Source: Ricordea florida
Lineage: Eukaryota > Cnidaria > Anthozoa > Corallimorpharia > Ricordeidae
Length of the DNA stretch: 64,000 nucleotides
NCBI GenBank assembly: GCA_949710005.1
Contig: OX453287.1
Coordinates: 10,030,805 to 10,094,804 of the forward strand
Direction: 5' to 3'
Both the position numbers and the translations under genes were made by a program. Below are positions 1 through 64,000 of the stretch, one piece after another. Under the pieces are notes generated by a model. That model saw nothing but the letters and a program-made list of their open reading frames with translations. It was not told where the DNA came from and searched no databases. Every line of letters starts with the position of its first letter. Position 1 is the stretch's first letter.

Positions 1-2
1 AA

Positions 3-143
3 AAACTAAAACTAGAAGTTCGTCAAAAATTTAGGAGAGACACTGAAAAAAACTTAGACATGTCTCAGATAAGAAGAGAAGTTCGAGCAGATCTATTAAA
101 AGAGTTAGTCAGAGAGCCCCAAAGGGGAACCACTCCAGCTTAG
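3..143 (+). CDS. C-terminal end of glycine-rich membrane protein (copy A), partial
   Basis: The reading frame is open from the window edge to a TAG stop at 141-143. Its residues match the C-terminus of the 197-residue protein at 22660-23253 almost exactly, including the segment SQIRREVRADLLKEL. The last eleven residues differ because the frame runs into a GC-rich stretch that forms a hairpin. The 5' part lies outside the window. In copy B the full protein has a glycine-rich hydrophobic centre, so it is probably a virion or membrane component (inference). Confidence 0.75.
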   Translation, partial: KLKLEVRQKFRRDTEKNLDMSQIRREVRADLLKELVREPQRGTTPA

Positions 144-281
144 CTGGGGAGGGCTACGCCCGATCCCGCACATTAAAAATTTCATATGAGAGAACTGATG
201 TAGGATGTAATTGTTTTGCAGGTATTAGAAAAGAGGTTATATAATCTAAAGGTTTTTCATCTTATTCTAAAAAGTAATAAA

Positions 282-1832
282 ATGACACTATGGATTGATT
301 TCAAAAATAGATACCCAAATGCTGATCTAAGTAAATTTACATTTGTGAATGATTCATATGGAGGATATATTAAGTGGAAAGTTAATGGAACAACAATCAT
401 GTCAAATGATGATCTTACTGGAAAAACATGGACTGATGATCTTCCTTCTAATTTGAAAAAACTTTTATGGGAAAATTTAGGCTTATCATTAGTTGAAGTG
501 AGTTCTTTTCCAAAAAGTTTATCCATAACTAATCAATCTTACCCAATACCTGCTATTAATTTTGATGATTTTGCAACTGATGTAACAAAAATGCTAACAT
601 TTCTAGATATATACGTTTCAAATACTAAAAAATTCACAGCAAAAATGCGTAATGTTTTTACCAATCAAGTTGTTACTTTCAAATTTGGAAAGCAGAGTAA
701 AAAATGGTTGAATGCTCCTGATATGAATTATTGGCCACAGCAACTTAATTTTGCAGTATGGTGTGCTACATCTGGGTGTGGAATAAGTCCTTTTGAAAGT
801 TTAAATTACCCAAAAGTAGTGAACAGCTTTCTAAAGTTTCATATATATTTCACAATAAGGAGGATATTACATGAATTAAGTCTTCCCTTACCTAATGAAC
901 AACCATTTGTAATAAATAATAATCCTTATAGTAAAGTAGCATATCAACGTTTGTGTGCAGAATTTAACATATCAAAAAACTCAGATTTCAGATGGAAAGG
1001 TGGTAGAAACGAAGGATTAGGAGATATATTCCTTGATTATGGTGCAGGTTACAATGGTAAAGGTGGTGGATATCAAAATGTACATATTGTAAGAAATTAT
1101 GATGTTGATGCGGATAAATATCCTGGTGAAGGTGGTAAATTTGCTGATGAAGGTGGAAAGAAAGAAATGGGTAATTTAATTTCATTCATACGTAATGATG
1201 ACTTTGCTGATTTTAAATATGCATGGTTTATACCAACAGGCGGTCATGGTCTCACTAAAGCTGGACTCGGTAGATTGAATCAATCCGTTGAAGCTTTTGT
1301 TTACTGTATATTAGGGGCACAAGTTAATACTAGAAATTCTATTTATGGCAATGGTGGGGGAGCTTTTGAAACACAACAAGAATTTTTACATTTATTTGAA
1401 AAAAGTGTTTTAGAAGATGATATTTCTAATTCAATTAAAAGATATCAATTAGCTGTACAGGAATCTAAATTACGACTTGATTTAGCTATTGCTCCTGGTG
1501 TATGGTTGATGCCAAGTAATATGATTATAAACACAGAGAGTATAGTTGGTTATAATAACAAACTTATGAAAGCGACAGATGATATGAAATTTGGAGTTAA
1601 TAATTCATTAAACACAGAATCAAAACCAGTTGGAATAAACCATAACTTAGGATCTTCAAAAGTAAATTTACCACATATACCAGAAACTAAACCAAAAACA
1701 CTAACGAAAACAGACTCAACACAAATAGATCTAATCAAAAATGAAAATAATATTGACTCAACAGAACATGAAAAGAATTTATTAACATTTATACTTATAG
1801 GAGGTTCAATAGCTTGGTATCTATTTCGTTAA
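282..1832 (+). CDS. Conserved Polinton-like element protein, C-terminal membrane anchor (copy A)
   Basis: The protein has 516 residues if translation starts at the ATG at 282. That start is chosen because the homologue in copy B begins with the same MTLW sequence; an open frame continues upstream to 216 without support. The body is soluble and rich in aromatic and glycine residues, with GGRNEGLGDIFLDYGAGYNG near residues 245-265. The last 20 residues form one hydrophobic segment, typical of a tail anchor. I do not recognise a domain. Its place beside the other small virion-type genes suggests a structural protein. A TCTAAAG-type motif lies 20-40 bases upstream, as for other genes of the element. 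It is convergent with the gene at 1889-2398. Confidence 0.75.
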   Translation: MTLWIDFKNRYPNADLSKFTFVNDSYGGYIKWKVNGTTIMSNDDLTGKTWTDDLPSNLKKLLWENLGLSLVEVSSFPKSLSITNQSYPIPAINFDDFATDVTKMLTFLDIYVSNTKKFTAKMRNVFTNQVVTFKFGKQSKKWLNAPDMNYWPQQLNFAVWCATSGCGISPFESLNYPKVVNSFLKFHIYFTIRRILHELSLPLPNEQPFVINNNPYSKVAYQRLCAEFNISKNSDFRWKGGRNEGLGDIFLDYGAGYNGKGGGYQNVHIVRNYDVDADKYPGEGGKFADEGGKKEMGNLISFIRNDDFADFKYAWFIPTGGHGLTKAGLGRLNQSVEAFVYCILGAQVNTRNSIYGNGGGAFETQQEFLHLFEKSVLEDDISNSIKRYQLAVQESKLRLDLAIAPGVWLMPSNMIINTESIVGYNNKLMKATDDMKFGVNNSLNTESKPVGINHNLGSSKVNLPHIPETKPKTLTKTDSTQIDLIKNENNIDSTEHEKNLLTFILIGGSIAWYLFR

Positions 1833-1888
1833 ATTTTATATATTTTGTTATGTAACACTTATTTGTGTTATACAACATAATCTTCTTA

Positions 1889-2398
1889 TCACAACTCTCC
1901 CCATCGTTCTTTCAAATCCCTTGACTCTTCAAAATCAAGACACCAATCCATATATCTATCTGGATGCCATGCTATAGACATTATTTCTTCATGTAGGTCT
2001 TTGTAGAATTTCTTTTTATGATTTATTTTATCAACATTCATTTCTTTAATAACACGAATTGAATCAAGAACAAAATTATTATAAGGAATATATTCAGCAT
2101 CATAATATTCCTTATCATATGGTCCTTTATCAATATTAAATAAAAATTGTTCGTAACAATCACTTCCTATATATTCAAAATCAAAATTTTTATCATAATA
2201 AGGCAAAACAATATAACTCTTTTCACCATCATTATTAAGATAAAAAAATACAAAATTAATCGATTCAATAAATCCAATATTTTTTAAGATATTGTATATT
2301 AAATCTGACTTTATTGACTTTATAAAATCTTCAATAACTAGTTTTTCTAAATTTAAATATTGCAAACTATTATATTTTTTTACTGATAACTTTTCCAT
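1889..2398 (-). CDS. WHPxR-family protein of Polinton-like element, 169 aa
   Basis: This acidic, AT-rich reading frame ends with the pattern WHPDRYMDWCLDFEE followed by a tryptophan-glycine-glutamate tail. The same ending occurs in its neighbour at 2487-2957 and in the broken gene at 20257-20922, so the three form one family duplicated within these elements. The N-terminal two thirds vary. Similar WHPxR endings occur in uncharacterised giant-virus proteins, as I recall. The function is unknown. It lies in tandem with the next gene on the same strand with an 88-base AT-rich gap. Confidence 0.65.
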   Translation of the reverse strand: MEKLSVKKYNSLQYLNLEKLVIEDFIKSIKSDLIYNILKNIGFIESINFVFFYLNNDGEKSYIVLPYYDKNFDFEYIGSDCYEQFLFNIDKGPYDKEYYDAEYIPYNNFVLDSIRVIKEMNVDKINHKKKFYKDLHEEIMSIAWHPDRYMDWCLDFEESRDLKERWGEL

Positions 2399-2486
2399 CT
2401 TTTTTAATATTATATTTTATATCTTTAAATTAATATTAAAAATTCAAATTTTATTTTAAACAACATTTTTTACATTTTCTATTTTG

Positions 2487-2957
2487 TTAATCTTCTCCCC
2501 ATAACTCTTTCAAAAACTTTAATTCCTCAATATCAACACACCAATCTAAATACCTATCTGGATGCCATGTTACTTCCATTAATTCTTCTTTCAATTCTTT
2601 GTAAAATTTTTCTTTATGCAATATTTTATAAATATCTTTGTATAATGTAATATTTAACGAATCAATAATAAAACTTCTAAAATCTTTATCACATTCACCG
2701 TACAACGATTCATAACACTCTTCACTAAGAAAGCCTATTATATCATTCAAATCAATTTTTTTTAAATCTTCAGAAAAACAAAAATAAGATTTATAATCAT
2801 TATCTGTATAACAAATTTCAAAATCAATAAATTCATCGTTATAACTACGATTTTTTGAGATATTAAATAATAGATTATTATTAATTGACTCTATAAAATC
2901 ACAACCACCAAGTCTTTTTTCATGAATATATTCAAGCTCAATTTCAATATTATCCAT
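2487..2957 (-). CDS. WHPxR-family protein of Polinton-like element, 156 aa
   Basis: This 156-residue paralogue of the preceding gene shares the C-terminal block WHPDRYLDWCVDIEEL and a conserved region around FIESI near the N-terminus. It is closest to the interrupted 20257-20922 gene of copy B, which shares the DWCVDIEELKFL ending. No catalytic motif is evident. It sits between its paralogue and the SAP/zinc-repeat gene near the element terminus, the same slot as in copy B. Copy A therefore has two of these genes where copy B has one. Confidence 0.65.
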   Translation of the reverse strand: MDNIEIELEYIHEKRLGGCDFIESINNNLLFNISKNRSYNDEFIDFEICYTDNDYKSYFCFSEDLKKIDLNDIIGFLSEECYESLYGECDKDFRSFIIDSLNITLYKDIYKILHKEKFYKELKEELMEVTWHPDRYLDWCVDIEELKFLKELWGED

Positions 2958-3018
2958 TTTTTAATACTATTTTTTATATTTAAATTAACATTAAAAATTC
3001 AAATTTTATTTTTTATGT

Positions 3019-3415
3019 TTAACAACATTCTTTACATTGTCTCTTTTGTCTATTATGTTTACATATTCCTTTACCTTTACACTCTATACAGATATACCTT
3101 TGTAATTTATGTTTGCATATTTGAGAACCTTTACATTCTTTACAGTATGATTTAATTTTATTATGTTCACATATTTGAGATCCTCCACACTCTTTACAAA
3201 AATATCTACACTTTCCATGAATACAAATATAATTATTATTATTATTTTTTTTTATTAATAGTATCTTTTGGTATTAATTTAATAATCTCCTCATATGGAA
3301 AATTTTTTAACTCTTTAATAAAATCTTCTTTACGCATTCTAGATCGACCTTTAATTTTCAACTCTTTTGAAATTTTTTTTAATTCCACAAATTTTAATCT
3401 TTGTAACTTTTCCAT
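3019..3415 (-). pseudogene. SAP-like plus Cys/His repeat protein (copy A), frameshifted
   Basis: Read on the minus strand from an ATG at 3415, the first 55 residues form a SAP-like helix pair (ELKIKGRSRMRKEDFI). An A-rich run near 3235-3255 then gives a stop, and the remaining part continues in another frame to a TAA at 3019-3021. The second part contains repeats of the type CxH-x6-CKECxGS, as in the intact homologue at 19771-20217. The lesion is in a homopolymer, so an assembly error is possible. SAP domains bind DNA and the Cys/His repeats probably bind zinc (family knowledge). Confidence 0.65.
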
Positions 3416-3485
3416 TTATACTTTCTTAAAGTAATTCTTTAAATTAACATTAAAAAATTCAAAAATTTATTTTCTTTCTTAGTAA

Positions 3486-3955
3486 AAATCTCTGTTTAAT
3501 TTTCTGATAAATTCTTAAACAATTTTTGCGGATTTTGTGGATTTTGCGGATACTTTTGTAAACGTGGGAAAAAAAAATCTCTGTTTAATTTTCTGATAAA
3601 TTCTTGAACATTTTTTTTGTCTTCGTATCATTACGGATACTTTTTTAAAACGGGAAAAATCTCTGTTTAATTTTCTGATAAATCCTTGAATAATTTTTGC
3701 GGATTTTGTGGATTTTGCGGATACTTTTGTAAACGGGAAAAAAAATCTCTGTTTAATTTTCTGATAAATTCTTGAACATTTTTTTTTGTCTTCGTATCAT
3801 TACGGATACTTTTTTTAAACGGGAAAAAATCTCTGTTTAATTTTCTGATAAATTCTTAAACAATTTTTGCGGATTTTGTGGATTTTGCGGATACTTTTGT
3901 AAACGGGAAAAAAATCTCTGTTTAATTTTCTGACAAATTCTTGAACATTTTTTTC
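3486..3955. repeat. Alternating tandem repeat at terminus of copy A
   Basis: Six repeats each begin with AATCTCTGTTTAATTTTCTG, at about 3486, 3577, 3658, 3743, 3827 and 3912. Two unit types alternate. One has a double GGATTTTG / GCGGAT core; the other has CTTCGTATCATTACGG. Unit length is 81-91 bases, giving a higher-order period near 170. Tandem subrepeats inside inverted termini are common in Polintons, so this may be part of the terminal inverted repeat of copy A. Confidence 0.85.
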
Positions 3956-3986
3956 TGTCCCCGAAACCGTGATTTACATATCTCTC

Positions 3987-4108
3987 TATAGCATCAGTGA
4001 AAGGTTAATTGGCGTTTCGCTGAACTCAGCAAAAGCTTACGGTCAACGATCATTGGATAACTCCGATCGGGTGATCTTGCATAAAGGTCAACCAAGGTCG
4101 ACAAAAAC
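3987..4108 (+). repeat. Left terminal inverted repeat of element C
   Basis: This segment pairs with 16239-16360 in inverted orientation. Differences are GGCG/GACT near 4013-4016 and AAAAGC/AAACGC near 4031-4036. It includes the stretch TAACTCCGATCGGGTGATCT, identical on both sides. Confidence 0.8.
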
Positions 4109-4242
4109 AGGAATCTAAGTTTTCTTTGAGCTCCGCTTGTATGCAATAAAAGGAGCTAACGACCTCTGGTAGGTCATTCTCTTCGGAGCGGACAGTGTCT
4201 TACAACGAAGCCAGAACAAACAGTATCAGGAGCCACTACAAT

Positions 4243-5104
4243 ATGGAATTTCAGGTCAGTCATTTCATTTCATTGCAATTTTTGTTTGAGAGAGTCTGAA
4301 ATAAAAGAAGAACTAACGGAAAGACTAACTGTTGTTTTTTTTCTAGTACTGCATGTCTGACGAGGAACTCGTTCAAGCCATGGAACAGTGGGAGACAACG
4401 AACAACTGCGATCTGAGTCATTTGCTGGAAGATCAGGTAAATTTAAGTTTTCTTCTTGTTGATTTCGTTTACATTTGTGCAAAGAGTTGTTACACCGATG
4501 GTTTTTTAACCATATTCTATTTACTATGTACTTAATTAAGATCTTTAAAACTTGTATAGCACGATGTGAAACGCCTAACAATACGCAGTTAATTTTGCTA
4601 TCCTTTCTTGCCTTGCGCAAGAACACTGAAGCAAATACCTTGTATGCCGTTTGATTCCAAATGTTAAGACATTAAAATCGTGATGTCCACTAAGCCTATA
4701 AACTCTTTTCCGCAGTGTACGTTACCGCTAGTATACTTATCGATATTTATTATGCCTTAAACTAATTCTAAAAGTAACAGCTATTTCTTTCTGCAATTCA
4801 CATATCTATATTTATGCTGCCTATAAGCTTTCTCTGGAAGTAACGTTACCGCTGTTTGTTTCTGCAAGTACGCATATCTGTATTGCTTCCGTTAAGCCTT
4901 TTATGTTATGGTACTGCTGTTTGTTTCTGCAAATATGCATACATAAATTCATTGTCTTAACCTAATTCTGTAAGTAGCGGTATTCCTAGGTAGTAAATAT
5001 AGTCATGATGTCTTTCTTAGATTGGCGATGACGACTGTTTCTTCGCGGAAGAACAGACAGGAGCAGGACAGCGTCTGTGGCAAGCTGAACAGTTCTACAA
5101 TCTT
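4243..5104 (+). pseudogene. 5' exons of element C DNA polymerase gene
   Basis: Three short exons are proposed. ATGGAATTTCAG (4243-4254) is followed by GTCAGT. The second runs from TACTGCATG at 4347 to 4437, ending at CAG/GTAAAT, and encodes MSDEELVQAMEQWE. The third starts at 5021 after TTTCTTAG and runs to 5104, where element D interrupts it. The acidic start resembles the N-termini of a large family of cnidarian PolB-type proteins as I remember them. The first micro-exon is the least certain. The polymerase frame resumes after element D at 10552, one base out of frame. Confidence 0.5.
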
Positions 5105-5126
5105 CATGGCCAGAAATCCGTGACAG
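5105..5126 (+). repeat. Left terminal inverted repeat of element D
   Basis: The 22 bases match 10530-10551 perfectly in inverted orientation. CATG at the outer edge is likely the target duplication. I see no RSS-type CACAGTG heptamer at the end. Confidence 0.8.
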
Positions 5127-5796
5127 CATGGCCGCCACGCACGCGCATCGATAACGAACGGGGTCTTAGGTTACAAACGCGTCGCAAAAACCATTACAAG
5201 GAAAACAGTGCAATTTCAACTAACCTTCTTTTAATAATTGCTCCTACGATACAACCGCCGAAGGTGACAGTTTCTTCCAGATCGCAAAATAAAGTGGACT
5301 ATTTGTACAACCTTTCGCTGCATGCTGTACGTCCTTTTACGTGTGTTTAAGTAGTTCCCGAAGCGATTTCTGTTGGACGCATAAATCCTTGCACTCCGCC
5401 ATACATTTTCTTAATAACAGTCCAAAGTGAGCATAAAATTCCCAAAATTAGGCCACTTGGCAGGTTTGCATGAATGTTCTTCCAGATCGTACTGTTTTGT
5501 TTACATGTTAAACTTCATTTACCATCCAAAATTAGGTACCATTAAAGCCCCTAAATCGGTTCCGAACTTGGTCGAAAAACAGTCCAAATACTACTGAAGA
5601 ATCCTCAAAGCGACGCCATTTTTAAAGTCCGAGAAAGGTACAGAAAAATACCATGTTTTTAGCCCGTCGTAAACCGTTGTCTCTACCCAATTCTATTCTC
5701 CATCTTGAATCCCAAACTGCTTCACTCTAACTTGGTAACCTTGCCTTCATAAATTATGCAACTGAAACATAACATCGCCGAAAATTTACAAGTAAA
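5127..5796. other. 5' region of element D, no gene
   Basis: These 670 bases lie between the left terminal repeat and the transposase start. An open frame at 5120-5350 has no recognisable content. The stretch presumably holds the transposase promoter; no clear TATA box or splice pair was identified. Confidence 0.4.
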
Positions 5797-8469
5797 ATGA
5801 GCGTCGAATTTAGTCAATGTTGCTCGCGTTTCAAGGATGCAATCAGATTCACTCAACCGGAATTAAGATATGAAGCGAGGGAAAGAGTGAAAAGAGTGCT
5901 TTTTACTTTAGAAATTCCCTATCCCCTTTTGAGAGAATGGCATAAAGTTGTTCAAGAACAAAACGTGCTTTCGACTAGCACTTCCGGTGAAGATTCCTCA
6001 ATCGGAAGTGAAGAGAGAGAGGCAAATTCTCCTTCTACAAGCGCAGCTGAAAACCCACTCGGGGTGAAAAGGTTCACCTACATAGATTTGGTGGAAAAGT
6101 GCACATTCGGGCAATGCTTTGCCTTTAGCGACGATGAAAATGTACGAAGTGAAATTGATGCAGCTTTGTTAAATATTGCCTATAAAATTTCATTAGATTA
6201 CAAAAAAACTAAAGGCAGGGCAAGAAAAGAGCTTGATAATCGAGTCCGAAAGTTTCATGTTATGGAGGGTCAAGCAAAATCTGTTCAGGAACTCTACCAA
6301 GAAATTAGAAACATAGAAAATGAACTACAGGAATGGAAATCAAACTATAAGAATTTAGAAGTAGAGAAGGAAAGAATCTATGAGGAAATGGTGCTGGCAG
6401 TGAAACAAAGGGAAAATAAAACACAAGTTTTGCAGAAAACAAACAAAGAACTTGAAGATTACATTGGATCATTGGAAAAATCAGTAGGAATTAGTTCATA
6501 TCAGGGAAAACCTCTTTCAACTGTGAAAAATAAGTTCAGGACCTTGAAAACTTTTCTTTCACGAGCTGAAGCTGCTCTTTGGTTCTGCTCTTCCTTTGGT
6601 GTTGAACTACTAAGTTTAACTGTAAAAGAATCAGACTCTAATGTGGTTCACCATATCACAAGTCAAGCAAACTGCCAGTATTCAGCCAGTCAAGAGGAAG
6701 GGGAAAGAAAGTACAGCTCCTTGCCTGAAGAAGAAAAAGAGTGTGTGGAAAAAATCCTCTTCCTGTTGGACAAATTTTGTGTGGGAGATGCATTCTATCA
6801 TGAAATTTCTATGATTACAGATGGTCTTCCACGCTCCTATTTGGTCAAGCAATGCCGTGATGAGCTAAACAAAATGTGCCAAATTGATCCATTACATGCC
6901 AAGTTTGAAGGGGCCAAAGTAAGTTCACTTGAAACTGTGTTCAAAGAGCATATCTCTGCTTTTCTCAAGCAAAACAGTGACTTTGACCCTATCACTGATA
7001 AAATCAAAATCAATGGTGACGGTGCAAGAATGACCCGAAATTCAAATTTTATTTTACTTTCATTTTCTATTTTGCAAACAGAGGAGTCAGTTATGTCAGC
7101 TAAAGGAAATAGAACTCTTGGTATAGTCAATGGATCTGAGAGTTATCACACAATAAAGGAGTCATTTCAGAGTTTATTCAGGGAAGTAAATGACTTAATT
7201 GCCACAGGCAAAATTACTGTGGATGGCCAGGAGGTTAAAACTGAATTCTATCTTGGTGGTGATTACAAATTTATCTTGCTCATGCTTGGACTCAAGGGGG
7301 CAACATCCAACTATGCTTGTGCCTGGTGTAAAATACACAAGACTGATCGCTGGAAAATCAATAATGACTACAACAGTTACAACACTCCACCCTTGGGAAG
7401 GACACTGGAAGAGATTTGGGAAATGTCACAAAAATCCAAAGAAAACTACTGTTGTGACTGGTGTGTTGTGTACTGTTGTGTTGTGTATCCCACTTGATCA
7501 TCCCACTTGATCCCACTTGAGCTTCACTTAATGCTGCGTGTCACAGATATCTTGCTTGAAAATATAGTACATGAGTGCCTAGACTGGGATAAAGATGATG
7601 ACTTGGACAGTAAAAAGGGGGCAGTAACAGGGTTACATCTAAAAAGCCTGATTGGGGCAATCAGATCTTGTGGTGTTTCGTTTGACGTGTGGGAACAACG
7701 AAATGCTGATGGAAAAGCTAGTGGCAAACATGACTGGACAAGCCTCTTGGGAAAAGACAAGAAGATCCTTTTGGCTGACCTCCCCAGCAAGTTACACAGC
7801 ATTCTCCGCCCAGAAACTGCATCAACTGTGGTTGAAGTCTGGACAGAGTTTGCTGAAATTTACAAAGTTGTCAATGGCTGGAACCCTAAGAAACAACCCA
7901 CAGAATTTTTCATGAAGGCAAAAGAGTGGATTTCTCTTTTTGTAAGTCTAAATGGCAAAAGAGAAGGGTATGAGAAAGCCAGAGTTACCCCATACATGCA
8001 CATCATGGTTGCACACATTCCCAAGTTCTTTGAGCTCCACAAGTCAGTCAAAATATTTACAGGGCAAGGGGTTGAAAAGAACAATGATGTAGCTCGTGCA
8101 ATAATTCTGCGGAAGTCCAACAAGTGGGATTCAGCTGGGGATGTTCTGCGACAAGAGCAACGTCAGTGGGAGCTTAAAGAACATGAAAGGGAAGTACGCA
8201 GTTATACAAAGCGCAAGGAAAGCTACTGGGATGTTGAAATTAAAGGAAACCGAAAGAAAGCAAGGGAACACTTCAGTCAAGATCCACGCCAGCAATCAAG
8301 TGAAGCTCAAAATGAACACCCCCCTTCTATGTCCACCAGCACTGACAATGACTTTTCTCATATGACAGTGAAGCAATTGAAAGAGGAATTAAAAAAGAGA
8401 AATGCCAAAGGATTTAGCAACAAAAACAAAATTGAACTTATCAAACAACTGCAGGAAATTTGTAAATAA
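5797..8469 (+). pseudogene. RAG1/Transib-like DDE transposase with C-terminal SAP domain, one internal stop
   Basis: A single frame encodes about 890 residues, broken only by a TGA at 7495-7497. There the motif ATCCCACTTG is repeated three times, a local duplication. Residues 165-240 form a coiled coil. Catalytic residues are D408 (GDGAR), D489 (LGGDYKF) and E in the codon at 8074 (GQGVEKNN). C508 and C511 (CAWC) and the two histidines of HIMVAH (codons 7999 and 8014) form a C2C/H4H zinc signature. Spacings D to C (19), C to C (3), H to H (5) and H to E (20) equal those of mouse RAG1 D708, C727, C730, H937, H942 and E962. Residues near 845-885 form a SAP DNA-binding domain. The gene converges on the chromodomain gene. 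It could alternatively belong to the related CMC group. Confidence 0.8.
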
Positions 8470-9250
8470 GAAAATATTTAATCCCAAAAAAGGAAACAAT
8501 TTGAAAACTAGACTATACATAATTAAAAGTTATCATCCATTACTCTAAGCCTTTCACTCCCAAAAGTAACCAAAATCAACCCTTAACAACAGTTAAAAAA
8601 TCAAAGGCACCTTTGAGCTACCTCATGGTCTGTGGTAATTATTTCATGAAGTGCTGTCCTTTCCCCAGACAATAAAGCGTTCATTCCGAATTTGTTTTGT
8701 GCACTCTTGCTACGACTGATCAATTACTCGTCGTCCAAATTGGAGACATCGTCACGTTTAAGACTTTAAAACCCATTTCTTTCCCCTCGAGCATTCTTGA
8801 ACACATTTCCTGTTAGTGTATTTTGATCAAAGATGGAGTGAAAGCAACGAAAACCCGCCTTGACAATCTTTACGTCGGGCTCGACACAACTGACGCCATT
8901 TTGTAAACATGTTTTGCCGCTTTGTCTCACCCCCTCCCCCCACATATGTGAACATAAAACAATAGCATGACTTTGTGGACAAAACCAAACCTAGTAGGGG
9001 AGACAGGGGAGAACCTGTTTAATTCACATTTAATGCAGATTTAATTCAAAATTAATTGTCTAACGGGAATGGAGTGACAAATCCATCCATCACTATACCT
9101 CATGGTATGAAGTACATAACATGAGGTAAAAGTTGATTGTGAAATAGCACTAAAGCAAATAAGTTATTGCTGCTGAAAAACTTCTTTCTATGTACAAAAA
9201 ATAAAGGTTTGTCAGTGGGAGTAAAAAGATTAAATTCAAAATACATTAAT
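8470..9250. other. Convergent 3' region between transposase and chromodomain gene
   Basis: No coding sequence is supported here. It should hold the 3' untranslated regions of both genes of element D. An AATAAA lies near 8670 on the plus strand. GC-poor stretches near 9040-9060 carry repeated TTAATTCA-type words. Confidence 0.5.
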
Positions 9251-10438
9251 CTAAGGCCTGAGGGTAAAAGGCTGCCGACCAAAGTCCAGGGAAAGCTTCT
9301 CAATTAGCATTCGCTGATCTTCTTGAAGCTCTCCTTGGACTATGGTAAATGTTTTGGGAGACTTAGCTAAAAATAAATGAACCTTGAAAGGGTACTTAAC
9401 CCTCACCCCATCCCCATTACTGTCACAAGCTACATCCCAGTTTTCCACAAGCTGACACCTTTCAAAGTCGCTTTTTTCAAGCAGGATGTAGCCCTTCTGT
9501 CTAGCCTCCCTCCCCTTCCCATAGAAAAGCATTCTGAAGCAATCATGCTCAAAATCAATAACCACATTGCTTCGGGATTTGCTTTTAAGTTTTGCGAGTA
9601 CTGATACCCGCAAGGTGTCAACTGCTTTGATCACCCTTTCCCTCGGAACTGGGGGCTTGTCATAATTTCTGCAATTGAAGGAAAGTATAAAATATAATTA
9701 GTAACAAAATTTTGCACTCTGGACAGGAAATGTTTTAAGCTAAACTACAATCCACAAAATATCATTTAGTACATTGTTACACAATTTAAATCAAAACATT
9801 AAAGCAAATGTAGAATGTTACAAGATAAAGAAGAGAAAAACTCTAATAATATACATGTATAATACAAGTACTTTTCAAAGAAATTGAAGATAAACACATT
9901 CGACTGAATTCAAGAAAATACCAAGGAAGCTTCAATCCATCACTCTAGTAATAACAACTTTAACATATCCTTCAGTAAAAGGTTGAAGTAACTACAAAAT
10001 ACGTTTTTCAATCATCTGACAATGAAAAGTTCTGCTAGCTGCAATTAAACTATACATCACCACTTAAGAGGTAAAAGTAAGCTCACCTGATAAGATCAAC
10101 AGTGAGGTATTCCTCGTCCTCCCAGCTATTATAAAATGCACTGTACCCAGACCACTTTATCAAATACTGAGTCTGAAAATTGCAAAGGATATGCTTCAGT
10201 TCAAAGAGCTAAATCAAGGGAGAAACAAGTGACAACCAAAGAAATTTAAACCTGAAACACTCACCGTGCCGCCTGCGGTCCTCTTTGATACGACCCGTTC
10301 GACGGGAAAAAAATTAGATTTTTTTGTTCGCCTTTTGTTGTTTTTTCCTCCCCAAACAAGATCTGAAGATGAAGCATTGTGCATCTGCACATACAAACCA
10401 CGAGTTCTTTTACTCGACGCTCGCACACCGTCCGCCAT
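9251..10438 (-). CDS. Chromodomain protein of element D, three exons
   Basis: On the minus strand, exon 1 runs 10438-10265, exon 2 10172-10087 and exon 3 9668-9251. The junctions are ACG/GTGAGT, TTTTCAG/ACT, CAG/GTGAGC and TTGCAG/AAA, with matching phases. The product is 225 residues with no stop. Residues 1-45 are basic. Residues 46-82 form a chromodomain: VERVVSKR, then QYLIKWSGYS, then NSWEDEEYL, with the aromatic positions (Y, W, W) retained. The C-terminal 120 residues (including GYILLEKSDFERCQLVENWD) are not recognised. Chromodomains read methylated histone lysines (family knowledge). Position inside the terminal repeats and tail-to-tail with the transposase suggests a targeting partner, as RAG2 is for RAG1 (inference). 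The intron at 9669-10086 is ordinary. Confidence 0.75.
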
Positions 10439-10529
10439 TTTACTAAGAGAAAGTTGGGAAATCTGATGCCTTTGCGCATGATCACTACGATGTTTCTGGT
10501 CTTTGCGAATCCTCGATGCATGCTGCTGA

Positions 10530-10551
10530 CTGTCACGGATTTCTGGCCATG
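10530..10551 (-). repeat. Right terminal inverted repeat of element D
   Basis: This is the inverted partner of 5105-5126. It lies only about 90 bases upstream of the chromodomain start codon, so it is probably within that gene's promoter. Confidence 0.8.
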
Positions 10552-13500
10552 TAGAGAAATTGCTCAATGCCACATACGTAAGTTCAAAACAACAGGTACC
10601 GATTACCTGCTTACATTGCAGCCCCAACCTGGTGGGCCTGCCTTGTCTGAGCAGTTGGGTGAGATCTTCGATTCCATGGTGCAAGAAATGACCAGTGGTA
10701 TGGCTAGCAATGATCTAGTGCGCTTTGTACTTTAAAGTCGCTCCTTAACATATCCAATTTCTTTACCGTTAATGCCTCAACACGAGCTCACGGCGAATCG
10801 AATCATGGGTGAAGTACAACGCGTCCTCCAATCGAATGAGGACGTGAATCTAGAGGATGGCATGCACGTTCATCTGGTCCACGTTGGTATGCCTCATGGC
10901 GGAAAAGGCTCCAGGAGAAAACGAAAGCATTATGGTTTTAAGCTGGACAGGTTTTTGGGAGCTAAGCAGAGCGTTATTCGCATCGCAAATAAGGACAACC
11001 TGTGTTTAGCCAGAGCACTTGCAACAGACATGGCTCGTCAAGAGAGACATCCTGAGTGGAACTCTATTCGCCAAGGACGTCAGCGTCAAACTGCTTTAGC
11101 TAAAGAGCTTCATCAGAAAGCGAACATTCCTGAAGGTCCCTGTGGTTTAGTTGAAGTCGAAACCTTTCAAGCGTCTATTCCAGATTATCAGATTGTTGTC
11201 CTGTCGGCCGAACATTTCAACGCGATTATATACGAGGGCCCCAAAAGAGACCAACAAATCTATCTGTACCATCACCACAATCACTTCGATATTATCAAAT
11301 CCATCTCAGCATTTCTCGGAAAAAGCTATTGGTGTCTGAAATGCAAAAAAGGGTATGACAAAAAGGAACAACATGTTTGCAGGAACGTATGCACGTGCTG
11401 TTACACAGAGGGATGTCAAGGGTTCAAGAACCGAGCACCATGGCGAGAATGCAGTAGCTGCCATAGAATATTCCGTGGTGATGCCTGTTATGAAAACCAT
11501 TGCCGTCCTAACAAGCAGGGTGAGTCGGTCTGCCAGAAATTTTACAAATGCCTCCAGTGTCAGAAAGTCCTGTCTAGCCACCGAAGAAAACCAGAAGACC
11601 ATCAATGCGGGGAAGTTAAGTGCCCTACCTGTCAAGAATTTGTAGATCCTAACCGTCATCTTTGTTACATTCAACCCATTCAATCAGAGAGTGAAAAATT
11701 AGAAAAGAGGAAGAAAAACCGAGGTCAAAAACGACAAAGAAGATCGGACGACTTACTTGACGATAGTGCAGTAGAAGAAGGAGAAGACGACGAACAAGAG
11801 GAAGGTGACGATGACGAACAAGAGTATCTCTTCTTTGACATCGAGTCTCGCCACTATGACGGCCGCCATATTGCCAATCTGTTGATTGTACAAAACCAAA
11901 ACGCCATCGTCATTGCGCATAACCTCAGAGGCTATGACGGCTTCCTCATTCTTGAATGGTTCTACAGTCAATTCCTGCTTCCAAAGCTGATCCTCAACGG
12001 TGCCAAAATCATGTCCATGGAGTTGGAATCTGCCACTATCAAGTTCCGAGACTCTCTCAACTTTCTTCCCATGCCACTCAAAGCCTTGCCCAAGACCTTT
12101 GGTTTGACCGAACTCAAGAAAGGCTACTTTCCACACTTCTTTAACCGACTAGAAACTCAAGATTACATTGGACCTGTCCCGCCCGTAGAAAACTATGATC
12201 CTAACAGTATGAGCAAGAGTGAAAGAGATGAATTCCTCGCTTGGCACCAAGAACTTCAAAATAGGAACCACGCCTTCGAATTCAGAAAAGAGATTATAGA
12301 ATACTGCCGAAGTGATGTCGACATTCTTCGCCGCTGTTGCTTGAAGTTCAAAGAACTCATGCAAGAAACCTGTGACCTAGACCCGTTCCTGCACTGCGTC
12401 ACCATAGCGTCAGCCTGCAACCGTGTCTTCCGACAACAGTTTTTACAGGAAGAAACTATTGGTCTCATACCGCCTCAATGGTACCAACCTGCCCGAAAGT
12501 ATTCTGTTCTGGCACTCAAATGGCTATCGTGGATTCACCATCAGACTGGCAACCATATTCTGCACGCACTTAACGGTGGTGAACAACGCATCAATGGTCA
12601 CTATGTTCATGGCTACGATCCAGAGCGCAGAATCATTTATGAGTTTATGGGCTGTTTGTGGCATGGTTGTAAGAAATGCTATCTCCCTGAGACGATCAAT
12701 CCCGTAAACGACACATCTATGGCAGACCTGAGGGAAGAGACCACGAGAAAAGTAGAAACATTCAAGAGGCTGGGGTACCAGGTGGAAGTGATGTGGGAGT
12801 GTGAGTTCCGTGAGCAGTTAGAAAGTAACGCAGAATTGACTCAATTTATTCAACAACTTACCTTTGACGCGCCACTCGAGCCACGAAATGCTTTCTTTGG
12901 TGGGCGAACAAATGCAGTGTGTTTGTACAAACAAGTCTCTACAGACGAGAAAATCCATTACGTGGATTTCACGTCACTCTACCCGTGGACGAACAAGTAT
13001 GGAACGTATCCCATTGGTCATCCAGAGATTTTAACCAGTGAAGCCTTGGTGAACCGCACCTCAGATGAATTCTATGGTCTTATAAAGTGTGACATGCTAC
13101 CGCCTTCATTCCTGTTTCATCCTGTCCTTCCGTACCGTGCTCAAGGCAAGCTAATGTTTCCTCTCTGCCGTACCTGTGCCGAAACACTACAGCAAACACC
13201 CTGTGAGCATACGGACGAACAGCGGCTGCTATCCGGCACCTGGTGCTCTATTGAGATCGAAAAAGCCCGGGAAGTTGGATACCGTGTAGTCCGCATGAAA
13301 GAGGTGTGGCATTTCCCGGAGAAATCGTCTCATCTGTTTTCAGGCTATATTGACACCTTTCTAAAAATCAAACAAGAGGCAAGCGGCTGGCCTTCCTGGT
13401 GTGATAGCGACAACAAGAAACATCAATACATCAGCGAATACCAGGATAAAGAAGGCATCGCACTAGACCCTACTAAAGTCAAGAAAAATCCTGGTCTACG

Positions 13501-14211
13501 TTCCCTCGCCAAACTGATGTTAAACTCGTTCTGGGGAAAGTTTTGTCAACGTGAAAATATGCCCCAGGTGGAGCTAGTGAAGGACCCTGAACGTACTTTC
13601 GTCTTCTGACTTGCCACTCTACACAAGTCAAGCACATTCAATTCGTCAATGAGGAGTGTATTGAAATGCACTACACGCATGGAGATGGATTCGTGACCCC
13701 CTCAGACAAAACCAATGTGGTCATTGCGGCCTTCACTACCGCCCAAGCACGACTCAAGCTCTATTCTGTTCTCGAACGTCTCCAACAACGGGTCCTGTAC
13801 TTTGATACAGACTCTGTCATTTTCACAAGCAAACCGGGTGATTGGGTGCCCCCTCTTGGCGACTACTTGGGCGAGCTCACCAATGAACTAGAGGATGACG
13901 ATTACATCACCACATTCGTCTCTGGTGGGCCCAAGAACTATGCGTACCAGACCAAGAACGGTAAAACAACCTGAAAGGTGAGAGGTTTCACCCTGAACTA
14001 CCGTGGCTCACAGAAGCTCAATTTCTCTACCATGTGTGCCCAGGTCTGTAACCCTCAAGAAGAACCCATCTCCCTGGAAAATCCACATTTCATCAAACGC
14101 GACTCTAAAGACAAGACCCTTGAAACTGTAAGTCTAACCAAACAATACAAGCTAGTTTATGACAAACGAGTGGCCCATGGACTTCACACCTTTCCCTATG
14201 GATACCGTTAA
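10552..14211 (+). pseudogene. B-family DNA polymerase of element C, main exon, decayed
   Basis: Downstream of element D the frame runs to a natural stop at 14209-14211, with a TAA at 10733, a frameshift near 13605 and a TGA at 13972. Counting from 10772, a possible papain/OTU-like unit has Cys near residue 77 (NLCLAR) and His near 147 (EHFNAII). Cys/His-rich zinc fingers span about 188-306. Exonuclease motifs follow: FFDIES near 354, HNLRGYD near 383 and YCRSDVD near 511. A VSR-like nuclease block (VHGYDPE, then FMGCLWHGC) lies near 612-635. Polymerase motifs are DFTSLYP near 731, KLMLNSFWGK near 914 and DTDS at about 13805. The gap between Exo I and Exo II looks some 60 residues short. This is the viral/organellar type-B polymerase family, often protein-primed. 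Confidence 0.85.
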
Positions 14212-15529
14212 TGAACCAGCGTGTTGTGGAGGCTCTGGATGGCTATAAAGGGAGGTTTGGAGGACCTCATCCGTCATTTTAATCTTACCATGGACTGGTT
14301 GTACTTTTCCTTGGTGCGTGGTTGTGCGAAATGCTGCATTCCCTATTCAAACAATAATCTGCGTAAGGCGTACCCTACGAACAGTGGTCGGTACTCCTCA
14401 AACATGTAGAACCTATACACTGGGGACGGTTATTGAGCTTTTACAGCTACATGAATTACAGCCACGCCCCTTGGAGAGAGCAATACACCTTTCATTGCAA
14501 GCTTCGAACCTTGTATCCAAGTATGATGGTTGTGAAAATGATTGTCGCCCTCTCAGAGATGAATCTCGAGCTACACCAAAGATACTACTGTAAGGTTCTT
14601 TTTACTTCCCTGCCGATTTAAAACGCGATTTACATCAGTAACGTGCTTCTACTTCCAACCATTAGCTCTGAGGTTTATGCAACATGGCTTCAAGACCTTA
14701 AGTTCTTTCATTTTTGGATCAAACCTCGAAGTTTATGTAGAGTAGATCATGAAATAATTGTCTCACTCTTTTTCTTCCAGAGGCAAACCTTGTTAAACTT
14801 TCATAATTGATGGTTCTACTGAGTTCACTCGTTATTTAGTTTGTATTTTATCTCGGGAGCATTGCTGGTGCCCCAAGAGTGTATGTAGCACATTTCATTC
14901 GTACTAAGAGTTAAATTTCTACACATACACTGATCAAACAGTACCACAGTCAGTACAGTTCTGTATTGTTCAATAGCTTGCATGCATGTTTTCACCCACA
15001 TATGAAAAAGTTAGAAACACACTGTAAAGTAAAAGAAACAACTTAAAACCACAACACAAAACTGTTCAAAAGCTTTACAAAGAATCAGTGGCCACACTGA
15101 ACAAGCACACTGTATAAGTGGTTTGATCCACAGATGAGAAATGATCAAAGAATAAGAACTAGTTGAAGATGCCTTGAGATGCACTGAACAACCAAATTTA
15201 AAATGAAAACATCAGCCTGAGCAATATTCCCTCCCTTAATGCTTTGAATAAATACATGATTGCTCTAAACCCGGCTTCAATGCTTATAGTCAATTTCATC
15301 TCAAAATAAACCAAATGCAGCTGTTAAGCCCACAGTGTCTGTGAAAAATACCACCATACTTTCACCAGTTACATATCTTTCATTTAGTTTAGTTAGCTTT
15401 TTTTTTGGAAGAGTCCTAAATTTAGTATGAATAGCAGAGGTTGGGTTACATTCATTTCAACTTTCCATTACCAAACAAAAAAAGTGTGTTAAAAAGACAT
15501 TTTGAAGTTAAGTATGCTAACACTTCTCC
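14212..15529. other. 3' non-coding part of element C
   Basis: No reading frame here has recognisable content. The short open frames at 14221-14621 overlap one another and look like chance. This stretch follows the polymerase stop and probably includes its 3' untranslated region. Confidence 0.4.
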
Positions 15530-16005
15530 ATCTTTTTTTTACGAGTTGGAATATATTGCTCTTTTATTCCAAAGCACGTTCCTATACAAAGTTCATTCTT
15601 ACCATCTCGTATTAAAACAAGCCTTTTTTTTTTCATCCGAGAAACCGACTCTCATTATTGTGAATTTGAGGAGCAATGCTCCATCTTTTGCGAGTAGGAA
15701 CTAGATTGCTCTCTTAATTCCAGAGCACGTTCCTATACAAAGTTCATTCTTACCATCTCGTATTAAAACAAGCCTTTTTTTTCATCCGAGAAACCGACTC
15801 TCATTATTGTGAATTTGAGGAGCAATGCTCCAACTTTTTTGCGAGTAGGAATAGATTGCTCTCTTAATTCCAGAGCACGTTCCTATACAAAGTTCATTCT
15901 TACCAACTCGTAGTAAAACATGCCTCTCTGTTTTCGTCCGAGAAACCGACTCTCGTTATTGTGAATTTGAGGAGCAATGCTCCATCGTGAGCGAGCAGGA
16001 TAGTT
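15530..16005. repeat. 150-bp tandem repeat, three copies, in element C
   Basis: The word ATTGCTC recurs at 15555, 15705 and 15855. Each is followed by a CAAAGCACG/CAGAGCACG type segment, then CTTACCATCTCGT, AACAAGCC, a T run, CCGAGAAACCGACTC and GAGGAGCAATGCTCC. The period is 150 bases. Copies differ mainly in T-run length. Each unit contains the short palindrome GGAGCAATGCTCC. Confidence 0.85.
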
Positions 16006-16238
16006 TGTACTAAAAAAAAGAAGAAATTGTCACTGTTGTAAACAATTTAGAAAAGCACCTCCGAGTTTCTGCCGTAAGGTGAAACTGCTTTCAAAGAGCA
16101 AGTTTAAATTGCTCCAAGCATATACGCAGTGCTGATAACAGAAATTAAAACTAGATGAAACAAGATTTGTTTTGGCTTGAAACAACCTTTTCTATTGCAA
16201 TTGCAGAAAAAGGTTTACACAGTTGCACAGTGTGTTCA

Positions 16239-16360
16239 GTTTTTGTCGACCTTGGTTGACCTTTATGCAAGATCACCCGATCGGAGTTATCCAATGATCG
16301 TTGACCGTAAGCGTTTGCTGAGTTCAGCGAAAAGTCAATTAACCTTTCACTGATGCTATA
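16239..16360 (-). repeat. Right terminal inverted repeat of element C
   Basis: This is the inverted partner of 3987-4108. It ends in GATGCTATA. The base after it (GGTAAC) does not repeat the left flank (TCTCTC), so only TATA or TA within the repeat can serve as the target duplication. Confidence 0.8.
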
Positions 16361-17320
16361 GGTAACAAAACAAAGCAATATAATCCGGTAAAAAAAATGC
16401 ACCAATGATTGTTCACTGTTCCCACGCTGTTTGTTGACAGGTTTATTATTAGTTTTTGTTGGACCTGATTCGGCCTGTTTTGCTTCACAACCGCTAATTA
16501 AATCGCCGGTAAAAGACTGGAAGTGCTCAGCGCTTAGATCTTCGACACTTAAACCGAAATTTTAAACACGTTGTTCGTTTTATTTCAATACCTCTTTTCA
16601 AATCTGTCTTTTAATATCGAATAATTTCCCTGAGGACCACAACCATTTTTATTGAGAACACGCAAATTCAATACTTCTTTTCAAATACGTTTCTCCTTTA
16701 TGTCAAATAATTTCCTTGATGACCACAGCTTCTTTTAAACAATTAGTCCATGATCATTTCATCATATATTTCTGGATGTTGGCTTGCTAAAGAAATGGGA
16801 TCTCAACCCTCTTAATGTGAATACGACACCGTTAAACGGTATCGCCGACAGCGCTCGTGAACATGTTCATGTGTTCTGTTCAAAGTTACTGCTATCCGCA
16901 CAGAATGTAAGTTATAACTCCTTACTAGGATTGCATTGCTTTCATAGGTGCTTTTACAACATAAACAATAGGACAGGATTCTTGGTACTATCACTTTGAA
17001 TCGCATTGGTGAGCCAAAATATATCCACCACCTGCAAATAAGCTTAACGTCTCTGTTCATTTTCTCTTGAGAACATGACAAGTCCAGGCACGTTTTGTTT
17101 TAAATAAAAACTACTGCATCCGATTCACATACTATTCACATATTGCACATGTGAAGCCATGTACTTGAAAAGAGGTGTATCTTGCGTCACTACAATTACT
17201 CTTTTCATTACTCGACAACTCTTGTTGTCTTTCATCGTAATGTGTCTAAAAGCTTGTTAATAGTGTTCTCTATGATTTACGCCTTAAACAAAAGGGTGTG
17301 TTAATCCTTCATGCAAATTC
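16361..17320. other. Unassigned DNA between element C and the LINE
   Basis: I see no coding sequence, RNA gene or repeat here. Short open frames at 16784-17081 overlap on both strands and lack content. Confidence 0.4.
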
Positions 17321-17335
17321 AAGTACCCGCAAGCA
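17321..17335 (+). repeat. Target site duplication of LINE, left copy
   Basis: AAGTACCCGCAAGCA occurs here and again at 37729-37743, directly after the poly-A tail. A 15-bp direct repeat flanking a poly-A-tailed element is the mark of target-primed reverse transcription. Confidence 0.85.
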
Positions 17336-17471
17336 TGAGAGCATGCGCGAGGCCGCCCGAGGTGGACGTGTTGTGTGAAGAGGGATAATAATCCTTCTCC
17401 AAATTCTTCCAACCGTGATATAAAGTTATCTTATCTAATATGAAATGATAAGTTGAATGTTCTAGAAGTAT

Positions 17472-18356
17472 ATGTCGACCAAAGGGCGTAAAAACAAACG
17501 TGGTGACAGAGGTTCGCTTGAAGAGGGAGACCTCAACGACGCCAAAAGACCCAACATGGCCGCTAGCGGGGACAAGGAAACACTCGAAGGAACCGAAAAT
17601 CCACCTCCCGAGCCTAGTTTGGCCGAAATTAAGGAGATGCTAGTGGAAATACAAACGTCAGTAGTGAGTATTTTAAAGGAAAACCAAATATTCAAAGAAG
17701 AACTTGTGCAGCTGAAGTCAGCGTTTCAAGCTCAACAACGTGATTTAAACAAGATGAAAGCTTCATTGGAAGCCACAACGAAGGAAAACCGTGCGCTTAG
17801 AGAAGAACTTGCGTCTACGAAGAAGAAATTGAACAACGAAAGTGAAGAGACGGAGCGCTTAAGCGAAGAGCTGGATAATTTGGAACAGTATACCCGAAAA
17901 AACTCGCTAGAAATTCACGGCATCCCAGAAGATGCCTACACATCTACGGAATATGTGGTTATAAAACTTGGAGAAACCTTAAACGTACCAATTGAGCCGG
18001 AGGACATCGAAATTTCCCACAAACTCAATACTCGGAATAAGCCTATCATTGTAAAATTTGTGAGCCATAAAGTTAAGTCCAAACTTTATAAAAGCCGAAT
18101 AATGTTAAAACGTGTCAATGCTTCGGATGTTTTCCCTTCCAGAAGCTACGCCGCCGCTGTCGATCGTAAGCCCCGTATATTTATAAACGAGAATCTCACT
18201 GCTTACCGACGGAGTATCATCAAGAAAGCGAACAGCATGAGAAAGGATGAATTGATTCAAAGCGTTTGGACACTAGATGGAAAAGTTTATGTTAAAACAT
18301 CGCCGGACGGATCACCGGTAAGGATTTATTGTTTGGAGGATTTAGATAACTTATAA
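17472..18356 (+). CDS. LINE ORF1, coiled-coil RNA-binding protein
   Basis: The 294-residue frame is intact. The N-terminus is basic (KGRKNKRGDRG). A coiled coil spans about residues 50-150 with leucine heptads. Then comes LEQYTRKNSLEIHGIPE near 140-157, which opens an RRM-like fold seen in L1-type ORF1 proteins, followed by a basic C-terminal part (RKPRIFINENLTAYRR). Such proteins trimerise, coat the LINE RNA and act as chaperones (family knowledge). The paralogue in the second LINE (42358-43233) shares the same layout. The start is the first ATG after the left target duplication in this frame. Confidence 0.85.
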   Translation: MSTKGRKNKRGDRGSLEEGDLNDAKRPNMAASGDKETLEGTENPPPEPSLAEIKEMLVEIQTSVVSILKENQIFKEELVQLKSAFQAQQRDLNKMKASLEATTKENRALREELASTKKKLNNESEETERLSEELDNLEQYTRKNSLEIHGIPEDAYTSTEYVVIKLGETLNVPIEPEDIEISHKLNTRNKPIIVKFVSHKVKSKLYKSRIMLKRVNASDVFPSRSYAAAVDRKPRIFINENLTAYRRSIIKKANSMRKDELIQSVWTLDGKVYVKTSPDGSPVRIYCLEDLDNL

Positions 18357-18584
18357 AGTTTTTAAGATCTGTGCAAACATGCTAGTTTAGGAGAGGGATT
18401 TGTTATTGAAAAGGGACAGAGGGACACTCTTACCTTAACTTAAATTTAGGTTTTTTGCTTTTTTTTTTTTCTATACCATTATTATTTTCGATCTTGTTTT
18501 TCTGAGCTTTATTATTTTTATTCAAAAACGTAGGTGTTAAGTGTAGTTGTTTTTCAAGCTTTGTTTTCTGTACAGGTAGTTACC

Positions 18585-19563
18585 ATGAATAATTCAAGAA
18601 ATCAAAAATGTATAATAGTATCACTAAATGTGCGTGGCATTAGGGATCAGGTAAAGAGGAGGAGCATATTCTCGTATCTAAAAGACCAAAAGGCTTCTTT
18701 TTACTTTCTCCAAGAAACTTTTTCAGAAGCAAGTGATGAAACCATATGGAAAAAAGAGTGGGGAGGGAACATTATTTTTTCGCATGGTAGTCGGCAAAGC
18801 AGAGGTGTCTGTATTTTAATTGATCCATCACTGAATCAGAAATTGGAGCATTCCTTTACTGATAATTCTGGTCGAGTAGTGCTAATAACATTGAATTTCA
18901 ATTGTTTAAAATTGTCACTCTGTAATGTATATGCCCCTAATAACCAAAGTGAACAATTGCTATTTATCCAAGAACTTAATAATTGTCTGATTGATCAATC
19001 AGAGGTGACGATGCTAATTATAGGCGGTGATTGGAACTGTACCCTAACAAAGAAAGACAAAAAAGGTGGATTAGCATGGAAACCAACGAATTTTAGAAAC
19101 TGTATTTTAATTACCATGGACATGCTTGACCTTGTTGACATACAAAGAGAACGACACCCTAACGTGAATAAATTCTCCTATTTTTCGAAGGCCTTAAAGT
19201 TGAAATCAAGAATCGACTTCTTTCTTTTGGCCAAGGAGTTGAAAAAATATGTCTCAAAAGTAGACATCCAGACATCAATAGCTCCAGACCACAACTTAAT
19301 TTACCTGTCGCTTAATTTGCCTCAAGAAACCTCCAGAGGCCCTGGCTTCTGGAAATTTAATAATACCTTACTAGAGGATAATAAATATGTCGAAAAAATT
19401 AAAAGAATATATCCGCAGTTACGCGAGAGATATAAAACCGTTGTTGATAAACAAATGTTATGGGAACTTCTAAAGATGGAAATCAGATCTATAACTATCT
19501 CCTATACTAAAGGTAAACGCAAATTGCTTAACAAACGTGAACTGGAAATCAAGGAAATGCTAG
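18585..19563 (+). pseudogene. LINE ORF2 N-terminal part: AP-type endonuclease
   Basis: From the ATG at 18585 the frame encodes an exonuclease-endonuclease-phosphatase domain: SLNVRGI, FLQETF, NVYAPNN, GGDWNC, DFFL and SIAPDHNLI in order. Those are the usual Asn, Glu, Tyr, Asp-Asn, Asp and Asp-His positions of the fold. The domain nicks the target DNA (family knowledge). The frame is cut at 19564 by the Polinton-like element. It resumes in phase at 34702, so ORF2 was open at this point when the insertion happened. An open frame reaches back to 18534. Confidence 0.85.
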
Positions 19564-19779
19564 AGTAGTATGTTACAGTAAAAATAAGTAGAATTTAATT
19601 TTTATTTATTGAAGATTGAATTTAATTTTTATTTTATTGTAGGGAGGTTTTAATTTTTATTTTATTCCTTTATTGAAGGTTGGTTTTAATTTTTTTATTA
19701 AATTTTATGTATGGATTTTCGAATAAAAAAATGAATTATGGCTTAAAGATTTCCAAGAAAATTATTAAATATGGAACAA
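19564..19779 (+). repeat. Left terminal inverted repeat of copy B
   Basis: This pairs with 34481-34696. It covers the 5' untranslated region, start codon and first three codons (ATGGAACAA) of the terminal gene. It contains TTAAAGATTTCC about 30 bases before the start. Confidence 0.9.
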
Positions 19780-20217
19780 TTAAATAGTTTATATTTTCAT
19801 CAATTAAAAAATATTGCAAAAGAGTTGAAAATTAAAGGACGAACAAAAATGAATAAAGAAGATTTAATTAAAGGTATTTCAAAATTTTCAGAGGATGAAA
19901 TTATTAATATAATTAAAAAAGATTCTATCAATAATAATTATTTTTGTATTCATAGAAAGTGTAAATACTATTGTAAAGAGTGTTGCGGATCGCAATTATG
20001 TATACACAATAAAATTAAATATTGTTGTAAAGAATGTAAAGGATCAAAATTTTGTATACACAACATACAGAAAACACATTGTAAAGAATGTGGAGGGTCT
20101 CAAATATGTGAACACGATAGACAGAAAACACATTGTAAAGATTGCGGAGGGTCTCAAATATGTGAACATAAAAAACAAAAAGCCCATTGTAAAGATTGTC
20201 GAATAAAAAAAAAATGA
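19771..20217 (+). CDS. SAP-like plus Cys/His repeat protein
   Basis: The 148-residue protein opens with a SAP-like domain at residues 3-42 (LKNIAKELKIKGRTKMNKED). From residue 60 to the end there are five repeats of about 18 residues with the pattern CxH-x5-7-C-K-[ED]-C-x-GS, for example ICEHDRQKTHCKDCGGSQ. The repeats resemble Cys/His repeat proteins of algae and giant viruses, as I recall. DNA and zinc binding are inferred. The start codon lies inside the terminal repeat, so this gene and the polymerase at the other end share one promoter sequence. The copy A homologue is frameshifted. Confidence 0.8.
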   Translation: MEQLNSLYFHQLKNIAKELKIKGRTKMNKEDLIKGISKFSEDEIINIIKKDSINNNYFCIHRKCKYYCKECCGSQLCIHNKIKYCCKECKGSKFCIHNIQKTHCKECGGSQICEHDRQKTHCKDCGGSQICEHKKQKAHCKDCRIKKK

Positions 20218-20256
20218 ATTATAGTTTAAAGATATAAATATAAAATAAAAAAAAGT

Positions 20257-20922
20257 ATGAAACCAATAACGTTAATGGAATATAATGAAAATAGAATTCT
20301 TGATTTTGAGTATTTTAATGAGAAAGAACTGGGTTTTTATGATTTTATAGAGTCAATCAAGAAAGATTTGTTAAAAAAGATATCAAAAAATCGTTGTTTT
20401 ATTTATGAAGAAAAAAGCTATATAAATTTTGGAGTTGATTATTATAATAAATATGATGATGATGATGAAATAGTTATTGATTATTACGCTGATATAAATT
20501 TTGGTGTGAAGGGTATATGTGTTGATAAGTTTGTAAAAGATTTATTAAATTGTGCTAATGAAGATTATAAAGAATGGGTAAAAGAATATGTTGATGAAAA
20601 TGTTGGAGGTTTTTATCATTATGTTAATGAGGATTTTGTTCGTTTGGATGGTTATAATGAATTTTATGGTAGGGTTGATGGATATGAAGGTTATTATGAT
20701 GAGGAATGTAATATTAATAAGTTTGATAACAATTTTATTATTGAATCAATTGTAGTCATAGCACACACAAATCCATATAAGATAATTCATAAAAAGAAAT
20801 TCTACAAAGACTTGTATTATAATGATTTAATGCCTATAACATGGCACCCATCAAGATTTTAAGATTGGTGTGTTGATATTGAGGAGTTAAAGTTTTTGAG
20901 AAAGTTATGGGGAGAAAATTAA
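20257..20922 (+). pseudogene. WHPxR-family protein, in-frame stop near the C-terminus
   Basis: The frame from 20257 encodes 201 residues to a TAA at 20860-20862, immediately after WHPSRF. It then stays open for another 19 codons reading DWCVDIEELKFL to a TAA at 20920-20922. The copy A relatives continue through this point, so the stop is a late nonsense mutation or a tolerated truncation. The protein is very acidic. The central part carries an extra Tyr/Asp/Gly-rich stretch not seen in the copy A proteins. The function is unknown. Confidence 0.65.
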
Positions 20923-20966
20923 GTTATATAACGCTTATATGTGTTACATAACAAAATATATAAAAT

Positions 20967-22559
20967 TTAACAAAATAGATACCAAGCTAATCCTCCAAAA
21001 ACAACTATTATTGTTAATATACGAACTTCATGCTCACTTTGTGATGATTCAATATTATTTTCTTGTTTAATTGGTGTTGTTTGGGTTGAGTCTGTTTTAG
21101 TTTGCAGTTTTGGGTTTGTCTCAACTATTGAATGTGGTAACTTTCGGCTTTGCCGGTCCCGAGCTTCGATCGGCTTTACCTTTGTAGATCCTAAGTTATG
21201 ACTTATTCCAACCTGTTTTGATTCAGTGTTTAGAGAATTATTTACTCCAAAATTCATATCATTACTCGCTTTCATAAGTTTGTTATTAAAACCAGTCACG
21301 CTTTCAGTGTTGATTATCATATTACTTGGCATTAACCATACACCAGGAGCAATAGCTAAATCAAGCCGTAATTTAGCTTCTTGTACAGCTAATTGATATC
21401 TTTGTATAGAACTAGAAATGTCATTCTCAATCACACTACTTTCAAATAAAGCTAAGAATTCTTGTTGAGTCTCGATTGCCCCACCACCATTACCATAAAT
21501 CGAGTTTCTCGTGTTGACTTGCGCACCCAATATACAGTAAACAAAAGCTTCTGCAGATCGATTCAATCTACCAAGTCCAGCTTTAGTGAGTCCATGACCA
21601 CTTGTTGGGATAAACCAAGCATATTTGAAATCAGCAAAGTCATCATTACGGATAAATGAAATTAAATTACCTTTTTCTTTCTTACCACCTTCATCAGAAA
21701 ATTTACCACCTTCACCAGGCCATTGATCTGCTTCATGATCGTAATTCCTTACAATATGTACATTTTGATATCCACCACCTTTTCCATTGTACCCTGCACC
21801 ATAATCAAGGAATATATCTCCCAATCCACCGTTTCTTCCACCTTTCCATCTAAAATCTGAATTATTACTAACCCCAAATTCTGCACACAATCGTTGGTAT
21901 GCTACTTTACTATATGGATTATTATTTATTACAAAAGGTTGCTCATCAGGTAAGGGAAGGCTTAATTCATACAATATTCTTCTTATTGTGAAATATATAT
22001 GAAACTTTATAAAGCTGTTCACTACTTTAGGGTAAATTAGACTTTCAAAAGGACTTATACCACAACCAGATGTTGCACACCAAACTGCAAAGTTAAGTTG
22101 TTGTGGCCAATAATTCATATCAGGAGCGTTTAACCATTTTTTACTTTGCTTTCCAAATTTGAATGTTACAACTTGTGATGTAAATATGTTTCTCATCTTT
22201 GCTGTGAATTTCTTCGTATTTGAAACGTATATATCCAGTGAGGTTAGCATTTTTGTTACATCAGTTGTAAAGTCATCAAAGTTAATAGCAGGTATTGGAT
22301 AAGATAGATTAGTCTTAGTTAAACTATTTGGGAATGAACTCAATTCGTCATCATCCAAACCTAAATTTTCCCATAAAGTTTTTTTCAAATTAGAAGGAAG
22401 ATTATCAGTCCAGGTTTTTCCAGTAGGATCATCATTTGACATTATCGTTATACCATTAACTTTCCACTTAATGTAACCACCATACTGATCAGATACAAAT
22501 TCAAATTTACTTAGATCAGCATTTGGGTACCTATTTCTGAAATCCAACCATAGTGTCAT
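20967..22559 (-). CDS. Conserved Polinton-like element protein, C-terminal membrane anchor
   Basis: The 530-residue protein is the intact homologue of 282-1832 and starts with the same MTLW. A terminal hydrophobic segment (LTIIVVFGGLAWYLFC) suggests a tail anchor. Near residue 465, relative to copy A, there is an insertion of about a dozen residues (EARDRQSRKLP). It is encoded by a GC-rich hairpin-forming stretch at 21140-21180, foreign in composition to the AT-rich gene. No domain is recognised. It is first in a run of minus-strand genes that continues to the capsid gene, so it is likely a virion component (inference). A TCTAAAA-type motif lies 30 bases upstream. Confidence 0.75.
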   Translation of the reverse strand: MTLWLDFRNRYPNADLSKFEFVSDQYGGYIKWKVNGITIMSNDDPTGKTWTDNLPSNLKKTLWENLGLDDDELSSFPNSLTKTNLSYPIPAINFDDFTTDVTKMLTSLDIYVSNTKKFTAKMRNIFTSQVVTFKFGKQSKKWLNAPDMNYWPQQLNFAVWCATSGCGISPFESLIYPKVVNSFIKFHIYFTIRRILYELSLPLPDEQPFVINNNPYSKVAYQRLCAEFGVSNNSDFRWKGGRNGGLGDIFLDYGAGYNGKGGGYQNVHIVRNYDHEADQWPGEGGKFSDEGGKKEKGNLISFIRNDDFADFKYAWFIPTSGHGLTKAGLGRLNRSAEAFVYCILGAQVNTRNSIYGNGGGAIETQQEFLALFESSVIENDISSSIQRYQLAVQEAKLRLDLAIAPGVWLMPSNMIINTESVTGFNNKLMKASNDMNFGVNNSLNTESKQVGISHNLGSTKVKPIEARDRQSRKLPHSIVETNPKLQTKTDSTQTTPIKQENNIESSQSEHEVRILTIIVVFGGLAWYLFC

Positions 22560-22659
22560 TTTATTACTTTTAGAATAAGATGAATATGTTTTTAGATCAC
22601 CTCTTTTCTAATACCTGCAAACCAATTACATCCCACATCAGTTCTCTCATATGAAATTT

Positions 22660-23253
22660 TTAATGAGTGGGAGTGGTTAACTCTTTTAATAGATCTGCGC
22701 GAACTTCTCTTCTTATCTGCGACATGTTTAAGTTTTTTTCTGTATCTCTAAATTTTTGACGAACTTCTAGTTTTAGTTTTTGAAACTTTTCCAACTCTGC
22801 TAAAATTATAGAAAATTCTTGATCAGATATAACATTATCTTTCAATGCCTTTGAAACCAAGTCGTTAATAGTGTTTAATTTTGATTTCGCTATAGAAGCA
22901 GTCTGTTCATGTTTGCTAACTTTATTTGAAAGTCTTTTTGATGCTGCACCAAATCCAACAGATACTCCACCACAAATTCCACCGACAACACCCAACGGAA
23001 CACCAACCATAGCTCCAAAACCGGTAAGAGAAGTTCCGAGACCGCTTGCTGATAGAATGACTGAAATCACTCCGCTACAAACACTGATTTTTGTAAATAT
23101 TCCTCTTGCTCTATTGTATTTTTTCCTTACATCTTCATAATGTTTAATTTCTCTCTCAAGATTTTGTAATACTTCACTAGATTTTTGCAGTCTAAAATTA
23201 ACTGGATCAGTATTACTATGCAATTGTGGATATATTTTATTGTAATCCTCCAT
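22660..23253 (-). CDS. Glycine-rich hydrophobic membrane protein
   Basis: The 197-residue protein has a charged coiled N-terminal part and a long Gly/Ser-rich hydrophobic centre (about 55-105, with GVPLGVVGGICGGVSVGFGA). A helical C-terminal half ends in RREVRADLLKEL. The centre could span a membrane twice as a hairpin. I associate this pattern with a conserved protein of cnidarian and fish Polinton-like elements, though I cannot confirm it. A membrane-active virion role is inferred. The motif TTTAAAGATAAC precedes the start. Confidence 0.7.
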   Translation of the reverse strand: MEDYNKIYPQLHSNTDPVNFRLQKSSEVLQNLEREIKHYEDVRKKYNRARGIFTKISVCSGVISVILSASGLGTSLTGFGAMVGVPLGVVGGICGGVSVGFGAASKRLSNKVSKHEQTASIAKSKLNTINDLVSKALKDNVISDQEFSIILAELEKFQKLKLEVRQKFRDTEKNLNMSQIRREVRADLLKELTTPTH

Positions 23254-23263
23254 TTTTTACTAC

Positions 23264-23668
23264 TCAACATGTTATCTTTAAATTGATACGAATGCGCACT
23301 GTATTAGAAATTATCTTTGTTCCATTTTTATCTAGAATCCATAATTTAAAGTGGTCCACTGGATTTTTGGTTTGTGTAATTCTTAAACTTGGATACTTTT
23401 TGGAGGGAATAACAGCTAGTAGTTGAGATGGATTTAGTTCTACATTTCCACCGCTAGGGATACGATTGTAATATGATGACTTTGGTTCAATAAGATCACA
23501 CATTAAGTACAAAAGATTTTCAGACTCTTCTTCATTAGTACCAGAAAAATCTAGCATTTGTATCTCTTTTACATTATATAACGATAGGTCAAGATAAATT
23601 GTTGTTTCTGTAGTTAACATTGTTATGGATAAAAAAGTTATTATTTCATCATTACATCGATCATACAT
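23264..23668 (-). CDS. Small beta-rich protein, possible minor capsid component
   Basis: The 134-residue frame has no membrane segment. It is rich in alternating hydrophobic residues compatible with beta strands (TIYLDLSLYNVKEIQML; HFKLWILDKNG; IRINLKITC). Size and position among virion genes fit a single jelly-roll penton-like protein, but I see no specific motif, so this is a guess. It ends only ten bases from the next gene and its upstream motif overlaps the end of the gene before it. Confidence 0.55.
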   Translation of the reverse strand: MYDRCNDEIITFLSITMLTTETTIYLDLSLYNVKEIQMLDFSGTNEEESENLLYLMCDLIEPKSSYYNRIPSGGNVELNPSQLLAVIPSKKYPSLRITQTKNPVDHFKLWILDKNGTKIISNTVRIRINLKITC

Positions 23669-23684
23669 TATTTTGTTTTTAGAT

Positions 23685-24887
23685 CTACTTTCTCTTATTT
23701 TTAAACTGTTCTACAAAATATAGAACCACTGCCATTATTAACAACCATGCATTCTTACCTAAAAATCCAATAACCTCACCAGCTGTTTTGAATAGAAAGC
23801 TAACTATTGCACCAACCATTCCTGGTAATATTTCACCTAGTTTTTTACCTATAGTTTTCAAACCATTACCAACACCTTTACCTAATGTTGTTAGACCTTT
23901 TGAAAGATTAGAAACTATAACACCAATGATAACACCTACGGCACTTACAACAGCAAATACTGTAAAACCATACTTTTTGAAGATGTACTTTAACCTCTCT
24001 CTTAATGGTAGATTTTTAAGTATTTCATCTTTTCGTATCTCGATATCTGATATTTGTTCTTCACTTGAGATTATATTCTTTCTAATTTGTTCTTTTAATT
24101 TATCAACCTCAGATTGTAAACGTTCATTACTTTGTTCCAACTTTGTTAAATTGGATTTACCCTTCTTATATTTATCTATTTCTTCTTTGTATAATTTTGT
24201 TTCACTCAAAAGTTTTTCTCCCTGTATTTTTAATTCTATATTCTGTTTAACTGTTTCATCAAAAAGACTTTTATTTTCTGCTTTTTCTACCTCTTGTCTC
24301 TCAATGAATTCACGCAGTTCTTTTTCTTTTTCAGTATATCGATCTATCTCCTGAGGATATACTTTTATGGTTGCCTCCAATCCTTGTACTACATTAAGTA
24401 AATCCCTATTTTGTTCATTAGCTTCATTCAATTGTGATGAAAGATTATTATTTTGTATAAGCATGGTTTCATAATCAGCACCTAGAGCTTTTCTCATTGT
24501 TTTTGGTAACTTTTCAACCATCATCACCCCATCTTTATCAATCAATATATGTGGTGCAGCATTATCCCTATTACTAAATTTTGCTATTACACTACCATCT
24601 TCATCAATTATTACATTAAATGGTGAATCAATAGGATTGTAATTTGGGAACAAACGTTTGATATATTGCCCTGCTTCTCTTCTTCTATCATATTTATCAT
24701 GAGGTGGTATAGGTCTTTCTTTTAAATCCTCACTCAGGTTCCTCACACCCCCTTCATATTTATCATAACCAGGATATTCTATACGAGTTGTGGATGTATT
24801 TGGGCTTTGATAAAATGTATTATCTTCATCATCATTATCATCATCATATCCTTTTGGCAAATCTTCTAATGGTATATCTTCTGCCAT
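23685..24887 (-). CDS. Coiled-coil membrane protein, 400 aa
   Basis: The N-terminus is acidic (GYDDDNDDEDN). Residues 145-290 form a long coiled coil. A hydrophobic helix follows near 308-328 (FAVVSAVGVIIGVIVSNL), then a Gly/Lys amphipathic stretch (LGKGVGNGLKTIGKKLGEIL) and two hydrophobic segments near the C-terminus. This resembles membrane-anchored or membrane-disrupting virion proteins in layout (inference). A copy of the TCTAAAGATTTCTTA motif sits about 20-35 bases upstream of the start. It lies in the minus-strand virion gene run. Confidence 0.7.
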   Translation of the reverse strand: MAEDIPLEDLPKGYDDDNDDEDNTFYQSPNTSTTRIEYPGYDKYEGGVRNLSEDLKERPIPPHDKYDRRREAGQYIKRLFPNYNPIDSPFNVIIDEDGSVIAKFSNRDNAAPHILIDKDGVMMVEKLPKTMRKALGADYETMLIQNNNLSSQLNEANEQNRDLLNVVQGLEATIKVYPQEIDRYTEKEKELREFIERQEVEKAENKSLFDETVKQNIELKIQGEKLLSETKLYKEEIDKYKKGKSNLTKLEQSNERLQSEVDKLKEQIRKNIISSEEQISDIEIRKDEILKNLPLRERLKYIFKKYGFTVFAVVSAVGVIIGVIVSNLSKGLTTLGKGVGNGLKTIGKKLGEILPGMVGAIVSFLFKTAGEVIGFLGKNAWLLIMAVVLYFVEQFKNKRK

Positions 24888-24903
24888 GATTTTTTACCAA
24901 TTA

Positions 24904-24921
24904 GTAAGAAATCTTTAGATC
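24904..24921 (-). promoter_or_regulatory. TCTAAAG motif upstream of the 400-aa gene
   Basis: On the minus strand this reads GATCTAAAGATTTCTTAC, ending 17 bases before the start codon. It is nearly identical to copies before the genes starting at 25595 and 26104. A late-promoter role is inferred from the recurrence. Confidence 0.55.
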
Positions 24922-24925
24922 CTTT

Positions 24926-25318
24926 CTAAAATAATTTACTAACCATATAACCTAATGACAACATACCAACACCAACATATGCTATTTCTCCTTTCTTTTG
25001 ATTGTCGCTAGGTCTATAATAATCCGCAAATTTTGGTTCGTGTGTCTCACTATACAATTTCAAAGCTTCATCTGTATTCGAAATATTTTTTGAAGCTTGG
25101 TATTTATCATCTTTTTGTTGTACTTTCCAATCAATTATTTTCTGTCTATTTTCCTGATATATAGCATAATCTTTTTGATATTTTTCTAATGCCTTATCGT
25201 GTCGTATTTTTTCTGTATCTGTTTTATCCCCTGAGAGATATTTTGCAAGATATGAACCGCCAACGAAAGTAGATGCATTCAAAATGGCTCCACCAACCAT
25301 CATTGCTATTGCTGCCAT
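24926..25318 (-). CDS. Small membrane protein, 130 aa
   Basis: I take the ATG at 25318 as the start; the open frame extends five codons further to a GTG. The N-terminal 25 residues are hydrophobic (AAIAMMVGGAILNASTFVGG) and could be a signal anchor. The middle is charged and helical. A second hydrophobic stretch closes the protein (VGVGMLSLGYMVSKLF). No family is recognised. Short GC-rich words (CGCTTCACTC) precede the start. The gene is part of the virion-type block. Confidence 0.6.
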   Translation of the reverse strand: MAAIAMMVGGAILNASTFVGGSYLAKYLSGDKTDTEKIRHDKALEKYQKDYAIYQENRQKIIDWKVQQKDDKYQASKNISNTDEALKLYSETHEPKFADYYRPSDNQKKGEIAYVGVGMLSLGYMVSKLF

Positions 25319-25376
25319 GTTTCTTCGCTTCACTCAGGTCTATAAATCCTTAATTTTGGTTCCTCCCTCGCTTCGC

Positions 25377-25595
25377 TCAGTTCGGTAAAATCTTTTGATC
25401 CTCTAAATATGTTTTTAGATACATACTACCCGTCAATACAACCACCCATTTAGCATAGTTTGTAATACTTGAGGAGGGGTCGTTCATAAATGATTCTTTC
25501 ATAGCCTTTTTAGCTACATATCCAACTCCAGCTGCTAATCCGATAAGGACTGCTGAATCAGTAACAGTTTTCACAAGTTTGTTTTCATTTGACAT
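25377..25595 (-). CDS. Small membrane protein, 72 aa
   Basis: This 72-residue frame has two hydrophobic segments (residues 12-28, ending in AAGVGYVAKK; residues 46-60, WVVVLTGSMYLKT). The upstream region carries the GGTCTAAAGGTTTCTTAC motif, which supports expression as a separate gene. The function is unknown. Small two-span proteins are usual in this part of the element. Confidence 0.6.
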   Translation of the reverse strand: MSNENKLVKTVTDSAVLIGLAAGVGYVAKKAMKESFMNDPSSSITNYAKWVVVLTGSMYLKTYLEDQKILPN

Positions 25596-25610
25596 AATTT
25601 TTTACTGTAT

Positions 25611-25630
25611 CAGTAAGAAACCTTTAGACC
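25611..25630 (-). promoter_or_regulatory. TCTAAAG motif upstream of the 72-aa gene
   Basis: On the minus strand this reads GGTCTAAAGGTTTCTTACTG, with its 3' edge about 15 bases before the start codon. It matches the motifs at 24904 and 26121. Confidence 0.55.
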
Positions 25631-25651
25631 CCTTTAGGGCCGCGAAGCAAA

Positions 25652-26104
25652 TCATATCATCCCCATTTTCGGAGTTGGTTGAGGTTGTGGTTGGGAGTGT
25701 TGTGGTACAGGAATATTTTGGGGTGGAACTTCAGTCGGAACTTGAGATAAATCTACTATCCTATTTTTATAATATCTCATAAATATGTCAAATGCTGTAA
25801 ACCCTATTCCTACAATGGATAAAACAGTAGTAAAAGATAGCTCTGGAAGCCATGCTTTAGATTTACCATTTTCATTAGTCTCTTCTTCTTCCTTTTTCAT
25901 TTTTTCTTCACGTTTCATTTGCTCCTCAGCTCGTAGGGTCTCTCTAGCTAATGCTTCTTTTGCTTTTTTATTATATTCAGCTAATTTCTTACCAGCAGCA
26001 ACCTTTTTAGGATCTTTCTCCCTCTTTTTTGAAGAATTACCTACTGTTTTTTGCTCTTCTTTTGGAGGATCTCTAGTAATTTGCTCAACAACTTCTTCAG
26101 ACAT
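25652..26104 (-). CDS. Lys/Glu-rich single-span membrane protein, 150 aa
   Basis: The N-terminal 80 residues are a highly charged Lys/Glu helix (EEQMKREEKMKKEEEE). A membrane segment follows at about 90-112 (LSFTTVLSIVGIGFTAFDIF). The C-terminal tail is Pro/Gln-rich (VPQHSQPQPQPTP). The layout fits a virion or membrane scaffold protein; no domain is recognised. The upstream motif TATCTAAAGATTTCTTAA supports the start. A remnant of the DNA coding its membrane segment recurs near 26790-26815. Confidence 0.6.
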   Translation of the reverse strand: MSEEVVEQITRDPPKEEQKTVGNSSKKREKDPKKVAAGKKLAEYNKKAKEALARETLRAEEQMKREEKMKKEEEETNENGKSKAWLPELSFTTVLSIVGIGFTAFDIFMRYYKNRIVDLSQVPTEVPPQNIPVPQHSQPQPQPTPKMGMI

Positions 26105-26120
26105 TATTTTAACATATCAT

Positions 26121-26139
26121 TAAGAAATCTTTAGATACC
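26121..26139 (-). promoter_or_regulatory. TCTAAAG motif upstream of the 150-aa gene
   Basis: On the minus strand this reads GGTATCTAAAGATTTCTTA, about 17 bases before the start codon. It is the third close copy in 1.2 kb. Confidence 0.55.
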
Positions 26140-26164
26140 TTTAGGACCGAGAAGAAAATCATGC

Positions 26165-26716
26165 TTAGTAAACAGTATCATATCCATCAGTAGATTGCTT
26201 AGTATCCTGCTCAGTTTTGTTTGAATAATCTGTATTTTTACTTGAAACTTGTTGTATTTTACCTATTTTAACATGTTTAAAAACCTGAAATAGTCCGCTA
26301 GCAAGTGCTACAAATCTTCCTGCTTTCAATGCTAAGAGACCTACAATGTTTATTAGTTCACGATTAACCAAATCATCATTCTTCAAATCATCACAAAGAG
26401 ATTCTATATCATCTACAGGAACCATGTAAGAAATAACTTTAGAAATTAATTGAAGAGATGAATCCACTAACCCACCGTTAATTTTCTTACCCAATACTGC
26501 CTGGTATCGATTATAATATTTTTTGACATCTTTCACTGATAATTTTTTTATATCACCTAGACTCATATCAACACCTAAATATTCCTTTGTGGTTCCAAGA
26601 GCTGCGAGAATATTTAGTGATTCTTGTTTTATTTCAAATTCATTATCATCATTATCTTTTACCTCAGTCTTTCCTCCAGTCTTTTCTTCTTCTATATAAT
26701 CTTCAATTTCTGTCAT
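26165..26716 (-). CDS. Hypothetical protein of Polinton-like element, 183 aa
   Basis: The 183-residue frame starts with an acidic stretch (EIEDYIEEEKTGGKTEVKDND). A mainly helical middle follows, with a hydrophobic segment near 140-160 (INIVGLLALKAGRFVALASG). I recognise no domain. A short paralogous remnant lies directly upstream at 26773-26949 and shares the NRELI/DRELI-x-VGLL pattern. It belongs to the minus-strand block. Confidence 0.55.
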   Translation of the reverse strand: MTEIEDYIEEEKTGGKTEVKDNDDNEFEIKQESLNILAALGTTKEYLGVDMSLGDIKKLSVKDVKKYYNRYQAVLGKKINGGLVDSSLQLISKVISYMVPVDDIESLCDDLKNDDLVNRELINIVGLLALKAGRFVALASGLFQVFKHVKIGKIQQVSSKNTDYSNKTEQDTKQSTDGYDTVY

Positions 26717-26772
26717 CTTGCAATTTTAAACTTTGTAATAACATATTGATTCTTTTAAAACTGTTTTACCTA

Positions 26773-26949
26773 TCACTGAATGAGATGATAATATAGTATT
26801 AAAAGATAGCTCTGGAATCCAACTAACCCTAATAAACCTACAAATTTTATAAGTTCTCGATCAATCAACTTTTCCAACTCATCTTGACACGTCTCATAAT
26901 TATAATCATCATTATCTTCAAATTCATTGTTTCTATTATCGTCGGTCAT
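26773..26949 (-). pseudogene. 58-aa remnant combining pieces of two neighbouring genes
   Basis: A short frame from the ATG at 26949 encodes an acidic start (MTDDNRNNEFEDNDD), then DRELIKFVGLLGLVGFQSYL. The middle resembles the 183-aa protein around NRELINIVGLLAL. The DNA at 26790-26815 (AAAGATAGCTCTGGAA) repeats the segment at 25830-25850 within the 150-aa gene. It looks like a product of duplication and illegitimate recombination between those genes. Whether it is expressed is unknown. Confidence 0.45.
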
Positions 26950-26974
26950 CTTTTTTTAATTTTCTTCCCTACAG

Positions 26975-27613
26975 TCAGGTCTTTAAATTTATAACTTCAG
27001 GGATCTCCAAATAGCAATTAAATGGGTGACGTAAAGATAAACAAAGTCTAGAATATTTTTCAGCTTTTAATAATTGCACAAATTTTTTACATAATTCATA
27101 ATCCAAATCACCACCATAATCTTCGAAAAACATCTTCATACCTTTTTGTGATGGGTTATGGAAAGTAACAACACAGGCTACATTTTCGCGGAATGGTTTT
27201 GCTATTGATGTTAATTGTTGAGTTAGAACCCAAACTGATAATCCATGATGTCTTCCAGAGAATGCCAAATCTATAAACTTGTTTGATCGCTTCTTCAAAT
27301 CATTAGAAACAGCACAATCATCCAAAATTATTAGTGTATTTGTCCCTGAGAATAAAGTTTGACAATCAGTTAACAATTCATTAATCTCATCAATGTTACT
27401 TGCATTAGGTGATAACACATAGAAACGTTTATCTTTATTAGCAAAATTATGATATGTTTTATTTTTAGAATAAGTTGGGCATATTAAAACAATGTAATCA
27501 AAAATTTTTAGGAATGGTCCTCTGAGTTGATCAATGAGGTACTTTGTTTTTCCACAATTTGTTGGACCAGTTATAATACAATGGAATGGTATTTTTTCTC
27601 GTAATTCTTCCAT
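26975..27613 (-). CDS. FtsK/HerA-type DNA packaging ATPase
   Basis: The 212-residue protein has a Walker A motif GPTNCGKT at residues 16-23 and a Walker B motif LIILDD near 96-101. A sensor-like segment VWVLTQQ lies near 132. This is the compact A32-like packaging ATPase of Polintons, virophages and large DNA viruses (family knowledge). It translocates DNA into capsids. It sits next to the major capsid gene, as in other members. The frame is intact with all key residues. The upstream sequence has AAACCTTTAGTT. Confidence 0.85.
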   Translation of the reverse strand: MEELREKIPFHCIITGPTNCGKTKYLIDQLRGPFLKIFDYIVLICPTYSKNKTYHNFANKDKRFYVLSPNASNIDEINELLTDCQTLFSGTNTLIILDDCAVSNDLKKRSNKFIDLAFSGRHHGLSVWVLTQQLTSIAKPFRENVACVVTFHNPSQKGMKMFFEDYGGDLDYELCKKFVQLLKAEKYSRLCLSLRHPFNCYLEIPEVINLKT

Positions 27614-27666
27614 GATTTTGTATCATAACTAAAGGTTTTTTAAATTCGCTTCGCGGGCATAGGGTT

Positions 27667-28902
27667 TTAGTACTTAATGGAGCGCAAACCTGAATTCATT
27701 ATTTCCATCATTGCATCAGCCACAACAAACATATGACAGGTTATAGTGCCAGTTCCACTTTGTTTTCTTTTAATTTCTAGTTTTACACCATCTTGTGTAT
27801 TGTTTAATGCTAGACCCCCTCCATGAATACCATTATCAGGGTGAGTTCTCATATCAACCCAAAGAGCAAACTTATCAGCATAAAAATCCTTTTCCTTTAC
27901 CGACTGAAGGTATGAACCACCGAAACGTTTCTTTACCGACTCCCATAGATCTGATGGTATCATTCCCTTTGAGTATAAACGATTTGGTACACCATCAACA
28001 TCTATATTAATCGAGGTGATACCTGGATTGTAAAAATTCTCAGAATTACGTGCTCCTGCTGCATTTGGTAATGTAAACAAACATAATATCCCTGTCATTG
28101 ATCTTCTAGGTAGATTAATATGCTGATTTATAACACCATCACCACCTATGGAAAAGGTAAAAGTTTTGTGTAGAGTTACATTTTCATGAAAGAATCCTTT
28201 ACCAACCTGATAAGCTGCCTGAGCCTCACGAGCCAAGTATTCGCTTGAAATGGAAGAATATTCTAACTCAAGGTTTTTTATTGAATATGTTGGAGTCTTG
28301 GTAGTGTCAGAAAAAACAACAATATCATTAACTGGAGCAAGTGTAATCTCAAAGATTAGATGATTATCTAGTGCCTTTGGATAGAAAACTCCATGATCGT
28401 TTAGAATGGGATGGTTTAGTGGTATACGATACTTGGTGTTATGTACTTTTGAAAGATCTACTTCCTTTGTATCTTGTGTTTTTCCATCACCTGCTTTTGT
28501 CCTAAGTTTTCTCATGTTTACAGAAGAAATACCTTGTTTTAATCTATCTTCACGTTCTTCATCTGTTAAGAATAAGTCATGATATGTTTTAAATAGATCA
28601 TATCTTTGAGTATCCTGTAATGTTTCACCTCCAAAAAGAACTCTAAGTCTAGATACAAGATTACTACCTACATTATTCACAAGTGTATTATTTGCATGCC
28701 CATCAACATCTAAATCAAATAGTAGAGATACACTTCCTGGTACAATCACTAAATTCTCAGAAAGTTTTGGAATATTTATATATAATGTTTCTCCAGGGCT
28801 AGCCGAGGATGGATTGAGAGTAATTCGATTTAGTGTTGATTCTGCTTTCAAACCAAATGGCTCTCTTGGAATTCTGTTTGGGTTAATTTTTTCAGACGTC
28901 AT
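27667..28902 (-). CDS. Major capsid protein, double jelly-roll type (predicted)
   Basis: The 411-residue protein is intact. Its N-terminal part (ASPGETLYINIPKLSENLVI, then SLLFDLDVDG) and the later VSRLRVLFGGETLQD match my memory of a conserved capsid-type protein in fish and cnidarian Polinton-like elements. Glycine-rich loops and predicted strands run throughout, and there is no membrane segment. Position beside the packaging ATPase is the usual capsid slot. The call rests on recall and context, not on a search. It is divergent to the integrase gene, with only 34 bases between the starts. Confidence 0.75.
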   Translation of the reverse strand: MTSEKINPNRIPREPFGLKAESTLNRITLNPSSASPGETLYINIPKLSENLVIVPGSVSLLFDLDVDGHANNTLVNNVGSNLVSRLRVLFGGETLQDTQRYDLFKTYHDLFLTDEEREDRLKQGISSVNMRKLRTKAGDGKTQDTKEVDLSKVHNTKYRIPLNHPILNDHGVFYPKALDNHLIFEITLAPVNDIVVFSDTTKTPTYSIKNLELEYSSISSEYLAREAQAAYQVGKGFFHENVTLHKTFTFSIGGDGVINQHINLPRRSMTGILCLFTLPNAAGARNSENFYNPGITSINIDVDGVPNRLYSKGMIPSDLWESVKKRFGGSYLQSVKEKDFYADKFALWVDMRTHPDNGIHGGGLALNNTQDGVKLEIKRKQSGTGTITCHMFVVADAMMEIMNSGLRSIKY

Positions 28903-28936
28903 ATTTGATTTATAAGATACTTTGGTTAATCTTTAA

Positions 28937-29932
28937 ATGAGTTCCACCTTATCGAAAAATTTCAGTAGTATATATTATTCAACTTTGGGATATTGGAAAG
29001 GATATTCTGCAATTCCTAAATTAGCTGAAAAAGCAAAAGTAAGTGAATATGTAGCAAAACAATGGTTAGAGAAACAGGCAATATGGCAAATATATCTACC
29101 ACCTCCCAAATATATACCTAGACCACACTGGAGTGTAGATAAACCTAATCAGATTCACCAAGCAGATTTATTATTTTTACCACATAATAGAGTTGAAAGA
29201 AAAACATATAAATACGCATTAGTTGTGGTTGATGTTGCCTCAAGATATAAAGATGCAGAACCATTAACCTCAAAAGAAAGTCATGAGATATCCAAAGCTT
29301 TTGAAAAAATATATTTCAGAAAAATGAAATATCCTAAAACATTAACTGTTGATCCTGGAAGGGAATTTATGCGTGATGTGACAAAACTTATGAATTACCA
29401 TAATGTGAAAATACAGAGAAGTGAAGCTGGAAACCATAGAGCTCAAGCATTTGTTGAAAGAGCAAATAGAACATTAAGTGAACGATTATTTAGTCATCAA
29501 TATGCACAAGAAATGGTTAGTGATGAAAGGTCTAGAGTATGGGTGAAAAGATTACCTGATATTTTGAAAACTTTAAATAATACACCTACGAGAATAACTG
29601 GTAAAGAACCTAATAAAGCTATAAAAATGAAAGAGGTTTATATTGAACCAAAAATGTACCAACGGGAGGTGGGTCTTGATGAGGTTAGATTACCAATTGA
29701 GGTTATGGTTAGATATTTACTTTTTCCTGGTGAACTTGAGGGTGGTGAAAAAAGAAGAGCTACAGATCCTATTTGGAGTATTCAGATTTATTATATTTCA
29801 GGTAGTAAGGTTTCTTCTAATCAACCAGTTTTATATTTTTTACAAGATGGTCCAAGACGTGGTTTTGTAAGGGAGGAGCTTCAAGTTGTGCCTTTTGATA
29901 CTGAGTTACCTCCTGATTCTGTTTTGAAATGA
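28937..29932 (+). CDS. Retroviral-type (RVE) integrase
   Basis: The 331-residue integrase has a DDE triad: D near 77 (HQADLL), D near 139 (VDPGREF) and E near 174 (FVERANRT), with about 34 residues between the last two. An N-terminal helix-turn-helix-like part precedes the core. The C-terminal 60 residues, with two aromatic-rich strands, are the expected DNA-binding region. It inserts the element and makes the short target duplication (family knowledge). All catalytic residues are present. It ends one base before the polymerase stop on the other strand. Confidence 0.9.
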   Translation: MSSTLSKNFSSIYYSTLGYWKGYSAIPKLAEKAKVSEYVAKQWLEKQAIWQIYLPPPKYIPRPHWSVDKPNQIHQADLLFLPHNRVERKTYKYALVVVDVASRYKDAEPLTSKESHEISKAFEKIYFRKMKYPKTLTVDPGREFMRDVTKLMNYHNVKIQRSEAGNHRAQAFVERANRTLSERLFSHQYAQEMVSDERSRVWVKRLPDILKTLNNTPTRITGKEPNKAIKMKEVYIEPKMYQREVGLDEVRLPIEVMVRYLLFPGELEGGEKRRATDPIWSIQIYYISGSKVSSNQPVLYFLQDGPRRGFVREELQVVPFDTELPPDSVLK

Positions 29933-29933
29933 T

Positions 29934-32900
29934 TTAAGAAACGGGGTATGTGTGAATTCCATCCTCATCAACTATTCTTTTATCATAATATGCATTCAAT
30001 CCTTTTTTAATTTGTGTATATGTCACAATTTGGTTGTCATTGACTCTAAAACCAGTATTTTGTGCCATATCAATCGACCCTTTCAAAGCTGACATGTATC
30101 TATCCCAGTTCATTTCATTTTGTCTATGAATTGTACCTTTACAACTATACTTTACTTTTCCATTCTCATTTTCTGCGTAATTTTTTTTGATGAAAGAGCA
30201 ATCATTCTAATACCATCAAACTCCTTCTTGAACAGCCCGGGAGTCTTGTCGTGATATTTCGATGTTGATAGAAATTTTTCTTTCCCACCATTTAAGTATT
30301 CTTTTTGCATTTCAGGTTTTATAATATTATCCAATTTTTCAGCCGAAATTGCCATGTACATAGAATCTGTATCCATTTGTATCAGTTCAAAATCCTTTCT
30401 ATCTACATATTTATCAAGAAAATCGTAATAAAATTCCAACATGCGAAGTTTGGCTAGCTGATATACCGCGATACCACATTGATAGGGCCGGTCTATTCTT
30501 ATTTCTTTTTTTCGTTTTATTATTTCATATGTTTCATTTATTTCTGTAAGATCTTCAAATAATGGGGATCTTAAGGCTTTATTAACTTCATTCTCATCCT
30601 GAGTATACATTGTGTTCTTATGTTTTTCTTTATCTTCTATCATTTTCCCATAGAATGAATTTCCTTTCAGTTTGTAAGTATCAGCTAGTGCTTTACAACC
30701 TTTATACTTTGGCCTTAGTTTTTCAATCAATACTTTAATGTCTTTGTGCTCTTCAATAAATGGTACCACATCGGGGAATTTTTTTAATTCATTAATAATA
30801 TTTTCTACCTCATCTTTCTCTTTTTTATTAAAAAAAATACTTAACGCTTTTATCATATCCTCAATATCACCATCTCTTCGCGCGTTACTAACTTCTTCGG
30901 GAAACCATTCAAAAGGTCTTCCGGGTTCATACTTTAAAATATTATGTATGGCTGTAATCTCCAATCCGTGCTTAAGATACCATTCAAGTAATTCTGTATA
31001 TAAAAGTATCTTTTTTGCCTTTGTAACCCCTAATAATTTTTTATTATCTTTTAGGTGCTTTCTACCTGTAGCTTTTTGATATTCTTTCATATGATCTGGT
31101 ACCAAATCTTCAGGAACACTATCTACAACAAATAGTGGTGAGAACTCTTCAAACTTTTCTTTTAGGTTTTCGGGTACATTTATATCAACTTGACAAAATC
31201 CAAAAAGTTTACCATCAAGAATCTCTTTACAAATCTTCTTAATAAATTCAGGATCTGTTGGGTTTTCAACCTCAATACATTCCCCTTTACCGCATGGCAT
31301 TTTTTGTCCCGCCGCGAAAAGATATAACCCATTTGCATCATAACCAATAATTCTTACACAATTTTTTGCGAATTTAAATTTATGGGATCTAATCTTTGTT
31401 TTACCTAACTCTGCATATCGCATGAACACAATACTAGGGCCACCAACCATACCCGTTTTCAATAGTTTATAAATTTTGTTTTTGTCACATGTTTTACAAT
31501 TGTTCATTATCTGGTGGCATTTTTTACAAAACACTTTATTACAAACTTTATTACATCTATGAGCACAATATTTTCCAGGAGCAAATAATTCATGATAACC
31601 TTTCTTTTTCATTTTTTTTATTTTTTGATATTTATTTAGAACGTATATCATTGATACACCTGGGATGGATACGGCATCTTTTAATATATCTATTTTGTCC
31701 GGATAATACATTGCACGTGTTTTTTCTAACGCTTCTTTGAAAGGAATAACATCATTTAGGTTATATTCTCTCAACCAATCCTTCTGGGTTACACAACCCC
31801 TCTTTTTGTATTCCATCTTATATTCTTCATATTCTTCAAAGGATATTGTCATTTTCTGGTGTAAGCTTGAATAAAAGTTTTCATATTTCACAGGACCCAC
31901 GTGAGAAAGTTTTTCATAACTATCCAAATTTTCATAATCAAGAAAAAGTTTTCTAGCTTCACAGTTGTTTGCTTTACACCACTTATCAAAAGAAAGTCCA
32001 GGGGCCAAGTAAGACATTACATCTAAAAATTTGAATTTTGGTGTTGTTAAAAACACATGCTTATTACCATTTTTTGCAACAAAAATATCTTTGGTTTTAT
32101 TTGTCATGTGTTTTACAAAATATCTTTTAATCACATTGATATCATACTTTCCACTATTGAAACCTAAAACAGGAACTTGATTACACCATTCTTCATACTT
32201 CTCTAAAACTGTCTTTGGTATAGAATCTTGGTCAGGTAGTGGATATTCTTTTTTAACCTTTTCAACAATCTTTTTTCTTCTCTTTTCTAAATTTTCAACA
32301 AATTCTTTTACAAGCTCTTCAGGGTTTTCATTTATAATACATGTTGGTTCTTTTTCATAAGTATCATGAATTCCAACGCTAACTGGGATATGTGTTTGGT
32401 TAAAAGATAAATCATCAGTAATTTGTTGGTGTTCTTTTTGTAATATTGACTCAAAATCATAAAGAATAAAATCTGGGTACGGGATAAATTTCTTTTCTAA
32501 TTTTTCATTAAACCCAGATTCTGCATATATTATATTTTTTTTGATTTCTGGTTCTTCACACTCCCAAACTGATACAACATTATACCCCAAATCTTTCATT
32601 ATCTTTTCTCTTTGGATAGTTTCATTATATTTAGTTTTATCATTGCTTGAACATGGGCAACCGTGCCATTTACATCCATTAAATTCAAAAACAGTATTGG
32701 TCTCAGGTTCGTATCCATCTACCAAAAAAAGCTCCTTCCCACTTTTATCTTTAACACACCTTTCACCACCATGACCACATAGAGCGTGATGAATGTGTTT
32801 ACCTATTTTTGAAGCCTGTTGTTCAATCCATATACACCCCAAATAACTATATTGGGTATTACCACCATAAAAAATTTTTTCAGCGCTGTTGGGAATGTGA

Positions 32901-34489
32901 TTTATCTTTTTACCGGTACATATTACTTCTGTTTTTCCTCCTTTACAGCTGTTATTTTTTACATGATCATGATAATTACCATGCCTGTTAAATATTTGTT
33001 TACATCCTGAACATTCCCATTTTTTTGTTAGCAACTCTATATCCTTTATGAAAAAACAGTGACCCTCATGAAGTCCCATATTTAGACAAGGTAAATTATC
33101 TTTGAACTGACCTTTACCAAAAACTAATTTCCAAATTTCATTGTTTCCTTTTTCTTTTTGCTCGTAAAGGCGAATGTTAATAGAAAACATTTTTGCAATT
33201 TTCTCAAAATCAACAAGTTTTGTGGCCCTAACTTCTGAAGCTTTCAATTTTTTGTTATTATAAAAATCTCTGGCCAATTTCAGTGTTTGTTTTTCAATGT
33301 CCTTTTGGGGTGTTTTTTTACCGGCAAGAATGTTCAAGAGAATAGCCAAACACATCCAAAAACATAGATTATCATCCCTATCATCGACGGCATAAAGACA
33401 TTTTTTATCACGTAGAGCATCTGGTAATTTTCCACACCCAAGTAGAGGCTCGTCACTGTGAATAACTTTTACTTTTACCTCTGTAAATTCAACTCTACCT
33501 TCACGAACACCTGGTTTATCAATGATCTTTGATGGTGGTAAGTATGCTTTACTCCAAGCAATGCCTTCAAAACTCAATCTTTCTCCCTCACACCGCTCAA
33601 TATAATCTTTTATTTCAGAAAGCATGGTAAAAGTCCCCTCACTCCTAAATGTGTAAGCGTGATAAGCTATTTCTCCATTACCCCTATGAATTAAATCACT
33701 AAAACTGACAACAATTCTTGAACGCATTTCTATGTGTGGTTCCAATTCATTGAAAATCATTTCTGATAAGTCATTATCTAGATCTCTCCTAAATTGGAAA
33801 ATAGTTTCATTTCTTTCGATGATATTTTGAATATCTTCTTCATGTTCATTAGGTCTTATTGGAAATATTCTAAGGGTTGTTGTTCTTTTTCTTTTAGTTT
33901 TTTTGTCTTTTTTTGTTTTAGATTTTGCCCCCTTCTCCACATTATTCTCTTTATCTTTTTCATAAACCCTACCTTTAATTGAATCTTTCTCTCTTTTGGT
34001 TTTTTCCGTTGGTTTGATAACTTTTTTATTGGCGAGATTATTAAGCGATTCATAAAACTTAACCCTGTCTGTAACCCGATAGTTATTTATTATCTTCTTT
34101 TGATTTTTATTAGGTAGTTTTTCATTGGTGTTAACTGCAAGTGTATCAAAAATCTTAACTCTATCGGCGACTTTAAAAGTTTTGGTAATTATTTTAGTTG
34201 GGGGTTTTTTTGTTGCTTTTAGATCTTTATATGATTCAAATAACTTAACTTTTTCTTTTACATTTGATTTTTTCGGGTGGGCTGAGGTTGGTGGTTTTTG
34301 TGATTTTTTTCGCATGTTTTGTATTTTCTTTTTAAGCTCTTCAACAATTCCGGGTATTTTTCTTATCTTTTTTATAAGTTCAGATTCACTCATTTTAGAA
34401 TAATCTTTAATACCATGATTTTTAGCAATCTTTTTCAAAGTATTAAGTTTTCTCAATTCTTTCGCCTTTTGATTCTGTTCTTGTTCCAT
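29934..34489 (-). pseudogene. Protein-primed-type B-family DNA polymerase, C-terminal frameshift
   Basis: The frame from 34489 encodes 1445 residues to 30152. The family's last segment continues in another frame to a TAA at 29934-29936. The shift lies in an eight-base homopolymer at 30180-30187, so a sequencing error is possible. Features in order: SAP-like (10-45); basic linker; possible papain/OTU-like unit with Cys near 376 (NLCFW) and His near 477; C2H2 finger near 494-515; VSR-like nuclease block near 588-612 (FNGCKWHGC); Exo I near 675 (YDFES), Exo II near 776 (NSGKYD), Exo III near 910 (YNLND). Polymerase motifs A, B and C lie near 1050, 1277 and 1373 (DTDS). It replicates the element (family knowledge). 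All visible catalytic residues remain. The start lies inside the terminal repeat. Confidence 0.85.
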
Positions 34490-34696
34490 ATTTAATAATT
34501 TTCTTGGAAATCTTTAAGCCATAATTCATTTTTTTATTCGAAAATCCATACATAAAATTTAATAAAAAAATTAAAACCAACCTTCAATAAAGGAATAAAA
34601 TAAAAATTAAAACCTCCCTACAATAAAATAAAAATTAAATTCAATCTTCAATAAATAAAAATTAAATTCTACTTATTTTTACTGTAACATACTACT
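34481..34696 (-). repeat. Right terminal inverted repeat of copy B
   Basis: This is the inverted partner of 19564-19779. It contains the start codon and first codons of the polymerase gene together with its promoter region. Confidence 0.9.
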
Positions 34697-34701
34697 GCTA
34701 G

Positions 34702-37458
34702 ACAATCTTGATGACATAATTTGCAATACTGATGATCTTCAAAATATTGACCAAGACTTAAAACTGTATGATAACCTTAAAAAGGAGCTTCAATCACTGT
34801 ATGAACGTAAAGGGAAAGAAGTGTTGTTTAGGTCGAAATGTCGTTGGATTGAAAAAGGTGAAAGGCCAACCAAATATTTTTTCAATCTTGAGAAGAGAAA
34901 CTACAACAAAAAGACCATTTTGGAACTTGAATTGGACAATGGAGAACTCTTAACCGAGGAAAAGTTGATCTTGCAAGAAATTGAATCCTATTATAAAGAT
35001 CTGTATACATCCAAAGTTTCGGCAACCCTGTCTGACTTTGACCAATTTAGTCAAAACCTTGAAATTCCTCATCTTTCTAATGATGAACGAGACAGATTGG
35101 AGGGTCCTCTAAGTTTTGACGAATGCAAACAAATACTAAACTCCTTTAGCAATGGAAAATCACCGGGAGAAGATGGCTTTACAGTTGAATTTTACCAAAA
35201 GTTTTTTGACATTTTAGGGGAAGATCTTGTCGATTGCCTCAACGCTTCTCATGAAACAGGACAGCTTTCTATTTCTCAACGCAGGGGTGTGATAACCTTA
35301 ATACCAAAAGAAGAAGAATCACTAGTAACTTTAAAAAACTGGAGACCGATTACACTTCTCAATGTCGACTACAAAATAGCGTCGAAAGCAATAGCGAAGA
35401 GAATTGAACCTGTCTTACCAAGTTTGATACATTCTGATCAAACGGGATTCATTAAAGAGAGGTATATTGGAGAGAATAGTAGGCTTATAAGTGATCTTCT
35501 GGAACAAACCGAAAAAGATCAGAGCACAGGAATTCTGTTGTCTCTAGACTTTCGTAAGGCTTTTGATACTTTGGAATGGCCATTGATACAATACATGTTA
35601 AGTAGGTATAATTTCGGAACGAATCTCAGAAAGTGGATTGAGATCTTTTACACCAATGTAGAAACTGCAGTACTTAACAATGGTTTTGCCACTAATTGGT
35701 TCAAGCCCTCTTCTGGAGTGAGACAGGGCTGTCCTTTATCGCCTTTTCTTTTTATTTTAACTGCAGAACTAATGTCGAATAAAATACGTCAAACTGACAG
35801 TGTAAAAGGCATTTGTCTTTTTAATAATGAAATAAAATTAAGTCAATTTGCAGATGACACAAACCTATTTTGTGCAAATGTAGCATCGGTAGAAGCGGCA
35901 ATGGCTGTCGTTTATCACTTTGGTGAGATCTCTGGACTTAAACTCAACATCGAAAAGACGAAAGCAATGTGGCTTGGCAAATGGGCTAATAAGCGTGACA
36001 AGCCGTTAAATCTTAAGTGGGTCCACTCTCCGACAAGGTTCTTAGGAATATTTTTATCATATGACAAAAAGGGTAATGACAACTTTAATTTTAATCTTAA
36101 GATACAGAAACTGCAAACGAATCTCGATATGTGGAGATCGAGGGACTTAACGTTATTCGGAAAGGTGTTAATAATAAAAGCACTAGGAATTTCTTCACTT
36201 GTCTATTCCGCTTCGAATGTACAGGTTCCCGGTGAGATTATAGACAATGTTAAGGGAAGATTATTCCGTTTTCTGTGGAAAAATAAGAAAGACAGAATCA
36301 AAAGAGTAGGTTTGTATCAAGACTATGACAAAGGAGGACTTCGCATGGTCGATTTTGAAACATTTGTGAAATCGTTGCGCTTAGCCTGGATCCCTAGGCC
36401 CCCCCCGTTCTGGTCACCAAAACTGGAAGGTGGTTCCTGACCACTGTTTCAAAAAACGAGGAGGCTTAGAACTCTTACTCAGTTGCAACTATAATATTGA
36501 TTTCCTAGATGATCTTCCGAAATTCTATAAGGACGCGTTAAAATTTTTCAGCGAACTTACATCTCTTTATTCCAACAATTCTTGGCGTGATCAACTGTTG
36601 TATAACAACAAAGACATTTTAATCGGAGGAAAATCTTTCTTTAATAGGGAGTGGTACTCGAAAGGAATACTTGAAATCAGAGATCTTCTAAGTCGAGATG
36701 GTAGCTTTCTCTCTTTTAGTAACTTTCGTAACAAGTATAGCCTAAAAAAAACAAACTTTCTTCAGTTTTATTAGGTAATCTCTGCTATTCCAAATCATTT
36801 GCTGTTAAAAGCGAGAACACAAGATTCCCCTACAGCCTTAAATTACAACGACCTGACTTCTTTTCAATTAGGAAATGAGATTGAGATAAACCTTTTGAAT
36901 GCTAAAGCGAAAGACTTTTATTGGCTCCTGGTTAAAAAAACTCATACTTGTAAACAAACTGGCTTTAAACGATGGGAAACCGTTGTTAAATTAAACGATG
37001 AACAATGGAAAAACATCTACAACTCAGTTAGGAAAATATGTAAAGAGAATAGACTAAAGGAGTATCATTTCAAATTTATTCATAGAATAATAATTACTAA
37101 AAAGGAACTTCACAGGTTTGGAGTTAAATCTGATGATAATTGTCTTTACTGTGGCGAACAAGACTCGATTGATCATACGTTCATTGAATGTCCATTTACC
37201 AAGCGCTTTGTTAAAACCTGCATAAACTGGTTCAATGATACAAATGGCTCACAATTTAATCTAACAACTGTCGAGCTTTTATTTGGTATTCCTAACCCCT
37301 CTTCAGTTCTACTTAAGAAACTTAACTACACTCTTTTATTCATGCGTCGCTATGTAAACATCAGGAAATTAAATGAGGAAGCACTGATCCTTTCAGATTT
37401 TATCAGTGAAATTAAGCCCAGATATCGATTGGAAAATTTCATAGTTAACGCCTCCTAG
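34702..37458 (+). pseudogene. LINE ORF2 C-terminal part: reverse transcriptase, with a frameshift and a stop
   Basis: The frame continues in phase from 19563 across the Polinton-like insertion. Reverse-transcriptase landmarks are SPGEDGF, LDFRKAFD, SSGVRQGCPLSP, the catalytic FADD (QFADDTNL) and FLGIFLSY. A C-run near 36400 shifts the frame, and a TAG at 36772-36774 is a second lesion. Near the end a Cys/His knuckle (CLYCGEQDSIDHTFIECP) is typical of the L1 C-terminus. The natural stop is at 37456-37458. The enzyme copies its RNA at the nicked target (family knowledge). Confidence 0.85.
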
Positions 37459-37694
37459 GCATCATAGTATACCATCAAGGAAAAATGTAACCTCCTTGGA
37501 ACTTTACCCTATGCCACACACTTTTATTTTTCCCTTCTTGTAAATATTTTTCAATTGTCATAGGTTAATGTCACCACTTCTGTATATTTCGTTGTGATAG
37601 CTACATGTACTATTGTAATACCTACTTTTAGTTTTTGTAGTGTTTGTAAATAGTGTTGTAACTTAAACATTACATGTAATTTTTTTTTTAAACT

Positions 37695-37728
37695 AATAAA
37701 AATTATTAAAAAAAAAAAAAAAAAAAAA
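37695..37728 (+). terminator. LINE poly-A signal and tail
   Basis: AATAAA at 37695-37700 is followed within ten bases by a tract of about 20 A. The right target duplication follows directly. Confidence 0.8.
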
Positions 37729-37743
37729 AAGTACCCGCAAGCA
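37729..37743 (+). repeat. Target site duplication of LINE, right copy
   Basis: AAGTACCCGCAAGCA matches 17321-17335 without mismatch. Its first two bases also belong to the A tract, so the true length is 13-15. Confidence 0.85.
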
Positions 37744-37829
37744 ACATATATTAACATACCGAACGACTGACTAACGGAGCGTGACAAACACGCATTGACT
37801 ACTCCTTGCCTTCGAATTTCAGTTTGCAG

Positions 37830-37996
37830 ATGAGGAGCCTCATTACACATCTCATCACGGGCAGTCCAACAACCAACAACCGATAAAGCCCAAGCTACAG
37901 AGACAATTTGCCGTCATAGAAGATGTCAAAAAGGACATTCCATCATTATATCAAGCTACAGACAAGGACACTGGAGTCTCATTTTACTATAATTGA
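37830..37996 (+). CDS. Last coding exon of a host gene, partial
   Basis: A splice acceptor (AATTTCAGTTTGCAG) ends at 37829. The following frame, entered in phase with two bases of a codon, runs about 55 codons (EEPHYTSHHGQ, then QRQFAVIEDVKKDIPSLYQ) to a TGA at 37994-37996. AATAAA follows 40 bases later. Codon use is not AT-biased and no mobile-element feature is present. I do not recognise the protein. The upstream exons were not found in the window; the LINE insertion 87 bases upstream would lie in the preceding intron. Confidence 0.55.
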
Positions 37997-38035
37997 AGGA
38001 CAGTGTTACTGTACTGTATTTTTATTTGTGTGAAC

Positions 38036-38041
38036 AATAAA
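38036..38041 (+). terminator. Poly-A signal of the host gene
   Basis: AATAAA lies 40 bases after the stop codon of the exon at 37830-37996. Confidence 0.55.
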
Positions 38042-38224
38042 CTATTTTTTTAAACGTGAACATATGCGTTGTGTGGTTAATGTAAAGGTATATTCAGTAT
38101 ATTAGTGCCTTACTGTATGCGCGCCTCAACATGCCCGGCCCGCATGCATAATTTCCTTTAAGAGGACAGCGATTTTCTCGGGCGTTTACTGTAATTTATA
38201 CCCCTTTTTCCGGCGCTGTTTATG

Positions 38225-38350
38225 AACTCAATATGGCGACTATAACGTAATCCATTCAACATGGCAACCTTAAAGTCATATATTCCATATGGCCATCACA
38301 ACGTAAAACATTCAATATGGTGGTCGTAAAGTCATTCAATATGGCGACCA
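38225..38350. repeat. Short degenerate repeats with ATATGGCGAC
   Basis: The words CAATATGGCGAC, CAACATGGCAAC, CATATGGCCATC, CAATATGGTGGTC and CAATATGGCGAC recur at roughly 25-38 base steps. Each is flanked by AACGTAA or AAAGTCAT. This is a decayed minisatellite. Confidence 0.5.
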
Positions 38351-38512
38351 ACTCCAACCTGGTTCATTATATGCATATGTCCTTGTTCTCCCTACTAGGC
38401 CCAAGCCCCGCTCTCTGGTCTAGAACGCCGTCTAATCTACTAGTGTAATTAGTGTTCATTTTGTAACCGTAAGCAGTGTACAGTTTGTAATAAAAAAAAA
38501 ATGATTCAGGGC

Positions 38513-41500
38513 TTAAAAACTGCTTGATTCTGGTTTGTAACCGTAAAAAATATCTGTATCAATTAAGGTGACTTTTTCTGATCGTTTTTCATTCCACCAT
38601 ACAATAACTTTTTGCCAGAATGTTTGTACCGTCGAACACTCATAAAGCAGATGAGATAAAGTTTCATAAGGAGAGCTACAACGATCGCAACTTGGAGAAA
38701 TTTTCAATTTCATTTTATGAAGTCTGCTGTTGGTGGGTAGGATCTGAGTTTGTTTTCTAATGTAACCTTGAAAGGCAATTCATAGATGGCTTTAATAGGA
38801 AGACATTTTTCAATTAGTTTAGTTTCTACGTTTGGAGCTTTGAACACTTTGAAAACAAGCAATTCGCGAGCAGATTTGGCAGTGACGTTCGCAGGAAGAA
38901 GGTCTTTGCTGTCAACATCAGTAAGCATTCGTTCAGAATTTACAATTGATCTTTTCCATACCTCAGGGATCGCGGCAAGAAGGCCATTATATCTTAGGAA
39001 ATTTACTGTCATACCATATTTATGTTGAAACTCGGATCTCGATAAAAACTTTCTGTTCTCGTTTAACAGATGACCAATTTTGATTATTCCTTTTCTATGT
39101 CAGGATGGGTAGAAGACTGATTTCCCATGTATTTTAATAAAGCGGTTGTTCCAAATAATTTCATTTTCATATTCTTTAGTAGAAGAAGGGTCTTTGGAGT
39201 GTAGCTCCTGCCAGGCAGTCAATATTTCCTTATAAAAAGACGGCACATACGAGGCAAAATTTAGGTCGGGTGCATTAAAATTGCATTCCAAAAGAAAAGA
39301 GCCACCATATTGGGATGTAGCCAATGAGAAGAGGGAGCACCATTTGGCATCGCCAGCTTCATATAAACGTTTAACCCATGCTGCTTTTAAAGACTTGTCC
39401 ATCGTGGTGAAATCTACCATATTAAGGCCACCTTTCTCTTTTGGACCTATAAGCGCTTTGCGTTTGACCTTATCAGGCTTGAAGTTCCATATGAACTTGA
39501 AGCAAATATCATTAACTTCACTAGTAAATTTCGGTGGAGCTGTAAGAACGGAAGTATTATAAACAAGCTTGGAGATGGCGAGGGTTTTAATGATGCAAAT
39601 TCTTCCCATTAGCATTAAGCCTCTGGTCGTCCATTGGTTTAAAATTTTCTTTAGCCCAACAAGTTTTTCCTCGAAATTTATTTTGTAACTAACAGAAGGA
39701 TCGTATGCGAAGGCCACACCTAGCACGATTACATATTTTTCAGGCCACGTAATATTGAATGGAGAACGTTTACCTAAATTGCATTTGAGACTGCCAAGCC
39801 ACATTCCTTCCGTTTTAGAAATATTTATTTTTAGACCTGAACAGGCTCCAAAATCGTTTAAAAGATTGAACAAGTGATTAGCAGAGCAATCATCTTTTAT
39901 AAATGCGGTGATATCATCCGCGTACATACTTAATTTTAATTCGGTGTCGTTAATTTTCAAACCACGGATATTTTCATTTTTCCTTATCGCTTGGCCTAGT
40001 ACCTCAATTGCCAGGACAAATAAGAGCCCCGATAAGGGGCACCCTTGCCGGACTCCGCTTTGAAGCAGAAAGAAATTGGACGCAAACCCGTTATTTATCA
40101 CACAGCTGGTGATATTGGAATAAAAGGTGTGGATCCATTTTTGGAACATTGGCCCAAAGTTCATTACTTCAAGGACTTTGAACAGATACTTCCACTCTAA
40201 GGAATCAAATGCTTTTTCAAAATCTATAAAGAGTAACATGCCAGGTAGTTGTTTTTTCTCATACAATTCAATTACATCCGATATTAGCCGAATGTTTTCT
40301 CCTATAAAGCGGTTTTTAACATACCCTGTTTGGTCACTATTTATTAACCTAGGTAAGACTTTCTCTAATTGTTTTGCTATACATTTCGTAGCTATTTTGT
40401 AGTCAATATTCAACAAAGAAATTGGCCGCTAATTCTTGAGGAGGAGGGTGTCTTTATTCTTTTTAGGCAACAATGAAATCACACCTCTCCTTTGCGAGAT
40501 CGACATTTCACCTCTGCAATAGGCGTCATTTAAACAGTCTATTAAAGGAGTTACTACGAATTCCCAAAAGCACAAATAAAATTCTGCAGTCAGTCCATCT
40601 GTACCTGGGGTTTTATTTTTCGCGAACGTTTTGAGAGAGGATAAACTTTCTTCTTCGGTGATGAGGCCCTCGCAGGATTTTTGCTGCTCGTTATCAAGTC
40701 TCTGTACATTGTCAGGGTTTAAGAAGGATGAGGCTGAAGCATCAAATGTGTTATCTGTTATTTGCGAGGCATATAAGGCTTTATAAAATGTTTCCATCTC
40801 GCACAAGATCCTTTTTGGTTCCTCGACATACTCGTTTTGATCGGTTTTTAATTTACCAATATGCTTCCTTTCATGTGAACGCTTCTCTAGATTCGTGAAA
40901 TATTTCGTATTTCTTTCGCCATGTTCGTACCACCGTGCTCTACTTCTTACAATCGCGCCTTTTGTTTTGTGTTCAGCGATCCTTTGAAGATCAAGCTTGA
41001 CACGTTCAATTTCTGTTACTAAATTGGCTTCTTGCGGATTTTGATCAAGACGCATATTTAAATGTTTTAACTTGCAGAGTAAATTTATTTCTCTCGACTT
41101 TTTACTTTTAGCAAGACGTTTAGAGAAACGGATACAAAAGTCTCTAATCTCCATTTTAATCATTTCCCAATAAAGTCTTTTATCGATTGTTCCACTATGT
41201 TTTTCCTTGGCTTGTAGTAAAAAGAATTTTAGGTTTGTTACAAATTCTTCATTATTAAGAAGAGAGTTATTAAATTTCCAAAACCCTGGACCGGCTGTTT
41301 TTTGGTTATTTTTATATGCGACTTCGGCGTAAATTGGGGAATGGTCTGAATCGTAATATGACAACACACCCGTTTTACTAGTACGAGGAACTAAATGTTT
41401 TGAAATAAGCCAATAATCTAATCGACATCTTATTTTTCCTGAGCTGTTCTGCCAGGTAAAGCGCTTATCACTCGGGTGGTGAAGTCTCCATATATCGTTG

Positions 41501-42012
41501 AGACTTAAATTGTCGCTCATTTCCTTTATACTGTGAATTACATTTTTCTTGTTTCTGGTGTCTTTTCCACCTATTTTATCAATATTTTCGAGTGGGTAAT
41601 TATAGTCACCTCCCATTATGAGATTTTCATTTGCACAGGGACGTAACTTGATTGTTAATTCGTTTTAGAAATTTATTTGTTGATTTTGGTCGTTGGGAGC
41701 GTAGACATTGACTAAACAAAATTCTTCATCTTGAAGTGTGAGGCGAACAATAAGCATTCTTCCGTTCTTATCATTAGTAATGCTAATATTCTCTGCTTTT
41801 AAAGTTGGACGAAAAAGAATCATCACGCCTCTACTACGTTTTGAACCATGGGAATAGCAAATGTCACCGCCCCATTCTGCATGCCAAACATTTTCGATTG
41901 TTTTTTCACTGTAGGTTTCCTGCAAAAAAGTTAGGTCATATTTGCCATTATGAAGCCACCTAAATAAATTTCTACGCTTGATCGACTTATTTATGCCTCT
42001 GATAGGAAACAC
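38513..42012 (-). pseudogene. LINE ORF2: endonuclease and reverse transcriptase, multiple lesions
   Basis: Read on the minus strand, the endonuclease part includes FLQETYSE, NVYAPNDQ and GGDYNYP. A TAA at 41665-41667 interrupts it. The linker and reverse transcriptase follow, with a TAG at 40429-40431 just before RPISLLNIDY. Then come FIDFEKAFD, SGVRQGCPLSG and the catalytic MYADD (SMYADDIT). A TGA lies at 39100-39102 and a frameshift near 38711. The C-terminal knuckle is CDRCSSPYETLSHLLYEC. All three stops are in the same frame and look like point mutations of tryptophan-type or similar codons. It is inactive. Confidence 0.85.
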
Positions 42013-42029
42013 ATTTTAAACCCATTGCA

Positions 42030-42357
42030 AATGTAATTAAGGCTCAACACCTGCACCAGAGCCCCAGCCAAAAAAAGTTGTCCCCAGATGTGATGCCACC
42101 AAACAGAAATATTACAAAACACAGAACATTACAAAAACTTATTAAGCCGTTAAGCGACTTCAAGTATAGAGGGGATAGCTTTAGTAAATGGAAAAATTTC
42201 ATTGATTGGAAGGAGTCCCTCTACGATTCCCCGCATAATAATACTATTAGATGACGAATTGAAAATTAATTGTATGGCATAAGGAAAGTGTAACAATTGA
42301 ACCGAGCATCAGCGGTCAGACCCGGGGTAAATGCTAAGTGAGACAAATTAACATCAA
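42030..42357. other. Inter-ORF region of second LINE
   Basis: These 330 bases between ORF1 and ORF2 hold no open frame of note. The LINE at 17336 has a similar 220-base spacer. Confidence 0.5.
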
Positions 42358-43233
42358 TCAGTAAATCTTATCACAGTCTTCATTATTGTAAATTCTTATA
42401 GGATAATCAGCTGCTTCTAATTTAACAAAGATTTTACCGTCCATAGTCCAGGCACTATGTCAATGCTCTAGCTTCTTTCTTTTCCACACTTCGGCGAATA
42501 ATTGGCGTCGCATTCTTGTTAGATTTTCGTTCATATAGACAAAGTCGCTACCGTTGAAAACTTGATTCAGGTTCTGACCTTTTAACTGCTTACGAGCTCC
42601 ATATAGTTCTTTCTTTGCTCTATAAGATTTGAACCTGACAATAATTGGCTTGTGCTTACTGGGGTTCTTGCGTGTTTGAGGTCTATGACATATGTCTATA
42701 TCGTCGTTGCGGATCGTAACGTTGAGCGCATTTCCAAGTCCGATGACTCGCTCTGCGATGTTTTCATCAGGCGTTTGTGGAATTCCGTGAATTTCTAAGT
42801 TGTGCTTACGGGTGTACTGCTCTAAATCATCGAGTTTATTGATTGCAGTCCCCAAATCTTCAAACATTACTTCGCGTTCCTCATTGGCTTCATTTAAAGA
42901 CCTCTTCAGCGATTTCATTTCTTTCTTTAATGATTCGCTCTCCGTCGCCAAAGTTTCTATTTTAGCTATATGGAATTCCAGCGACTTCTGAAGCTCAGAG
43001 TACTGGTCGCGTAAAGCCCTGTTTTCTTCGAGAAGTTTGTTCGTGTTGTCTTGAATGGTGTTGAGAACTTTCCAAATATCTGCCTGTTCAACCATGTTGG
43101 ATTCCGTAAACTTCACGGACTTCGCGGGCGGTTTCTCAGAGCCAGGCGAGCTGTTGTAACTACTTCTTTCGCCACGTTTACCTGGGAAATAGTATGTAAT
43201 TTGCCCCTCTTTTCCTTTATCCTTATCCTCCAT
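42358..43233 (-). pseudogene. LINE ORF1, coiled-coil protein, one late stop
   Basis: I take the internal ATG at 43233 as the start (MEDKDKGKEG); the frame is open 25 codons further upstream. A coiled coil spans about 75-160. LEQYTRKHNLEIHGIPQ then opens the RRM-like part. A TGA at 42460-42462 interrupts it, after which the frame stays open to 42358 with a segment (WTMDGKIFVKL) matching the end of the other LINE's ORF1 (WTLDGKVYVK). It is clearly homologous to 17472-18356. Confidence 0.8.
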
Positions 43234-43868
43234 TACATATAACTGCGGGGAACAAGGTGGCAGACTACTGAAATTTGCTCCCGTCCGCCATGACCATGAC
43301 GCGGTCACCCTTTTTTTCCTCCATTCTCACTGTGAGTTGACAGAGCTAATTCCCATTGGAGAGTTATTTGCACCCTCACAAGCATCCAAGACAAAGAAAG
43401 GCAAGTTTCTAGACAAAAAAATTATTTATATAGTCAAAAACAGGATAACTCTATGGCTTAGTTTAATGTAAATACACACAAATGATGTTTTGTACAGAAT
43501 TATGCCTTTCTGAGGAGGTGCTGTTTATGTGTCTGAATGCCTCTAAGGGCTATCAGAATGTTGGAAAATTGCATTGTGAGAGCACTAAATTTCACATTTT
43601 CTTAGAGAAGCATACCCCAAACCCCCCCACCCGCCCCCCTCTAGTAAAGTTGAGGCAAATCACTCATGTAAAATCCTGGATTCACCCCTGCTATTCAAGT
43701 CAAGCTCGTATAGTAACGAGCTACAAAGGAGATTTTTGTTGGATGGTGTCAGTTAACCAGGGGAAATACCGTCAAATGCCTCCCTGAGAAGATTTTTCAA
43801 CAAAGAACTCATAATGACTAAAAAGAAAATCACGCAGGTTCCTTTAGAATCAACTGAAGGTCCAAACG

Positions 43869-44447
43869 TTGACAGTCAAAATGCATTTCTTGCTCGGTCC
43901 CAGCAGCTTGCATTTCTTCGATGAAACAAGCGTGATCCGAACCGAGGGAAATCGAAAATACGCCAACTCGTTTATCGGAGAGATAGCACTTGAATATCAA
44001 AAATACGCCTCTAATGCCACCTACACGGTTAAGTTACTGCATTCAGCCTTGCCTGTTGACCATTACAATATAATAGATGGCCCCTCGAACGGAAATGAAT
44101 TGCTTCTATTTTTTGAAGATGTCCTAACTATGGACAACCCTGACGGGAGCGCTGTTTTAGAGAGAGGAGATACAGTTGTCATGGACAACTGCGGCTTTCA
44201 TCATGGGCATTTTACAGAGGGTATGCTCCGGGATATCTTTGATGAACATGGAGTACGTTTGTTCTTTCAGCCTGCTTATTGTCCCCACTTAAACACCTCT
44301 GAACTGTGTTTCAACCAGTTGAAAACTTTCCTCCGTCGCTTTATCCTCTTCGCTCAGCAAGAAACCCGAATTGCCATCGCGGAGGGTATTTCATCTATAA
44401 CACAGCAAAACTGTGTAGCTTATTTCAAGTGCTGTGGTTACTTGTGA
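43869..44447 (+). CDS. IS630/Tc1-like DDE transposase, C-terminal part
   Basis: The 192-residue frame holds the catalytic core: D in FFDETSV, D in VVMDNCGFHH and E in PHLNTSELCF, with about 38 residues between the last two. It ends naturally in a CGYL tail. The N-terminal DNA-binding half is missing or lies in an unrecognised exon; upstream frames show nothing. Cut-and-paste transposases of this type are abundant in cnidarians (recall). No terminal repeats were identified. Confidence 0.75.
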   Translation: MTVKMHFLLGPSSLHFFDETSVIRTEGNRKYANSFIGEIALEYQKYASNATYTVKLLHSALPVDHYNIIDGPSNGNELLLFFEDVLTMDNPDGSAVLERGDTVVMDNCGFHHGHFTEGMLRDIFDEHGVRLFFQPAYCPHLNTSELCFNQLKTFLRRFILFAQQETRIAIAEGISSITQQNCVAYFKCCGYL

Positions 44448-45409
44448 CTGACTCTATCATGTATCACATCAATTGTCATAGTTCCGACTATAACGTAAAC
44501 AGTATCAGTGTATTCATTGTACAAGCTGAAAGCGCTAATTCTTATAATGTTAGGGCTCAAGAGTCAGGTATGAGCCAGGCGCAAATACCATAGCTGCGTG
44601 TAAAATTTGGTATATTAGTAAATGATCTTTAGGATCGCAGAATAAAATGTAACTACACGGCACAATGATGCCGCCACTCGGCTGCCACATCCAGGGCCAT
44701 GGTGGATGACTTGGTAAAGGTAAACTTGTTATTTGGCTAAAAAGGAAAGAGAAAAGGTGAAAAGTTATCAAAAGGCATACCGAATCAAAATAAAAAAAAA
44801 CAGTCTACTCATTCTGGATGGGATAAATCCGTGATGACATACTCCTTTCAATCAGCTCAATGTCACGTAGGATTGAAACTAGTACCTTTTCGAGTTTATT
44901 GTTTATTAAACTGACTTGTCAAGCGATATTGTCTGTTTTTACTTGATATTTGAATTCTTACCACAACATTACTAATTTCCCTGGAAAATGCGCGAAGAGG
45001 TCCGATACGTAGTCGCACAAATTTACAGGAACGTGCCCAATGACTTCATTTGAAGCGCTTCGAACAGCAATCGCTTTCGTGTCGTTCGAATTATTCGTTT
45101 CTGGAAGGCACTCGTAAGTATCTCCCACGCTCACAGCGTGTTCGTAGACGTGTTGTTTATCATTTATTTATTAATGACATGTGCAAAGTTGTTTATCACA
45201 ACTTTGCACATGTCATTCCCTTATTAGAGAGTCGACTCGATCGCTTTGGAAAAATAACACTACGTGACTAGACAAACAAAAACAGAGGAAATTGACAGCT
45301 GTCAGCAAGTCTAATTTTATTTCCCGCCTCTATAGCGTATCTAAAAATACCGTACGTTACAGGTGCGTGGGAGAATTGCGCTAAAGTCTTGATCAGAAGA
45401 GTTTTGAAG
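44448..45409. other. Unassigned region containing a perfect hairpin
   Basis: I find no supported gene. Open frames here are short and lack content; the one at 45050-45271 merely runs through the hairpin at 45173-45217. Confidence 0.4.
45173..45217. repeat. Perfect 20-bp hairpin, 5-base loop
   Basis: The arms 45173-45192 and 45198-45217 are exact inverted copies containing GACATGTGCAAAG, separated by TTATC. No terminator-like T run follows. Confidence 0.85.
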
Positions 45410-45561
45410 AATTCGTGACTTGCATGTGACGTCACCGACGTATGCAAATTTATTGTCCGCCATTGTTGTGCCCCTCAGAAGTGTGATATGTATGTAAAGC
45501 GGGGCCACCTCTGTAGTGTTTTCATATTGTAGAGTCCAAATTAGCTTCTCAGTCACGATAA

Positions 45562-48214
45562 ATGTCTGTACCCGACCTATCTGAATACGCTACGTCTCTT
45601 GAGAGTCATATAAAGCAGCGATATCTTCAGAAGATCGAAAAAATCGGCGTTGACCCAGTCAACATCCCAGATGACGAGCTTGATCCAGAGTGTTTACCTC
45701 CGATAGAGCAGTCCGACTTGTTTAGTTTCTTGGTGTTGGAAACCAGTTATCAAACAAATGATCAATTCAAGAACTACAAGAGTCTAGAAGCATACAATCA
45801 AGTGGTTTCCGGGTTTGCTGCTTCTGTTAAAGGAAAATTAGTGTCGGAGCAACACGTGGTTTTAGCCAAAATTCGTCACTCTCAACGAATGAATGACCCT
45901 CTTGTGGACATATGGATCATAGCTGGACAAGATGGAAGAATATTTTTTGCACATTGCTAGGGCTGTAAGGCGGGTTTGGCTGAGTCGTGTTCTCACGTCG
46001 CCAGTGCTCTATTTTATATCGAATGTTGGACACGAATCAACGGATAATTGGCCTGTACGCAAGTACTAGTGAAGTGCACATGGCTTCTTCCAACTTATGT
46101 CAGTAAAGTTACATATGCAAGAGCCATAGATATTGATTTCACCTCTGCTAAAAAGTTGATGGAAAACCTTGACAATAAGATTGAGTCTTTTGATGGTGAA
46201 GTTGGAAGTTCAAATAAAACTCAAACCGTTAATACAGGAGCACAGAACACGAACCCTGTCGTTTCAGTGGAGGAAGTGTCGGAATTTTTCAGGAAGCTAA
46301 ATCAGTGCGAAGAAAAGGCTGCATTGTTTAGTTTAATCGATCCATATGCTGATCAGTTTATTTCAAAAAGCCGCAACATACCAGTATTAACAGATCTTTA
46401 CGACCCGAACAATCTGGATCTAAATTATCCAGATCTTTTACGCAAGAGTTTAGAAGTTGAGATAAACATCTCGGATGAAGAAATTGAAACTGTGGAGCAG
46501 GGTACAAGAACTCAAACAAAGGGACCAGGATTTTTTAGACATCGGGCGGGTAGAATCGGTGCTTCTGTTTGTGGTGCCGTCTACCATACTAATCTAGCAC
46601 AGCCATCCACACTTGTTTAAACTAAATAACAAAGCAATAAAACATGGATGTAAATACGAGGAACACGCTATTGAAACTTATCAACAGTACATGAAATTGC
46701 ATCATATCAACTTTGAAGTGAAGAGATCTGGACTGTTCATAAACAAGGCGTATCCCTACATTCATGCTACACCAGACTTCCTACTTTCATGTGATTGTTG
46801 TGGTCTGGGCTGTGGAGAGGTTAAATGCCCAATTTCTATTACAAATGCTGACTTTGGAGAGTACAGTAAGAAAGCATCATCATGCCTAGAAAGTGTAAAT
46901 GAAAGATTGCAGTTAAAAAGAACTCATAACTACTTCTATCAAGCCCAGCAGCAGTTGTTTACTCTACCAGAGAGAAAAAACTGTGACTTTGTTGTTTATG
47001 CAATAGATTAAGAAGGGAATTCACACATTGTATGTGACAAAATCTACCCTGATCCACTTCACTCGAAGACTGTCATGCAGAAGCTTGAGGTGTTTTGGAA
47101 AATCTGTATTCTGCCAGAGGTACTTGGAAGATGGTACACAAGAAGGTGTGATGTACGAGAAAATCTCTGTGCAGACAGCAATGCTATTTGCTTCTGTAAA
47201 GGAAAGCTCAGTGGTAAAGTTATCACCTGTAGTAATGCTGATTGTTGTTATAAACAATTTCATACCACATGTTTGGCTTTAGATAATGTTTCAATTACTA
47301 AACAGTGGTACTGTCCTCATTGTTGCAAGCTACCCCAGTTCAAAAAAGGTAGAAGGGCTTCAAAGGGCAAAGTTGGACCATCCACCATAAATGAAACAGC
47401 CATGCAATATACTTCCATCTGTGTCTGTAATGGTAAGGCAACCATTACAGACAGAATTATTGAGTGCCACAATGCAGACTGTGACAGTGGTCACTTTTTC
47501 CACTTAAGTTGCTTAGGACTGAAAAGAGTGCCCAACAATTCAAAGACAACATGGCAATGTGTTACATGCAGAGGAAAAAACACTCTAAGAACCTCTGTTC
47601 AGCCTACAACTTCTACCTCTTCAGTATCACCCCAGTCACCTGTAGCATCAAATGTATCAAGTGAAAAAGAAAGTGACGATGAAATTGAAATAGCAAAAGT
47701 TTCAACTGGTTCTGTTGACAAGTTTGGCCCCCTTGCAAAGCTCGGCAATTCAGACTATGATATTATCAGTGACCCTGCTGGATGGCTAACCGGTGACATA
47801 ATCCAGTCTGCGCAAGTTCTCATTAAGCAGGTCAATCCATTAATTGAAGGTTTGCAATGTCCAACCCTGGGTAGATTCAGGAATTTTGATGTGGTGTGAG
47901 GCGAATTTATTCAAATATTGCACACAGGAAGTGATCACTGGGTTTGTGTTAGCTCAATAGGATGCCAACCTGGCATGGTCAATTTGTATGATAGTTTATA
48001 TCATGATGCTATAAGACAAGAAATTAAAGGTCAGACAAATGACCTACTTGGTGGGGGATTGATTACTCTTGATTTTGTACCTGTACAGCAACAAACTAAT
48101 GGTAGCGACTGTGGTGTTTTTTCTATTGCGTTTGCTACATGCTTAGCTTTTGCTACAAATCCAAGTTTTATTACTTTTGATGTTGTAAGAATGCGCTGTA
48201 AAATGGAAGAATGA
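45562..48214 (+). pseudogene. SWIM - YqaJ nuclease - PHD - PHD - Ulp1-like protein, broken
   Basis: The protein was about 880 residues. Domains in order: N-terminal region; SWIM zinc finger near 45955-46010, with a TAG at 45958 inside it; YqaJ-type exonuclease core at about 46520-47010 (FRHRAGRIGASVCG, then HATPDFLL and GEVKCP, the catalytic Asp and Glu-x-Lys). Two PHD fingers lie at 47160-47340 and 47420-47580. A C48 Ulp1-like protease spans 47740-48214, with His in DHWVCV, Asp in NLYDSLY and Cys in GSDCGVFS. Lesions are TAG 45958, TAA 46045, a frameshift near 46600, TAA 47009 and TGA 47897. YqaJ nucleases trim DNA ends and Ulp1-like enzymes cleave ubiquitin-like proteins (family knowledge). 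Confidence 0.8.
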
Positions 48215-49486
48215 GCATGTTCCCATCTTTTTAAGGCCTTAAAAAAAGCTTGCCCACAGGTTCTGCAGCGGAGAAAGGGAGGGTTATCCAATGATCTGAA
48301 AAATTTATGCACAGCATTGTATTGTACTACATGGCTATAGCAATTGTTAAACAAAACATTAGAAAAATGACGCAATACAACAAAATGCATTTCAAATACA
48401 ATTCTGTGCATTCATTTATCAGAGTATTGGACATGTGTGCTCCCAGAACTTGTTCTTGGAAATTGAAATTAGTAATGGCAGCTCTCAAAGACTACCACTG
48501 TGATTGGTTGACTTGCTGTTCTAAGAGAGATCACGCCCAAGAATAATTTTTCTGGTACAAGAAACAAGGGACGAGCAAAAGAATTGTTACCAACTACCGG
48601 AATTCTTAGCTCACTTTCTTATGTTAAATACTGAGTTTGAATTGTTCTTATATTCTAAGTAAGAAGCTTCACAAAGTATTGTGGTAGTGCAATGGATTAT
48701 TATAATATTTGCAGGTATACCAAAAATTTGCAATAGTAAATTTATTGAGTTCAACAAATGCTTCATCCAAAACTATCAACTTTATTACCAATATTTTTTA
48801 AATATTACTGAAATATTATCGAATATTACAGAAAAAGGACATTTCTATTTACAAGAGCTGAAAAAAATTAGAGTGATTTTTCTTCATCTGATGGCCCAAT
48901 GTTAGATAAACAGCAGCTTTTGGCTCCATCTATAAATAAAGTTTATTATCTGTACAAGAAAAGCCAAAGAAGTGGTTTTACCTAAATGTAACTCAGTAGT
49001 CATTAAATTTCTCATGTGGCTAAAGGTATATCACTCTAGTTTAATTTTATGTACAATGACTGTTCAATTTAATCTTGTTTGAGTACTTTGACCATTTCCA
49101 CTTCTGTACTTGTAAATACATTTTACGTAAATACAATTTAAATGATACATGTGAATACAATTTTCAAAACTGAAAAAAAAAACATAAATCAGTCAGCTCA
49201 TTTTAAGTAACAATATGTCCAAGTTGTTCATGTGTTCAAAGTCATTGAATAGTATGTACAAATTATGTTCACTTGAATGTAATAGCTGCCTCCCAAGGTC
49301 TGCTTCACTTACTTCATACAAAGGAATCACTATGAGGCTGTGTGCATAAAGCTTGGTCATTCATAAAAAGGCTTTTTGGAGGTATCCTCATTTTAGTTCC
49401 TTTGTATGTGATAGGTTAAGTTTATTACTGTTCTGTCAGAAGGGAGAAGAATTGCATATCTCTTTAGCCCTGTTATCAGTAAAAGC
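48215..49486. other. Convergent 3' region of the ISL2EU element
   Basis: The first 100 bases still read as an extension of the Ulp1-like gene. The rest is AT-rich and non-coding, with AATAAA-type words. I see no further gene. Confidence 0.4.
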
Positions 49487-51078
49487 CTAATCGAATGGCA
49501 CTATTGATGGGCAAAAATTGACAAGGGCCGAGCAAACTCTCAAAATGCGGTCAATGATGGGTACCTGGGACTCTGAGGGCCCACTGGGATCACAGCTTAA
49601 GAACTTTGTTAATAGTGTACTTTCTAGTATAGTATACTTGCGTCTCAGCAGTCCTATAACTCTTTCGACGTGAATCGTCACACTCGCAATTCCCCGTGAT
49701 TGCTCCACATCAACTAGATCCAGTTGAGCCTTTCCCTTTGTGAAGGCAGGAATAAGAAGGTTACCATGCCTTAGCCCCACACTTTCAGAGACAGTGAAGC
49801 CTCTGTCTGCCATAACTGTATCTCCCGGGAGCAATTTGTCCAAAATACCACAGTTCTCTGTAAGGAATTTGTCAGAGGTACGTCCACCCCAAGCCTCTGA
49901 CACAAAACACACAGTTCCTTGTGGTGTAATGCCAATAAGAACTTCTATGGTATTATGATGTTTGTATGATGAGAACGTGTGGGCTCTAGCCAGCAAATTT
50001 GTCGGTTTATCGATAAAAACTTCGAAGCAATCGATCATTACAGTCACCTTTCGACCAAATGTGTACTGGAAACACATCGGCATAGTTTTCCATAACTGTT
50101 CTCTATCAGTCCAATGAACAAAACAAGAGAGCCTAAGATCCATAGCAAGTATCCATGACGTGAATATCCTTGACACACTTGAAAGCGACAACACAAATCG
50201 GTACGCTTAATCTTGAAATGGAACATTTAGGCGGAGTTTCATCAGAACCATAACAAATTCTTGAAATCTATTCAAGGTGGTAGAACCAAGTCGTCGTGAC
50301 ACGTGTGGAGCTACATGATCGAAAACTACCATAAGGACTTCATAGGATGGCAGACCAGTGTAAAAGCGTACTTTCTCAGACGAATCAAAAAAATCTTTGT
50401 CAGGGGCTCGATATACAACACTTGTAAACATATAATCGAATTCTTCTGTATGTGTTTCAGTGTTTTCTGTTCCTTCACATCGTATCTCAAAGTCGTCCGT
50501 CGAGGTTGACTTGACTGCCTGAAAGAGCTCGTCAGTTACTTCGCCGCTATCACAACTGGTACTACAAGAAGGCTCGTTGAGATTAGCATCTAAGCTAGAC
50601 GAACTAGCAGTCGAAGCAATGTCACTCGTAAAATCAATCCCCTGGATAGGAAGTCCACTTTGATTCAACTCCTTTCTTTTCTTAGCCGCTTCGATTTCTT
50701 GTCGCTCTAACTCCCGTTTTCTCCGTTCCTTAACCCGTTCGCCTCGAGCTTTTGCTGCGGCAGCCTCGCTCTCTTTAGGCTTCTTAACCTGTTTTTTTTT
50801 CCAAGGTAAAGAGTTGGTACCCAGTCGATGTTATCAACGTCCCAATCTTTAGCAGCTTTTCCTGAAACAAAGGGACGACCACAGACTCGTTGGCTATCGA
50901 GGACTCTCTTTGCTTTTGTGTCATTTCGACTGATCGTCGCAATCCAACGAGTTCTTCTTTCCTTTGTACGTTCTTCGTGCTCTTGTCCTTGGTTCGAAAC
51001 GATTTTGGGGATAGTATGGAAGCTTAGTTTATGTTTTCCGCTCTTAGAACCACATCCAACAACTATACAATGAACCAT
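49487..51078 (-). pseudogene. THAP-DDE_4 transposase of ISL2EU type, broken
   Basis: From the ATG at 51078 a THAP finger begins (MVHCIVVGCG, then the RRTRW tryptophan, then VCGRPF). The zinc-ligand histidine expected in the last motif is proline. A frameshift in an A run near 50800 and a TAA near 50207 break the frame. The catalytic part, 50194-49487, has D in [11 protein letters not shown] in DTVMADRGF and E in HVERVIGLL, the DDE_4 type. It also has [19 protein letters not shown], characteristic of this transposase group. THAP domains bind terminal repeats (family knowledge). It is inactive. Confidence 0.8.
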
Positions 51079-51186
51079 ACTTAACACTTCTCTATCATTC
51101 TCTATTACGCTTGAGGGGCACAAATATGGCGGATAGCAACCGTTGTCAAGGCTAGTGTCACGTGGGTGAAAGTCAAGAATACGGAA

Positions 51187-52163
51187 ATGTCAGAAGTAAA
51201 ACAGTGGCTTATGTCAATTGGAATACCAGGAATAGAAAGATTGGCGAGTGAATTTGAATCCCGGATACTTTCGGCTCGCAAATCCTTACAATATCTTCAA
51301 GACGGCGATCTCGACTACATATTCTCGTCGCCAAAACGTTTGCTTCTAGCTGAGAAGCGAGCACTGGACCACGAACTGCGACAAACTGCACATTTAATGC
51401 CGAAGCAGTTGCAGTTTAGCAGTAACGAACCACAAACTTGGCCAGCCGAAGGAGAGACGGCAACTGCGTCAAACGCAAGCAGTACTACTACACGCAAGAC
51501 CGCCGTAAGCAAGAGCTTGTTGAAAATGTCAGTTTTTTGGAGGCACAGATTTCAAGTGCAGAAGACCAAAGACCAAAGCTTAAAGGCGAAAATGATTTGC
51601 TCCAAACCGTTTCCCGCGGAAAAATTTGTAGTCACTGTCATCAGTCTGGCCATAACAAGAACAATTGCGGCGGAATTGCATGTGATTCTCACACTAAATG
51701 TAAATTGAAAGACAAACTTCCAGAACTGGGAAAATCAATCAGTGAAACTCAAAAAATGCTAACTGTGCTAAGGAAAAATAAGGAAACGGCCAAGCAATCT
51801 CTGCAGCAATTTATGTTACAGCTTCAGCGATCGCGCGGGAATTTTTTCGCCGTAATGCGTCCACGCTTGAAACGCCTGAATTCAGTAAAATATCTGAATC
51901 GTCAAGTGCTTGATAAAGATCTGCTTTACCTTCATAACGCGCTTGAAAACAAAGTACCACCGGAATAAGAGGATTGGCGTTTACCTTACCTGATTGACAA
52001 CTGTAAAGGCCAAGTAAGTTGTTTCAAGGAAAGTGCTGCGTTACTTCCCATTTCTTTGCCTGCTAATCCTCCCGAAGATTCATTTTATAATGGTTTCAGT
52101 GTAAACCACGGGGCAAATTCAACTTCAAGTGTGTCAGTACGATTCCACCCATATAAACTGTAA
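51187..52163 (+). pseudogene. SAM-like plus CCHC zinc-knuckle protein, broken
   Basis: The frame begins MSEVKQWLMSIGIPGI with a SAM-like helical domain to about residue 65 (LQYLQDGDLDYIF). A one-base shift near 51440 moves to another frame, which has a coiled coil, then a zinc knuckle CSHCHQSGHNKNNC, then further coiled coil. A TAA at 51966-51968 is read through in phase to a TAA at 52161-52163. There are no introns. I recall a large family of similar coral proteins of unknown function. It is divergent from the ISL2EU transposase, with 109 bases between the two starts. Confidence 0.6.
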
Positions 52164-54544
52164 TTCTTTTAGGCTTATAACACCCGCGTGTAACAGCTGT
52201 ATGTTGAAATATTTTGTATATCATTATGTTTACTTGAAGCCGAGATACATCGGCAAAGGACATAAACATTGTGTTTTTACACTAGCACAGGTGAAAGTGT
52301 TTTCTGTCACCCTACAAAGTTGTACAAGTTTCCTAGTCTCATACGTGTAAGGGACGGACCATTATAAAACTTATGGCGGTAGGGGCGAAGTACAAAAAAA
52401 ATATTCGCGCAAGGGAGAATTTAATGAAAAAAAATTCATGCACGTCAATTAACCCTAAAAAATATTCAAGCTATGGCCTAAAAAAAATTCATACAAAGAA
52501 TTTGGTAACGAAAAAAATTCCTGTGGCTCGGAAATTGGGCCCCCCCCAACTTTTCTAATGGTCCGTCCCTAACTCAGCAAGCATAATCATGAAGGTTATA
52601 ATAAAGTTGAAATTCTACAGTTGTTCTCGTCGAATTCTTCTTAGAAAAATGCATTTTTAGACATGCATTGAACAATAAAGAGCGTTGGGTTGTAACATGT
52701 GAGCATTCGAACATCTACGGGGATTCTTTTGGTAAGAAGAACTTCGATCGGAAATAATCTTTTTTTTTTTCCTTTTGCGCGCGAAATGTGCTAATTTGGA
52801 CTTGAAATCTTCTTGGCTAAATCTCCTAATAACTAGCTTCCTATAGCATGTAATCCCCCAGATATTAAATGCGTAAATGCTTTCAGAGAAAAAGCAAAAT
52901 TATATTTTGGAAGGAATACCGAAAATTGGACTGTTTACTTTGCGCGACCTGCCAATCATTCTTTCGTCGGCGGTCTTTCCAGTTTGCGACCTTGCGATCA
53001 ACGGACTTCTGTCAGCACAGTAGTTCGAAGGTTCAATCGTTAGTCCACACAAATCGAATCCCCTTGTTCTACAAAAAAATATTAGCAAGGATTATGCTAT
53101 CAGAAGCGAAAACATCACGATTGTTCATTTTTTATTGTCTTGATGTCGTTACATGGAAAGCTGGTCGCCGTCGCGTCGCGTTGGCTTCTAAAACGCGAAC
53201 GATGTACTGGATGCGGTCCTCGGCACTAATCTTGGGGAACAGCGGTGTTTTAAATTCCTAATAAGGCACTTTGTGTCCTTAAACAAAACGAAAATAATTT
53301 GTTCCATGACCGATCGGAAACCGTTCGTTGCCTGTGCTTTCTGTGGTGTGAAGATCTCGCCTGTGATTGGTTGCAACACAATAAACATTCCAGACATATT
53401 TTGGGTGTTCACGCCAATATAATCACTGCTGTAAAAATAAGGTAAAGTTAGTTACTTCAAAATCCTTTGGAGGCAGCCTGAAAATATAGATGTTCTTGCA
53501 AACAGCGCTGTGTTCATGTTCTGAAATTTAGGTCTAGAAACAGTTGCGCTACGGTGCTACTGAAATACGTGAAAATGCTATTCTGTAATTTGACCACTGA
53601 GAGTGAACGACTGAGGTGATCTACGTGATTCTTCCTGAATCACTGGATGTGGTTTATTCGCGTTTCACTACTCGTTTTTGAAGAAAAAACGTGTTCGGGA
53701 CGACAATTACTTGCGCAAGAAGACTGGAGAACATCTAGACGGAAAGTGGTTTCGCCCTTTTTTAACAAATCCCCTTATACGATCTCTCCCTTATTGAATA
53801 AGCCAACCTGTTTAGATTTCTTGGATACGTTTTGCCTATTTTTTTGGCCGGTCCTTGACTGCGTCGAGGTCCACAAGCATGCAAACAACGAACGAAGCTA
53901 ATATCTATCGATTCTATCCAGCCACACCTGGCCAATCCCGAGAATTTTAAGAAATGCATATTTTGAAGACCGAGAAACTTCTAAGAAGGCTTTGTTAAAA
54001 AATTCATTACAAGCGATCATAATTCATGCTTCGGTGGGTTCAAGGGCACCTGTTTCCTTTGTGTTATACTTGAATACATGTACAAGGCAATTCCCTACCT
54101 TCGACAGCTAGAGCTATAAAATATTCATTATCACCGGACTAGGTATACTTCACTGGCGTGGTGCACCTCTTTGAGGAGACAGCAAAAGCGAGACTTAGAG
54201 AGGTGAGCGCAAGGAATAGCAACTTTTCGAGGTAACGATTACCAACGATTACTTAAACGGATTGCTCAGATATTCCGTAAGAATCAAAACTTTCATTTCT
54301 ACTTTTAGACCGCAGGGACTTCTAGTTGAGATAATTTTCCAGAATATGGATAAACAGTTTCCGAAGTCCGCTTCAATACTTTTAAAGTGTCCTATTATTT
54401 TTTAAGGTGAATGAACCGAACAACTGAAACTACAAACGGCAGGTGTAGATGACATTTACAACTGCTACTGATGCTAGAAAAATACTCTTAACCGAACAAA
54501 TACATTTTATTTTTACAGTAACACTCTGCAGCAAGGAAACTAAC
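52164..54544. other. Unassigned region
   Basis: No gene is supported. Open frames at 52373, 52869 and 53647 lack content. A minus-strand frame at 53412-53188 preceded by TTTTTACAG (reading MSGMFIVLQPITGEIF) might be a lone exon but cannot be assigned. Confidence 0.35.

Positions 54545-64000: not shown

Follow-up and report, generated by a model that had tools for sequence, protein, structure and literature searches.

The window we analysed, 64,000 nt of the Ricordea florida genome (assembly GCA_949710005.1, contig OX453287.1, forward-strand positions 10,030,805-10,094,804), contains a DNA transposon carrying two convergent genes: a RAG1-related transposase on the plus strand and a chromodomain protein, hereafter the partner, on the minus strand. 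The element, its ends and its transposase gene lie as follows.

5105..10551, no strand: complete two-gene DNA transposon (family W), 5,447 bp, delimited by copy boundaries and empty sites
5105..5126, plus strand: left terminal inverted repeat, CATGGCCAGAAATCCGTGACAG, a perfect 22-bp inverted match to 10530-10551, kept in copies
10530..10551, minus strand: right terminal inverted repeat, a perfect 22-bp inverted match to 5105-5126, kept in copies
5797..8469, plus strand: RAG1-related DDE transposase gene, with 118 homologues and profile matches to RAG1L/RAG1

The perfect 22-bp inverted ends described in an earlier note on this DNA were read directly at both positions, and inverted-repeat detection reported arms of 26 nt with 96% complementarity. 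Among 17 other loci extracted, 12 are single-piece full-length copies (97.5-99.1% identical to the window element) in which homology begins and ends within a few bases of 5105 and 10551; a further 2 have both ends plus inserts, giving 14 other copies with both ends. Empty paralogous sites were also found, from which the 5105-10551 interval is missing together with one base. The copies, the empty sites and the conservation rule out an assembly artefact or a chance ORF, and 5105-10551 is confirmed as a real, complete DNA transposon with two genes.

Ends, target duplication and insertion sites

The terminal inverted repeats start with CATGGCCAG in family W, CATGGGGAG in family B, CATGGCGAAC in family C and CATTGCCAG in family D, and are neither CAC nor RSS-heptamer-like. 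Termini of the form 5'-CA..TG-3' are present in all four families; L013, L016, L018, L025, one B copy and one D copy deviate from it at a single end or at both. Comparison with empty sites gave one additional base in 4/5 copies and none in the fifth (L009); the comparison for L019 is based on a 60-nt alignment and one of the four empty sites for the window copy (L035) aligns ambiguously. The flanking base is identical in 14/22 copies (p 1.4e-4 against 25%), a count that excludes 4 copies with altered outermost bases. The target duplication is about 1 bp, neither 5 bp nor 2-5 bp; CATG or AT, suspected first from the copy ends, was ruled out by empty sites lacking CATG.

Four of the 15 copies with both ends (the window copy, L009, L015 and L017) sit in Polinton-like DNA. 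A search for capsid genes indicates that Polinton-like elements are very abundant (6,190 first-look candidates, 100 of them scored), and for this reason we do not claim targeted insertion into them. The insertion sites of the 15 copies gave no sign of chromatin targeting.

The transposase and its relationship to RAG1

The transposase comprises a coiled-coil-like N-terminus, a DDE core and a weak SAP-like C-terminus (20.3 bits in Pfam, under the SAP cut-off of 23.9). The motifs given for this gene in the earlier note held, but short tandem duplications around 7440-7530 disrupt its frame in the window copy. Since 9 other copies have an uninterrupted frame of 895 aa, the gene is considered intronless; an intron at 7440-7530 was ruled out by the same read-through. 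Its predicted catalytic and zinc-binding motifs are the following.

7018..7020, plus strand: likely first catalytic Asp (GDGARM motif), invariant column D422 in alignments A1 and A4
7261..7263, plus strand: second catalytic Asp (GGDYKF), which aligns with the Asp in YDEK of RAG1 3jbw; invariant D503 in A4
7318..7329, plus strand: CxxC zinc motif, invariant C522/C525 in A4, aligned to CxxC of RAG1L and RAG1
7999..8016, plus strand: HxxxxH zinc motif, near-invariant H744/H749, aligned in RAG1L and RAG1
8074..8076, plus strand: catalytic Glu (GQGVEKNND), near-invariant E769, which aligns with the E in EGNE of RAG1L and RAG1

The GDGARM Asp is presumably the counterpart of the first Asp of RAG1, a position that lies outside the alignments obtained, and the alignment stretch that pairs the GGDYKF Asp with YDEK of 3jbw is weak taken alone (i-E 1.5). 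The C(2)C and H(3-4)H motifs are present between the second D and the E, with columns C522, C525, H744, H749 and E769 invariant or near-invariant. Our recount reproduced the RAG1 spacing that had been claimed: 19 from D489 to C508, then CxxC and HxxxxH, and 20 from the second H to the E; the RAG1 sequence of 3jbw yields the same spacings.

The profile search proposed in the earlier note matched the transposase family (profile A4) to RAG1L 6b40 at E 6.4e-9 and to vertebrate RAG1 3jbw at E 3.4e-7, structures that we take to be lancelet RAG1L and zebrafish RAG1, respectively. PF12940 was matched in 4/44 family members (best E 1.3e-4). In profile comparison, the genome's own RAG1L reached E 5.5e-8, five CACTA-like ORFs reached 5.5e-4 at best, and none of four decoys was reported as a match. 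No Transib chain occurred among the best 60 of 95 PDB rows for the transposase profile, and the pairwise profile scores, which are scores only and not a tree, give no indication of a placement outside RAG1/Transib/CMC. These similarities support the transposase as a true, remote relative of RAG1, where "RAG1-like" denotes the same broad clade. Relatives of the transposase were seen in octocorals, sea anemones, Saccoglossus and Mytilus, and a scan of viral contigs for the transposase found nothing.

The chromodomain partner and its pairing with the transposase

The partner gene lies 3' of the transposase gene and is split into three exons.

10265..10438, minus strand: exon 1 (N-terminus and start of the chromodomain), from the gene model; coding sequence intact in copies
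10087..10172, minus strand: exon 2 (remaining chromodomain, YLIKWSGY..SWEDEE), from chromodomain matches; conserved in families B, C and D
9251..9668, minus strand: exon 3 (conserved C-terminal domain, ~138 aa), with 143 homologues and no known family

The gene model of 225 aa put forward earlier agrees with the exons, the GT-AG introns, the phases and the domain match, and the coding sequence is intact in 14/17 copies (window copy counted). Its Chromo domain (PF00385) scores 44.4 bits, where the curated cut-off is 25.1, and the same domain is above cut-off in partners P0125, P0126, P0131, P0163, P0196, P0218 and L059. The chromodomain is of HP1/CBX type, with alignments to CBX7, CHD1 and HP1 at E values of about 1e-7 to 1e-6. 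At the positions of the aromatic cage (three aromatic residues for methyl-lysine), which we assigned on the assumption that they follow HP1/CBX, residues are F/Y, W and Y in families W, B, C and D and Y, W and F in P0163; aromatic residues are also kept in L059 and in the octocoral Dendronephthya gigantea, whereas P0125 and P0126 have lost part of the cage. Kelch and PHD domains were not found in the partner by Pfam and PDB searches, where the matches were chromodomains; as a control, the identical Pfam scan does detect both in the RAG2L of the Ricordea genome. The exon-3 domain had no confident match in PDB (best E 0.35) or in Pfam (best E 0.025, in 1/13 members). The partner of a further lineage, E, gave no significant Pfam chromo match and a moderate profile match to the window partner family (probability 68%, E 4.9e-5). 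By eye, its reader domain looks barrel-like.

The partner is under purifying selection: its dN/dS of 0.14 (D30-D32) is similar to that of the transposase (0.13, W-B), with partner values of 0.25 for W-C28 and 0.26 for W-D30, both near-saturated pairs. Synonymous sites are saturated or nearly so in most family pairs.

Partner exon 3 lies within 5 kb 3' of the transposase in 46/62 merged transposase loci (among the matches listed), with convergent orientation in 46/46; the chance of such pairing, computed for a similar list of loci, is about 0.0004 per locus. Transposases lacking the chromodomain gene, a finding the earlier note had said would speak against its reading, were seen only among truncated copies or partial transposases, as the 16/62 loci without a partner within 5 kb are 15 partial matches and 1 right-truncated copy. 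From the partner side, we hand-picked 90 exon-3 places among the matches listed, out of 157 matches, dropping exon 1 and 2 rows, second pieces of a place and short N-terminal matches; 44/90 had no counterpart among the transposases listed, and some of these could be the chromodomain gene standing alone as a host gene, another finding that the earlier note had named as adverse. The one unmatched place that we inspected, L059, adjoins a transposase remnant.

All five families inspected, whose transposases are about 40-74% identical to one another, have the partner. The two genes, which the earlier note had suggested seeking in other cnidarians, recur as a pair in D. gigantea (LOC114518936 and LOC114518939, with near-consecutive locus numbers and equal scaffold size). 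Transposase and partner identities are correlated across in-genome pairs plus Dendronephthya (6 pairs; rho 0.75, 276/20,000 permutations) and across all 10 pairs (rho 0.43, 402/20,000); rho is 0.85 (17/20,000) without two cross-family pairs, an exclusion made after the result was seen. Equal scaffold size as pairing evidence gave 6 coincidences against about 0.4 expected (best 120 of 143 partner matches), yet was discarded; two of the six (4815 and 3794) join a transposase and a partner from different families and are probably accidental. Our data support the partner as a regular, convergent component of the element, which bears out part of the earlier note's reading. The earlier note knew of no described element of this kind, and no description of a RAG1-related transposase paired with a chromodomain protein appeared in titles and abstract starts of the papers listed by literature searches on chromodomains; an account confined to Repbase or to a subscription journal is possible.

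Role of the partner and comparison with known systems

Judging from sequence and from the analogy with RAG2, we lean towards a partner that acts as the chromatin-reading subunit of the transposition complex. The RAG1-related DDE transposase would act on the CATGG...CCATG ends in a cut-and-paste reaction that leaves the target duplication of about 1 bp, and the convergent, separately encoded partner would supply chromatin reading. Its HP1/CBX-like chromodomain is predicted to bind a methylated histone H3 tail, its conserved C-terminal domain may touch the transposase or the ends, and the two together would tie cutting or integration to chromatin bearing the mark, much as the PHD finger of RAG2, of unrelated fold, does for RAG1. 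We counted against this model the cage loss in P0125 and P0126, the chromo non-match of lineage E, the absence of any sign of chromatin targeting at insertions, the unpaired transposase loci (16/62) and the unmatched exon-3 places (44/90 among the matches listed).

Other roles for the partner would draw on the same features. It may mimic HP1, binding H3K9/K27 methylation over the element and displacing host silencers outside the transposition complex, so that the transposon is expressed; a small, separately encoded protein with a chromodomain of HP1/CBX type fits such anti-silencing, and the available text of PMC12730594 describes transposons with chromatin-modifying genes (TET/JBP, SET). The widely conserved second domain is not explained by anti-silencing alone, although dimerisation or host contact could account for it, and we regard this role as rather unlikely. 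Somewhat less probable still is a second subunit serving mainly as a cofactor of the DNA ends or the transposase, an arrangement exemplified by TnpA/TnpD-type systems, in which the chromodomain would make protein or nucleic-acid contacts instead of reading methyl-lysine. The degenerate cages of P0125 and P0126 and the barrel-like lineage E reader fit such a cofactor, but families W, B, C and D, L059 and Dendronephthya all retain the cage aromatics. That a host chromodomain gene was acquired once and is carried without a role was already disfavoured and seems very improbable. In its favour, the gene is spliced although the transposase gene beside it has no intron, and nearly half of the exon-3 places listed are unmatched. 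Against it, families whose transposases share about 40% identity, and an octocoral, have all retained the partner under constraint, and the unmatched L059 adjoins a transposase remnant.

If the partner is a chromatin-reading subunit, such subunits may, we tentatively suggest from these comparisons, have evolved at least two times in RAG1-related transposons: as RAG2 in RAGL and, independently, as a chromodomain protein in a lineage shared by stony corals and octocorals, with lineage E and its divergent barrel-like reader as the deepest sampled branch. Discussion of RAG1's need for RAG2, and of RAG2's reading of a histone mark, has drawn on the RAG/RAGL lineage. An independent comparison would come from a second RAG1-related lineage in which an unrelated chromatin reader occupies the equivalent position, and a convergent reader subunit would in that case be something that RAG1-type transposases repeatedly require and not an accident of the RAG locus. 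The lineage is recently amplified, with open frames in several copies, and could be assayed in the presence or absence of the partner or with the aromatic cage mutated; its target duplication is, moreover, unusually short for a DNA transposon.

Like chromoviruses (chromodomain LTR retrotransposons) and Maverick/Polinton integrases, the element employs a chromodomain, but in this DDE cut-and-paste transposon a separate, convergent gene encodes it. A work cited in PMC10799480 reports in its title that chromodomains guide the integration of retrotransposons to heterochromatin. The CMCT clade (Kojima 2025), as set out in the available text of PMC12730594, where the word "chromodomain" is absent, unites EnSpm/CACTA, Mirage, Chapaev, Transib, Plavaka, ESTA and Lanisha, with C(2)C and H(3-4)H motifs, 5'-CA..TG-3' termini and target duplications of 2-5 bp. 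Our element shares the motifs and termini but has the shorter duplication; unlike Chapaev, whose transposase carries a RING (PMC4411706, available part), the window transposase has no RING match in a Pfam scan.

The element is neither RAGL nor Transib: its ends begin with CATGG, it duplicates about 1 bp of target and its partner has neither kelch nor PHD, in contrast to the CAC ends and 5-bp duplication of Transib. With RAGL/ProtoRAG it shares a RAG1-related DDE transposase of the same CxxC, HxxxxH and E layout and spacing, and a second gene, convergent and 3' of the transposase, that encodes a histone-reader-type domain. It differs in combining a chromodomain with an orphan domain where RAG2L has kelch and PHD, in its ends, in the unmatched RING and in its target duplication, which in RAGL is 5 bp (PMC7204232, available part). 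A true RAG1L-RAG2L pair (L052) in the same Ricordea genome is a separate lineage, and the parallel to RAG1/RAG2 seems to have evolved separately.

The element, its copies and its surroundings

The element and its two convergent genes, a RAG1-related DDE transposase and a chromodomain protein (the partner), are laid out in the window as follows:

5105-10551: two-gene transposon with perfect 22-bp inverted repeats (CATGGCCAGAAATCCGTGACAG) at its ends
5797 (start), plus strand: transposase gene, its frame broken in the window copy at about 7440-7530 by short tandem duplications
10438-10265, minus strand: partner exon 1
10172-10087, minus strand: partner exon 2
9668-9251, minus strand: partner exon 3 (all introns GT-AG)

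The perfect inverted ends described in the earlier note are present at both limits, and the left end, used as a query against the genome (537.8 Mb in 48 contigs), returned 19 matches. Twelve of the 17 other loci fetched are single-piece full-length copies of 97.5-99.1% identity; L018 and L024 have both ends plus inserts, L022 and L023 are truncated or rearranged, and L025 is an end-like match only. Such close similarity among the copies indicates that this family (W) amplified recently. Termini read CATGG in W and the related families B and C, and CATT in family D.

A target duplication of about 1 bp is suggested by comparison with empty paralogous sites (the same flanks without the element): four of five copies (window, L015, L017, L019) have one added base beyond the element, and L009 has none. 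Of 22 copies, 14 have the same flanking base at both ends (p 1.4e-4 against an expectation of 25%), a count that leaves out four copies with altered outermost bases. Alterations of this kind are seen in L018 and L016 (W) and in the copies at C8:19717800 (B) and C2:18568373 (D). The alteration in L018 is symmetrical, affecting both ends, and such copies may offer a clue to the origin of the duplication.

Polinton/Maverick-like features also occur in the window:

10736-13609, plus strand
27667-28932, minus strand
28937-29932, plus strand
30152-34513, minus strand

Such elements are extremely abundant in the Ricordea florida genome: searching with the capsid produced 6,190 first-look candidates, and the 100 scored were 93-100% identical to the window's. 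Four of the 15 W-family copies with both ends lie inside DNA of this kind.

Transposase and partner proteins

The transposase gene is intronless, given an uninterrupted 895-aa frame in nine other copies. Scoring the 8,000 best candidates yielded 118 homologues, with named ones including Stylophora, Pocillopora, Desmophyllum, Nematostella, Exaiptasia, Dendronephthya, Paramuricea, Saccoglossus and Mytilus. For transposase and partner alike, close relatives that carry a name are anthozoans, mostly stony corals. Columns that are invariant or nearly so include D422, D503, C522, C525, H744, H749 and E769 (numbering of homologue P0001). The family profile matched RAG1L (6b40, E 6.4e-9) and RAG1 (3jbw, E 3.4e-7), aligning CxxC, HxxxxH and E in both and the second D in 3jbw, the latter within a stretch weak on its own. 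The RAG1-like spacings of 19 and 20 residues noted earlier also occur in the 3jbw sequence. Against a core profile, the RAG1L of this genome scored E 5.5e-8, compared with 5.5e-4 for the strongest of five CACTA-like ORFs; one of these ORFs, which fell below the Pfam cut-off, and all four decoys went unreported. Profile scores, aligned motifs and spacings together make the transposase a RAG1 relative at the level of the broad RAG1/Transib/CMC group.

The partner has the three-exon structure previously claimed, and its residues 46-91 match the Pfam Chromo domain (44.4 bits; cut-off 25.1) as well as CBX7, CHD1 and HP1 structures (E ~1e-7 to 1e-6). In alignment, with cage positions assigned as in HP1/CBX proteins, families W, B, C and D have F/Y, W, Y at the aromatic methyl-lysine cage, and Dendronephthya P0163 has Y, W, F; the cage is partly lost in homologues P0125 (two of three positions) and P0126 (the third). 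The C-terminal domain encoded by exon 3, ~138 aa long, has 143 homologues and no confident match in Pfam or PDB.

Fourteen of the 17 copies examined, including the one in the window, have an intact partner; L016 has a single frameshift, and L022 and L023 have no exon 1 within the stretch examined. For partner exon 3, dN/dS was 0.14 (D30 versus D32), alongside 0.13 for the transposase (W versus B); two near-saturated partner pairs gave 0.25 and 0.26, the remaining pairs being saturated. The partner has evidently been retained for a function useful to the element. Separately, family C copies L028 and L037, otherwise >99% identical, differ by ~297 bp around partner exon 2, missing in one copy; either the partner is possibly being lost there, or the other copy has gained an insertion.

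Regularity of the pairing

Pairing of the transposase with a convergent partner is a regular property of the element. Four further families (L026-L029), with transposases 41-89% identical to P0001, and three extra D-family 3' regions (L030-L032) all carry a convergent partner, of which L027 retains only part. A first genome-wide count placed a partner at 42 of 48 transposase loci. Merging two transposase searches (52 of 818 and 60 of 1,044 candidates scored) gave 62 loci, 46 with exon 3 within 5 kb 3', on the opposite strand in 46/46. Copies lacking the partner, which the earlier note regarded as telling against the pairing, amounted to 15 partial matches and one copy cut off on the right (L022, C15:5225562, with an 884-aa open frame). 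Among 90 exon-3 places, 44 have no match to a listed transposase; L059, the sole one opened, adjoins a transposase C-terminus.

Outside Ricordea florida, a candidate for the same gene pair is found in Dendronephthya gigantea, where LOC114518936 (transposase) and LOC114518939 (partner) have equal scaffold lengths and near-consecutive numbers. Six coincidences in length link transposase-bearing and partner-bearing contigs; four fit true pairs and the other two are probably not.

Sister transposases (lineage E; ~28-33% identical, open frames of 777-886 aa) occur at C8:22557767-22559959, C10:18375354, C8:27139039, C16:12514889, C4:26411566, C2:23909081 and other places. In both 3' regions opened (L060, L061) there is a convergent ORF in which a chromo-barrel-like stretch can be made out by eye, together with a similar second half. 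This ORF had no significant match in Pfam or in PDB, where a colicin came first at E 0.047 and the ARID4A chromobarrel reached E 0.25. Profile comparison with the partner family gave a probability of 68% (E 4.9e-5, 177 columns). A common origin is likely.

Possible role of the partner and comparison with RAGL transposons

The best explanation of these data is a two-subunit transposition system of transposase plus partner, in which the chromodomain would read methylated histone H3 and the second domain would contact the transposase or the ends, making the partner an analogue of RAG2. The main rivals are that the partner is an HP1-mimic anti-silencing protein, or that it is a cofactor with a chromodomain that reads no histone. 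Pairing, constraint and the identity of the chromodomain are demonstrated; histone binding, contact with transposase or ends and an effect on transposition are inferred.

The portions of the open PMC literature consulted hold no recognisable description of this pairing of transposase and chromodomain protein. RAGL transposons (RAG1L plus RAG2L) have been reported in corals (PMC7204232, PMC9435367), and the same genome contains one at L052 (C15:3040300-3047000):

674-3580, plus strand: RAG1L, 969 aa, Pfam RAG1 259.9 bits, RING
3807-5387, minus strand: convergent protein, 527 aa, kelch and PHD matches

A second copy, L053, is 99.6% identical over 242-5395; the right end reads as a CACTATG heptamer, and no matching left TIR was found. 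The element under study works like RAGL in layout, but departs from it in partner fold, TIR and target duplication, its ~1 bp differing from the 5 bp of RAGL and also falling short of the 2-5 bp range given for the CMCT clade (EnSpm/CACTA, Mirage, Chapaev, Transib and relatives).
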